A stretch of 64,000 bases of DNA from Cryphonectria parasitica EP155. Lineage: Eukaryota; Ascomycota; Sordariomycetes; Diaporthales; Cryphonectriaceae. A program made the translations under genes and the position numbers. Positions 1 through 64,000 of this stretch are shown piece after piece. The stretch lies in contig NW_024468910.1 in the NCBI RefSeq assembly GCF_011745365.1, positions 1,702,068-1,766,067 of the forward strand. The letters are read 5' to 3'. Under the pieces are notes generated by a model. The model was not told where the DNA came from, did not search any database, and saw only the letters and a program-made list of their open reading frames with translations. How positions within the stretch are numbered: position 1 is the first letter of the stretch; every line of letters begins with the position of its first letter.

Positions 1-71
1 GGAGGATATCGTGAGATCCTCCAGGATGGTGATCACTTGGTGTGCATATTGGCAATCTAATTCATCTATTC

Positions 72-302
72 TCAAAAGAAAATCACCTTCTCACATTGAC
101 GCAGACTATCCTCCATGATTTCTAAAATTTCTTGTATCAGCCTCCTCGCATCCGGCTGGCCGAGCAGCTCGTCGTCTAGCGCGGTGAATGCATCCATCTC
201 CGTCGCCCATATATTGAACCACCCCGCCAGATCGCGCACCCGAACCCACTGCGTGCCGCCATCTTGGTAGCTACGCAGGGAGTTGTAGGATGTCATCAAC
301 AA
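72..302 (-). other. Possible 5' fragment of an unrecognised gene
   Basis: A 76-residue open frame rich in hydrophobic and acidic helical residues (LAGWFNIW, LIQEILEIMEDS). It runs toward the window edge and would need an intron near position 72 to continue, where only a weak donor is visible. The helical N-terminal region vaguely recalls fungal N-terminal signalling domains, but I cannot name a family. It may equally be chance coding. Confidence 0.2.
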
Positions 303-2770
303 GTCGCGGCATTTTTTAGCACGCGCAGCGATAGTATTAGTGAGGTCGGAGTTGCTGCTGGGCGTGATGCCCTCGCTGGAGGGGAAGACATAGTCCTGCT
401 CAAATATTTGAACTATGAGGAAAGGCGTGTGGAAACATTTCTCTCCCGGTCACACTATCATGCTCATTCTAGTAATATTAATCAAGTCTGCCAAAATTTC
501 CTTTTTGAAGATAATAGCAGTCACGAGTATCTTATGATATAACTCTCGACTGATTCAAATAAGACATGAAACCTGTCCTCTCTTCCTGTCAGTTGTAGTT
601 GTAGGAACTTTGTGGAATGCCGCGACGGCAGTATAGTAGTAAGCCCAAGACGTATCTCCCCCTTTGGCGGCATTTTGAAGCTGGAGGATTGGGGAGGGTT
701 CCGGCCTGGTTATCGAAGTATTCATTATGTGGAACTGACTTGATTGGTTTCTGAAATATACTTTATCTGAGTATCTAAGCGGGATACGGGTGTTGAGTCC
801 TCGCTCAGAATCGCATCTTCCTCTCCCCAGAGACCCCCTGCTCAACCCCAACCTCATCCTCCGTACCCTCCTCAGTAGTCAATTCTTCCCCTTCTCTAGT
901 GAATCGATAGTATTGGTAATCAATTAGGATGTCCTAGAAAGACCTCATCGGGACTCTTCGTGATATGAGGTAACAAAAGGGTCGCTAGTATCATTAGCGA
1001 TTATGTATTAAGTAAGACCTGGAACTACTGACGATTGTGATGCTCTGGGGGCTTATATTTCTGAAGGAGCATTCTCTGAAGTCCATTTTTGGCTTCTATG
1101 ATCTTGACAGGCTTAAAAAGAAAAGTCCACAAATTCCTTTTGCAAACATGACATGATCGTGGGGCAACGGTCTTGAGATGAATGCAGTCATGACAGAAAA
1201 CATGTCCAGCGGTCCATACAGTTCAGTCCTAGCAGTTCAGTTAGCAGTCTTAGTTGGCAAACGAGAGATACTGGTACAAGCGAGCAACCGTTTTTTCTTA
1301 GCAGTTGACTGTAGTCAAACTAGTCGTCGCCCGGCCTTCCCTTGATCCTCATACTAAGCCCAATTAGGAGGGTTCACGATGCCCGACTTGGTGTTTTGGG
1401 ATCTCTCACGCCAGGCTCGATGTAATGCTGGCCCACCCACACATGTTTTTACTGGCTACCAGGTTCCTCCGAGCCCGTATTTCCCTTGCTTGGCGTACCC
1501 AGGGCCTTGTCGTGTTGCTTCCTCAACCGCTTCTTCTCCCCTCCGCACCTATAACGGCTGCTGAAATGCCTCTCCATATCGACCGTCCTCCTCTCCTCTC
1601 CTCTCAGCAGCCCTTCACACCCTTGCCGCCATCGCAATGAACTCCCTGGTTCAGACGCCAGGACCGTGAGACCGTACCTCGCGGGAGACTAAAAAGGCGG
1701 CAACAAGAGAGTCCGGCAGCTTTGCCAGAGGAAAAGCTATCAGAGAGCTGTGGGCTCGAGGGTATAGACTTTCTCCGGATCTCTGTATAATATACCCTTA
1801 GAATTCTCTTGCGATATAAAGATAAGTTGCAAGAATGCCCGATATACTCTGCTGCCACTATTTTATATCCCTACTATTATCTGATCCAGATATAGCTGAC
1901 CCGGTTGAAGGGGATTTCAAAGGTTTCTATCAGAATTACTAGGAAGCATAGCCTACAGCCTTACTATAGAGACCAGCATTAGCAGTACCAATAATACTAT
2001 TATGGTTTATATTGTTCGAGGCTAAACCTAAGCCCAAGCTACAATAAACAAAGCTTGAAATAGAGAGATATGTCGAGCTTAAGGATAAGGAGAAGCCAGA
2101 GAGCCGATAGTATCGACCCTCTATTATGCGACAGCTAAAAGGAGTGACTACTCCCTGCAGACTAGAAATAGCCATAGCCTATATAGCTGCATAGATAGTC
2201 GGACTTATATACTATTATCATAAGCTGCTTATAATACCCAGTTTCCTATAGTATCAAAGATAGCCTTTAATATCCTCTCTATCCCTGCAATATCTGCAGA
2301 ATGCAAGTATGTCTTTAGCTAAGGGAGGCATACGATGTCCCTATAGAGCCTCTGTATGAAGGCATCTACATTGGAGATGCTCCTCTGCCTGGAGCACTGG
2401 TGGAGAGACGGCTTCTCAACGGGACCAGCGGAGGTGATCCAGGGCTGGCAAAAAAAAAAAAAAACCAAAAAAGAAAACCAAAAAAAAAACCCGAAACCAA
2501 AAAAGGCCCTGTGAGGATTCAGAAGTGGTTCTTCATCCATTTGAGAGAGGGACCTCGCGCGGGATCAGATGGTAACGAAGTCTATGGTATCTCATCATTA
2601 TCAATACCGGCTAGACCACTGAAGTCGTATAGCAAGGTCAATTGAATAGATTTCTTAGCAGTCTTAGCAGTCAGTCGTCCAGCCTAGCCTACCAGTGCAG
2701 TCGTCCGCGGATATAAACAGTTAAACAGTCGAGGGGTGCTGAACTGAACTGCCTGAACTGTATGGACCGC
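303..2770. other. Gene-poor stretch, no supported gene
   Basis: Only short overlapping frames on both strands, none with a recognisable domain. Positions 1780-2330 are AT-rich with many TA steps. An A-rich run interrupted by CC and CG lies near 2450-2500. I see no RNA gene here. Confidence 0.5.
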
Positions 2771-2772
2771 TG

Positions 2773-3017
2773 CGGCCAGTGAAAGCACCTGGGTCTTTGG
2801 GAAGGTGGCTTTAGTTGATACTGTTTGTTGTCGCATTAGAAGCCGGCGTTGAACCGACAGACTTCTGCCCGGAAGGCCATTGCTCATCCTCTTGACCGAG
2901 ACCACCGCGACAGGACTGCTACTCACTGCCTACGGCCAGTGAAAGCACCTGGGTCTCTGGGAAGGTGGCTTCAGTTGAAACTGTTGTTGTCGCATCAGGA
3001 GCCGGCGGTAAACCGGT
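2773..3017 (+). repeat. Pair of direct repeats of about 84 bp
   Basis: Two near-identical copies lie at 2773-2856 and 2933-3017, spaced 160 bp apart. Both start CGGCCAGTGAAAGCACCTGG. Several visible differences are C/T transitions (CTTTAG versus CTTCAG, CATTAG versus CATCAG), as expected if one copy has undergone cytosine-to-thymine mutation. Confidence 0.75.
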
Positions 3018-3067
3018 CTCTGGAAAGTTTTCCATCACTCGAGAGTCAAGGCTGCTCTGCTGCTGCA

Positions 3068-3110
3068 AAAAAGCCTGGGTGGGTGGGGATCTTGCTAACA
3101 GTTGTTGTGC
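3068..3110 (+). repeat. Dispersed repeat fragment, second copy near 6559
   Basis: A core GCCTGGGTGGGTGGG preceded by a short A run and followed by ATC recurs at about 6555-6585. The flanks are only weakly similar, so this is probably the remains of a longer decayed repeat. Confidence 0.4.
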
Positions 3111-4089
3111 AAGGGCTTACTTTCCAGATATCGAATTCCCTTCCCTCTCATGCGTATGCTAACAAGTTCTCTCTACTAGCCTTTTCCATTTCCAATCCTC
3201 CCGCCTCTCGTCTTCCCGTCTCCAACACGCTCGTCTTCACAAATACTGCATCTTCTCGTCTTGGCATTGGCAAGACCACGATCGCACCGCACCGGCGCTT
3301 CAGGTTGTAGTCGGTATGGAAGCCAGCGCTGATCGCGCGTCTCCAATACTAATGTCCACCGACCCGCCATGCCTGAGGTATACAAAGGAGGAAGGAGCCA
3401 CTACATCAAAGAGTTTTCACATGGGCTTTGACGAAACACAGTAGCCAGTACTGGGAGATACTATAGTGCCTTGGATAGGTGTGCCCTCTAGGCCTACGGT
3501 CTCCGGGCGTAATAAATCATCATCATCATCATAGAGAGCATACGACAGTTAACAGGAGTGAACAAGGGGAGCCTTTGGTATCAAGCTTAAGATGCATATG
3601 CGCAGAAAGCCCTGGCACCCCAAGCACGACGACGAAGACAGCTTTGAAGAAAAGGGCTACCAGCAGTCTGTCCACTCCATCGCCGGGAGGCAGAGAAAGA
3701 ACTACTAGATATACACTTGGTACTGTATGAGCCCAGACTATATGGGCTAAGTGGCGGGAGTGGACAGCTTAGGGAGCTGTTTGGGGTGTTGTAGTGATGG
3801 GCAAGAAAATGACTGCAATCTGCTTGCGAAATGGGTTACCGATGGACTGGCGGACACCAATTCTCGCATTTACCCCAGAGCATATAATTACGGATTACTT
3901 CTTGGTGCGTCCATATCTTGTAGGTGCATAACAGTATCCTCTTGGGTATGAAAGCCTAGCTGTAGAGTTCTAGAAGATACTGTTTTTTGTGGCAGTAGAC
4001 AAGAGAAGTATCTGCCGGTGCGAGAACGCCCTCAAGTGCCCACTTCAGAATATAGCAGTCCATCTCAACTGACCTTGAGTATAAGAGTC
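3111..4089. other. No supported gene
   Basis: Short frames only. A short CAT microsatellite (ATCATCATCATCATC) lies near 3518-3532. No domain is recognised on either strand. Confidence 0.4.
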
Positions 4090-4615
4090 TCATCTGGGAA
4101 GAGTAATAGTTACAAGACCGCCCTCTAGATCATCCTTCAGCTCATCCAGGCATGCCTGCCTGATCTCATCCTTGAGATCCTCCCAGCTATTATCCCCGAA
4201 ATCCAAGCTGCGCTCCACAGAATCCTCGACAACCTCCTCGAGCTCGTGCCAGAGGGTGATGGTGTTATCACGGACGAGAGTCCCGACATGCCGTTCACAG
4301 TCCTGTATCTCGTCTCCGATACGCCCCTCGAGCCGCTCTGTGATGCGAACCTCCATCTCTTGCATCTGCGCATCGATGCGGACAAAAGTCTGGTCTATCT
4401 GCGCCTGCCGTTGTGTGAGAAATTCACCCATCTGCGCCTTCTGCTAGGCGAGGGACCTTGCCCAGACCCCAACGACAGTTCTTGTTAGTGGCATCGTCTC
4501 CCATATCTGTGCTATTCTGCTCCCACTCCTGCTCCCGCTCGCGCTCCTGCAGCTGGCGCAGCCGCTTCTTCTCAGGGGATTTGCGAGGGTGGAGCTGGAG
4601 CAGCCATAATGACAA
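4090..4615 (-). pseudogene. Coiled-coil family fragment, paralogue of the gene at 7028-7948
   Basis: The longest frame (4431 to 4090, 113 aa) is a charged heptad-like helix with alternating acidic and hydrophobic residues, including LWHELEEVVEDSVERS and LKDEIRQACLDELKDDLEGG. Upstream, in another frame (4615 to 4440), is a basic patch RKSPEKKRLRQLQ that resembles the nuclear-localisation-like patch of the 7 kb gene. The composition and order of basic patch then long coiled coil match that gene, so I take it as a truncated, frame-broken family member. Function unknown. Confidence 0.4.
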
Positions 4616-5059
4616 CTAGGTATAGAACATTTGGCATTAGTATGCTTCATTCAGACAGGAAAGCTATGGAGAGAAAGAAACCCCGCCCGCAGGCGCCCAC
4701 CCTCCCAGGCTTTCTGTTGTGATCAAAGTTAGCCTTAACTTTGGAAACTGGGGGCCTCGCAGCGGCGATGTGATGGGGATCGAAGCTGGCCTCCAGACGG
4801 CGGCGCCAAAAGAGAGCTGCCGACTTGGTGACCCAACGCCCAAACGCGTCAGACCCGTTGAATAGCACCGCCTGTCGAAAAACCATGTAGTCTTTTACCT
4901 GGGGGCTTCAAGACAACTTGGCGATCGACAAAACGATGCCTAGATCCTCGGCAGACTGTAGCTTGGCGAGGGGCTCCTTGCTGGGTTTTCTTTCTCTGTT
5001 GGGTACTGCGCAGTGCGATGCAGTACCTGCAGTTAGTACCTGCAGCGTCGGTCGTCGGA

Positions 5060-5155
5060 GACACAGCGACGGTCGGTGGTAGAGTCGGTAGTAGTGTCGG
5101 TGGTAGTGTTGTTGGTAGAATCGGTGGTAGAATCGATGGCAGTGTCGGCGATGCA
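5060..5155 (+). repeat. Degenerate GGT/AGT-rich minisatellite
   Basis: Repeats of a unit close to GTCGGTGGTAG with variants GTTGGTAGAATCG. The opposite-strand frames read as Thr/Asp or Tyr/His repeats, which are artefacts of the repeat and not genes. Confidence 0.6.
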
Positions 5156-5366
5156 GCGAGTGGAATAAGGAAGAAAGAAGGACGCGACTGCAGGAGAATG
5201 TGGTGTCAGGGTGTGAGCTGCTCCCAAGCCGCTCTGTTGGCTCTTCCATTCAAAAGGACTACTGAACCTGTCTCCCTCTTCTTTTTCCTCTGCTAGACTT
5301 GTTGTTTCTCTTTTCCTTATGTACACAAATCGACCTGGGCTGGCTAAGATAATAGTGGCCTGATGG

Positions 5367-5639
5367 TCACGCTGGCATCATACGAGAGCGCTGTTCCAGA
5401 GCGGAGCCCGCACCAGGGTTCTAGACCGCCACCAGGGCCGCAAAGGCCACCCATTCCCACTGTGTGCAGACAAGCCCTGACAGCTAGCGCTTCTTAAAGC
5501 TGACTCAGGCAGTCTTGATAAATCACGCTGGCATCGTACGGGTGCGCTGCTTCAGAGCGGAGCCCTCGCCAGGGTCCTGAGCTGCTGCCAGGGCCGCAGG
5601 TGCTTCCCATTTCTGATGTGCGCATACAGGCCCTGGCAT
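5367..5639 (+). repeat. Pair of diverged direct repeats of about 115 bp
   Basis: Copies at about 5367-5481 and 5523-5639 both start TCACGCTGGCATC and share the core CAGAGCGGAGCCC, then CCAGGGCCGCA. No coding potential or terminal inverted repeat was seen. The period is about 156 bp, close to that of the 2.7-3.0 kb pair. Confidence 0.7.
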
Positions 5640-6271
5640 ATATTATCTGGAGATTAGCCTAGTTTCAACATGCTGCTGAGAAGGTTTTGCTGGGTAGTGG
5701 AGACTTTGAATGGTCGTCGTATTCCCCAAAACGCTCCAGTGCATCTCTCAGTTCGTCTCCTGTCCGTGAACCAAAATGTAGATGGTTTGTCAGAGGATGT
5801 AACCCTGCTAATGCGACTAAGTGGCCTAGGACAGGCGGCGGCGGGTTTGCTTCTGTCTTCGAAGAATGCATCTGGGCTGTCCCTGGAGTCTGTGCTATGC
5901 TGTGGTAGCCTAGAATGCGGTAAATCATATCAGGGGTGGTATAGCGGTGATGGAGAAAACTTTTGGAGAATCCCTGGTTATCGTTCAGCACCTGACTCGT
6001 ATGGACCCATCTACTATTTGTAAGCTCGTCTTTCGGCCCAACCCTCGCTCTTCCGTAATTATGGGTCAACAGAGCCTGAACCCACGCGGGTACATAAAGA
6101 CCAGTTAGCTGGCAGCTTGATTAACCATCACGGCACCCAGCCATGCCCCGAGTCATCACATCCTCATCCTTTCACTCCTGTCCTTGAGCTGATATCAAAG
6201 TACTGCATTGCACTTGGCGGTCCGCACGCAGACTTGCCGGTCAGCAGCGTCCATTACCAAGCTACAGGTTG

Positions 6272-6416
6272 GCCATTTGCGCTTCTGGGCTCTGCCCAAG
6301 AGGGTCGTCCCGATACACTGAGGAACTTTCTTGTCAGCTTAGCCACAGATCAGCCACTTGGGCTCCTGGGTTCTGGAAGAGAGAGAGGGTCGTCCCGATA
6401 TACTGAGGAACTTTCT
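6272..6416 (+). repeat. Tandem repeat, two units
   Basis: Units at about 6272-6331 and 6353-6416 share AGGGTCGTCCCGATA, then ACTGAGGAACTTTCT, differing by a C/T transition. The flanks also match weakly. Confidence 0.65.
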
Positions 6417-7027
6417 CGCTCGCTTTATGACTTTTTTCTGTTGTGCATATCGTTTTTGGAATATTAAAATATCTTAATTTTTCTATTTTTTTGCCTGCAT
6501 TTTTATCTCTTTAATCTGAGCCAAGGCTGCTCTCAGCGAAGATGTCATCTGTCGCAAAAAGCCTGGGTGGGTGGGAATCCTGTATGTGCTTGTGTCCTCG
6601 GATACTTGTCTCACTCAGGGGATAATCTTTTCTTATTAGTATAACTCAGGTGATGCGTCTTTGGACTAGCAGAGTTCTTCCCAAGCTCGCGATATATAGT
6701 TAGCAGCAGTGCTGCCCAACCGCAACTTCCAGCTCCAAACATCTTTTCAAGTTCAGCCTTATGCATAGCCCGCCCATATAATTATCCTCCCTTCATATAT
6801 GTTACCTTACTAACAGGTATTGGATTAATATAGCAAAGAAGCCGTCGGCTGATCTCTCGAGCTCGTCTTGTGATAGAATCAATAACCTCCGTCGAAACAT
6901 CGTGGTCAAAGGGAGGGAGAGCACAATTATACTTTTTCTTGATATATTGTCAAACACTGCCTTTTTCAAAATACGCTTCTTTGTCGACCCCTATTCAATT
7001 TTCCTTTTTATACCACCCGAACACATC

Positions 7028-7948
7028 ATGTCTATCACTCGAGTTGACCAAGTCGGCACAGATGGCGTACTCCATTGTTCCTCACCCAACCAGAAGATGT
7101 CCCGACACAGCCCATTGACCTGCCTGCAATTCTGCCTGAGCAAGCCGGTCCTGCTGGTCGGTCCAGTCGGTCACTTCTTGCCGCTGGGGAATGCTCAGAC
7201 ACAAGCGCTCGCCTCTCTGGAAGAACTCGCCGTCAAGACTACTCTGACCATCTCCATCCCCCCACAAGCCTTTTCCGATGAACACTTTCAGGCTATTTGC
7301 AGCGTGTCCGCTAGCACATGGAGATCCTATCCCGACCACAGCACGCTCGACAACCTCTATTGCGGACAAGGTGGCCAGATCATTACAATCACACCGTCGC
7401 CAGAGGTTCACAACGAGACTGGTTCAAGCCCTCCTTCGTACAACAAGCTAGACGAGCTTGACGAGCTTTCCTTTCCGACCAGCCCCCGGCCCAACAAGCG
7501 ACGGCGAGTCGACCCAGAACCATCTTCAGATCTGGCAAGAATTCAGGAGTTTGTACAGAGTGTCTGTCAGGGCATGATTTCCCAACAGCAATCCAAATTG
7601 CGGAAGGACCTTCTTGCTGAACTAATAAAAATGGAGGAGCGAATTACGGATGCAGCCAGCCAAACCCTCAGCAAGCAGATCCAGGACCTGAAGAGCGAGA
7701 TAGTGACAGAATATCAGGCTCAGTTGGAGACGCTTCAGACCGAAGTGGTAGCCGAGGTGACGCCCCAGGTGATGAGTGGGATTTGGGATGAGTTCGATGC
7801 ACGTATTGATGACCAAGTGTGCGGCATCAAAATAGAGCTGGAAGACTTTGTCAAGGACGAGATGAGAGCTGTGCAAGACAGCGTTCTGGATGCCGTTCCT
7901 GAGGTTTTGTCGGATGGAATATGGCATTTTACGCCATCGGACTTATAA
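7028..7948 (+). CDS. Coiled-coil protein of unknown function with basic NLS-like patch
   Basis: I start at the ATG at 7028 (context CATCATG), although the frame is open from 6902. This gives 306 aa. The middle holds a Pro/Ser-rich linker (PPSYNKLDELDELSF) and a basic cluster PNKRRRV, followed by about 140 residues of amphipathic, acidic coiled coil (KMEERITDAASQTL, ELEDFVKDEMRA). The stretch about 7070-7200 looks more protein-like in the next frame (EDVPTQPIDLPAILPEQ), so the annotated frame may hide two compensating indels or an unrecognised intron. The 4.1-4.6 kb fragment is a paralogue. Families of this shape are repeated in fungal genomes (from memory, unverified). No catalytic motif is visible. 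Confidence 0.5.
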   Translation: MSITRVDQVGTDGVLHCSSPNQKMSRHSPLTCLQFCLSKPVLLVGPVGHFLPLGNAQTQALASLEELAVKTTLTISIPPQAFSDEHFQAICSVSASTWRSYPDHSTLDNLYCGQGGQIITITPSPEVHNETGSSPPSYNKLDELDELSFPTSPRPNKRRRVDPEPSSDLARIQEFVQSVCQGMISQQQSKLRKDLLAELIKMEERITDAASQTLSKQIQDLKSEIVTEYQAQLETLQTEVVAEVTPQVMSGIWDEFDARIDDQVCGIKIELEDFVKDEMRAVQDSVLDAVPEVLSDGIWHFTPSDL

Positions 7949-8621
7949 TATATGCACCGAAATTTACATCTATAACTTTGTCACGATAGCTAGCAGGCGG
8001 GAAGAAGGCGTTGGGCGGGCAGGGCTTTATTGCTACAGACAGGCACTATCTTAGGTAGATACAGGCTGGTTGTCAAGACGTAGCTCGAAAGCTACGATGC
8101 AGAACAGACAGACGGGATTAACAGGAACAGAGTTTTATCTGGAACCAGGATCACGTGATAAACCCTAACCCTCGAGATTAGGATGACCAGGGCGGGGCCA
8201 GCAGCTGGGTTTGTGACACTCTTGACTGTCTTTATTTTCTTCCTGGATTCTTATTTTAGTCCATCCAACTCTACTGTATATTTAACAAAGCGTAGTGAAA
8301 CTATATACCGAAGGAGAAGTGGCTGCAGCCATTGCTGATGTGAAAATTGGCATATCATTTAAAAGGGCTCCTCTGTCTGGAGTATTACCAAGACTACTCT
8401 TCTTCGTCGTCTATCTGGCTCACAACCATATTAAACAGCTCACGAAGCAAGCCAGAGACTTTCTAGTCACCAGGAAGCTCAATTAGGTAAGCACTACCCA
8501 CAGCACTGTCAAAAGTAGATTGCGAATGTAATCCTCAAGATTAAGTTAAAGGGGGTAGTTATCGGCTACCCCGGAGATATCGACCACTGTAATGTCTGTG
8601 GTGGAAGGTGCCACTGTACGG
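7949..8621. other. No supported gene; telomere-like motif at 8160-8172
   Basis: The only notable element is AAACCCTAACCCT at 8160-8172, about two telomeric hexamers. This is short enough to be chance or a telobox-like promoter element. Confidence 0.4.
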
Positions 8622-8990
8622 AGTACTACATAAGTAGATCCAAAAGATCAGCAGACATTCGAACTTGTTGTTCGAATATTCCTTTCAACCGTACATATGG
8701 CTCACATACGCACCCGGCCCAGCGCAGGTTGTAACAGCCAAGCTTTTTGTGATCAAGCTTGTCGCCCAGTCTCGTTATTTTGATGTTTCGTCGCAACAAG
8801 TAGACTTTATCTCCCTCCCGTAGCATTGGTCCCTCAATCCTTTTGGTGTTCGCGTATTTCGTCATTCGTTCTCTGACGAATGCGAGTTCCTGTCTCAGTT
8901 TTCCCTAAAGTTTCTAGATTTTCTCGATCCTTTTGTTTGCAGCTTCTGCATTTGCTCCTGGCAAAGCTTCGTGGTAGGCTGTTAGGTTAT
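8622..8990 (-). pseudogene. Ty3/gypsy integrase C-terminal remnant
   Basis: The minus strand reads REGDKVYLLRRNIK followed by DKLDHKKLG. This is the SH3-like segment at the integrase C-terminus of fungal chromoviruses, and the same motif occurs in the element at 52.6-58.0 kb as EGDKVYLRRKNIK and NKLDYKKLE. Upstream residues (EALPGANAEAANKRIEKI) carry stops, and similarity ends after KKLG. No integrase core or LTR was found beside it, so it is an isolated fragment. Confidence 0.6.
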
Positions 8991-10560
8991 AGCCTGCGGC
9001 ACTAGGCTAGCCGGTATACCAAGGACAAAGCAAACCCCATAAACAAAGTAATGCTAATAATCAGAAGACTAAAGATATAGTATAGGGCTGAATACGAATC
9101 CAAAGGGACTTGGGAACGCGCTCATGAATCTCGCGAAGGATTGTGAGGGCTGCCCCCATCTTGTATGACTTCAAATCGTAGGCAGATCTAGGGAGCATCG
9201 ACATTGGCGAACTTGACCGATACTGTTCCATGATAAGGGTTATTTTGGCAATTCCATTCCTTTACGAGCGGTGAATTTGCTTTGATCAGAAGACATTGAT
9301 CGACTTGAAATGGGAGGAATCTCGAGTAATATTTAGAATATGAAATCAAGATATAATCACGAGGCAAATAAAAAAACACTGGATTATTAACGAGTAACAC
9401 AGGATTTTGAGGAAAATAGTATAAGCAGCTAGACTAGGATAATTTCTTAATCAGCATTACTAATGATGCCAACGATGTCAATAATGCTAACAACACCAAC
9501 AATGCCAACAAGACCAGCAGGAATATGACAAACTAGAGAAAGTGCAAGGCTAAAAGGAAGTTGCAGGTAAAGTACTCAGCACATAGCTTGGATTTCGCTT
9601 ACTTGATTTCATTTGGGAAACAACTACAGGATATAGAGGGAGCGCAAAGTCTTTCTAAACTAACATAGATAGGGTCTGATATATCAAAGAATCTCCAGCC
9701 TTTACATGCAAATTCCAATGCTTATTATATCTCATTACATACCTTCCTAGTTTCTATAGGCTGCCATTATTCTGCGCCTGACGCCTTGGGTCCACAGCAA
9801 AAGGTTGACTAGGGCTCAAGAAAATGTTTTCAAATAAATACATACTTGGAAAACCTAGAAGTATCTAAAAACTCCTCATCTCTAGTGTCACTTTCTTCTT
9901 TTGAGGGTGTATGTGTACGAGTGCAGGCAGTCTGTGGATATAACCGTCTTTTGATATTGACAGGGAGCTAACTGTGCGGTGCATTGCAAATATATTACGA
10001 AGAATGGTTTTTCTCTATCTAGCTATATTCGAAAGGACCTGGAAGTCCTTTTTATATTAGGTGAGCTAGTATGACGGTAACATTCATGGTGGACTCCCTG
10101 GTGAATGGGTGGTGAATTCAGTGGTGGAAGCTTCATGAATTCACCACCTTAGTTACTAAAGATGATCCAATGAATTGAAGGTGTATGCCCAGGGTACATC
10201 ATAAATACAACTCGGATCATTGGTAACATTGCCAACGTCCTTAAGAGCATAATATATTTATTAAGATGATTAAGACGCAGCTTATCTTCCACTGGATAAG
10301 CACGATACTCCTATTAGCTCACCTTTTCTTTTAGAAAATTTATTTATAAGACTTTTCTTTAAATTGTTTCGTTACTTTCCCTGTTTAAGATTCTTGATAC
10401 CTGTGTGTTGCGCGAGCCCTGTTCCATTTAAGTGGACCCGGCTCGCTATATATATAACGCTGTAAACCCTTCTTTACCCCTTTTTCTATAGAAATCAGAG
10501 CGCTTTTTCGTCACACTGGCATATCAAAAAAGTGGAAGAAGTAAGCTGCTTCTCTTTCCG
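8991..10560. other. AT-rich, gene-free; one hairpin-forming inverted repeat
   Basis: No convincing coding frame. Near 9430-9530 is an imperfect AATGCCAACA-type repeat. At 10108-10148 there is a perfect 13-bp inverted repeat (see separate entry). A TATATATATAA tract at about 10447-10457 sits 120 bp upstream of the recombinase relic and could be its promoter. Confidence 0.4.
10108..10148. repeat. 13-bp perfect inverted repeat with 15-bp loop
   Basis: GGTGGTGAATTCA at 10108-10120 is answered by its exact reverse complement at 10136-10148. The loop begins GTGGTGGAAGC. It could be a fused pair of terminal inverted repeats from a small DNA transposon; no target duplication was identified. Confidence 0.55.
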
Positions 10561-10579
10561 TTCTGGGCAGCATTGCTAA

Positions 10580-11320
10580 TGGGTATGGAGATACTGCGAA
10601 TATCGGGAGTGGAAAGACGATTGGAAAGACATCCTCAATACAGCAACCCGATCGATAGGGATGAGTTTTCTCCGATGGATATGCGAACACTCCAAGATCG
10701 ATTCATATGGCACATTATGGCAATATTTTGGCCAGTTTAAGCAGCTGAACACCCATGTTACCTGGAAACGTATGGACATAAAAGATAGCAAGGAAATTCT
10801 CCAAGTATGTTTCCAGATGCCTATATATTGCATTTGCTAATTATTTTTAAATACCACGATACTTATTTAAGGCATCAATTTGGCCTGCGAGCGCCTAGCA
10901 GCCGTGGCAAAGATGTTGCCAACTCGAATGATTTGCTGGTTCTCCTGACTTTCAATTTTGGATTCGACACAGGCATCTTCTCTGGAGAGAAGCATCGCGT
11001 AAACTTGGCAGGGATCTATATCGGCCTTGCCTGCACAGGGGCGCGACCGGCCGAGTTTGTGGACAATGAGAGAAAGCGTGGCAAGGATCTGGAAGAGCTC
11101 TTTCCGCGAAAACCCAGGGGAGCTGCTGATGAAGACGAGAAATCCGGGTGGCTTGAAAAGCAACTCACAAGATTTACCATCGACCGTGGACGTCCAAAAG
11201 CGCTATGTTGGGAGGATATCCTGCTTATGGTCGTGCGCCATCCAGCCACCGGCGAGGATATTCTAGCGATGAGTATCAAGTTTGCACACCACAAGGGGGC
11301 AGACAACAAACCAAAGGTTA
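10580..11320 (+). pseudogene. DUF3435-type tyrosine recombinase relic
   Basis: Exon 1 (about 10580-10806) reads REWKDDWKDIL, SFLRWICEHSKIDSYGTLW and YFGQFKQLNT. After a likely intron with donor GTATGT and a damaged acceptor, the frame continues with SNDLLVLLTFNFGFDTG, CTGARPAEFVDNE, RPKALCWEDILLMVVRHP and KFAHHKGADNKPK. The TGARPAEF segment holds the first conserved arginine of the tyrosine-recombinase catalytic set, and the layout is that of DUF3435 proteins (the family that includes Starship captains). Similarity stops after DNKPK at about 11318, so the catalytic C-terminal half (His, Arg, Tyr) is missing. The frame stays open to 11508 but that tail looks unrelated. Confidence 0.65.
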
Positions 11321-12336
11321 TCGCGGACGGCATCAACAACAACCGTACGGCCATCATCACGATGGGCTGTGGGACGACGGTGACTTCCAAAAGAGCAACA
11401 CGATCAATTAGTACCGGGTCGTCTTCGTACAGGTTTGGAGGACTCGTCAGCTTAACTATCCATACCTTCGAGCAAAACGTTGAGTGCCTACCTCGGATTG
11501 TGTCATGAAGTTGACTCGGCATGATTGTATGGATCTTCTCCCTAGCTTTTGCCTTATAATTGCTATAAATGAGCCCTCTAATTCTAACCTCTCCTCGATT
11601 GCTTTGAACCAAGGGAATATAGCAATTTCCCGTGGATTGAGGCTTGAGTGGACTGGATCTGTAGTAACAGGCTCCGTGACAGTAGGTCAGGGAAGGTAGG
11701 GTCGAGCATCGGCGGTTTGACAGCTACTATAGGTTTAATCCTGCATTCAAATTCTCCTGTCAAAGTGATGTAAAGTTTAAGTAGGAGAACTGACTGAGTT
11801 CGATCGTGTAGACTACAGTGGCTTATTTTGCCTGTCTGCTCCCATCTGCTCCGCTCCACACAGACCCGCGAGATTTCGCTTAGATATGCGGCGCCACGCT
11901 CCGACCTAACTTGGCACATTGGACTTCGTCCAGTCCAGCGGCCCGCGGGGATAGATTTTCCATCAGCGAAAAAGCATGAGGCCTGTCCCTCAAAGTGATG
12001 AGCTCGGGTTTGATCAGTCCCCGAGATCTTAGTTGCCCTGTAAATCTCCATCGGTGGATTCACGCCGTGGGCCGGGGACGAGATAGGAGAAAATGTCCGG
12101 GAGAAGGATCACTACCTGGTGGGAAGGAACCTGGGAGAGAACCTGGGTAGGGACCTAGGTGAGAACTTGAGAGGCAGGAACAGTTCTAAATGATTGGCTA
12201 GTGACAGCGCTTCTTCTGTGGCGGTTAACTAAAGCCCCAACCTCCGTGTGATAACATCTCTGCTAGAGTGGGCATTTGAGCTACGCAGAATTGGTGGGCC
12301 GCGCGAGGGAACAATAGAATCACAAGCCAGCCAGTT
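11321..12336. other. No supported gene
   Basis: Overlapping short frames on both strands. The minus-strand frame at 12063-11584 (159 aa) has no recognisable domain. At 12113-12166 there is a short GGGA-rich run of imperfect tandem units (GGAACCTGGGAGAGAACCTGG). Confidence 0.35.
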
Positions 12337-13032
12337 ATGAGAGATGAAAATTGGGCCGCGGTACCCTCTGTGGAAACACCTACAAGAGAATTCAACAGAC
12401 TACCACCTCTCAGCCACCTTAGCCAGGGACTTGGCCTGGAGTCGCCAGCGAATTATCAAAATATGAGATTGCTGTCTGCGATAAACAACTTCCAGGCTGC
12501 TTGCTACCCTCTGCAGACATCTGCCAATAATTCTGAGATGCGCTCATTGCCTAACCCGCAAGTCCTACCCGCGATTTTCCCGTCCTACTTATGTAGCTCG
12601 ATCATTAAAACAGACCAGGGTGCAGCCATTCGTGCAATCTTTTCGCCAGTGCTGTCTCAATGCAAAGTGGAGATCGATATCCTTTCCGCTAAGATTCCGC
12701 ACATTGCGAGAGAGCTATTTGGGGCACACATGGAGATTATGGCCGGACAATTGTACATGAGGCTCGATAGCGGTGGAACAGCGTCATTCTCCACGTTGAC
12801 TCTTACTGGAGCAGATCGTGAGGCTGCAAACAGACTTCTGGGATCATTCTTCAATATAATGCAGACGAACATCTCATATACAATGGAGTGCAATATGGGG
12901 GAAACTCGAACCAAATTGATATCTTTAGAGATTCAAGGGAATATTGAAAAGTACAGCTGCCTGACTATCCACGGAGATCAAGAATTGGTCTCAAGGATGG
13001 CTGAACATCTTTGGCCATCTTATCCTTTCTAG
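12337..13032 (+). CDS. Hypothetical protein, 231 aa
   Basis: A single uninterrupted frame from ATG at 12337 to TAG at 13030-13032. The N-terminal 90 residues are Ser/Pro/Asn-rich and probably disordered (LPPLSHLSQGLGLESP). Residues about 95-230 look globular with alternating strands and helices (FSPVLSQCKVEIDILSAKI, SFSTLTLTGADREAANRLLGSF). I recognise no family, signal peptide or membrane segment. Its survival as an open frame in a region of dead genes makes it a plausible real gene, but expression is unknown. Confidence 0.45.
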   Translation: MRDENWAAVPSVETPTREFNRLPPLSHLSQGLGLESPANYQNMRLLSAINNFQAACYPLQTSANNSEMRSLPNPQVLPAIFPSYLCSSIIKTDQGAAIRAIFSPVLSQCKVEIDILSAKIPHIARELFGAHMEIMAGQLYMRLDSGGTASFSTLTLTGADREAANRLLGSFFNIMQTNISYTMECNMGETRTKLISLEIQGNIEKYSCLTIHGDQELVSRMAEHLWPSYPF

Positions 13033-15170
13033 AGACGAATGCTACTTCCTTATTATGCTGTTCCTCCATCTTCCTGTATTATGTAGACTTCTCCCCCTGT
13101 TGTGTATATTTACTAGCCTTGCTCAAGCTTCAATTGCCCTGTGTTCTCAAGGTCTCTATATTCCTCGGCTTCGGATTTCTTATAGCATGCTTTTTTGCAG
13201 TTGCTCCAGACAATCGTCTGCCCTTTGGCGCCATTAATTCTCCCAGGTCCTGCTTTTTTTGGGGTCGATCCGTTCGAATTTGGTACGCAAGCCTCGAAGT
13301 CTCAGTCAGCGTCAGGTAGATTTAAGGGAATAGCTAAGCTTACTGTGGAAAGATTTTGTGGCATGTTGTGCAGCGCAGTTATCCTAGGTGTAGTCTTAGA
13401 TGAAGGTAAAGGATGCAAGGGGATAGGGAGACGTGGATGAAAAGCTCCGACTCGAAAAGCACAATGTGTTATGCGCTGCTGATATATGAAGAATTAGCGC
13501 AAGTGGGGTTCACTAGATGCCTGGTTGCCTTATGTAGGCCTGAGAATGCCTGAGGCATTAACTTTGTCAGGCCGCATATTTCTGGCATCATTTTCCTCCC
13601 TCCAATCTCGCAAACTTCTGACTCGATCATCAGTCCTGACTGCTGAAAACAGCTCGCCGCGCTTGGAAATAAATATGTTAAATTACTCTTTCTTCTTTAT
13701 TTTTGTTTTTGTTTCTTCTTTTCTCTTCTTTTCCTTTTTTTTTCTTTCTATTTTCCCCTTTGTTATAGAAGAGTAATAAGTAGAAGACATGTTCATTTTT
13801 GTCCTCAGCTTAATTTTCAGCTCAGGCAGTAAAAAATAGAGAGCCAAATTCGAACCCTGTTGATAAGATAACCAAAAGTTGAAATGCGGATGCTATAATT
13901 TCAAATACCTCGGCGCAGTGAGCACATATATACCTCCTCGTCCCATATGTGAATTATTGTATACTGCTATATACAACTGCCTCTCTTGACGAAAATTCGG
14001 CCGAACATAGAGCTGCAACAGAAAAGCTGCCGGAAACCAGCGGGTCCAGGAAAGAGATGGAGGATCTTATCAAAGACAGGGAAGCAATACTGGCCATGAG
14101 GGAAGTCGTCCGTCGTGCGGGGCTGCAGATTGATAGTCTTAAAGCTGAGCAATCAGAACACTGAATCTGGCAATAACTTTTCGCATGGCAATATGGAGAT
14201 ACTGTAAGGCCGATACAACATCAGCGCGAGCAGAATACGAAGAAGTGAGACGAGGAATTTCTAGTAGTAAACAATTGTACTGGCCTTGGCACTGTTCAGT
14301 TATCAGCCAGGTAAATACTCGTACTAAGAGATACTTGACAATTCTAGTATATAAGAAATCAGGTAGAGCACCCAGATGTAGACTGCTACTTAAGTTCTCT
14401 AAGTAACAGGTGACGCCGACCCAAGCGTAGGAAGTAAACAAAGCAACAGCAACTGAAGGTCAGAAACTGCAAAACCAGATGTGAACTCTTGCCTTATTCA
14501 CTATACTAAGGCAGGAGGCTGATGGGTTTAGCAAAGCATCCGCCAATACTGGAAAGCACTTGATAGGGTAGTGGTGTCCTTAACAGATATGGCTTTGGGG
14601 TAAAGGGCAATGCGGACAGACTATCTGATGTAACTTTTGCTTTTATGCAATGACTGCTTTTTCTTTCGTAGATATGTGTTCCGTGCTCGCCTTCCCCCCG
14701 AATACGTGTTGATTGCATATACATATGGACTAGTCTTTGTTCTTTACTCTGTCTAGGAACAGAGTTCCGAAAAGCCCCGGGTTTGACAGGCGCATTCGGT
14801 GAGTAGACCTTCCAATATTCAATTATGTAAAGATCAGTATTCCTTATACCAAGCGTTCAGACATTATATATTACTGATGATATGCGATAGAATTCTTTTT
14901 TTATATAGCTTGGGGTTATTAGCGCATGCTTGCCGACGCCGCTCCACCCCACATATCCCGAGGTATGCACGGTATGGTAGCCGCTGAAGATATCGATACC
15001 TAAGAAAGTGTCCTTTTCTCATCCTCCCCTTCTTTCTGGGTCAAATCGAGGTCGTCCGCGCAGGCGACCAAGCCATCAGTCATCCTCCTTTGAAGAACGC
15101 CAGCCTTAAGACTACCCGCCAAGCATTGACTCGCAGCCCATCTCGAAGTAGTGTCGATCTCAATCATATG
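13033..15170. other. Gene-poor; minor coiled-coil frame only
   Basis: A T-rich pyrimidine tract lies at 13683-13760. The frame at 13949-14164 (71 aa, KEMEDLIKDREAILAMRE) is a short helical fragment. Others are shadows. A sequence resembling a tRNA T-arm (minus strand near 13840-13850) lacks the other arms. Confidence 0.35.
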
Positions 15171-15179
15171 AACCAAGAT

Positions 15180-16240
15180 CTGGATAACCTTATCACCATC
15201 TTCTTGGTCCCTCAACTTGTCGAGGAGCAGCTTGTTCCATTTGTTAGCCCAATCGCTTGACTGCTGGTCTCCGGGGGGGGGTTTTCGGAATGCCGTAGAT
15301 CCATTCCAAGGCGATGACGCCTAGCGATCAGATGTCTACATGGGTTCCGTAGCTGGAACTATGCTCAGGCAATACCTCGGGCGCTGTGTACTTGAGCGAG
15401 CTGCAGAAAGTCTGCAGAGAAGTAGAGTTGGTTGCAATCTTGGCTAGACCGAAATCGGCGATAACGACTTTGAATAGCAGCTCTATCTCAACCAAGAAGT
15501 TCTCGGGTTTGAGATTGCGGTGGACTATCTTTCTATTATAGAGATGATTAAGGCTGTTAAGAATCTGGCTCCAAGCAGTGATGTATTTGCTCTTCTCGAT
15601 ATTAATATCAGCTATGCTTCCAGAGCCATAGAAGGCTATGATGATTGCAGGCTCTGAGAACTTCTGAAGTTCAAATACTTGTAATATATTCGGCTTTACT
15701 GTAATTAGTATTATATTGAAGTTTATGAATGTAGAATAGTGAGCTTATATGAGGATTGTCTCTTATAAAAGTGAATTCTGTGCGTATCTTAGTAAGCCAT
15801 ACGGTGTTGAGTCCATCCCTTCGTTTCTTATTTTCATTAGGTGGAGGGCTGAATATCTTAGCAGCGAAAACCTTCCCATATCGCCCTTTAACAACCTTAT
15901 AAACTCGATCAAACGTTCCCTCTCCAATCTTTTCAGCCTCATAGTAGATAAGCTTCTCATATGGAGTCGGAACCTCACTAGATGCTTGGATTACCAGCTC
16001 GCTCTCCAAGCTGAGCGCTTTAAAGCTAGGAGGATCTACACTAGTTCTCTCAGCTGCTTCCTAGCACTTCTTGAGAAACGCTTGCAGATTTTGAACGTAG
16101 CGCGGAGATGCTGCTGCATGATTGGAAAACTGGATCTTCATAACAAGGCTACTACAGTAGATTATTGTTTCTTCAAATTCATCGGAAATGCTAAATGCAT
16201 CTTCCAGAATCCACATCTTTCTGTTTCACATCTTTGTCTA
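15180..16240 (-). pseudogene. Protein serine/threonine kinase, inactivated
   Basis: Reading leftward, the N-terminal segment (about 16240-16010) has one in-frame stop. The glycine-rich loop IGEGTFDRVYKV and the lysine motif FAAKIF follow at about 15930-15860. After a frameshift near 15690 come VHRNLKPENF, VIADFGLAK and YTAPEVL (15530-15370). The catalytic loop has HRN where active kinases have HRD, and DIW reads DI-stop (TGA) at about 15330. Both changes fit G-to-A/C-to-T mutation. Subdomains I, II, VIb, VII and VIII are thus recognisable, but the gene cannot make an active kinase. Substrate group unknown. Confidence 0.75.
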
Positions 16241-17800
16241 GTTCTGCTCATTTCAGCCAACTGCAGTGCTGTATTGCAACTCATAATTGTACAGCCAGAT
16301 ATAAAGAGATTCGTTTACAGTAATATTGTATTGATATTAGGATTAGCAGAAGCTAAGCATTGGTAGCATATATTCTTATTGTAGATGTTGGTATACCTGC
16401 TTGCTGCTGATCCCTCTCGTTCCGCAGTGCTCCAGGAGGATATGAGATATAATAGGGTTTGTGCTCAGCTATAAACCATTCTGGAGATTGTTCAATATGA
16501 GCAGCTGATCGAAAGCTACAATCAGACAGTTAACGCTGCAATCTTCTGCATCATCAGCATCATCCGACTATAAGACTTCAGCAGGCGTAGCCTCATGATT
16601 ATTAATGGTGGGCACTAAAGCGATACTCACAGTGCCTCTGCGAAACCATCTTGCGTTGTGCTCAAGCTCGAAAGCACTGCTTGCCTTGTTCTTCTGATCA
16701 TGCGCAGTAAGCACTGCAAAGATATCAAGATCATACATAATGCCTCGAAGTAGTGAGAGATAGGAAGGATAGAGATATTGAGCAATGAAGGGCTAGACAA
16801 TACAGCACTTGGGAAGGAGCTGGGAATTGGAATATATTCATATCTGATGCATGGAGCAGCTTGAAAGAAGCTCTGGCAGCAGGGACTCCAGCGCATGCAG
16901 CAGTTGAATGCATGATTGATTGGGCTGAAATAGCAGTAAGATTAGCTGCTCCACCCCTGAGAAAAAGCAGGACTAGTGTTGTTGTCAGAGGGTATGCAGG
17001 GCATCAGCCACTTGGCGAATGATTGGCCAGCTGCTACTTTTAGTGTCCTCAGCCACCCCGCCTGGTCCCTTCCAGCACATGAAGTGGCACAATGTCACCT
17101 GTCATGTCCCCTCCCTCTAATTTGTGTTTTTTATCTTCTTGTCCCTTGTATCGCATAGCAATCCACCACCACTGCAAGCACCATCACTATACTTCTACTC
17201 TATGTACAATGCACATTCCAACTGAATCACCCATTGATACTGTTGAAATCTCTAAGTCTGACAACTTCAGGTTCGTGAAGCAGCATAATAGCCCCTAACT
17301 TAAACGCCACCAGCTGTGCTAACGCTTGCTTTCTGTGGAAAGCATTATCAAGATTTCAGGCGTTGAGACACTTTCAGGGTCCGAGCAATATTCAGCTCTC
17401 TGAAGAGCAGAGTAAGGAATTGAACAAGCTGAGAGCAATTCTAGAATCAGGCTAACACAACATTAGCCTTGGACAGCAGCTGACAACAAATGCTCTTGAT
17501 GCTAAAGCTCTCTACTCGAGATTATTATTCATCTGTTTCTTCTCTTTATATCCTCCTTATACTAATGCTGTGATAATGCAGAGCAATAACACCGCCTCCA
17601 GATGAGGAGGAAGATAACAAAGAATCTTGCTGGCTCGAAGCTGATGTGCGAAAGGAGCTTGAAAGCGATAGCTGTCCTGCCTGTTACCCATCCGAACTCA
17701 ATATCCCTGTGCGAAATCCGACGAATGAATACCAACTGATAATAGAGTACTAGCAATCATTCTTATCAACAGGCGATGTAGTACTTTGTGCTTAAAGAAT
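16241..17800. other. No supported gene
   Basis: Many short frames with stops. Around 17350-17460 the plus strand reads a short helical segment (EEQ-like, KELNKLRAILES), possibly part of the decayed gene that becomes clear from 17.8 kb. No domain recognised. Confidence 0.3.
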
Positions 17801-17814
17801 AGACTGGCGGAAGT

Positions 17815-18644
17815 TTCGAGCATCTCAGCAAAGTATCCGGAAACGGTATCAATACAATTCGTTCGGCATGTTTGTGGCTAGTGTTTGCGAACGTCGGCGA
17901 AGGCACGGACTTAGTAGTTATGTCCAATTGCGGTCAAACCCTCAGCAGCAGAGCTAGCAACAGACTTGGATCGAGTTTCAGGACTATCATCTTATCCGCC
18001 ATGAGCAGTTCGGGAAGAATCAAGACGAATTGGTGGAAAAGTTGCATGATTTCCAGAAACAAGCCGGTGCTATAGACTTGGAAGGTTCTGGACACTCAGT
18101 TCGCAGCGAGAAAGCTATCCAGAGACGCCTCGAATATGCCGAACGAACTCTGCAATCGCACAAGGTGCTCCTGAGGTGGATCGAGCAACAACGGTTTAGG
18201 ATGGATTCATGGCCTCTTTCCTCTATCAGAGAGACTGACGATCAGAGAGCTATACCAAGAGTCTCCTCTCGTCAGCGCCGATCAAGGCAATTCAACACTT
18301 CTACAGTCCGAGGCAAGGTCAGAGTATCGAAACCCATGCTGAAGAGTTCAAATATGCGGGCCCAGATGTTGAAAGCTTCGAAATCCCAACCTGTCATTAT
18401 AGACTTTGATATTATGGCCCCGGACTGTACTCAACAAAGACTGGAGCGTCAAGGGATGAAGCCCCTGTGCCAAGGAGAAACCACTCGGCCCCCTCAACCA
18501 ACTTTGCCCACAGATAAGCAGGCTCGAGGCCGAGCACAAGCTCAGCGCCAGTTGACCCAACTACGATCACGATCTGAACTTGATGCCTTTAAGACCCGAA
18601 GTGGAAGGATATCAAGGCCGCCAGTGAGATGGTCTGTTGCGTGA
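17815..18644 (+). pseudogene. Coiled-coil protein with C-terminal TRSGRISRPPVRW motif
   Basis: The frame begins with WRKFRASQQSIRKRYQYNS and has one stop near 17960. It is then open as EKLHDFQKQAG, a coiled coil KAIQRRLEYAERTLQ, a basic linker, and ends TRSGRISRPPVRWSVA. The 204-residue part after 18030 is uninterrupted. Proteins ending in this motif are common and repeated in fungal genomes, often with meaningless automatic names (from memory, unverified). The N-terminal half seems lost. Function unknown; the basic tail suggests nucleic-acid binding. Confidence 0.45.
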
Positions 18645-18794
18645 CAGCTGATGATTACTCCACGATATCTATAACATTTAGAAATGACAACTGGATGGAA
18701 GTCTCACAGAAAAAGGAAAGAGGCCAATGGAGTTCACAGCTATGTATTGATACTATTGATAGATTAATTATCCTATTGCCAGGCAGAACCAAAG

Positions 18795-19009
18795 GAGCTT
18801 GGCAATACTACTATTGTACCTGGATAGATATGCTATAGTAGTTAAGTATTGAAGTCCTTGCAACTTCAGTAGCCCCAAAGGCAGCGAGTATTGCAGTGAA
18901 CAACTATTTGCTGTGTCTTTTAACGAAGGTCTTAACTTGGCACCGCTCTTGTTAGCATGAACCTTTGAAGTACCTAAGGAGTCTTCGGATTACTGCAGTG
19001 CTCATTACA
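18795..19009 (+). repeat. LTR-like dispersed repeat, copy 1 (truncated)
   Basis: It shares GCCCCAAAGGCAG, CACCGCTCTTGTTAGCAT, TCTTCGGAT and the terminus CTGCAGTGCTCATTACA with copies at 48694-48954 (+) and 22127-22395 (-). The far end is missing compared with those copies. A further 45-bp fragment of the same repeat (TTGGCACCGCTCTTGTTGGC) lies at 19118-19163. Confidence 0.65.
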
Positions 19010-19211
19010 GCCATATGATAGTGGATCTGCCGACCTGGCGTCTGTCCTCGCTTGTTCCGCGTGACCTGTTTCGTGACCTGGTTATGACACCCAGATATTG
19101 TTCCGTATCCAAGGACAATACTTGGCACCGCTCTTGTTGGCATAAACCTTTGGTGCACTTAGAGATCTCAACTATCAGGTCAGGCATACGACAGCCCAGC
19201 TAGGTCAGCTT

Positions 19212-19523
19212 ATGAGAGATTGTGAGAATGAGATACTGGAAGCCGAGTATGACTATATTACTCCCCTGCACTCGTTCAAGTTTCAATACAAGCAGATCTC
19301 GGCATGGTTCAGAATCAAAGAGATTGAGAACCTTCGCAAAATGATACAGGATGCGGACTACTGGGCAGTCGAAGCTTGCGTGCTGTTGCATGACCTACTG
19401 CATAAGATATCTTCTGGCCGGGCAGATCAGGAGCAAACCCTTAAGTCTGTGGTAGACGTAGCCAATGCGCTCTACCTGAGTATTCAAGATAATCTGATGA
19501 TGGTGAGCTACTATGTAGACTGA
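19212..19523 (+). other. Short helical open frame, 103 aa
   Basis: It reads ENEILEAEYDYITPLHSF, then IKEIENLRKMIQDADYWAVEACVLLHDLLHK, a plausible amphipathic helical protein. Coding-like sequence continues after a stop (RLQELLNNSMQDSDKN). It is probably a fragment of a larger decayed gene. No family recognised. Confidence 0.3.
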
Positions 19524-19898
19524 GTTTGTTAGAGGTTGCAGGAACTTTTAAATAACAGTATGCAGGATTCAGATAAAAATAGAAGGACAAGTCAGTGGCA
19601 AGAGGCAATTAGGCATTTGCATGACATTGCTAGGATATCTAGGATAAGCCTTACCAAAATCCGAAAAATACAATAGGGAATCATAGGTAAATAATTAAAG
19701 GCCTACAGGCATCATCAGGAGTACAAAGTATGTATGCATTCTAGGACCTTGCTCGAGCAGCATTAGAAAAACAAGTTTATATTAGTGAAATTCTATAGCA
19801 TCATTGATATCTAGTCATCAGTTTCTGATATTCCCTGTGCATATGTCGCACTTATAGGAAAATTGTTTACTGAAGCTGAAGCCAACAGAGAGCTGCTA

Positions 19899-20468
19899 TC
19901 ATATTGAGATTTCCTTTCTCCTATTGCGCCTCGTAGTTTTCTTCCTGATGCCTCCCGGTCCACAGGTATAGTCTCGGTTGCCAGGAGTTGCTGATATTCG
20001 ATAAGGTTCGATCCCATCATCGGAAGATGCATCAACGCACCGCTCTCCGACGATGACCAAGTCAGAATCTTCGGATACAGGCAAAGAAGATTGTGACTTG
20101 AAACTGTCCACGAGGGGGCGGATTTGCGAGAAACATCGAGATTCTTCCGAGGAAGTAGCCTTGAGTTTGCGGTTGTCGCACCTGAGTGTCGTGTTGTCAG
20201 ACTTGAGATCCCTGTTTTCGCGGTATAAGACATCGATACGGCTTCGCAAGCCCTCGATCTCATGCTGGAACTCTGTAATCTGGGATCGCAAGTCCATAGT
20301 ATCTGACCCAGCAATCTCAGCAATAGTCTTCCAATATATTACTCTTGACCTAGCTTCTTCAGTGGCTAAAACTTGCACTGTAAGCTTGTTCTGAATATCT
20401 GTCCAGGCTAACTCATGCTGTTGTTGCAAAGTATCAGCCCGTGCTTGTTCTGACTGAGCCCACTGCAC
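19899..20468 (-). CDS. Hypothetical coiled-coil protein, 189 aa
   Basis: An uninterrupted frame from ATG at 20468 to the stop at 19899. Residues about 1-110 form a long coiled coil (QQQHELAWTDIQNKL, FQHEIEGLRSRIDVLYRENRDLKSDN). The tail is polar and ends in a basic cluster (RKKTTRRNRRKE). It lies just downstream of the gag remnant at 21-22 kb on the same strand, so it may be element-associated. I see no protease or reverse transcriptase motif, and function is unknown. Confidence 0.35.
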   Translation of the reverse strand: MQWAQSEQARADTLQQQHELAWTDIQNKLTVQVLATEEARSRVIYWKTIAEIAGSDTMDLRSQITEFQHEIEGLRSRIDVLYRENRDLKSDNTTLRCDNRKLKATSSEESRCFSQIRPLVDSFKSQSSLPVSEDSDLVIVGERCVDASSDDGIEPYRISATPGNRDYTCGPGGIRKKTTRRNRRKEISI

Positions 20469-21059
20469 TGCATTTTCAGATGCTGCTTTGTAGGTAGCTT
20501 GAATCCTCTGTTATAACTGATTGTTCCTGAGGAGTTCGTGGTTTATTAGCTTGCGGATTATTCGGAGTTATCCGATTCTTTCTTTGCTATTCCTTTCTTG
20601 AAATTATCAATTAGGTTGGTTAGGAGTTGAATCTGCTCTCTTTCTTCGTTTAGTAGTTCCCGAAGTTCTTTCTCGAAATTCCTCTGTTTCGCTATTTATT
20701 GTTCGTGGAAGCTTCGTTGATGGGTTTGCTTCATGATGTCTGATCCTTCCGAGTTGTTGCTATTCATGACTTCGTTGTGCAGCGATTCAACCTTCCTTGC
20801 TTTCTGTTGTTTTCCCTTGGGTTTCTTGGGATACCATCCTGATGCATCTTTCTCGCTGAGGTGCAGTATGCAGTGATTGTCGTAGCAGGCTGTTCAGCTG
20901 AGGCTGCTGTAATCAGGGTCTGCTGCTTGCTCCGGAATTTGATTGGGGTTAGTGGTTGCTTGGTTCTTGAGGTGTAGTAGACAATCTACACAACAGGTGC
21001 AGATAATCTCGGGGATATAGTAGGTTCGACACTTGATGTTGTTGCAAGTGCATCAAATC

Positions 21060-22040
21060 TCTTCTCGTGTAGTAACTGCGAGTTGTTATTCCGTGGCGTT
21101 GGCCTGTTGCCCTTCAGAAACGAGTTTCCATCCTCCCTGATTCTTCTTCTTTCTGAATTCTCGGGCGAAGTGCTCTAGTTTTCTGCAGTAGAAGCAGTTC
21201 CTGTTGTTGGGCTTCTTGCCCTCCTGCCAGTTAGCGGCATCAATTTCCATTGGTTCTGCATGGGTTGTGCCTCTGTAAGCTATACTAAGCCTTCTCTGAT
21301 TGCCTTGATTGCTCCGAGGCTGATACTTCTTTCCAGTATTAGCTTGGTTGCATACGATCCATGGAAGATAGGGCTTCCCTTTCTTTTCCAATCTTCATTC
21401 GTACTATCTGTTGTCGATTTTGGTGGCTAGCGCAATGAAATCCGCCAGTTTCGTAGATCGTTCGGTACATAAGAGGTCGTCCTTGACCTCGTTCTTAAGA
21501 TCATTGTAGTACTGAGCGATGAGTGCTTGGTTGTCCCACTGGAAATGCGATGAGGCCTTCCTGAACTCCGTGGTGTACTTAGCCGCTGATGATGTTTGTT
21601 GGAGTTTGAGGAGGTCTCGTTCAGCCTTGCGTTATTTGTTCGTATTATCGAAGATATTCTTAAGGGATTATTCTATATTGCTGAAGTCCTTGAAAATGTA
21701 TACTATATGCTTATCTTGTTCGAGGGTATCAAAGTTACAGAAGTTCCGAAGAACAGGTTCGAACCATGCAAGAACGTCTTCTTTCAAGCGATATCCGACA
21801 AAGAGAATCTTATTGAATTCCTCCTTGAACTTCTTCTTCTCGTATTCGAAATAGGCCTTGCACTGGATGAGGAACGCCTAGAGAGCGTAGCGTTCTCCTT
21901 CATAGGGGCTGGGCATCTCCATCTTGAAGTGGAGCTCCTTGTTACCAGCCTTCTGTTGTTCTTCAAGCTCCTTGATGCGTTTCATGAAAGCTTCAACCTG
22001 CTCACTGAGATTAGTGGGGTTAGTAGCGCTGCCTGCAATA
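21060..22040 (-). pseudogene. Ty3/gypsy gag, inactivated
   Basis: Reading leftward: an N-terminal helix (LSEQVEAFMKRIKELEEQQ), the gag core (CKAYFEYEKKKFKEEFNKILFVGYRL, split here as two motifs CKAYFEYEKKKF and NKILFVGYRL, then LAWFEP), a further core (KLQQTSSAAKYTTEFRK, WDNQALIAQYYNDLK), and a zinc knuckle CFYCRKLEHFAREF at about 21190. The last knuckle cysteine is Phe. Stops interrupt the frame (YEGERYAL-stop). The order and motifs match the gag at 52.6 kb. An LTR-like repeat in the same orientation lies just upstream (22127-22395). No pol was found downstream. Confidence 0.75.
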
Positions 22041-22126
22041 AATCCGATTAGAGTTTGAGAAGCTATCGTATTTCCTATTGCTCAAGAGGTATATACTGAA
22101 CTATTCTTGAACAAGAGTTATCAAAA

Positions 22127-22395
22127 TGTAATGAATGCTGCAATATTTCCAAGATTCTGAAGTATCCGGGGATTTATGCTAACAAGAGCAGTGCTAAGTA
22201 TAAGCCTTGAATAGAAAACAACTGTAATAACATGCTGAGTATTTACTGCCTTTGGGGCTATCAGAATATAGTTGCTTTAATACTTAGATTGATAACTGAA
22301 GAGCTATATCTGTGATTCTATCTAGTGATAATGAATGTATCTTATATATCCAGCTCTTCGCTGTAGCTCATCTGAGTTACCAGATGATTTAGATG
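22127..22395 (-). repeat. LTR-like dispersed repeat, copy 3, probable 5' LTR of the gag remnant
   Basis: On the minus strand it ends GCATTCATTACA, immediately upstream of the gag at 22.04 kb. It contains a TATA-like ATATATAAG and the shared blocks GCCCCAAAGGCAG and TGCTCTTGTTAGCATAAA. The position before gag and the TATA element support LTR identity. The exact outer edge is uncertain. Confidence 0.6.
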
Positions 22396-22799
22396 ATCCG
22401 GCTAATAATATCTCGAGAGAAATCTAAGCAATAATAAATCTTTTGAAGAATAAGTTCATTTATCTTATTATTATTAATACAATATAATAGCTATATTTAG
22501 CTAACTTCTAGTAGTATTATCAAGCTTTCTCTAGTTATAATTTCTGGAATCTTTATTATAAAATTGATGCTATCAAAATATTCTCTAATATTAAATATAT
22601 AGCAGGTAGTACTAGTATTTCTATAGATCTCTTGTTGATAAGCATGTGAGTATAAATATTGTATTTGATTGGTGAATAGTATGTGCTGTGAGGATTAATC
22701 TTGGACTAGGGTTTCTGCTGATAGATAGATGTACTGATGCTCTTCCTTTCAGCTATTTAGCTGTTTTTTTAGCGGTTAAATTGGCTTGTTGAGGGCTCG

Positions 22800-23660
22800 A
22801 GGTGTTGCTCGAGGTCTTTTCCTCTTAGCCTTTCTTTCCTCGCCAGTTCTCCTTATCCTTTCGCTTTTCAGGGTAGATGATTCAGCAGTTCTCAGCTGAA
22901 TAGCCCTTGTGAGAACAGGTTCAATTGCTCGTCCTTTTGCCTCCCCTTTTGAGCCCTTGTTAGCTTGTTAAGGTTGGCTATTTCGAGGGTCCTCAAGTTC
23001 CTGACCTCGTCGATGTAATCAGCTTGAATTGCCTTAAGGGAAAAGGCCCCTGGGGGCGCTGAGCCGCATCGTTTGTCGAATTCGAGCCACCCACTGAGGG
23101 TTTTCAGCCTGAATGCCCTGAATAAAGCTGACTTGGTACTCGACCTCGTCGACCTGGCGGCCTAGGAGGGTGAGGCGCTCTTTGAGGAGGTTGAACGCGT
23201 TGACATACTCGCTTGAGGTCTTGAACGCATTGCTTTTGATGAACTGGAGGTCCGCGAGAAGCTCCTGGTATTGAACAGGGCCTGTGCCTATTGCCCAGTC
23301 CCTGAGGATGAGCCATTTGGTCACTGGGTCGGATTTATAGCTGACGAGGCTTCTGGCCTCTTTGCCACACGAACGGCGGTGGATCATACTATCGACAGCT
23401 GATAGCTGAATGTCGCGATCCTCAGGTTCGACGAGGTTGATGGAGATTGCCAGGGCCTTCTTTTCAGCCTCAGTCAGATGTGCCTTCTTTTGGAGGGCCA
23501 CAAAGAGAGGCTTCATCAAGTCGAACTTCTTATATTCGATGAAGAGCCTCTTCATTGGGAGCTCCCAGGTGGTTCAGTTGCCCTGGGTAAGCCATTCCTC
23601 TTTGCTGAGGTGCCTCGAGGTTGAGGAGGCTCCCTCCTTCCTTTCCTCGGTGTCAGACAT
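22800..23660 (-). pseudogene. copia-like gag, inactivated
   Basis: The frame starts MSDTEERKEGASST at 23660. It has a TGA in place of the expected Trp in GNWTTWELP, then runs open through LFVALQKKAHLTEAEKKA, VTKWLILRDWAIGTGPVQYQ and FNLLKERLTLLGRQVDEVEY. Past 23034 it degenerates, with a knuckle-like segment CSHKGYSAENC followed by TGA near 22890. Layout (N-terminal Trp motifs, helical core with a LKERL/LxxLG block, knuckle) is that of Ty1/copia gag. No integrase or reverse transcriptase follows. Confidence 0.55.
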
Positions 23661-25532
23661 GGCTTCTTGTGTTGAAGGAGGTTTTTCCTCCTTTTGCCTA
23701 GTCTTCAGGTTGGGCCAGGTCTTTTGTTGATAAGGCTGTGCCGTATTCACGCCCGGAGCGAGTACTCCTTATGTTGAGGTCCTCTAGCTGATCAGGCATG
23801 GAGGATACAGTGTATGAGGATGTCGAGTGCCTCTATGCCTCCAGGGTTAGAGATCACGATCGTACTGATAATGTGTTGAATAACGAACATCTATTGAAGC
23901 TTATCTCTTCTATTCTATGTACTGACGAGAGTCGTATAATGCTCTCTTTTATCCTCAACTAGGCCCTGAGGGCCTGACTCGCCTTGAGGGATATCTGAAT
24001 CAGTCAATCCGGCGGCACGGCGTGGCCGGACTGGCTGAGGAATGGGCCGGAGCGGCCTGAATAGTGGCTTACATTCAACACTTGGTGCTGTGATCAATAC
24101 GACTTGGCCTGAGAGCACTAATTACACGGTCTGCCAGCCTTAACACAGATACACAACAAGGGAGACCAACTTAATTGTCAGTTACTGCGTCCACGTGGGC
24201 CGCTGGGCCTGGTGCAGGTGAACATGTTTTGTTGTGTTAGAGAGAAGGGAGGAGGAGGGCATGCGAACCGTCACTAACGCTCCCCGTCATCTCTTTTTGC
24301 CCAGTCTATCTTCTCTTCCATGCTTCCCTGTGCTGCTTTCGAACTTCTCCTTCTTCTCTGTTTCCTCTGCTTTTCCCCCAGGCATGCGTTGCATATATAT
24401 GCATGTGTTTGTGAGAGAGAGAATCAGAGGAAGGCCAGAGATTGTAGTCTCCACCACCGACTACTCGATTGAAACTGGTCTTCCGAAAGAAGCGTTTGAG
24501 ATTGGGAACTACGTAGGAGATGCGATGGCAAGGATTCGAAAATCAATCGCCACAAGGTTTCAAACTGACGATGCCCTCGCTGCATCCCCTCTTCAGGTTT
24601 CCTCTTCTCTGTAATTAGAAAGGCTTGTTGATTGCTTACCTACTTTAGCAAGAGTATAGCTCTATCTCACTCCTACCGGGGAGCGATGATTGTGATCTAG
24701 ACTGGGAGCTACTAAGGCTCGGGAGAAATGTCAAGATTGGGCCTGCCACTCTTGAGTGGAGGATTCCATGTTTCTGTACGTCCTTGCTCTCTTGAACTAC
24801 GTGCAAGCATGTTATGAACAACACGTTGATGAACAAAAGTCACGACCTGCGACAATGCGACTTGGCTGCCTGCTGTTCGGTTACTATTTACCAGTTTACT
24901 ACAGTAGTACATTGACTTGCTGGAGTCTATAATTAACACGCGAAACACACACGCGTTACTAATTTTTTTTTTTTCAGTTGGAAACAACAATGCCAGCCAA
25001 ATGGGATCTCGACGACCAGATTATCTTTATTATTTTGAAAATTTACATTGAAGCTCGCAAGCACCAGCAGAAGTTGTCTTGGTATTCCAGCGCCGCCCAA
25101 AAGAGCAGCCCCACCACCTTTTGTGGTTCCGACCACCGATCCCTGGAGCAACAACCCCGCCACGCGTCAACAGTCAAACGTCACCGTCCCGGACACGCGC
25201 ATACTTCGAACTGCGAGAAGTTTTATTTCTTATTTTTATTATTATTATTTTTTTTTTTTCCCAATTGCCCACGCCCGTGAATCACTAGAGAGAAATATTC
25301 TCAAGCAGTCTGGCACCGCCCCTGCTTTGTGGAGGAGGAGAAGAGGGGGGAGGAAGGGAGCAAAGAAGCAAAGAAGCAAAGAAGGAAGGACCTAACGATG
25401 ACCTAGCGTGCACACCGCGTCTTCCCAGGATCAAGATCCACCGTCGAATTCCTCCACCGTCGAATTCCACCGTGAACTTTCCTTACCCATCACATCGTTC
25501 ACCACGGCATTTCGACACCCCCCCGCCGTACC
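23661..25532. other. Transition from repeat block to gene island
   Basis: No supported gene. From about 25.0 kb the base composition turns GC- and pyrimidine-rich, consistent with the promoter and 5' UTR of the next gene. A repeated CACCGTCGAATTCC lies at 25438-25472. A T-rich run lies at 25247-25259. Confidence 0.4.
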
Positions 25533-28255
25533 ATGGCGCCCCGCTTCCTCGCCCCCAAGGAGATCGGCCTTCTCATTCTCCTGACCATCTACTGCGAGGG
25601 CGCTGTGCCAGCTGACCAGCTCATCAACATCCTCACCTTCCTCGCTAGCCATAGCCACACCATCCCGATCAAAATCCCCTCTGCCCCACAACGCCGCTTC
25701 CAGAGGGCCCAGGAGGACATAGACCTGATCGAGTCCATCACCCCGTTCGAGACTCTCCTGCAGCCCATCCCTGCCGCCGTGGGCCTTCCCGGCCGGAGGT
25801 TGTGGGATCTCTTCCTCTCCCGCCTATGGGATCTCGACTCCCTCGATACCCTCCACCGCTTCTTCTACGGCCTGCCCGCCATCATCGCCACCAAGGAACA
25901 GATCCGCCGCATGATCGAGCACGATGACAACCATGAAGGCGCCGACCTCGACCACACCGTCCCTCTGCTGTCAAACTCCCCCCTGGGTCTATTCGCCCGC
26001 AGGGCTCATGTCGAGTTCCGCAGGCTCCCCTTCCTGAGCGCCTCCCGCCTATGGACGGACTTTGTCATATACCGCCAGCCGACCGCCGCCGCCTGGGCTC
26101 GTTGTGGTAGTCCCATACTGGGCCTACGACCGCTATCCTCCTTCGACGCCGCTCTCGAGGCCGGCGCCCCTCCCGATTGGGGCTCCTGGGTCCCCGATCT
26201 TGTGTATGGCGACGTCGGCAACACCCCGACGCCCGCGAGCGCCTGGAACATTGATGGCCTGATTGAGTTCCAGGTTGCCCAGATGCAACGTATAGTTTTG
26301 TCCCTCTGCTCTACTCTCCTGTCCTTGCGGGCTCTTGGCCTTGGGGGGGTTGGTCATCCTTCTTCCAACCTACCTTTGTGTGCTGCTAACTTTGGTTGAC
26401 TTGCGCTCTTCCTGATTTCAGGATACGGGGTCCGCGTGCCTCGGGAGCTGCAACAGCGCTTCTCTATTTTGCTCGAGACCAGTCGTGCCAACCCAAGACT
26501 GGCATATTATCTCAGGTGCGGCACTGGCCCTCCTTCTCCCCTTTTCTTCTCCGGTGGCAACAAAGACCAGCACTGACTCGTTTTTTTTTTTTTTTTTCCT
26601 TTTTGATCAGGTTCCTGGAAGCATGGAGGTCCGGCGACCAGTCTACCTCGTTCGAGTATCTGCACCGCTTCTTCGACTACACCATGCAGAACAGCGATCG
26701 CGAACACCACCAGTATGCCCTGCTGAACCTGGCAGTTCTGCAGGAAGATTTCGGCTGCCACGCAGACGCCATGTCCTCCATCCTCGAGACCATCGCCGCG
26801 GGCCGCCAAAAGCAAGACATCACCTGCCTCAACTTCGCCCTGAACTTCTACTACAACTTCAGCCTGCAGCACCCGCGTCTAGTCGAATCTGCCAGAGCCC
26901 GCACCATGTCTGCCGCCGGCCGAGAGACCCTCAGGTATCTTGGCTCCAAAGCCCAGGAAGCCGGCATGTGGCCTACCTGGTGTACCGCCCTGTTAGCCGA
27001 AGCCAAGGAAGGCCTCACCAGCGGTGGCAGCATCGCCCTCGCTCTGGAGAACATTGCGCGCAGCTCGCACATCATCGTGCGGCGCGGCCTGGTCAATATG
27101 TTTGGCACCCAGCTCTCCCTCTACGTCACTGTCTGGGACCGTGTGGGTGTTGGCATCCTCGCCAACATGCTCTGCGACATGTTCCTGCGCTGTCATGCCC
27201 AGAATGCCATCCTGGATGACACCCTGAAGATTACCTGCCGCCTCGCTGGCCTGTTGGTTGGAGCTGGTAGGTACGACGAGGGGCTGGAGCTCCTCGAGAA
27301 CATGGACCCCGACTGCCTGCACATCTGGAAATCCGAAAGGTACCGCCAGAAGCTGCGCGCCCTTGTTAAGCTGCGCAGGAACCTTCATCGCGGCGACCTC
27401 GACGCAGCCGACCTCCTCCTGCGCCAGGTCTTGCAGACGAGAAGCGACGACGAGCCCGACCTGCTTTTTGTTGCTGACTCCCTCCACTTCGATCTGCTCG
27501 TCCGCCGCGGCGATTTCCGCGCTGCCTTTGACACGGTTGACCGTCTCATCACTGAGGCACACGAGCGCAGCGGCCGCCTTGGCGCTGACGTCGTGCTGCG
27601 TGTCCGGCTGCTCCTGATGAAGGCCCACCTTTTTGAGCGCACCGGTCGCCCGCACCGAGGCTTCTCGATCGCCGTGCGTGCCGTCGCCCTGTCTTGGAAG
27701 GCCGGTCTGCCCGCCCTCCTCTGGCAGTCCGTCGCTGCACTGGCCGTCATCCTCAACGCCCTCGGCGATCACGACGGCGCTGCTGACCTGCTGTGCGCCG
27801 TCCTCCCGCGATGTTTAGAGTCCGACTTTAGTCACCTGGCTGCCAACATGTATTCGAGCCTTGCCGATGCGTACGTCGGTATCGCAGGACAGGTCGGGGC
27901 CAAGACGCCGGCGGTACAGGGCGGCAGGTCATATGAGGCGAATGACGAGGAGGACGAAGAGGAGGAGGACGAAGAGGAGGAGGACGAAGAGGAGGAGGAC
28001 GACGACGACGACTTGATCGTGGTGGATCAGGACGACACCGCAGAGAAGGCGAGGATGGAGTACCTAAACAAAGCTATGGACCCGCTGCGGCGCGCCTTTG
28101 AACTCTATGTAGCCGTAGAAGATCTACAGCAGAAGCTGGAGGTGACGGCCAAGATGGCCATGATCATGAGGGTCAGAGGCGAGATGACGGCGGCGGACGA
28201 CCTGGCCGCCAGGTATCTGGAGTTGAGGACGGGAGGCGATGACGGTATGAGGTAA
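25533..28255 (+). CDS. APC5: Anaphase-promoting complex subunit 5
   Basis: Exons 25533-26289, 26422-26515 and 26611-28255 join in phase to give 831 aa. Introns are GT-AG (GTATAG...TTTCAG and GTGCGG...GATCAG). APC5 is a TPR scaffold subunit of the APC/C ubiquitin ligase, which degrades cyclins and securin. N-terminal helices (PKEIGLLILLTIYCEG) are followed by the conserved Apc5 TPR signature YALLNLAVLQEDFGCHADAM and an alpha-helical repeat to the C-terminus. Residues about 730-752 form a Glu/Asp tract, probably a disordered loop. Length fits the family. It lies tail-to-tail with COX13, as is usual beside Sordariomycete MAT loci. Identification rests on the TPR signature plus synteny. Confidence 0.88.
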
Positions 28256-28966
28256 GTTGGGGGTCTAGATCCTGTCAGAGACGTGGGTTGGTGAAGTGCA
28301 GACCTCACAGATTTGGTCTGTCTACCAATGAGAAACTGGTGGGAGATGGGGCATTATATCACCATCTAACAGCAACAAGCCGCTGCGCCTCCAAACAAAA
28401 GGACATGACAAAAGCAATTGAGCCTCTGTGCCATCAAGTGGATCCCAGGGGGGCATGCTCGGTGGCCGGCTCTGGATAAGGCGAGCAACGGGTCACAGCT
28501 GGGATAATGTATCTATACCACATCACGGGCGAATAGCAACGACCGATTACTTTTTGCTTTCGTTCTTGATACCGTGGTCGTGGGATGCGTATGAAGACGC
28601 TATTTCACGGAGCATGGCTCGCGAGCCTGCCCTGTGCACGATGAGGACCCGGTGCAAGATGGTATACATATGAAGACACAGCAGCACGACTTGCTACAAC
28701 TCTTGGCCCTCCCCAGGTTCATATTCAGTCGATAGTGCTGCGCATGTCGATGTTGTTCAGATAATAGCACCGTAACCCCGCAGCTTGTCAACGATTCTCC
28801 TATGATCAGACTATGGATTGCAGCTTGCGTCGTGGTGTCCCCATTATGAGTCCCGGTCATGGCGTTCCGGCCCCTGACACAGGCAACCAGCCGGCGGCCC
28901 AGCTCCGTGTAGAGACCTGCCCTGCGGTGGAAAGCGCAACAAGAACAACATGAGCTCGTCACATAC

Positions 28967-29013
<47 letters not shown>

Positions 29014-29279
29014 ACACATACAAACAATGACACCTAACAGACAAGTTTTAAAGTTCCACTCTGTTCAAGTGCATACGTAGCCAAATCGATTGCTGCGACT
29101 CTAGAACACATGTACACAGGTCGATCTGTCCGTCCGTCGACGGTGCGCCCCATCCGCCCTCTGCTTCTATACGTCCGCCGTTCTCAATCTACCTCCATCC
29201 TTTTCGCCATCACGCCTCCTCTTGTTGTTGTTGTTCGTGTCACATGTACAAGAACTCTGTTGGGTCGATTGTCTTCTTC
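28256..29279. other. Convergent intergenic region with (CA)n microsatellite
   Basis: This spacer should hold the 3' UTRs of APC5 and COX13. A nearly pure CA repeat spans 28970-29020. No gene is supported. Confidence 0.6.
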
Positions 29280-30687
29280 TTAGGCAGTCTTGTCCTTGTT
29301 GTGGTAGTTGACCTTGTCGTTCCAGCTGTGTCGTGCGAGATCTGTCAGCATACTGCGCACGTCATGGGGAAGAAGCAGAAAGGAAGAAGAAGGAGAAAAG
29401 GAGAGCATAGCGTCAGAACGAGGGGTCAGGCCAATGATTGATGTTCTGCTGGCGTGAAGAGGCCGTCGCAGCATGGTCTTGCTTGGTGGAGATTCAAGAT
29501 ATGATGTGGACTTGTTGAAAGTTCGGGACACCACGATGCGGGTTTGTTTAGGCATGAGGGGAATCACCGGTTCCTTGAGTCGATTTGGATGTGCGCATTT
29601 GTGGGAAAACCTACAAGAGAGTCTGGCGAGCACGGTCAGCACTTGATATTTAACGGTCGATATTCAACAGCTTTTTTCAGGGAAGTTGCTGGACAAGGAA
29701 GCAAGACGAAGGACCACATTGGTGCCATGCACCTCAGCCTCCCGCCGCTGTCACAACCACAAGACAAATATACCGCCGATAGATAGAGGAGAGGGGGGAA
29801 CAACAGAAGATAGCGCTTACCTTGTCACCGTCACCCCACTGGTAGTTCTTGGTCTGGTTTCAGGCACTCAAATTAGCACCCAGACCTCTGTATACTTGTG
29901 ACCCGGGGTTAAAGAAGGAAAGGATGAGACGTACCCGGATGTTCTGGTAGGGATACTCAGGACGCTCCTCCAGAGGAGGCAAGTGAGACCAGTGCTCCCA
30001 GTGCTCGTTCCAAAGCCAGTAGGCGTTGATACCGGCGCCGAAAAGGGCAGGGATGCAGACGCTGTGGAGGTTGGAAAGAGAAAAAAAAAAAAGAAAAAAA
30101 GTCAGCTCTTCTTGTTGTCATCTTTCATTTCGGTGATGGCAACGGCGATTGGCACTGTAGCCCGCACGGGCGAGGTGCCGGCTGCTTCGAGCTTCCCGGG
30201 TTTCCATCTGTTTTCCTTTTATCTATACGGTGTAGCTCTAGACAGCGGCGCCTCCCCTCCTCCTTCTCGCCAGAACCGGTCGTTGTGCTTTCGCCAAAGG
30301 GAGGTTCGGGAGAGGCCGAAAAAGGGGGTCCATGGGTTTGGCGAGAGATGGGGGACATCGAAAAGGGGTTTGGGGGGTTTGGGGGATGGGGGGGGGGGGG
30401 AGGGGATGGTTTATCATACAAGATGGAAATCTTCTTCCAGAGGCCTAGAAACCATTCCCAATTGCGTCAGTAGTTGTCCCCCCACCCATACATATATCAC
30501 CTGAGGACACCGCGACTCATAAAACATAAAGTAAAGGAATCTTACCGGTGGACTCGGCAGCGTGCTCCTTGACGGCACGGCGCTCGGCAGCAAAGGCAGT
30601 CTCGCCAGCCCTCGGGGCGGTGCTTGCGAAACGGCGCTGCAGGACGGGGGAGCGCAGGGCGCGCAAGACCTGGCGTTGGGCATACAT
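29280..30687 (-). CDS. COX13: Cytochrome c oxidase subunit 6a (Cox13), nuclear-encoded
   Basis: Six exons on the minus strand: 30687-30546, 30444-30420 (25 nt), 30061-29935, 29853-29821, 29622-29615 (8 nt) and 29325-29280. They sum to 381 nt, 126 aa, with no frame error. It is a peripheral subunit of respiratory complex IV in the inner mitochondrial membrane. The Arg-rich, acid-free N-terminus (MYAQRQVLRALRSPVLQRRF) is a mitochondrial presequence. A membrane segment is at about residues 53-73 (ISIFVCIPALFGAGINAY), then the family hallmarks WNEHWEHW, LPPLEERPEYPYQNIR, GDGDK and NDKVNYHNKDK. The 25-nt exon encodes GLWKKISI; the 8-nt exon ACTCTCTT encodes Thr-Leu-Phe. Every intron is GT-AG. Confidence 0.93.
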
Positions 30688-31548
30688 CTTTGGGTGTGGT
30701 GAATGGGTGTCGGCCGATCTGTAGAGATCTCAGCGGGTGTGTGTCAATTGGAGAGTGGAGAGCTTTCTTGCTGTGGTGGTAGGGTGGTCGTCGCGAATTG
30801 AGGTCTTTTGATGTTGCGAAATCAGGCCATGGACGGATTGCCGGGTTAGGAATCGAGGAAGCTCGGACCACCTTCTTCCATGCGCGGAGCTGCATCAGGC
30901 TGGCAGAGCAGCCCCTCACCCCCTTGCTCCCTCCACCCCGACCTACCCCTGTAACAGTGCACGTGACCTAGCCAGAATGAGGGAGACGTCATTAAGGGGA
31001 TGGATGCAAATTCATAGAGAGAGGGGTATTGATAACTTGGACGGTCAGTGTGATTGTTTTGTTTGTAAGAGAGGCAGGCGTGTTGTTCTTGCTGATCGTG
31101 ACCCTGTAGCGAACCCCGGGCAAGTTGGGGTAACTCCTCTCTTGTCATGTAAAGCTAGGATCTGGCTCTGGATCATTCGCAACTCGAACGGGCAGCAAGG
31201 GGGTAGACCAGAAGAGGGCAGGAGCATGCCAGCAGGAGCCCTCTGAGTCGCATTCACCATCTTCTTCCCCCAAAGAGAATCTTCAAGCCTCGATGCTCTG
31301 AATTTCAGGCCTTACTCGGTTTCCTCAGGCCGTTCATCCACGTAAAGTTCCGACCACGAAGACAACCAAGGCATCACAAGAATTGGCTCCGGGGCTGCCA
31401 GACCACAACTTTCGTGCCAGCAGCTGCTTGTGGCCAATGGGAATGCGTCTCCTCCTTCAGTGATAATACGAACTCGCGCACAAAGGAAGGCGCAGGACGG
31501 ACGAGGAGATTGATCAAGAAACCTCGAGGACGCTGCCTCATCCCCACC
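30688..31548. promoter_or_regulatory. Divergent promoter region between COX13 and APN2
   Basis: The two start codons face away from each other across 861 bp, so both promoters must lie here. I could not place a specific TATA box or factor site with confidence. Confidence 0.55.
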
Positions 31549-34049
31549 ATGGGGTTGCGTGTGACAACATGGAATGGTGTGTGCTAATCCCTGTACCCTT
31601 GCCTTGCCCTTTTTCTCGTTCTGATGGCTGACTATCCTCTCTCGTAGTGAACGGTATCAGGTATGTGATCATCAATCAGTCAACTGCAAAGAGGCGAGAC
31701 ATGGGGGGGGGGGGGAAACACAGCTAGGCTGTCCTGGAGTAGTGCCGAGTTGCGCTCACATTACGCACGTCATGGTCACAGGAATCCGTTCGGATACGCG
31801 CCGTGGAACCAGAAGAGGTCATTTCAGGCCATGTTTGACATCCTCGAGGCCGATATTGTCATCATGCAGGAGGCCAAAATCCAGCGCAAAGACTTGACCG
31901 ATGACATGGTGCTGGTGACGGGATGGGATGTGTTTTTCAGTCTGCCGCGGGACAAGAAGGGTACGTATATATCTCCCTGCTTTGTTGCTGCCAGCATTTT
32001 TTTTTTTCGCCTTTATTGTTGACCGTGATGTTGATCCCATCGCAGGTTACTCTGGGGTGGCCATCTATACCCGGAACGCAAAGTGCTGTCCCATCCGCGC
32101 CGAGGAGGGCATCACGGGCGTTTTGTGTCCGCCCAAGTCCACCACTAGGTTCCGAGATCTGCCCGAGGACCAGCAGATAGGAGGTTACCCCCGAGAGGAC
32201 CAGCTGCTTGGGATTGTCGATGAAGCCACCCTCGACTCCGAGGGCCGTACAGTCATCCTCGAGTTCCCCGCTTTCGTCCTCATTGGTGTCTACGTCCCCG
32301 CGACCCGAGATGATACGAGGACGGACTTCCGAATCGGCTTCCTCACCGCCCTCGACGCCAGGATCCGCAACCTCGCCGCCATGGGCAAGCAGGTCATCCT
32401 CGCCGGCGACCTTAATATTATACGGACCGACATCGACACCGCCGGCTGCGCTGACCAGCTGCGCAAAGAAGGCATGACCCTGGACGACTTTTTGTCGACA
32501 CCCTCGCGCCGCCTCTTCAACCAGCTCCTCTTTGAGGGTCAGGTCGTCGGCCAGAGGGACCAAGGGCGCGAGCAGCCAGTCCTGTGGGACATGACCCGGG
32601 CCTTCCACCCAGATCGCCAGGGTATGTTCACCTGCTGGGAGACCAAGAAGAACGCGCGACCTGGCAACTTTGGCAGCCGGATCGACTACATTCTCTGCAC
32701 CGCCGGCATGAAGGACTGGTTCGAGGACGCCAACATCCAGGAGGGCCTGTTGGGATCTGATCATTGCCCTGTCTTCGCTGTCATGGCCGATCGCGTGCGC
32801 CATGGGGCCGAGAACGACTCTCACATTGCCGACCTCGTGAATCCAGTAGGCATGTTCAAGGAGGGCCGGCGCCTGCGGGAGTGGACCACCAGGGACCTGC
32901 TGCCGCAGTCCGCCAAGCTGCTAGACGAGTTTGACCGCCGCCGCACTATCAAGGACATGTTCGCCAAGAGGCCTGCCGCCCCTTTCAAACCCATCCAGCA
33001 ACAGCCCGCAACGGAGCCTGGCGTCGAGTTCAGCATTGATTTTGGCAAGTCATTCTACATACAGGTCCCGTTTACAGCAACAGCCCCTGTACTTTCGTCG
33101 ACGCCCTCTGCAACTCCGCCCCCCCTGACCGACTTCTTCTTCTCCTCCTCCTCCTCCTCCTCCTCCTCCCCATCCCCCACCACCATGAGCCGCACGCCGT
33201 CCAATGCCACCCCCCTTCCCCGAATAACTCGTGCTCCGCCACCACCCCCTTCTAAGCGTGCCGCACCAAACATGACCAGCCAGTCAGTCAAGAAGCCCAA
33301 GACGACAGTGGTGACCAAGGATAGAGGCAAGGCCGCCCCCGGCCCTTCACAGAGCAGTTTGAGAGGCTTCTTCAAGCCCAAGACGCCAGCACTGGACACC
33401 ATCGACGAGGAGACATTGGACGGGGAGGCAAGCGGGGAGGGGAAAGGGGAAGAAGAAGAGGGAGGAAGCCCGGCGCGAGCGAAGGCACCAGCAGCACCGT
33501 CACAGGCAGCTTCTTCTCCAGTCAAGAAGACATCTATCTCAACGTCGCAGCTGGACGGCATCGGTCGTAGCCCTGGCCCTGGCGGCCTGCCTCACGATGC
33601 GCTGGCTGACGGAAAGCAGGAGATGGCCGCGGCGATGGCGACAGCACCAGATGAAGACAAGGTCTTTGATCCTATCGAGTCCAAAGAGTCATGGTCTAAG
33701 TTATTGGGCAAAAAGCGGCCAGCGCCGTTGTGTGAGCACGGCGAACCCTGCATCAGCTACGTGACCAAGAAGCCTGGCGTTAATACTGGTCAGTTCCCCT
33801 TCCCCCGCCCCCCCCCCCCCAAAAGAAAAGAAATGCCCACCAAGACAAGATAGCATCTTGACATTTGCTCGTCGTCACGCCCAACTCCAGCTACATGGAT
33901 CCCGAGCTAACCCACCTCCTCCCCCTCCAGGCCGCTCCTTTTACATGTGCTCACGACCGCTGGGACCCTCGGGACAAAAGGAGAAGGGATCATCATCACA
34001 GTGGCGGTGTGGGACATTTATCTGGCAGTCGGACTGGAAAGGATCATGA
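31549..34049 (+). CDS. APN2: AP endonuclease 2 / DNA lyase (Apn2)
   Basis: Exons 31549-31576, 31648-31660 (13 nt), 31782-31960, 32046-33788 and 33931-34049 give 693 aa in phase. It is a nuclear abasic-site endonuclease and 3' phosphodiesterase of the exonuclease III family. Visible motifs: TTWNVNGIR (residues about 7-14), MQEAK with Glu44, GDLNI with Asp195 and Asn197, and the catalytic SDHCPV with Asp312-His313. A disordered Ser/Pro linker follows, then a PCNA-binding PIP-type box QSSLRGFF (509-516) and a C-terminal zf-GRF domain (about 633-690: LCEHGEPC, SFYMCSRP, WRCGTFIW). All catalytic residues expected are present. It is the classical left flank of MAT in Sordariomycetes. Confidence 0.95.
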
Positions 34050-35101
34050 TGGGAGACAAGTCTACCGTTATAGTCATAGTTATTAGCGTGACCCCCAAAG
34101 AAAAAAAACCATTGTTGGTTTACAATAACCTTTTTCTTTGATTGCTGTCTAGGTGCTACCTAATTTCTTTGGGGGCCAGACCGATAAGAACATCTTCCAG
34201 GAAACCTCACACCCTCACCGGTGGAGGAACCCTGTGCCCTTTTTTCCTCGGGATTCCCCTCCGTGTCCACCACCCAAGTTGCCATTTGTCATCATCATAA
34301 GTATGGTTTTGTTTTGTTTGCTCGTTCGGTGCCGACGAGAGAACCAAGTCTTCCAGGAACAGCACACACACACACCCCTCACCGACGGTGATCCTGTGCC
34401 CCTCACAATTGCCTCAGCCCCACCATCATTACCATTTGCCACCCAGTGTCAAACCTGTCCATTAACCATACCAGCCATTTTGGCCATAGCACCCCCCCAA
34501 ACCCGTTCCGCCGAATCCATCCCTTGGTCCCATGAGGGACTTGCCGCCAGTACGATGACGGCAGAGACGCAGGAATCCGAACCAATTTTCCCCCCCCCCC
34601 GGGGAAAGGTGCCACCTGTCCCCCTCCCCCCCCCCCCCCCCATACTCGAAAAAGAAAAAAGAAAGGCCAATGTAGCTCGGTTCAGAAGTCCCAGGCTGCG
34701 TGTAGCTCCTCCACATTACTCGTCCTTTTGGCGAGACTTGGGCCCCCAGCCCGGGCCCAAGTGCAAGGCTGCCTCCCGTACCTGGTCGGCACATGCCGTG
34801 ATGTAGGAAAATAGAAAGGGAAAAAAAGGAAAGGAAAAGATAACGTGACAGAGTCGGCGGAGAGGTCGCCATTTGTCGTGCTTGCTGTCAAACCGTAACC
34901 GTGTTGCGGATTTGGGGGGAAGTCGGTGTGGTGTCGAATAGCGGGATGCAAGAATATTCCGATGCCGTAGGGTTGTTTGGGACTTTGAATTCAGTGATGC
35001 GTTGCTCCAATCTCCTGAAATGACTATTGAGTGATGAAAGCAAACATGACTTCTGGAGATTTGGTCGATAACAGGACAGCCTGCGTCGAAGGCTGGCAGG
35101 C
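34050..35101. other. APN2-MAT intergenic region with imperfect duplication
   Basis: Segments about 34190-34290 and 34341-34445 share the order CTTCCAGGAA, a CACCC-rich run, CCCTCACCG, CCTGTGCCC and CCATTTG. This suggests an old tandem duplication of about 150 bp. Poly(C) runs occur at about 34591-34600 and 34623-34640. No gene is supported. One idiomorph boundary may lie in this stretch. Confidence 0.4.
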
Positions 35102-36166
35102 TTACTCCTCGTCATCGTCCTCGGTGTAGTCTGACTGACTGGTGGTCGACAGTGTGTCATTCGACTGCGCGTTGGTAGACTTGTCGACATTCTTTTTGGC
35201 ACGGCGTTTAACCTCAGACGACTTGCGAGGATGGTACTTGTAGTCGGGGTGGGCTATCATGAAAGCAGCCTTGATGTCGGCAGCCTTCTTTCGGTAGGCG
35301 TCACGGACTTCCTCGCTCTCGCTCTGCCACTGACGTCCGATCTTCTTGGCTAATAATTGTTAGTTTTGAACTTACTCCCGATGGATTGGGGAAGATAATG
35401 GGCTGGAGTCACTTACAGATCTCGATGTTGGATGCGTCAGGGTGGGCCTCAGAGACAGTCCGGTGGTGAGCAGCACGGTAGATAATAAAGGGGTTAGGGG
35501 GACGAGGAATGTGATCTGTGGTGTTCTCGGTCGAAGCAGGAGTGGAAGCTTCAGTCGAAGCATCACCGGTGGTCAGGTGCTGCTGCTGGGGTGGCAGAGG
35601 AGGCATGGCTCCTCCATTGTTGAGGAAGAAGGCGATTCCTGCCCAGGTCTGGGTTCCATTGAGCTGGAATGTAGGAATCACACTGCCCTGTGCAGCTCGA
35701 AGAGCGTAAGCTCCAGTGAAGGGGTCGAACTGTTGGAAACCGCGCAGAGGACCGATGAAAAGTCTGTTCGGAGCGATGCCGTCTCCGACAATAAGAGTGT
35801 CCTCGCCAATGACCTCGCTGCAGCAGCCAAAGTCAGTTGAAGCTCTTGAGAATTGGAGATATAGGTAGAAACGACTTACTCCATAATCGCGGTGAAAGTA
35901 AATTTCTGGTGAATGTCGAGAGCCTCGAACTCAGGAGCATCGAAGGCTACAGTCTTGGACAGGTTGAAAGCATGGAACTGCAATCCAATGGTATCGATGA
36001 AGTCAAGAAAGAGCTGACCATTGCCCTCGCTGTGGGCAATCGCGCCGTTCATGGCAACCTGATCCACAGCAGTCGACAGAGTGGGAGACATGTGAAAACA
36101 TGGCTCGCGACCGCCAGCCACGGCAGCCTGACTCTCGTTGAGGAGGAAAGTGCAGAGGTCAGCCAT
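35102..36166 (-). CDS. MAT1-2-1: Mating-type HMG-box protein MAT1-2-1
   Basis: Exons 36166-35880, 35817-35417 and 35349-35102 (introns 62 and 67 nt, both GTAAGT donors) give 311 aa. It is a DNA-binding transcription factor that sets mating identity and activates pheromone and receptor genes. The HMG box spans about residues 199-270: IPRPPNPFIIYR, NIEISKKIGRQW, EEVRDAYRKKA, HPDYKYHPRK. The second intron interrupts the Ser230 codon inside the box, the position conserved in MAT1-2-1 genes. A Lys/Arg patch (VKRRAKKN) follows the box and could serve nuclear import, and the tail is acidic (YTEDDDEE). Changes from the common consensus include Pro in PPNPF and Ile in SKKIG. It lies head-to-head with the gene at 36929. 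Confidence 0.95.
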
Positions 36167-36928
36167 GATTGAATGAGGTTGAGGACTGGGTTCTGATGTA
36201 AAGATGACAGATGACTCGAGATGATGGTTGATGTATTGAGAAGGGGAAAGATTGAACTACAAAGGGAGGATAGAAAGAAAGTTGACTTCGAGGGTAGAAG
36301 GATACTTGACTTTGAGGGTAAGAAAAGAAAAGGAAACGAAGCTTGGAAGCCGACGGAAGACAATGGAGTGGTAGAAAAGGGTCGAACAATCCCAGTTTGT
36401 GGCGTGGGGTAGGCTTGGTGAAAGGAAAGGGGAAAGTTGCAGCTTTTTGTCAAAGGAATATTCAATTGATTTAGTGGGAAGATGCGTAAGTTCCACTACG
36501 ATCAATAGATGGGTCATTTACATTCGAAAACATGGGATAAAAAAAATAAACAATTAGAAAACCCGATGGGCAACACGCACCAAAACAACGCAGGATACCT
36601 GTAGGACAACAATATACTCCGAGCATTCAACCATCAATATTCTTTCATCAAGAATCATTCACCTTGGAGCATGTCGGTATTGAATATTTGATTCCGCTGT
36701 TACCGTTCAGTCATTTCACTTTGGAGTTTCCTTGTTACCGGGAATGTTGGAAGGGCTTAGTACATAAAGTAATCATCTACGCGCCAAAGCCATCCATCAA
36801 GTCGCGGTACTTAACTCCTATCCTTCCCCAACACATCAAATATCTTTGACTGTTGCAAGACTTATCTCTTGACACATAAAAATCCAGAAATACAACAACT
36901 TTCAGTTTCTGTCCACCCTCGCCCCAAG
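36167..36928. promoter_or_regulatory. Divergent promoter between the two MAT1-2 genes
   Basis: 762 bp separates the two start codons, which point away from each other, so both MAT genes are probably controlled from here. It contains three GAGGGTAGAAGGAT / GACTTCGAGGG-like repeats near 36285-36320 and an A/T-rich stretch at 36540-36560. No specific operator was identified. Confidence 0.5.
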
Positions 36929-37644
36929 ATGTCTGGTCAACCACTACGCGTCATGGAGTTCAAGAAAGATATGAACTGCCCTGCTGTCTGCCCTGAGACT
37001 CATGGCGAGAATGGAGAGTTTCTCCGCCCTCCCACACCTTCCACAGAGCCCGCTGTTATCAAAATGGTGATCATACGTCTTATTCCCATCGATGAAGTTG
37101 GTGCACCAGATGCCAACCCAGAGAATCTGCCTGACGTTACCGATCTGTACCCATATTTTGGACCCAACTTCCGCGTTCTTCTGGAGAGCGAGAGCGATTT
37201 TATCATGCCTAACGAGAACGGCACTGACCAAATGGCCCAGACCCAGATTATGGGTAAGTCGCACATCACTACACAGCTTGGAGGCCAGTTCCAAGTCATA
37301 TTGCTAACTGCATTTGCCAGACAACGGCCACAGCGACAACATTCGGAACATCGCGGATCTCAACCTCATGTTGGAGGACTTCAAAATGACTGAGGGGCTC
37401 GGTCATATGGCTGAGAGCGATGGCAATGCTGGCAAGTCACCCATAATTCTAACTTTTCAGGCTATTTTCAAGTTGAGTTACTGACTGGAGTTTTCCAGGC
37501 GACACCGGCGGCCACAATACTCAAGACATCAGTAACCTGAACCTGCAGCTGACTGACTTCAACATGGCTGAGGAGGCCGAGGCCCGCTTCCACAGTTCTG
37601 ATGCTCTCGATGACGACAACTTCAATGCCTCCCTCCTCCAGTAG
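36929..37644 (+). CDS. Second MAT1-2 idiomorph gene, unnamed, with duplicated exon
   Basis: Exons 36929-37253, 37321-37431 and 37499-37644 give 193 aa. Intron 1 is GTAAGT...GCCAG with CTAAC branch site; intron 2 is GC-AG (GCAAGT...TTCCAG). Both are 67 nt and in phase 1. The first part (MSGQPLRVMEFKKDMNCP) has no domain I know. Exon 2 (GHSDNIRNIADLNLMLEDF, KMTE) and exon 3 (GHNTQDISNLNLQLTDF, NMAE) are homologous to each other. There is no membrane segment or signal peptide. Many Sordariomycetes carry lineage-specific second genes in MAT1-2 (MAT1-2-2, -2-3 and later numbers); I cannot assign a number. Position inside MAT and divergent transcription with MAT1-2-1 support a mating-related role, which is inference. 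Confidence 0.75.
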
Positions 37645-40229
37645 CGCACGGGTGTCACACCACTGACTCGGAAGAGAATTGGGTTTGCACTAGACATCAA
37701 GGGAATGGGAAATGGGCTCTTGATCCTGCATGGGGTACTGCTGTGGACGGTGGAACTACTGAGACTCGCACTACATAGGCAGCAAGAACGACAAAAAGGA
37801 GCACTCATGGCTGGGGTGATGCTACTATGGCGATGATTACCCTGGAGGAGATTTTCATAGCATCCATAGTACTCTGTCTACTGCCAAAAATTCAGACACT
37901 GTTAAGGTTTCAACTAGAAGGTGTCTCTAGTTTCGGTGATCCACCTTCACTTTGGCTGTGTCGAATAACAAACCGGCGACAGGAAAAAGAGAAGGCGCCG
38001 GTGGAGGGCAACCGATGCGTCACTAAAAGGACTGCTTCAGCGGCTCCATTTGAGGGAGACCTGCCCTTTCCCTGCACCTCGCCCGCCTTGACATTAGGGG
38101 GGCTACTTTCTTGTTGTGGTAAAATTGAGTTCTTTGTCTTTTTTTTGTTCTTTTTGTTCTTTGGTCTTTGGGGACTAGGAAAAAGGTGGAAAGCGGGACG
38201 AATGTGTAAAGCCTTCTTCCCACGCCCTTCCTTAGTAGGAGAACATGTCACGATGATTGAAGAGTTGAGGTCAAAATGCGGCTGAAAATGGGCCTGCAGG
38301 GTCCACCTCCAGGGGCTCCGCAAGCAGAAGCTTACAGGCTGGGGACTTAGCCACTGCCCCCGTCCCAAGTGGAACGACCCCAGCGCCGCCAGACTACCTG
38401 AACCCGTCCGCTTCGGTTGAAGCCAAAAGCTAGAAGAAGCTCAGTAGCGGGCATCCCATCGTCTTCAAGCTAAAAAGGTTAAATCTGTTGTTTCTCTATG
38501 CCATCTCTCAGGCCTAAATGTGGTGTTTTCTCCGACAAAGGGCCCCATCTCGTTAAGCTACCAACTACGGGGGCGATTTACCCCAGAATCCCCGTTGATC
38601 CCAAGCCAAACCAGACGGACCGACCAGACTAGACCAGAACCACGGGCTCTAGACGAGGGGGGGGGGGGGGGGAAGACAAACCTTCAACGGACACAGACAC
38701 AAAGACAGGGCATAGAGGAACAGAGAAGAGAGACAAGAGAAAGAGAGATTTGGGGTGGTGGATGGTGTGGACAAGCCTGGGATGGACTTTCAAGAAAAGA
38801 AAACCCCTCCCCGCTACTAAGCAATGTTCACCCGCAAGCAGCCAAGTCATCTTCTCCCTTTGAAAGCCTTGTCGTCGCCATGGCACCCCAAACTTTACCC
38901 TGTATCGACTGCCAAGATGCTCACAAGGTCAGCAAATCGTGAACTGACAGGTCAGCCACGTCTCACGATTGCCGAGAGCCTGTAAGGAAGACGACCTAAC
39001 CCTGTGGATAGCGATGTTGAGACGGGCTCTCTCGCCTCACATCCCCTACTTTTCTTCCTTTTCTTACTTGCATCGCATACTACAGGCCCCCAACGCATGC
39101 AAACAAGGTCACAGAGCCCACACCAAGGCTTTCTCTGTCTCCCATCGAGGATTGACAAGAGAGAGAGGGGAGAGAGAGCGCGGCGGCACGAGGAGGGCTG
39201 GGGCCGGAGAAAGACCCCCATGACTACCCCTCCTCCTCCAAGGAAAGCGCTGCAAGCACCCCTGCCCACACACACCCTGTCGTCGACCAAAAGCCGGACG
39301 GACTATCGAGCGCTCGAGGCCGAAAACTCCGGTCGTTGCTCAGATGTACATAGACTGGAGGTCAAAGATACGTGCTCAGATGTACATAGACTGGAGGTCA
39401 AAGATACATGCTCAGATGTACATACACTGGAGGTCAAAGATACATGGCACCTATTGAAGGTACATTTGCGTAAGGGAGGGGGGGGGGGGGGATAACAAAT
39501 CCAAGACAGCATAAACGAGAAAAAATTTTGCTCAGGCAGACATGCATCGGGCCATTGGACGTGTAACCCCCCCCCCCCCTCCTCCTCTCCTCCGGCTCGA
39601 AAACATGGGTTTTTTTTGTGACGTCGACGACAAAACGTGCATGTAGTCTCGTATTCTTGCAGGGAGAGAGAGTAGCGAGGGGGTGTGTTTGTAATGGAGG
39701 GGGGAGGGGGGGGGGGTAGCAGGTACGGTGGTACCTCTGGTACATTGGGATACAAGAAAGCTTCCAGACCGCGGAGAAAGAGAGGTTGGGTAGAGAAAAA
39801 GAAAAGAAAGAGTAAGCTGAAACTCGTCACATTTTCACATGGCACAGCATTCGGCCTGAAGACGGGAAAATTTTGTTGTCACATTCCGTCCAGGTTTTTC
39901 GCAAGTGCTGAAAATTAGGGCGAGGTCGAGATTGCTCCAGATGCAGCCAGCAAGCCACACACGAAAACAAGACTGGACTGTGAGTGGCCTGATTGATGAT
40001 GATCATCCCAGACCCCCCCCTTCTTCTTCCTCCTCCTCTCCACTTCCCGCCCATCCCAAGCTGCCGCCCTTCCTTCCCCCCCCCCCCCCCTCTCCCGTCG
40101 TTTCATTTTCCCGCGTGTAGAAAAGGACCATGCATTGCATTAGCTTTTGTGGCGAATGTCCTTTTCTAGTGTGGTTGCATGCATTTTTTGTCTTCCAAAC
40201 GGACCACGACAAAAGAAAGAATAAACAAG

Positions 40230-40263
<34 letters not shown>

Positions 40264-40600
40264 CGTGCGTGCATGTTCTCGTATTATGCCGTCTGTTGTC
40301 ACACCTTGGGCCGCTATGCAGATGAAGAGGCAGGGTTTTGATCGCATCATATTGACCAGTGATGATGAACCCGATAGATCACGATGCTAATTCTTGGACC
40401 CAGACAGCTGAGAAAACAAGCTAGCGACTGGGGCTAGACCGCCATTCTTAGCGGATCGCTGCCCGGCACAAAAAGGGAGGGAGGGGGGGGGGGGGGACTG
40501 AGACACGACACGGCTTGTGGCAAGGTGTGTCACAGTGCCCAAAGGCGATGGCGGATATCTGCTGCTAGCTTTCTTTCTTTTCTTTTTTTCTTTCTTTTTT

Positions 40601-40640
<40 letters not shown>

Positions 40641-41688
40641 CTTGAGACATCCTTGATCTTCCTGCTGATGATCCCTTTGCTCCCAAGGGCACATGCATGA
40701 TGATGGCTGATCAGGCTGCGAAACCTCCTCCCTGGCCCGGAACCACAATATCCCAGCTCCCCCTAGAGGGTGGTTGGAGCAGTGAGACATAATAAAACAG
40801 ACCAACGACGCCACGCACTATACATCACCGCCCTCCCTTCCATCGGAATGGTCTTCTTTTTCTTTCTTTTGAATGTGTGGTGCTAGGCCAAAGGGGAAGG
40901 TCTCACCGAGCTGGCTGTCTTTCTGGGGGAACACAAGAGTGTGCTCACCTCTTCGGGGCAATTCGCATGGAAAAAGGGGAGGAGGGGGGGGGGGGGGAGA
41001 GAAGAGACAATACAAGGTATGCATCATCTGAGGCAGGGAGAACGAGGGCGGGCGCCTAAGTGCATGGCTGGGCTGCGAAAAAAAGCATCATCGCTCCTGC
41101 CATTTTGCCCCCTTCCAACATCTCGCTTGCTCGGTGACCCACTCTGGTCGCCTTGCCTTTCAACTCAGCGTCTAATCCGATGCGACGTAACTTGGGACGC
41201 CTCCTGGTGGGAAAGAGGGACACCCCGCAGTCGGCGTCACGCATAACGCACGTACACGCGATGCAACAACAACCACAAGCAATCACCTCCAGGCAAGGCG
41301 GGCGCCTTCTCACAACGAGAAACACGAGCTCCGGGTCATCGTCTGGTCCAGAGACCAGTCGCGTTTGTCCTCTTCCTCGTCCTCTTTCCTCTTCTTCTCG
41401 TTCTAGCCAGTCCCCCCTCCCTCTGGCTCCTCTTTTGTTGGGGGAAAAGACAGACCACTCACTCTACCGTCGATCAAGAGCAGCAACAATAAGTGGTAAC
41501 GCCGACGGCAGTGGTGACACCAACCAAGACAAGCAAGACAACAACAACGCTGACAACATTCACCACAACGGAATACAAGACAACGTTGACAACAAGACTG
41601 TCAACCACTCTTTTCACCAACACCACAACAACAACAACAACAACAACATCGTCCTCTTCTTCACCTTAACCCACATCCTGTATTAGCA
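37645..41688. other. MAT-SLA2 spacer, low-complexity, no supported gene
   Basis: Four kilobases with poly(G) or poly(C) runs of about 9-14 at 38659-38672, 39478-39490, 39570-39580, 39705-39717, 40079-40090, 40484-40496 and 40985-40998. (CT)n repeats lie at 40232-40261 and 40601-40638. Frames are short and overlap on both strands. A tiny frame at 38880 (MAPQTLPCIDCQDAHK then a GTCAGC donor) is too short to support. Confidence 0.5.
39338..39445 (+). repeat. Three tandem copies of a 36-bp unit
   Basis: Units 39338-39373, 39374-39409 and 39410-39445 each begin GCTCAGATGTACATA and contain CTGGAGGTCAAAGATAC. The copies differ at one or two positions. As the unit is 12 codons long the repeat keeps frame, but no gene is supported around it. 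Confidence 0.85.
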
Positions 41689-41834
41689 ATGGCCGGCCCC
41701 TCCAACACCACCAATACCACCACCACCATCACCAACTCTGCCACTGTCTATGCCATGCCCGCCTCTACTCTTGTCATTGGATTTACCTCCTCCAGCGTTT
41801 GCTACGATACAGATCCTCCAGGGTCATCTCCAGA

Positions 41835-41873
<39 letters not shown>

Positions 41874-42039
41874 GCAGCCAGGCGTCACCAACCTGCGGTG
41901 GTTCCTCCAGCACCGACATCATCCCCCCAACAACAGTGGCAGCAACAACAACAACAACAACGACGACGACAGCAACAACAACAACAACAACCCCCCCCCT
42001 AACACAACTCCATTCCCCACCAGTCCCGCAGCAAACAAT

Positions 42040-42091
<52 letters not shown>

Positions 42092-42167
42092 GCGACGACA
42101 ACAACAACAACAACAACAACGCCCCTCAGCACCCTAACACAACTCCATTCCCCACCAGTCCCCCAGC

Positions 42168-42216
<49 letters not shown>

Positions 42217-42507
42217 GGCGACTCATCTGGTCCTGCGCCGGACGTGCCACCTCACCCGGAGCAATTGTTTGGATCGTCTTTCCAGCAAGGTTCTTCCTCC
42301 CGGGTTCATGGGGGCGTGGATGCCATGCAGCAGACAGACGACGCCTTCTCCCCCGCCTCCCCCGCCTCCCCCCATGGTTGTGAACCCACGCCTCCCTCTT
42401 CCGGTCATGCCAGTCCTTCCCTCTCAGATACTGGCTCCCCAGCTGGACCTGAAGCCGAACCTTCTGGCGGCCAAGATAATGAGGGACCTGACGGTGTGAG
42501 CCCTTGA
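41689..42507 (+). CDS. Low-complexity Gln/Asn/Ser-rich open frame, 272 aa
   Basis: The frame starts at ATGGCC (context AGCAATGG) and runs to TGA at 42505-42507. It contains poly-Gln (about residue 47-58), poly-Asn, poly-Ser (two runs of about 14-15) and a Pro-rich acidic tail. A module NTTPFPTSP followed by Ala and a Ser run occurs twice, each preceded by an Asn run. Other frames through the same DNA are also open because of the CAG/AAC repeats, so the correct frame and even coding status are uncertain. If real it would be a disordered, prion-like nuclear or RNA-binding protein. Confidence 0.35.
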
Positions 42508-43776
42508 GCTTCCCAAATTTTGACACGCCATAACCACCCGCCACCCGCCGGTGAGTCCCTGCACACCCGCGTCTTCTTATCGATACAGTCACATATTGAC
42601 ATCTCATCCATTAGAGGACACAACAATTTTTCACGAGTAGGCCAGTCTGCCACGTGACAAGGCGGAATGCGGCTGTGGTGACACACAAAAGGTTTTGCTA
42701 TGTGGGTTTTTAGTTGAACCCCTTTGGAACTTTGTTGGAAGGCCGGCCCCCTGTCATGTAAAGTGGTGTTGTCAGTTTGTCCTGCACAATTGCTTCACTG
42801 CCCTCGGCCGCGGGATGTGCACCTCTTTCGTCCCCTCCCTCCCCTTCAAGTTCTTGAATTGGGTCCGTCGTTGTCGTTAAATTGCTTGTCATTGATGACA
42901 GATGATGATGAATTTCTTGCCCTTGACTTCTCCTTCAAATGTTTTCAAATTTCCCATGGATTGATTGGTCTTGACGCGGATGGTGAAGTGTCTGATATCG
43001 GTGCCTCATTTATGGCCATGTTATCTTCACTTGGATCTCCTTCATTCCTTGGACAGATTTGTTGTCTCGAGGGGATCACCCGTCTCGGCCGATCACCTTT
43101 AATGCTAGGGAGGACGGTCAAGTTCCGCGGAAAGGTATGATGGTCGGTCAGCTTGGACCAGAGAGCGAGGGCGGGCTTGGTTGATCAAGTTGACTCGGGA
43201 GCCTCCCTCAATCCCCTCCGGGTGCACACTTGAACAGAGAGTTCCTAGCTCAAGGTGACTTTGTTTGCATTTGGCGTTCGTTCTTTTTATAGTATTCTCT
43301 TTGTCCGTGTGTCTCTGTTGGCCCTATCTGCCCTGCGTTGGGATTGCTGGCGTCCGAGGCAAGAGGATCGATGCCTTGGGGGGGTAGTAGAGTCATTGAA
43401 GGTACCAAAATTGGAATGCCACGTATTGTTAGCTATGAATTCATGACCAACGAGCCAAAAAGTCCCCCCTGCTTGTCAGCGTGCAATGATCTGGTCCCTA
43501 CTACCCCTTTTACCTCTTCGTGGGTGGGGGTTAGTAGGAGTTACTCATAGTAGGGCGAATAGCAAGCAGCACCAGCAGCAGCAGCACCAGCAGCAGCACC
43601 AGCAGCAGCACCAGCAGCAGCACCAGCAGCACCACCACCAGTAGGAACAAAAGTAGTAATAGTGATATGATGTGGTTCAATACAGCATACTGGATAATTG
43701 ATGGTACCTCCCTCTCCCTTCCTCTCTCACACACACATGCTCTCTCTCTCTCTCTCTCTCTCTCCATTCACTCTCA
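42508..43776. other. Intergenic; CAG/CAC repeat and CT microsatellite downstream of SLA2
   Basis: Short frames only. A compound CAG/CAC repeat lies at 43566-43640 and a CT tract at 43739-43763, just past the SLA2 stop and so probably in its 3' UTR. Confidence 0.5.
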
Positions 43777-46700
43777 TTATTCCTCTTGGTAGGATATCTT
43801 GCGCATCTCGCCCAGGCGATGTCGTGCTGCCCCAAGGGCGTTCTCCAGCTGCAATATCTCGACCTGCTGTTCCATCTCGCGCACCTTGAACTCGTGCGCG
43901 CCGAGCTTGCCATAGTCGACCTGCTCCTCCTCGCCGCCCAGGCGGTCCTTGATCATGGCCTGCACCTGGCGGACCAGCGACCGGCAGGCGGCCCCGACGG
44001 CCTTGGAGGCCTGCTCAAGGGCCTCCTGGTTCTTGCTCATGAAGCCGGCCTTGACGCGCGAGGCGGCGACGAGCTGGGCAGTAGAGGCGGCCACGTCGTT
44101 GGAGGCCACGATGAGCTGCTCGGGGCTGTTGCGGCCCGAGAGCACACCGTCGGCCGTCTCGATGAGCGTGTTGGTCGAAGTGGCGACGGCCTTGGCGGCC
44201 GAGAGGAGACCCTCGGTCCAGCGGTTGTTCTTCTTGTAGAAGGCGGTGCGCGATGATGAGCCGCGGCCGGCCTGGACAATCTCCTCCTGGGTGGCACTGG
44301 CGGCCTTGATGAGACGCGCGATGGCGTCGGTGATGGCCAGTGCGGCGTCGAGAATGGAGTCATGAACCTTGAGCTCGTAGGTCGAGTAGCCGTCGCGCGG
44401 CTTGTTCTTGAGCTTGGCGAGGCGCGCCGCCGCCGCCGCGATGGCATCGGCGGCCTTGCTCAGCTCCGACTCGACCAGAGCGCCGAGGTCGCCCTTGTCG
44501 GCGAGCTTGCCGAACCCGGGGGCGAAGGACTCGACGAGCCTGTTGAGCTTCTGGAGGTTGAGCTGGACGTCGTTCATGCTGTTGACGACCACGTCCGTCT
44601 TCTGCATGGGGTCCATGCCCTCGAGGCGGAAGCTCTGGAGGCCGCGGAAGAACTTGACGGTGGCCTGGGCGGACTGGCGGGCGCCGCCGATGAGGGCGTC
44701 GCCCTTCTTGTCGTCGGTGGCGAGGCGGGTGAGGCCCTTTGTGTTGTTGCAGACGTCGGCGATGGAGCTCGCGTAGACGTTGACAGCCTTGATGAGGTCG
44801 GCATAGGCGGCACTGGGCCCGTCGGCGATGAAGTTGTTGAAGGCGGTGGCGAACTCGACGGCGCTGGCCGAGGCCTTCTCGATCTGCGAGAGCACGTACG
44901 AGGGCGAGGCATTCTGGTTGCCGGCCTGCATGGTGGAGTCGAGTTCATACATGGCATCGTCGACGCGGGCGACGCCGCTCTGGAGCACCGAGTCGATAAT
45001 CTCGTTGATCTTGTCGAGGTTGGCCGCGACGAGCGCGTCGAGCTGGCCGTCGAGAGCCGTGTCGGCATCGCCCTGGCCCGCCCTGAGCTCGTTGAGCTCG
45101 ACGAGGGCCTGGTCCATGCCGGCCTTGTACACCTCGAGCTCCTCCTCCTTGTCGCGCAGGAGCTGCTCAAGGTCGGCGCCGCCGCTGCGGATCCTATCCT
45201 GCGCCTCGTCGAGGGCGCGGGTCTTGTCGCGGAGGGCCTGCTCGAGGTCGGCCATCTCGCGGTTGTAGCGGGCGAGCATGGTGGAGAGCTCGGTGCCCTT
45301 GGTGCGCTCGGCCTTGTCGGCGCGGTCGAGGGCCATGCGCAGCTCGCGGCGCAGCTTCTCGACCTCGTCCTTGTTGGCGCCGCCCAGGCGATCCTTCTCG
45401 TGGAGGGCGCGGTCGCGCTCGCGGATCATGTCGGCGAGCTCGAGGTTTTTGGTCTTGATCTCGCGCTCGAGCTTCTCGCGGCGGTCGACGGCCTCCTGCG
45501 CCGAGGCGGCCTTGAGCTGCGCCGACTTGAACTTTTGGAGGAGGTCGAGGTGCTCGTGGCGGAGCTGGGAGTAGAGCTTGGCGAGGGCCTCGTACTTTGT
45601 GCGCCAGGTGTTGACCTGCTCCTGGAGGGCGCGGACCTGGTCGTCCTTGCTGCCCATCTGCTGGCCGTAGCTGGCCTGGAGCTGCTGCAGCTCGCCCTCG
45701 AGGCTCCTGACACGCTGGTCGTACTGCTGCAGCATGAGCTGGTCGCGCTCGTACTGAGCGCGGGCGTTGAGGTTCTCCTGCTCGAGCTCGGCGAGGCGGC
45801 CCTGGGTGAGGGACTGGGCCTGCTGGGCGCGGAGGGCCTCGGCCTGCAGGCGCTGCTGCTCGGCGAGGCGGCGCTGCTGGTCTTCAAAGTCGCGCTGGGC
45901 CTGGAGGGCGGCCTGCTGCTGGGCCTGCTGCTGGGCGAGCTGCTGGGCCTCGAGGACACGCTGCTGCTCCTCGTACTCGCGGTTCTGGCGGTCCAGCTCG
46001 CCCTTCCAGAACTCGGAGATCTCATCGGGCTCCTCAGCCTTCGGGGGCTGCTGGGGCGGGGTCGGGGCGCGCTCGATCTCCTGCTTGGGTCGGTCGGGCA
46101 GGCGGGGGGCGGCGCCCTCTTCGGCGAGCAGGTTGGGGGGGTCCTGGGGCAGCTTGGGGATGGTGACAAGGCTGGTGAGGTAGCGGAGGTTGGAGCACTC
46201 GTAGTAGAACTTGACGAGGCGGTAGTGCTGGGCGTCGTACCGGGCGCGGAGGGGCTCAAGGGCCTCTACGTCGCCCGTCATGGAGTGCATGGCGCGCAGC
46301 ATGCTGGTAATGAACTTGTAGATGCCGTAGCTCTCTGCGACGAGGGGCACGAGGGCCGAGATACGGCACTCGTTGTTGCCGACGTTGCGGAAGTGGGAGA
46401 AGATGAGCTTCTGAAACTGGTCGATCTTGTCCTGGAGGGTCATGAGGTCGGTGATGGTCTCGTAGCCCTCGTTGGGGTCGTTGATGGCCTTCAGGCTGAG
46501 GTATTCCTCGTATTCGAAGGTGCCGTTGAACTCGGGGTGCTGCTGGTGGAACGAGAGCTTGGCGAGGAGGAAGTAGACGTACTCGCGGATGAGGGGCCCG
46601 TATCCGCGCATGCCCTCGCCACCCATGCCGCGGTTGAGGCTCTCTATCCATCCGCGACTGGCGAGGGCCTCTCGGATGACGTGGGGGTGGCCCTCCTGGA

Positions 46701-47097
46701 GAACCTTGTGGATAGTGATGAGGGCTTTAAACGTCTGGACCTCGTCGGCGAGGATCGGCTGCCTGTTTGGAGGGGGGGCGGGCGGAAAGGAGGAGAATGA
46801 CGGTTAGCGACGGACGGTGCGAAAGGAGGAGGAGCAGGAGCAGGACGGTCATACACTTTCAGGCCGGCCCAGAAGGACTGGCCCGACTTGTGATCCCATG
46901 TGTAGACGATGCAGCTGCGCACATGTTTTCGCTTTGGGGCTGTTTCGTCTGGGCTGGTTGCCTTCTTGATATTGATGGCGAGCTCCGTGTCGGACCTGCG
47001 ATGACGACCACCGGGTCAGCATGTCCGAGAAGCAAAAGAAGGTAGATGCGCGCCAGCAGACGCACTTTGTATGGTCGAGGCTGCGGATGGTGGCCAT
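43777..47097 (-). CDS. SLA2: Endocytic adaptor Sla2/End4 (Hip1R family)
   Basis: Exons 47097-47066, 46995-46855 and 46762-43777 give 1052 aa, a typical Sla2 length. It links clathrin-coated pits and PtdIns(4,5)P2 membranes to cortical actin. The N-terminal ANTH domain (about 1-275) shows RSLDHTKSDTELAINIKKAT, YTWDHKSGQSFWAGLK and REYVYFLLAKLSFH. A long Gln/Glu/Ala coiled coil follows (about 300-620; EAQQLAQQQAQQQAAL). The C-terminal THATCH/I-LWEQ actin-binding domain includes LSAAKAVATSTNTLIETAD, and the protein ends RLGEMRKISYQEE. Introns: GTGCGT...CGCAG (70 nt) and GTATGA...AACAG (92 nt). It is the classical right flank of MAT. Large antisense frames over it are GC-bias shadows. Confidence 0.95.
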
Positions 47098-48316
47098 CTT
47101 TGCCAGCGGCCACCGGGCGGAGGGGGGCCTTGCGGGGCTTTGCTGCGTTTGCCAAGGGGGGGGGGGGCGGTCACGGATGGATGGATGGATGGAAGGACTC
47201 GGCTAGGAGGGGAAGAGGAGGTATCTTGGAACGAGAAGATGGCGGGTGTCGAGAAAGACCAGAGAGAGGAGGCCAAGGAGAGGATGAGGGGTCGGTCGGT
47301 CGAGATGCACAGAGAGACAGAGAGAGAATCGGCGCAGGATGGCGGAAGACGAGAAGGAAAAGAAGAAGAAGAAGGAAAAAGATATTGATATTGTCGTCGT
47401 CGTTGCCGTCGTCGTTGCCTGACGTTGAGAAAGGGCAATTCGCGATGGTGACAGTACGACGAGGAAAGGGACGCCGGGTGCTGCTTGTTGCTCCTGCTGC
47501 TGCCGCTCTGCTGCAAGGTCACGTCAGGGGCTAGATTAGAGGTTCAGTTATGCACGTACCACTTTCACCTTGTCTGTTCCAGAAAAAGCTGTGCTGCTGC
47601 GGCCCAATCCGCCCCTGGCCCCGGCTGTGTTCCCTTCCCATCTGGCCAATCATATGCCCGGGAATGCGCCCAGGTTTTGGCACTTTGCGTGCAAACAATC
47701 TTGAACAAGAAAGTTGTCGTCGTCGTCATCAGGAAAGTCATGAGTCACGTTGGATTTCTGTGAGTAAAGGAAGATGGAGAAGCGACAGGAAATAGTGATG
47801 GGAATGAATCTCTATTCAGCCATTTTCAGATGTGCAAGGTATTGCAGGCATGTTTCAGTAGCCAAGGCGTAGTGTCTCTGGGGGGACAAAGGCCGACGCG
47901 CGGACCAACAAGTGCCGGGGGAGGGACGGCCGAGCGCGGTGTGATCCCTGATTGTTTAGGAGATTGCACCGTTGGAAGCACACGACCGGAGAAGGCCGTG
48001 CCGGACGACTTTTTTTTTTTTCTTTTTTTTCTTTTTGCTTGTAGAGTGACTTGCCTCGAGTACGGGGTGCATGAGCATGAGGACTGGCCTATCAATCGCA
48101 AGAATCTCCCGATGAGCATCTGTGCCATTTTCTATCTCTTGCCGTCGTATCCGGGTGCATATGGGCATGGCATGAACGGTGTTACAATTACTTTCCTGGA
48201 CAGGCAATACGATCCCGATATAGATCATAGCAGACAAATAGACTTTCAGGCTGGCATGGAATCTCCAGGCCAGAATGTTGGTAAAGTGCAGGGGATTGGG
48301 GGCGGGGGTGGGTGCA

Positions 48317-48348
<32 letters not shown>

Positions 48349-48693
48349 AGAAAGAAGAGCATCATGATGATGATGATGAGGAGGAGGAGGAGGAGGAGGA
48401 GGAGGAGATCGTCACACGCATTCTTCGGCATGTTCATCCGTCCACATACCTGTACTTGTACCATTCCCTGCCCCTTTCCCTCCTCCTCATCAATCTGTCA
48501 TCTCATCATGATTTTGATTGATTTTTTTTTTTAGTCTTCTTCTTTCCATAACCTTGTCGCGATGTTTCGTCCGAACAGATGGACTGGAGGGTGGAGTAAT
48601 GTACTATCGGCCTGAGACGATTGGGCTGGAGGAACCACCTGTTGTTGTTGTTGTTGTTGTTTTGCTGTTGTCGGGTCGTGCTTTTGCACCAAA
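47098..48693. other. SLA2 upstream region, low-complexity
   Basis: Contains a poly(G) run at 47156-47167, GATG repeats at 47177-47193, an AAGAAG tract near 47357-47375, (GAC)n at 48316-48345, (GAG)n near 48380-48405, and (GTT)n at 48640-48662. The open frames here are translations of these repeats. The SLA2 promoter and 5' UTR lie in the right-hand part nearest 47.1 kb. No gene is supported. Confidence 0.45.
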
Positions 48694-48954
48694 CCATGTC
48701 AGCTACACTGAAGAGCTGAATTATATAAGAACACAATTCGTTACCACTAGATAGAACTACTAGACATAGCACTTCAGTCGTCAATCTAAGTATTCACTTG
48801 TCATATACTTGAATAGCCCCAAAGGCAGTAAAGCACTCGCACAGTTTGTTCAACTATATTTCCGTATTCAGGGATTAACACTTTGACACCGCTCTTGTTA
48901 GCATAAACCTTTCGTATACTTAGGAATCTTCGGATAACTGCAGTGCTCATTACA
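48694..48954 (+). repeat. LTR-like dispersed repeat, copy 2
   Basis: The most complete copy. It carries a TATA-like TTATATAAG at 48721, GCCCCAAAGGCAG at 48813, CACCGCTCTTGTTAGCATAAA near 48889 and the terminus TGCAGTGCTCATTACA at 48954. It has the same orientation as the gypsy element at 52.6 kb, but 3.6 kb of other sequence separates them. It could be a solo LTR or a displaced 5' LTR. Confidence 0.65.
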
Positions 48955-48975
48955 TGTTGCTTCGTGATCTGGGCC

Positions 48976-48976
<1 letters not shown>

Positions 48977-49022
<46 letters not shown>
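48977..49022 (+). repeat. (CT)n microsatellite
   Basis: About 22 CT units without interruption, just past the LTR-like repeat. Confidence 0.95.
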
Positions 49023-49024
<2 letters not shown>

Positions 49025-49251
49025 CGCAAACCGCACAGCCCCGTTTTTATGCCTGCCCAACGCGCCCTACTTCTGCCCTTCACCATCAATTTAACCAACC
49101 TTTGAGAAGCACGTGAGGCAGGTCTCAGCTCCTCATCAGCCTTCACCCCCTCGCTTGCGAAGCTCGCCCACCACTACCTCCCCCTCCTCAGCATTCTTCG
49201 CGACAGCAAGACCAGCCACGCGCCCTCACCTGGACGGAACAGCCAGCTAGC

Positions 49252-49450
49252 CATGGCCTCATCACCACAGGCCGAGCCTGCCGAGGACGTATCGGCGCCC
49301 AAACGCCGCGAGATTGCCTGCATGGGAATGCCTCTTGGACCAGCTGGAGAACCTGCTCAACCAGTCCAAGGGCTTCATCTGTGAGAACCAGCCCAAGCCA
49401 AGTACGTATGCAATGCTGATGGGTGCTGCTCCTAGCCATTCGTAATATAC
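49252..49450 (+). pseudogene. Frame-broken small gene fragment
   Basis: From ATG at 49252 the frame reads MASSPQAEPAEDVSAPKRRE, then coding sense moves to another frame (WECLLDQLENLLNQSKGF, ICENQPKPSTYA) before stopping near 49446. The second part is a plausible amphipathic helix. A single-base shift around 49321 explains the break. No family recognised. Confidence 0.3.
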
Positions 49451-49599
49451 GCTTGAATGCCCTGCATGCTGGATGGGTTGTAACAATATGGCCTCCGGCC
49501 TCTGCCTGACCACGCCCACCTGACCACGCCCACCAGACCGCTATACTATTGTCCCCTCGAACTTGGTGGTTATTCCTCCTCCAACCTGGCATTGATCCT

Positions 49600-51240
49600 C
49601 TATCTGGACTTTCCAGAACTGTGTTTCTTGCGATGGGAGCCCGATGTTGGACTGTGCGAGTCTCTCTGGCGCTTAGAAGAGGCCTTATGGCGACTGTGGC
49701 GTTCCGATATCGACGTTGATGTAGAGCTTGGATTCGCTGGTCCGGCAGCAGCGGGCGCAGGTGATACGCTGTACCCCTGGTAATCTTGCGTTGCAGGAGA
49801 TCGTGATCTTTCGACGGCTGATGGTGTGTGGTCAGCCTCGCAGTCGAAATTCTCGTCCGAGACGGAATTGGAGTTATCGCAGGGCTGTGCCTCAGCTATC
49901 GGCTCTTCCTGAGCAGCTGCGACCCGCGCTCGGTATGTAGCGTTGGCCGCCTCGATGAATGTAGCTCGCTGCTGCATCGCTAGGTCCCTCAGATTCCTGT
50001 ATGCAGTAGCTCCTCGAACAAAGGTCTCCCGGTTATCCGTTAAGGCATAAGCAGTGAGCTGGTTCATGTGATACTCGGGCTGGCCTTCTGATGTTGCAGG
50101 CGCAGTAGTATGATGAGCATACAGCTTGAGCTGGCCATCATGGTAGGTTGAGCTGTAGGTATAGGGATTGCTATCATACACAGGCTTCTCCCGACCATAG
50201 TTCTGCAGGCTATGCATAGCCCGAGTACCGATTGCTCCATCATACTGAGCCTGTCGCATCATCACTGCTGTTGATCCATGCGGGCCCTTCGCTTCTAAGA
50301 AGAAATTGGGTGCAATTATCCGATCTGTTGAGGTAGAGGGGATAATATGATGTGAAAGCTCGCTGCGAACAGCTGGGTCAAGCTGGGTAGGGCAGGCGCC
50401 CAGAGCAATATCTGGTTTTGCGTCTGTTATAGTTCCGTCCGTAAGCGGCTCTAGATTTCCGAAAGCCATATTTTCGGTAGATGGATGGTTATCTTCCCAG
50501 GGGCCAGTAATAGTTGGCAGCACATATTTGCATATATCGCTTTCATCTTTTGCCTGAGCATTGGTTTTGCGGAAGATCTTGAATCTGTCATCGGAGAATC
50601 GGGAGAGCGATAGAGATGGTCGTGGTTTTGCAAGTATAGTAGAGAAAGTGTTCTCATCTATCTCTTGCGAGTCCCAATATGTATGAATGCCATGATCGGT
50701 CAAATGTTGTTCGAATCCACGATTATAAGTTGATGTCTTTCCAGTCTTTGTTGTCCCCCCCGGCTTTGTTGTAACCGGAGTAGGATCAGTAGACTTGGTT
50801 GCTTGGCTTCTAGATAAGGAGCTCATAGTAGCAGCAGTATGGTGCTTGCTCAGCACAGGAGCAGGATACCCTCGAAGATCGCGCAGGTCTGGTCCGCCGT
50901 GGCGTGCAAATCGGGCGAGGTCTTGGGCAGCGGGCTCTGTCGGCGACGACGGGGGAGGAGGGGCAGGTTGTTGTTCGCAAATCCGCCGGTCAAGCTCTTC
51001 CAGGGCCGAGCGGATCAGCGGAATCGTCGAGAGTCTGTCCCAGAACTCGGGTGGATAGTGCCAGGAGGGCGTGTCGACGGAGGGTGAGGGCGAGGGCGAG
51101 TCGGAACTCTGGTATCGAGATATCTGGGCTGAGTTCTTTTCTAGCAGGGACTGCTTGATCTTCCGGGGGGACTTCGCACAGCGACTGTGTTGCAAGTCAT
51201 CGTTTGCTCGTTGTCTCTTGCGAACTTGGGGGACCGCCAT
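49600..51240 (-). CDS. PD-(D/E)XK nuclease-like protein (DUF7924 type), copy A
   Basis: An uninterrupted frame. I choose ATG at 51240 (MAVPQVRKRQR, 546 aa) over 51273 because it aligns with the start of copy C. Region 1-170 is basic, Ser/Pro-rich and variable. The conserved core about 170-450 has KPDIALG with Asp277 and NFFLEAKGP with Glu316 and Lys318. This spacing fits the D...ExK active site of PD-(D/E)XK nucleases. It is followed by RQAQYDGAIGTRAMHSLQNY, YSSTYHDGQLKLYAHHTTAP and ETFVRGATAYRNLRDLA. The Ser-rich tail ends KKHSSGKSR. Relation to DUF7924 is from memory. Role unknown; nuclease function is inferred from the motif only. Confidence 0.7.
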   Translation of the reverse strand: MAVPQVRKRQRANDDLQHSRCAKSPRKIKQSLLEKNSAQISRYQSSDSPSPSPSVDTPSWHYPPEFWDRLSTIPLIRSALEELDRRICEQQPAPPPPSSPTEPAAQDLARFARHGGPDLRDLRGYPAPVLSKHHTAATMSSLSRSQATKSTDPTPVTTKPGGTTKTGKTSTYNRGFEQHLTDHGIHTYWDSQEIDENTFSTILAKPRPSLSLSRFSDDRFKIFRKTNAQAKDESDICKYVLPTITGPWEDNHPSTENMAFGNLEPLTDGTITDAKPDIALGACPTQLDPAVRSELSHHIIPSTSTDRIIAPNFFLEAKGPHGSTAVMMRQAQYDGAIGTRAMHSLQNYGREKPVYDSNPYTYSSTYHDGQLKLYAHHTTAPATSEGQPEYHMNQLTAYALTDNRETFVRGATAYRNLRDLAMQQRATFIEAANATYRARVAAAQEEPIAEAQPCDNSNSVSDENFDCEADHTPSAVERSRSPATQDYQGYSVSPAPAAAGPANPSSTSTSISERHSRHKASSKRQRDSHSPTSGSHRKKHSSGKSR

Positions 51241-51435
51241 AAAGGGCATCTTGCAGGAGACAAAAGCGAGCACGGAACTTGAGGATAATAAGGGGGCATT
51301 GGTTGCAAAAGAGCTGGAGTCTCATCGCTGGATCTTTGTTGGCCATTCGACTGGATGCGAAATGCGCGTAGAGAAAAAATTTTATTGGACAGCTTGCGTT
51401 TCAACAAGATTAGGCAGTAGTTTTCTGATTAGCTA
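51241..51435. other. Upstream region of nuclease-like copy A
   Basis: Short; no promoter element could be placed with confidence. Confidence 0.3.
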
Positions 51436-52000
51436 ATGTTTTTCCTACGACAAAGGAGCATCGTTAGCGCTAGTGCTGCAACATGCAGGTTACGAAATAA
51501 GCCTGACCTCTGCTTGGTATCTCGCATTTGCATCCTGAATAAACATGTCTCGGTGCTGCTTCGCCAGATCCCTAAGGTTCTTATAGGCAGTAGCTCCTTC
51601 AGCAAAGGTTGCATGTATACCCGTCATGCCAAATATCCTAAGCTGGTTCATATGGTACTCAGGCCGCCCTTCTGGCGTTGCAGGCGCAGTGATATGATGA
51701 GCGAATAGCCGGAGTGTCCCTGTTCCGCCATGGTAGGTCGCAGTATAGGTATAGGCATTGCCATTGTACACCGGCTTCTCTTAACCATAGTTAATTTATG
51801 CAGCTTGTGATTGCACCACACACACCTGGCCAGCCCTGAACATCGTGACAGGGTCCATCGGAGCTGCTGCTGGCATGGCTTCTGGCACATCCAAGGCATG
51901 GAATCTTGCAGGCCATGGTATCAGGTCTAGCCTGTTTCGCGGTCGAGGGCGTGGCAGTGTTCAGATTCCACCTCACAGTTTTGCCACCTCTGGATTCCTC
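51436..52000 (-). pseudogene. PD-(D/E)XK nuclease-like family, degenerate copy D
   Basis: The best-preserved part (51771-51490) reads NAYTYTATYHGGTGTLRLFA, HHITAPATPEGRPEYHMNQL and AYKNLRDLAKQHRDMFIQDA, matching copies A and C. Upstream, DNA corresponding to the ExK and GAIGTRAMH regions is recognisable only with frame changes and a stop (51780-51930). The N-terminal half is absent. Truncated at both ends. Confidence 0.65.
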
Positions 52001-52147
52001 AGGCTGCGCCTCATCGTAGAAAGGACATGTGCTATGAATATCACAGATGGGGATGGCAAACAGTATATTGGATCTGCAATCTTCCGTAACTACCATATCA
52101 TTTCCCTCGAATCCAGCCCTGTCTTCTCCTGTCTGGCGTTGACTGCG

Positions 52148-52609
52148 TTAATTAGTCTTTCTAGAACTGTGTTTCTTGCAACAGGAGCCCGACGGCGGAC
52201 TCTGCGAGTCTCTGTAGCGCTTAGAAGGGGTCTCGTGGCTTCTCTCTGATGTTGAGATCGATATAGAGCTTGGATTGATGCTTGTCGCTGGTCCGGGAGC
52301 AGCTGGTCCGGGAGCAGCGGGCATGGCGCCAGATGGTCCGCTATACTGCTGGCAATCCTGGCCTGCAGGATCTGTTGAATTTTCGATAGCTGGTGGTGTG
52401 CAGTCGGTGTACTCGTCCGAGCTGGAGCTGGAGTCTTCCTGGGACTGTGCCTTGGCTATAGGGTTTTCCTGAGCCGCCTGGTATCTAGCGTTTGCGTCCT
52501 GAATGAATGCATCTCGGTGCTTCTTCGCTAGATCCCTCAGATTCCTGTATGCAGTAGCTCCCTGAACAAAGGTCTCACGTGTATCCGTCATGCCAAATGT
52601 TCTGAGAAG
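52148..52609 (-). pseudogene. PD-(D/E)XK nuclease-like family, 3' fragment copy B
   Basis: Encodes only the C-terminal third, beginning LRTFGMTDTRETFVQGATA, then NLRDLAKKHRDAFIQDANAR and a Ser-rich tail ending SSRKTN. The 5' side is cut at about 52609, where the gypsy gag begins, with the shared GAGAAGGTT at the join. The catalytic core is missing. Confidence 0.7.
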
Positions 52610-53310
52610 GTTATTCTCGCAGGGACTCGTCTCGAGAAGAACGCTCTCATCTGGTACGAACCTTCTCTACGTAACCACTTGGAGCATTAGGATGACTCCG
52701 ACGCGCGTACCCAGGGTACTAAGGATATGTTCGACTCCTTTGCAGGCTTCGAGAAAGCTCTCAAAGAAACCTTCGGTGATCCCAATGAAGAATGCACCAC
52801 GGCTCAGCAACTCATAAACCTTAAGCAGACCAAGTCAGCCTCTGCTTATACGGTTAGGTTCAAGCAACTCTCAGTACGACTCCTATGGGAAGACAAAAAC
52901 CTCATGGAGCACTACTACAAGGGACTCAAGGACAACGTTAAGAACGAAATCTCCAAGCAGGATTAGCTGGAGGACTTTGCGATGTTCTCAAACCAGGCAA
53001 TCCGCATTGACAACCGTCTGTACGAACGACGGATGGAGAAGTCCAAGAAGGGAGGAAGCCAGACTTGGAGGTTTCCAGCTAATACGGGCAAGAAACTCCA
53101 ACACAAGAACGGCAGTTGACACAGTAATACAGCCCAGAGCAGCACTATGCATGCTGGCCCTATGAAGCTCGACGCCGCTAACAGACAGTACAGCAAAGGA
53201 AGCAATGTTATCTGCTACAACTGCAACAAACAGGGATATATCTCATGCAACTGCCGGCAGCTCAGGAAAGGCAAGTGGCAACTAATCCAGGAAGAACAAC
53301 AGGTGAATAT
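52602..53310 (+). pseudogene. gag with altered zinc knuckle
   Basis: It reads VILAGTRLEKNALIWYEPSL, then FEKALKETFGDPNEE, LKQTKSASAYTVRFKQLS and MEHYYKGLKDNVKNEI, then a stop. The knuckle at about 53212-53253 is CYNCNKQGYISCNC: the histidine ligand of CX2CX4HX4C is Tyr, a CAY-to-TAY change. It resembles the gag at 21-22 kb (shared LKNALAWFEP-like and AxYTxxFRxxS motifs). Confidence 0.8.
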
Positions 53311-54394
53311 TGCCTAATGACAGGAATCCAATCATCTGAGTAACAATACTCTACCGGAGCAAGTGTTGAACCCTATCGACTACAGAACTCTTAATTGGAT
53401 CTTCTGTTACAACGATAGCTGCTTAATACATCTCGCAGCGAAGAAAGGCTCAGAATGGTTCTCCAAAGCATCTAAAGGGAAAAAGCAACTGGCGGTGGGA
53501 TAACGAACAGATAGCAACAACTCGGACTGCTCAAGTGCCACAAAGAAAGCACTTCAGAAAGCTCTCAATAGCAGCACTCTCCAGCATTCCCCATCACCAG
53601 CACCACAGGCGATGTTCCGAGGCACAGACAAGGGATGGTATCCCCTCGGATACTGATACGAACAACTCTCCAGCCAGGAAGAGCATCTATCGGAAAGACA
53701 GCTAGACGAACTATTACAGATAACACTCAGCGATATCAACAGCGAGAGCTAGGCTTCGATGAAGCTAAGACAGCATTTACAAGGATTTGGATGGAACAAA
53801 TAAGATACAATCATCGAATACATTGTATACAGACTAGACTTAAAGAAACTTTTCATTAGTATTCCCATTCATAATATGGAAGCTATGCAGTACAAAGATC
53901 CAAGGATCAGCATGTTACATTCCAAGCACTGGGAACTAGCGTGGATCTTCTGCATTAATCACAGCTGCAGAAACCACTTCTCCGAGAAGGTCGACTACGA
54001 ATGGTTTTCAGCGAAAGAATCCGAACAAATTGTCCAGGCTATAAAAGAAGCAGACCTATGATTTCAGCAAGTTTTCAGCAGAGATGACCATAATGCATAC
54101 ATTGGTCTATCGGATGATTGCTTCAGGATCTGCATAACTAAACAAATGGAATGGTAGCAGTCTAAGGCAATACTCTGCACTATTTACATCAATGACAAAG
54201 TTCGTGATTAGCATTGACAGAAAGATGACTAACAGCGATGATGATACAGGCAGAAGCAAGCTAAGAAGCTTGCTCAAGAAGCAGCTATACAGGCTCAAGG
54301 AAAAGGCAAGCGGTCTTCAGAGATTTCAAAAGAACAGGATTGCTTGTAACAGAACTACAGGCAATCGAACCAGAACAGTCTCTATGTAAAGCTT

Positions 54395-54760
54395 TTAAAA
54401 CGAACTATACTTACATCAAGCTCGATGCATACATTCTTGGATACAAATACAGCGCACTATTGAACAGTGGCGCTCAGGGAAACTTTATATTCCTATGCAT
54501 TGTTAACCAAGCATAACTATAATGGAAATGAAAGGGATAATCATATACTCTCTCAGCACTGTAGAAGGACAACCTGTTGCATATAACCAAGGTATAATCG
54601 ATACGAAGACTGATTATCTACTTGTTTTGATTCAGGGATATACAACCAAGGTTTCTTTTGATATTACAGATATAGCACATCATGAGCTGATTGTGGGACT
54701 TCCATAGCTTAAAGAGCATAATTCTCGAATCAATTGAACTACTGGCCAGATCTCATGGGA
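54395..54760 (+). pseudogene. Retroviral-type aspartic protease, catalytic Asp lost
   Basis: The motif LLNSGAQGNF at about 54456-54486 occupies the place of the catalytic DSGA of Ty3/gypsy proteases, with Asn for Asp (AAC for GAC). Flap-like and C-terminal motifs follow (LVLIQGYTTKVSFDIT, HHELIVGLP). Stops interrupt the frame. Confidence 0.7.
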
Positions 54761-55329
54761 ACAAGCCGTACCCAGAGAGATAGTTGCAATCAACAGCGCA
54801 GAACGAGATTCAGTTACTGAGTGTTACTCGAGGCAAGAGGATTCAAACGAATCTATATATACCTCCGAATCGGGAAGAAGACAAACGGGAGCAACAGGTG
54901 CCCCGATTAACCATAGAGAAGAACCTAGTAATAAGCGAACCCAACCAATACCAGAGCGCTAGCAGGTTAGCACAACAACAGAAGCGAGGCTCTCAGCAGA
55001 ACGGTCCGCCCCGGAGCGACGAAGAAAAGCTTCAGAATGTAAACTGTGGAACTACAAGGAAATCTCGATACCAAACCCCCAAGCGTTCGGTCCGGCCCGG
55101 AGCGATCACTCAAGGCCTCCGGAGCTGCTATGCAGAAAACCAGCAACCAGCGAAAAGAAGCACGCTCAACAGTACCTCCTATTCTCCCAGATAGCGGAAA
55201 CGGAAGAAGGACCCATACTAACATTCGATAGCATATTACAGGAGTACTACAAATTCAAATAACTGTTCTCAGGAAAGTTCGAGCATAAACTACTAGGATA
55301 CAGCTTATACAACCACGAAATCCCACTCA

Positions 55330-56560
55330 AGGAAGGAACTTAACCGAAGTTCTTCTTTATTTATGAACTTGATGAAGCAAGACTCCAAGCGCTTAAGGAG
55401 TACTTCAATGAGAATGTTAAGAAAGGCTACATACAATCATTATAATCCCTAGCAGAATACCCTATCCTGTTTATACTCAAGAAAAACAGCAAACTCAGAC
55501 TTTGCATTGACTACAGGCAACTCAATGATATCACTATCAAGAATTAGTATTTCTTACTTCTCAACAAGGAGCTACAAGACTGATTACAAGGCATACAATG
55601 GTTTACAGCTCTCGATCTCAAGAAAGAATATCATCACATCCGCATCAAGGAAGGAGATGAATGGAAAACAGCCTTCAGAACTTGCTACAGATATTATGAA
55701 TACCTAGTTATGCTCTTTGGATTGATTAACGCGCCTGCATCTTTCCAAGAAATGATTAATTACATTCTATGCGAATTCCTCAACATCTTCATTATCGTTT
55801 ACCTCAACAATATCCTCATTTACTTGAAGAATCTTGAAATGCATAAGCAGCACATCAGGATAGTGCTACAGACGCTTCAGGATGCCAAACTTCTAGTCAA
55901 GCTCATGAAGTATCAATTTCACGCCCGGAAAGTTGACTACCTTGGATATACAATTGAACCAAGATGCATCCGAATGCAGAAAGACAAGATCCAGGCACTC
56001 AAGGAATAGCCTGAACTCAAGAATGTTACAGATATTCGAGCATTCCTCGGATACGCTAACTTTTATCAACAGTTTATCAAAAAATATAGCGAGATTGCTA
56101 GACTCCTTACAAACCTTACCAAGAAGGAACAGCTATTCCTCTGGTTAGATCAGGAGAGTTACGCCTTCAACAAGATCAAAGAGCTAGTTGCTGAAGATCC
56201 AGTCTTGGAAGAATCCGATCCGGAAAAGAAATACGAACTTTGGACAGACTTCTCGGATTACGCACTTGGCAGAGAACTTAACCAACGAGACGATCAGAGA
56301 CGCTTACGCCTGATCGCTAACTTCTCCAAGAAGCTCAACGAACTAGAGCTATGGTACGGGATACCAGATAAGAAACTTATAGCTATAGTAGAAGCATTCA
56401 AGGAATAGGAATATTATCTTATTAGCGCTAAATATACGATTAAGATGTTCTCGAACTATAAGAATCTCATCTCATTTATAATAACGAAGATCTTGAATCG
56501 ATAACAGATAAATAAGCGGAATATCTATCTCAGTTTAATTTTAAGGTTATCCATATCCAG
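55330..56560 (+). pseudogene. Reverse transcriptase and RNase H, catalytic residues lost
   Basis: Palm motifs are readable: [13 protein letters not shown] near 55490, FGLINAPASFQEMIN near 55720, and VYLNNILIYL at 55797-55826, where active enzymes have YLDD. Both aspartates are Asn. DYLGYTIEP follows, then RNase H with ELWTDFSDYALG (about 56239) and LIAIVEAFKE ending in a stop. Several TAG/TGA codons break the frame. Confidence 0.85.
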
Positions 56561-58033
56561 GGAAAAGAAAACGCTAGAGCAGACGCTCTCAGCAGAAGAC
56601 TAGACTATAGAGATTATATTAAAGAAGAAATTCAAAATATCTTCGAAAGAAATAAGAAAGGGAATCTTATCAACGCATACAAGGAATTAAATATTACCCT
56701 CAGGATTAGCTACAACAGAAAGAATCCAGAACAGATAATCCCAGAAGAACAAGATCAATACATCAAGGATATGCACGAAGCACCAGCATATAGCTACCAA
56801 GGAATTAGAGCTACATACAACAGGATTTCGAGATACTGGAACCCGCCAGAACTCAAGAAAAGGATCAGAGATCTCTTAAAGAAATGCAACAGTTGCAACA
56901 AGAACAAGACAAACAGATACAAGCTCTACGAACTGCTCTAACCCTTACTAGTACCTAGCGCTATTTGGTCTTCCATCAGCCTAGACTTTATTACCAAGTT
57001 ACTACTCTTACGAGAACTCTTAACCAAGGTACAATTTGATAGCATCTTGGTAGTGGTTTGCAGACTGAGCAAGTATGCGTACTTCCTACTCTATAAGGAA
57101 AGCAGCACTGCAGAGGAACTCGCCTATACGATACTCCGAATAATTATAAGCAAGCATAGCATGCTACAAGAAATCATATCCGATAGAGACAGAAAGTTTG
57201 CATCCAAGTTTTGAACCTTACTCATCAGATCACTCAGATCGAAACAACGACTTTCCACTGCATATTACTCAGAGACAGATGGACAGACAGAATGTATTAA
57301 CCAGATTGTAGAACAGTATCTACGCTACTATGTTAATAAGCAACAGGATAATTGGGTAGAATGGCTACTACTTGCAGAATTCGCATATAATAGCGCAAAT
57401 ATAAGCACTACGAAGGTATTACCCTTCTATGCGATATACGAATACAACCTTACAGCATATTACGAGACGATTCCCAGCGCAGATGCTGAAGATGCTATTC
57501 AGAAAACTAACAAGCTAAAGAATATTCATAAGAATCTCCAATCAGAACTCAGAAAGATTAGAGAACAAATAGCAACTACAGCTAATTCCAGAAGAGTTGA
57601 GAAACCAATCCTAAAGGAGGGAGATAAAGTCTATTTGAGACGAAAAAACATCAAAACTACACAACCCAGCAACAAGCTCGATTACAAGAAACTAGAACTC
57701 TTCAAAATTGTACGAAAAATCTCACTAATCAACTACAAACTCGCCATCCCATACAAGAGACTACACCCAGTCTTTCATATCTCACTCTTAGAACCAGCCC
57801 TGGATACCGCCGAACTCGCATACGACGAGCCTATCGAATCAGACGACGAACAATATGAAGTCAATAAAATCCTCAGAGCAAGAAAAAGAGGAAGAGGATA
57901 CCAGTACTTAATCCAATGAAAGGACTACAGTAGCAGCGAAAACTCATGGGAAAAACCCGCGAATATCAGCAAGGAACTTATCAAGGAATTTTGGAACACA
58001 CTCTCATATCAAGAACGAGGCGAACTCGCCTGA
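56560..58033 (+). pseudogene. Integrase and chromodomain, inactivated
   Basis: The zinc-binding region and core are recognisable: SISLDFITKLL (first Asp, near 56979), IISDRDRKFASKF followed by TGA for Trp (57176-57214), SETDGQTECINQIVEQYL with the Glu (57270), and EFAYNSANISTTK. The C-terminal domain (EGDKVYLRRKNIK, HPVFHISLLEPA) leads to a chromodomain (QYEVNKILRARKRGRGYQYL, then TGA for the aromatic-cage Trp, KDYSSSENSWEKP). The D,D,E residues themselves survive; stops and the lost Trp kill it. Confidence 0.85.
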
Positions 58034-58542
58034 CCGCCGGATCGCTCCGCCCCGGACCGAGACTCAGAAGCCCCAGAAACCCCAACATTGTCCGCATCAC
58101 CCAAAAAGGAATAGTCCAACAAACCCTTAGAAGGCCAGGAAAGCTTCCCAGAAACCAACTCGTTAAACCGCTCAGGAAGAGAACCAGCAGGAGCACGAGC
58201 CTGCTGCTCTTTCGCCAATTCCTCCGCCTCCACACGATCAAGCTCCTCAATCGTATCCAGATCCCGATGAACAGCGCGCGCTATCTTCTCAGCCCACAGT
58301 TTGCGCTGTTTCCTTAATCGACGCACCTTGGCTGTAGCACGCTCCAGTTCCTCCTCCGCATCATCTAAGGCAGCCTCAGCAGCGGAATGCTGAGCTACGA
58401 TCTTTTCCACCTGCAACGGCGAGAGGCCATGCATGTCGCAGTTTCCTCGCTTAAAACGAATGCACTCGGTGCAACGCGACGAATCCTTCTCGGAAGAAAG
58501 ACAGCGGGTCTTGCGACCTTCGCAGAAAGAACAAGTTGGCAT
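58009..58542 (-). CDS. Antisense ORF with Zn(II)2Cys6-like cysteines and coiled coil
   Basis: Starting at ATG 58542 (MPTCSFCEGR; an in-frame ATG at 58629 is also possible) it encodes 177 aa without a stop. The cysteines in CSFCEGRKTRC, then SSRCTECIRFKRGNC, follow C-X2-C-X6-C-X9-C-X2-C-X7-C, within the spacing of fungal Zn(II)2Cys6 DNA-binding domains. A coiled coil follows (AEAALDDAEEELERATAKVRRLRKQRKLW). Its 3' end overlaps the dead pol by 25 nt, tail to tail. ORFs of this kind, antisense after the chromodomain, accompany some fungal gypsy elements (from memory). It is intact while pol is destroyed. Confidence 0.55.
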   Translation of the reverse strand: MPTCSFCEGRKTRCLSSEKDSSRCTECIRFKRGNCDMHGLSPLQVEKIVAQHSAAEAALDDAEEELERATAKVRRLRKQRKLWAEKIARAVHRDLDTIEELDRVEAEELAKEQQARAPAGSLPERFNELVSGKLSWPSKGLLDYSFLGDADNVGVSGASESRSGAERSGGQASSPRS

Positions 58543-58652
58543 CTCGATGCAACGAGAAAGGGCGATAAGCCAAAGGGAAGTGGTTTGTTCCGTCTTCTTG
58601 TGACGGGATTTGTTGACTCTGTCCGACATCCCGATCAGGAAGGCATGATCCT

Positions 58653-60284
58653 CTATCTGGACTTTCCAGAACTGTGTTTCTTGCGATGGGAGCCCGACGT
58701 CGGACTGTGCGAGTCTCTGTAGCGCTTAGAAGGGGCTTTCTGGCGGCTGTGGCTGCTGTGGCTTTTCCCCGATGTCAAGCTCGACGTAAAGCTTGTATCA
58801 ATGCTCGCCGCTGGTTTAGCAGCAGCAGCAAATGTGGAACCAGATGTCCGACTGTGCCCCAGTTGGCGATCTTGCCCGTCGGGGTGTAGTGCTCTGTCGA
58901 CGGCCTGGGGTGTATAATAAGCCTCGCAGTCCACGTAGCTGTCCGAGCTGGCGTTGTTCTCGGAGCATGCCTCGCCCGTGGGGATTTCCTGCGCTGCTGC
59001 AGTTTCCGCTTGGTATCTAGCGTTCGCATCCTGGATGAAAGTATCTCGACGCTGCTTCGCTAGATCTCTCGCATTTCTGTATGCAGTAGCTCCTTGAATA
59101 AAGGTTTCCTGTGAATCCGTCATATCGAACCCCCTGATCTTGTTTATGTGGTACTCGGGCTGGCCTCCTGATGTTGCGGGCGCAGTAGCATGATGAGCGA
59201 ATAGCTGGAGTGTGCCATCATGGTAGGTTGTACTATAGGTATAGGGATTGCCATCATACACAGGCTCCTCCCGACCATAGTTCTGCAGGCTATGCATAGC
59301 CCGAGTACCGATTGCTCCATCATAGCGAGCCTGTCGCATCATCACTGCTGCAGATCCGTCCGGGCTCTTCGCCTCCAGAAAGAAGTTGGGCGCTATCAAT
59401 CGATCCGTCGAAGTGGAAGGGATAATGTGGTGTTGGAGCTCGCTGCGAATAGTTGGATTGAGTTGTTCAGGGAGAGCTCCTAGAGCAATGTCCGGCTTGG
59501 CTGCTACTATAGTTCCATCAGTGAGCGGTGCCAGATTTCCGAAAGCCATATTCGCAGTGGAGGGATAATTATCTTTCCGAGGGCCAGTAATGGTGGGAAG
59601 AACGTATTTGCACACATCATCTTCATCCTTTGCCTGAGCATTAGTCTCATAGAAAGTCTCGAAAGCATTGTCTGAGAAGCAAGAGGGCGAGAGTGATGGC
59701 CTTGGAGCCATGAGTGCCACTTTTACTTCCTCCAAGTTTAGCTTTTGCGACTTCCAGATGGTATGAATGCCATGGTCGGTCAAATGCTGATCGAACCCAG
59801 GATTGTAAGGGGATGACTTTCTACTCTTGGTTGTCCCTGACTTGGTTATAACCGTTGTTGGATCGGTAGATTTGATTGCTTGGCTTCGGGACGAGGAGCT
59901 CATGGCGCTGGCGGTTTGGTAGTTCCTTACTACAGGAGCGGAATACCCTCGAAGATCACACAGATCTGGCCCGCCGTGGCGTGCAAATCGAGCGAGGTTC
60001 TGAGCGGACTCTGTTGGCGGCGGCGGAGGCGAAAAGGCAGGTCGTGCACGATTCCGTCGGTCGAGTTCTTCCAGGGCCGAGCGGATAAGCGGAATTGTCG
60101 AGAGTCTGTCCCAAAACTCAGGTGGGTAGCGCCAGGGACTGGAGTGGTTGAGGGCCGGCGGATCGATACTCTCCGCTGAGGAGTTGTCGGGTGCTGTCTG
60201 GTCTCGACGTGGTATCTTCTGGGACTTCGCACAACGACCGTCTTGCAAGTCCTCGTGTGCTCGTTGTCTCTTCCGGTTCGCCAT
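58653..60284 (-). CDS. PD-(D/E)XK nuclease-like protein (DUF7924 type), copy C
   Basis: Uninterrupted 543-aa frame from ATG at 60284 (MANRKRQRAHEDL). Same architecture as copy A: basic Ser/Pro-rich N-terminal 160 residues, HLTDHGIHT, PSLSPSCFSDNAFETFYE, KPDIALG with Asp265, NFFLEAKSP with Glu304 and Lys306, RQARYDGAIGTRAMHSLQNY, HHATAPATSGGQPEYH and a Ser-rich tail ending KKHSSGKSR, identical to copy A. The motif triad is conserved in both long copies although their N-termini differ a lot, which points to selection on the core. Substrate and biological role unknown. Confidence 0.7.
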   Translation of the reverse strand: MANRKRQRAHEDLQDGRCAKSQKIPRRDQTAPDNSSAESIDPPALNHSSPWRYPPEFWDRLSTIPLIRSALEELDRRNRARPAFSPPPPPTESAQNLARFARHGGPDLCDLRGYSAPVVRNYQTASAMSSSSRSQAIKSTDPTTVITKSGTTKSRKSSPYNPGFDQHLTDHGIHTIWKSQKLNLEEVKVALMAPRPSLSPSCFSDNAFETFYETNAQAKDEDDVCKYVLPTITGPRKDNYPSTANMAFGNLAPLTDGTIVAAKPDIALGALPEQLNPTIRSELQHHIIPSTSTDRLIAPNFFLEAKSPDGSAAVMMRQARYDGAIGTRAMHSLQNYGREEPVYDGNPYTYSTTYHDGTLQLFAHHATAPATSGGQPEYHINKIRGFDMTDSQETFIQGATAYRNARDLAKQRRDTFIQDANARYQAETAAAQEIPTGEACSENNASSDSYVDCEAYYTPQAVDRALHPDGQDRQLGHSRTSGSTFAAAAKPAASIDTSFTSSLTSGKSHSSHSRQKAPSKRYRDSHSPTSGSHRKKHSSGKSR

Positions 60285-62872
60285 GAAGAGCGTCTTGCAG
60301 AAAATAACAACGAGCGCAGGCGCTGGTGATAATAAAGAGCATCAGCTGCATATGAGCTAGCGGACCAAAGTGTTTCATCGTTGGACATCTATCAGCCATT
60401 CGATATCATGCGCGTGGATACGAAAATGCAAAAATACTGCGTCCATGCGTGGATGTTATGACTCATTCAGCATGCAAGTCACCAACCAGCAGGGATTACG
60501 TAAGCAAAGGGTTAGGGTTGGGATCACCAACCGGGAACCCTTCCAGTTGTATGCGCCCGTGTTGACATGCGATTGGGTACTTGGTGCGAGGCGACGGCGG
60601 CATCTGATGGACTCGAGAAACCTCTAGAGTAAGCTAATGACGACGAACCTGAGAATGTCTGGAACCCCGAGCGGGCACAACTGGTCAGCCTTTTTCTTTA
60701 ATCTCATAGGTATGCAGCTGGTGATGAACCACGACTACAATAGCATGCAAAAAAATCTAGTTCGCGAGGCTCTGCGGGTCCCTGAAGGAGGATCCACGTC
60801 CACAACCCCCACCTCGTGGCGTGGACACATGCGTAGTGACTTAGCCTGTGACATCTGAGATATTAAGCTCGTCTGCTATGTATATGTGTGCATGTATGTG
60901 GTCCAGTAGTAGTGCTCTTACCTCTGCTCTGCCATGCCAAGCCAACCGCTTGTACATCCTCTTATCTCCCCGCCCACCTCTCTCTCTCTCTCTTTTTTCT
61001 ATCTCAGCCTCCTGCTTGCCTTGATCGTCTGATTCGGCGGTGAATTGTGGGGGGGGGGGGGGTTGGGTTGGGCGCAAAGGAAGGCTTGGGCATCGGCAAC
61101 ATCGGGCCAACTGGAGAGAAAAAAAATCAAACAAGTGGTGGCTGCCAAGGGGGGGCAAGCAAATTGAGCCCCCAAACACGAGATGAACGCATTCCGGGCA
61201 GATCAGAGGACATCATCCCACGACAGCGATTGGGTCTGCAATACGCCTGGAGAGGTCCACTTCATTCTCAGAACGTTGTGGTACAGGCACCGACAACCAG
61301 ACCGGGTTCCATCGGACGGGAGGGAGATCAAGCATGTTTTACGGCTATGCGAAAGCGAGATGCAATCCTTGTAGCCTCATGCCTTGTACCCGCTTCTTGA
61401 GGAGGGGTGCGGATGATCGTAGGACCCGCTTCAGCTTCTTGTGAAAAGAAGGTTGCACCTTGAATCCACAGAAAAAAGGCTGGTTTCCCGATCCCGTGAG
61501 GTTGTGTGTTGGGGTGCGGGGTGTGGAGAGGGTAACCGTGTGAGCACAGACGACGCGAGTGGATACCTGACTGGTCCATGACATGTTTCAGCAGCAGTCG
61601 AGACCACAAAACTACACACATCATGCTCGAATGGAGCCGATGGACGATCTGTATCAAACGTGGGGATGGAGGCAAGGGAAACAAAAGAAACAGGCGAGAT
61701 AGTTGATCATGTTATATGGGAGGAATTGGGCAAAAGAAAGGGAAAGGAGGAGGGGTCTGCAACGTGTGAGGTTGGCCCGGGGGGGGGGGGGCCCATGATG
61801 CTTCTGAGTACTTACTTGAGTACATTGGTACCGTTATCGACCAGAAAACTACCATGACTCGACTCAGGTTTCTTTTCTGCTCGCTTGGGGTTGGATGAGG
61901 AACACATCAGGGGTAGTCTTCGAAACGGAGTGTCGTGTTGCTCAAGATTGAACTCTCGAGAAAGGGAAAAAGAGAATAGGTTGGAAGGATGGAATGGAAA
62001 CTCGTACCAGAAGGCACAACTGCACAAGGTGTGGGAGGCATCTTGCCAGGCGCTAGCAGGGGAAAGGAACAGTGCGTAGCTTTGCTATAGGCACGGATTT
62101 CTGTGCAGATGTTTTGCGGGGGCGCTACTGTGCCAACACGGACATACATACCTCTTGGGGTGAGTTTTGCGAGGCCAATGAGAGAGCCCTCCATGTACCC
62201 AGTCCGGTTCTGCACCTGCTGTGTCGTGCTCATACGACTGTCTTTTGCATAGCAAAGCTTCCCTTGAGATGTGCAAGCTGTGGGCAAGCTGTGAATGCCC
62301 TTGTGGACGCCATGCATCCATCAGGAGTCAGCTGTGAGGGGGGCGGGAAAAAAAGAGTGTCCGACAAAAGCTCGATGGCAAGAGCAGCACAGGGCACATC
62401 ACCACAGAGAGATTTTGATGCAGGTGTGCCCCTGGGTTTCTCTTGCGGGAGAGTGTGAGACAGACAGATCTTGGGGGGGGGGGAAAAAAAAAAAAAAAAA
62501 AAAAAAAAAACAAGGCACGCAAGAGAACATGACCAAGATGTGCTCATCCGTCACAACATTGGTCATGATCATACTACCAAAAGTACCACAAGTACGTACA
62601 ACTAAGTAACAGCATTGACAACCACTCTCAACGCTTGAACAAGCAACCAAAACTCGACAGCGACGCTCTGCATACCCCTTCTAGCTTTACCTGCTACCCT
62701 GCAGCCCCGTCTTTTAGCTACCCGTCTTTGCCGTCCCGCTGTCTTGCGATTGGCCCTAACGGGAACAAGCTCACCACTGCGTTATCCAGACCGTCCCCAC
62801 CCTGAATCACAGGGTCCGACCCACCGCCTCCTCCATGTGCTGAATCCCTGGGTTACTCACTTAGTCTCTCTG

Positions 62873-62904
<32 letters not shown>

Positions 62905-64000
62905 CCTTGCTCTCCTCCATTTAGTATTCCTTTCTTTGTGCAGACGGGAATAAATCTAACAGGGATGACATGAGTACTTGCTTGTAACGTGGGAATGAAT
63001 GGTTCTATCACAGAGGGAGGGGTGTTACACAGAACTTGGCCTCTTCTTCTCTCCCCAACCCCCTTGCTTCTTCTCTTCCTCGTCTTCTTTTCCTTTTTCT
63101 TCATTGCCATTCTCCCATCTTCTTAAATTCCCCAGAGTGTTCAGGCTTAGGTGAGTAAGGCACCTCTTCCTACCCAACATCTACCCAGCATCGCCACGAG
63201 CATTTGCATCCACTCCAATATCTTTCCCCTTACTACCTTTGTTTATTGATCAAAAGACTGACCAGCTGGCTGATCCAGAAGTCCCGACGACGACACCTCC
63301 ACCACCCCCGGACAGGAGCCGCCCGTATCCCCTGAACTATCATCCTGCCACCACCCTCGACACATTTCTCCCCGTCATCACATCATCGTCGTCAGACCCA
63401 TTTCGCTACATACACATATTGCCGATCCTGAAGACAGAATTTACAACCACTCCACAGTTCATCGACGTCGCTCTCTAGGGCTCGGTACTATAACGAGGGA
63501 GGGAGGGGGTCCTTTATTCCCCTCCGCTATATCTCGGGACTCGGCTTCAGCTCCACCCTTGCTCACACCCCACCCTCGTCCTGCCCCCCTTCCATTGACT
63601 ATCTTCTCGCCGGGGGGTGCTTTCTCGTTACTTTCTCCAGAACGAGCATAGCCTCAGGTGCCATTGTGTTAGCGAGGTGGACATTGATCGGGATAATTCA
63701 TCAACAGAAGGCGTGTTCCGTCTGTCGTTGGTCAAACCTCCACCAACGGCCTTCTCCTCTCGGTCCTGTCCACCAAGCCAGGAATACACGGCCGCTGTCA
63801 TCTCCTCCTGGTCATCGGGACTGGGAGATAAACACACTAGGGTTTGACAACAACGTGCGCTCTGCCTGTAGGGCTCTCACAGGTCCTGGGAAGGAAGATA
63901 CAAGAGGGATCCTACCCTTGCGCCTCCCCCCTCGCGCGAGGACAGAGCCCAAGTGATCTTTTTATTGGTTCTTTCTGGTTTTTTTTTTTTTTTTCCCTCC
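60285..64000. other. Low-complexity region, no supported gene
   Basis: Poly(G) runs at 61049-61062, 61779-61790 and 62472-62482 (the last followed by about 27 A). (CT)n lies at 62879-62904 and a TTAGGG-like GGGTTAGGGTTGGG at about 60508-60522. A minus-strand segment (62340-62141, ending TPR before GTATGT) looks weakly exon-like but I could not extend it. From 63.0 kb the plus strand is pyrimidine-rich, as in a promoter or 5' UTR, so a gene may start beyond the window. Confidence 0.45.

What the first reader, a model, noticed from the sequence alone, without database searches (positions are those of the whole stretch)
36929..37644. Second MAT1-2 gene grew by tandem duplication of an exon plus its intron
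Exon 2 and exon 3 encode the same motif (D..GH....I..LNL.L.DF.M.E). Both are preceded by 67-nt phase-1 introns whose donors are alike (GTAAGTCGCAC versus GCAAGTCACCC). This implies duplication of an intron-exon unit, after which one donor changed GT to GC, leaving a rare GC-AG intron. The protein has no domain I recognise and sits head-to-head with MAT1-2-1, so it is a candidate undescribed mating-type gene.
Basis: partly seen in the sequence, partly recalled or inferred. Interest (0 to 1): 0.75.

Follow-up and report, generated by a model that had tools for sequence, protein, structure and literature searches.

The report
Duplicated exon-intron in mating-locus gene
Beside the master mating-type gene of the chestnut blight fungus sits a small, apparently spliced gene with no relative found, built partly by doubling an intron together with its exon; it may be a mating gene missing from current descriptions, but that has not been shown.

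Summary
The window is Cryphonectria parasitica EP155, scaffold 2. The gene at 36929-37644 is annotated there as hypothetical protein M406DRAFT_71430, divergent from MAT1-2-1 (M406DRAFT_44005); no second copy was found in the genome. Exons 2 and 3 share a motif (12 of 21 residues; 0 of 5000 shuffles score as high). The two 67-nt introns also match end to end (65% identity; 2 of 3000 shuffles that keep the splice signals reach it; the best of 68 other intron-like pieces scores 42 against 60). So an intron plus exon sequence was duplicated, period about 180 nt. No homologue or domain was found, and the papers seen give this idiomorph only MAT1-2-1. It is a good candidate secondary mating-type gene; idiomorph specificity, expression and function are untested. 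Domainless secondary MAT genes are a known kind, so this is a new member with an unusual origin.

The parts
36929..37253 (+). Exon 1 of the second gene (108 codons plus one base)
   Evidence: Open frame; identical to the database protein P0001 over residues 1-108; predicted frame scores best of six
37254..37320 (+). Intron 1, GT-AG, 67 nt, phase 1; copy 1 of the duplicated intron
   Evidence: Sequence and phase; matches intron 2 end to end. No RNA reads held
37321..37431 (+). Exon 2; holds motif copy 1 (GHSDNIRNIADLNLMLEDFKMTE)
   Evidence: Motif match to exon 3: 0 of 5000 shuffles as high
37432..37498 (+). Intron 2, GC-AG, 67 nt, phase 1; copy 2 of the duplicated intron
   Evidence: GC donor -6.9 against -10.2 for the database GT donor under Fusarium splice-site frequencies (frequencies from PMC5677156); homology with intron 1 starts at this donor. 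No RNA reads held
37499..37644 (+). Exon 3 with stop; holds motif copy 2 (GHNTQDISNLNLQLTDFNMAE)
37192..37577 (+). Stretch covered by the tandem unit, period about 180 nt (37192-37398 aligns to 37374-37577)
   Evidence: Strict banded alignment, 212 columns, 62% identity
37402..37431 (+).
   Evidence: P0001 lacks these ten residues; donor scores
36167..36928 (.). 762-bp divergent region between the start codons of MAT1-2-1 and the second gene
   Evidence: Gene models
35102..36166 (-). MAT1-2-1, HMG box, 311 aa; exons 36166-35880, 35817-35417, 35349-35102
   Evidence: This splicing reproduces P0002 = M406DRAFT_44005 exactly; HMG_box E 3e-19
31919..33853 (+). Flank: open frame of an APN2-like gene
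   Evidence: Exo_endo_phos E 6.7e-13; the name APN2 rests on position and recall
43777..46803 (-). Flank: SLA2-like gene, main open frame
   Evidence: ANTH and I_LWEQ domains

Best explanation
36929-37644 is a real spliced gene of 193 codons beside MAT1-2-1. Shown by sequence: its 3' half holds a tandem duplication of about 180 nt that carried an intron and the exon sequence around it, so the protein gained a second copy of an acidic-hydrophobic motif (LNL.L.DF.M.E) and the gene a second, homologous phase-1 intron; equal phase let the unit be added without breaking the frame. Inferred: the second intron is spliced from a GC donor that mutated from GT. Inferred with less confidence: it is a secondary MAT1-2 gene, transcribed divergently from MAT1-2-1, whose acidic product (pI 4.1) acts as a small co-regulator in the sexual cycle, the doubled motif serving as a two-site docking segment. 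Component confidences: duplication 0.93; coding gene 0.85; GC donor used 0.8; MAT1-2-specific 0.55; co-regulator role 0.3.
For: Exon motif beyond 5000 shuffles. Introns score 60 against 23.5 +/- 6.3 (0 of 3000) and 2 of 3000 with splice signals fixed; 68 other intron-like pieces of the same genome reach at most 42 against either intron; the two MAT1-2-1 introns reach 28-41. Collinear match through intron and exon. Open frame, phases and best frame of six in each exon. An independent gene model exists. Position 762 bp from MAT1-2-1 and between it and SLA2. No domain, no homologue found, as PMC6562746 describes for secondary MAT genes. dN/dS between copies 0.27.
Against: No RNA, no MAT1-1 sequence and no relative with the gene was available. 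Exon copies are hardly less diverged than intron copies (0.35 against 0.44 per site), and the dN/dS bootstrap range is 0-0.91 on 21 codons chosen by protein alignment, so constraint is only hinted at. The database model uses another donor. Papers seen give the idiomorph one gene, which may mean that its authors saw no second gene inside it. 2 of 2337 pairs of other intron-like pieces also score 60 or more (best 128; not looked into).
Confidence: 0.6

Rival explanations
1. The gene is real and internally duplicated, but it lies in flanking sequence common to both mating types, or is an orphan gene merely linked to MAT, with no role in mating.
For: PMC5386874 states, citing McGuire et al. 2001, that the C. 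parasitica MAT1-2 idiomorph has only MAT1-2-1, and PMC10998396 and PMC6562746 agree. Idiomorph limits were not seen here.
Against: It lies only 762 bp from the MAT1-2-1 start, on the SLA2 side. No annotated relative was found in a database that does return MAT1-2-1 of other Diaporthales, although a fast-evolving orphan would look the same.
Confidence: 0.4
2. The database model is right: intron 2 is 97 nt with a GT donor at 37402, the protein has 183 residues, and GCAAGT at 37432 is not used.
For: The public protein P0001 is built so, and both donors keep the frame. GC donors are about 1% in Fusarium introns (PMC5677156).
Against: GTCATA scores -10.2 against -6.9 for GCAAGT, even with the 1% prior; the homologous intron 1 starts at the position aligned with GCAAGT and both are then 67 nt. 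Gene finders often allow GT only (recalled).
Confidence: 0.18
3. No duplication: the exon and intron likeness is convergence or chance, helped by shared splice signals and composition.
For: Fixing the splice signals raises the shuffled mean to 43.5 of 60; 2 of 2337 pairs of other intron-like pieces score 60 or more; Tandem Repeats Finder is silent; under looser gap costs the gene is not exceptional (5 of 24 other pieces score higher).
Against: Only 2 of 3000 shuffles with signals fixed, equal length and phase, and a collinear match that goes on from intron into exon; the exon match alone exceeds 5000 shuffles.
Confidence: 0.05

Closest known systems
Secondary MAT1-2 genes, e.g. MAT1-2-7 of Huntiella omanensis (PMC9602353, abstract and passages)
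   Same: Small gene near MAT1-2-1, no known domain, no homologue found at first in databases
   Different: MAT1-2-7 is intronless, present only in MAT1-2 and shown to be needed for the sexual cycle; here there are two introns, one copied, and neither specificity nor function is shown
Unknown genes in the Chrysoporthe MAT1 loci (five in C. syzygiicola, seven in C. zambiensis; PMC10298223, section 3.2)
   Same: Same family, Cryphonectriaceae; domainless genes without database matches among the MAT genes
   Different: Sequences not seen, so homology could not be tested; those loci are homothallic with MAT1-1 and MAT1-2 genes together
[quoted passage not shown]
   Same: A tandem duplication across an intron-exon border leaves the gene with one more intron
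   Different: There the new donor came from formerly exonic sequence; here a complete intron with its own donor appears to be copied, the donor later differing GT/GC
MAT1-1-2 and MAT1-1-3 homologues found in MAT1-2 idiomorphs of Diaporthe and Valsa (PMC5386874)
   Same: Extra genes beside MAT1-2-1 in Diaporthales
   Different: No MAT1-1-2 or HMG profile matches this protein (Pfam, E up to 10)

Membership tests
Secondary MAT1-2 gene | Lies in the MAT1 locus, beside MAT1-2-1 and between the APN2 and SLA2 flanks | tested here: met
   Gene order
Secondary MAT1-2 gene | Present in MAT1-2 strains and absent from MAT1-1 strains | not testable with these tools
   No MAT1-1 sequence of this species was available
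Secondary MAT1-2 gene | Expressed, and affects sexual development | not testable with these tools
   No RNA or crosses
MAT1-1-2 | Match to the MAT1-1-2 profile PF17043 | tested here: not met
   No Pfam family at E up to 10
MAT1-1-3 / MAT1-2-1 (HMG) and MAT1-1-1 (alpha box) | HMG or alpha box; likeness to MAT1-2-1 | tested here: not met
   No Pfam match; BLASTP with MAT1-2-1 E 0.71
Tandem intron-exon duplication | Both the exon and the intron copies are homologous and collinear | tested here: met
Tandem intron-exon duplication | A relative with a single copy of the unit | not testable with these tools
   No relative found
GC-AG spliceosomal intron | Strong consensus around the GC donor, branch site and AG acceptor | tested here: met
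   G|GCAAGT, CTGAC, CAG; donor score above the only other in-frame donor listed
GC-AG spliceosomal intron | Observed splicing at this site | not testable with these tools
   No RNA reads held

The most novel reading that the evidence does not exclude
A second, so far unnamed MAT1-2 gene of Cryphonectria, perhaps of the wider Cryphonectriaceae, whose protein was extended by copying an intron-exon unit, doubling an LxLxL/DF acidic docking motif that tunes the activity of MAT1-2-1. It would show a mating-type protein growing by exon-intron duplication.
Probability: 0.3. Interest if true: 0.65.

Novelty: new member of a known kind. Interest (0 to 1): 0.45.

Why it matters
Secondary mating-type genes are seldom conserved beyond genus or family (PMC6562746), and how they arise is mostly unclear. 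Here one route can be read from the sequence: an intron copied with its exon, in frame because both introns are phase 1. If the gene is MAT1-2-specific, the one-gene description of this idiomorph in a well-studied tree pathogen would need correction. The database protein is probably also short of ten residues.

Tried and rejected
Paralogy with MAT1-2-1: rejected, best BLASTP E 0.71. Origin from another gene of the genome: protein and DNA searches of G000 found only this locus. Known domain, MAT1-1-2, HMG or alpha box: none. Solved structures: no match at E up to 10. Structure prediction of P0001: mean pLDDT 36.9, so no fold search was run. Genome searches for PF04769 and PF17043 gave nothing, but the tool says nothing rang in its controls either, so they show nothing; PF00505 did find MAT1-2-1 among 11 matches. 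Rfam and tRNA scans of the window: none. A third copy of the motif in exon 1 (DFIMPNE): suggestive in DNA (exon tails 11 of 3000 shuffles; short pieces R1/R2 191 and R1/R3 91 of 5000), not in protein (643 of 5000), so left open. A banded scan with looser gap costs was not selective (5 of 24 other pieces scored higher than the gene) and is not used. A first pool of intron-like pieces was too small (8, two of them these introns). The last part aligned a stretch with itself and was discarded. Literature: 10 searches, two of which listed nothing, and 9 papers opened, none read whole; no second MAT1-2 gene of C. parasitica was seen. McGuire et al. 2001 and Kanzi et al. 2019 were known only through citations.

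Full report
What it is. The window is G000:C2:1702068-1766067 of a 43.8-Mb genome. Contig 2 has 5,527,719 bases, the contig length also listed for two Cryphonectria parasitica EP155 proteins: M406DRAFT_71430 (P0001, the gene of the finding) and M406DRAFT_44005 (P0002, MAT1-2-1). The order is an APN2-like gene (PF03372), MAT1-2-1 on the minus strand, the second gene on the plus strand, then SLA2 (ANTH and I_LWEQ) on the minus strand. The second gene starts 762 bp from the MAT1-2-1 start codon, head to head.

Gene structure. Exons 36929-37253, 37321-37431 and 37499-37644 give 193 codons and a stop; both introns are 67 nt and phase 1. Skipping exon 2 would keep the frame; retaining either intron breaks it. 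With a codon model from the SLA2 and APN2 frames of the window, the predicted frame is the best of six in each exon, though exon 1 is only level with background. The database protein lacks ten residues at the end of exon 2 because it uses a GT donor at 37402. With splice-site frequencies for Fusarium from passages of PMC5677156 (+2 T 99%, C 1%; +5 G 93%), the GC donor scores -6.9 and the database donor -10.2. The GC donor is the better reading, but it has not been seen in RNA.

The duplication. The score is 54 against 24.8 +/- 5.1 in 5000 shuffles, none as high; the best internal repeat of the whole protein is also above all of 1000 shuffles. The stronger evidence is in the introns. Aligned end to end they score 60 (65% identity over 68 columns) against 23.5 +/- 6.3 for dinucleotide shuffles (0 of 3000). 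With the first 8 and last 22 bases held fixed, so that splice signals cannot explain the match, 2 of 3000 shuffles reach it. Of 69 intron-like pieces in the window and 200 kb of the same genome, one is intron 1 itself; the other 68 reach at most 42 against intron 1 or intron 2. Among 2337 pairs of such pieces, 2 reach 60 or more (best 128; not looked into). The two MAT1-2-1 introns score 28-41 against these introns and 38 against each other.

Extent. A strict banded alignment joins 37192-37398 to 37374-37577 (212 columns, 62%), so the period is about 180 nt and the likeness may begin in the tail of exon 1. That part is weak: 11 of 3000 shuffles in DNA, 643 of 5000 in protein. If real, DF.M.E occurs three times, as expected if recombination between two short DF.M.E repeats copied the stretch between them; this is inference. 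The copies differ by 0.44 substitutions per site in the intron and 0.35 in the exon, so the event is not recent. dN/dS over the 21 codons is 0.27 with a bootstrap range of 0-0.91, at most a hint of constraint, since the codons were chosen by protein alignment. Against the reading: looser settings were not selective (5 of 24 other pieces scored higher), 3 of 76 other pieces of the window reach or exceed the gene's two-part score, and Tandem Repeats Finder does not list the unit.

Relatives. Two searches of 5.8 billion proteins returned only the EP155 entry (1 hit among 31 candidates, and 1 among 3). The same database gives 21 MAT1-2-1 hits at E 1e-10 or better, the EP155 protein included, with Juglanconis, Discula, Cytospora and Diaporthe among the named ones. 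The search needs shared five-residue words, so distant homologues may be missed, and genomes without predicted proteins are not covered. No Pfam family and no solved structure matched at E up to 10. Only this locus was found in its own genome.

Is it a mating-type gene? PMC5386874 (two of three parts seen) states that the C. parasitica MAT1-2 idiomorph carries only MAT1-2-1, citing McGuire et al. 2001. PMC10998396 (passages) and a table in PMC6562746 (passages) agree. Ten searches of the library (listed under Tried and rejected) and nine papers opened showed no second gene named for this species; McGuire et al. 2001 and Kanzi et al. 2019 on Chrysoporthe were seen only as citations. Two Chrysoporthe species have five and seven unknown genes in the MAT1 locus (PMC10298223, section 3.2), and Immersiporthe has a homothallic locus whose figure was not available (PMC8867778, passages); whether any of these genes is this one is open. 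No MAT1-1 sequence was available, so idiomorph specificity is the key untested point.

How it may work. The protein is acidic (pI 4.1; 35 D+E, 10 K+R), and a single-sequence prediction gave no confident fold (mean pLDDT 36.9). Both motif copies contain LxLxL (residues 122-126 and 159-163). I recall LxLxL as a docking motif for TOPLESS/Tup1-type corepressors and acidic-hydrophobic stretches as activation segments; both are leads from memory, not tests. My preferred mechanism is a small co-regulator, expressed with MAT1-2-1 from the shared divergent region, that uses the doubled motif to bind a partner. The nearest functional precedent seen is MAT1-2-7 of Huntiella omanensis, a domainless secondary MAT gene whose truncation goes with changed expression of about a quarter of the genes (PMC9602353, abstract and passages).

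Verdict. The mating-type label and the GC splice are plausible but unproven. I rate it a new member of a known kind with an unusual, readable origin.

Noticed in passing
37402-37431: The public EP155 protein M406DRAFT_71430 (183 aa) lacks ten residues because its model takes a weak GT donor instead of the GC donor; probably an annotation error.
   Followed up: yes
39337-39446: A 36-nt tandem repeat, 3.1 copies at 97% identity, in the long stretch between the second gene and SLA2.
   Followed up: no
41590-42507: A 305-codon open frame rich in Q, N and S runs from trinucleotide repeats, no Pfam match.
   Followed up: partly
49600-51321 and 58653-60341, minus strand: Two long open frames (573 and 562 codons) that by eye encode closely similar proteins, likely a local duplication beyond SLA2.
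   Followed up: no
26390-28255: A 621-codon open frame on the APN2 side; by position perhaps APC5, which is recalled and not tested.
   Followed up: no
34592-34641, 38657-38672, 40076-40090: Many long runs of C or G in the intergenic DNA around the locus.
   Followed up: no
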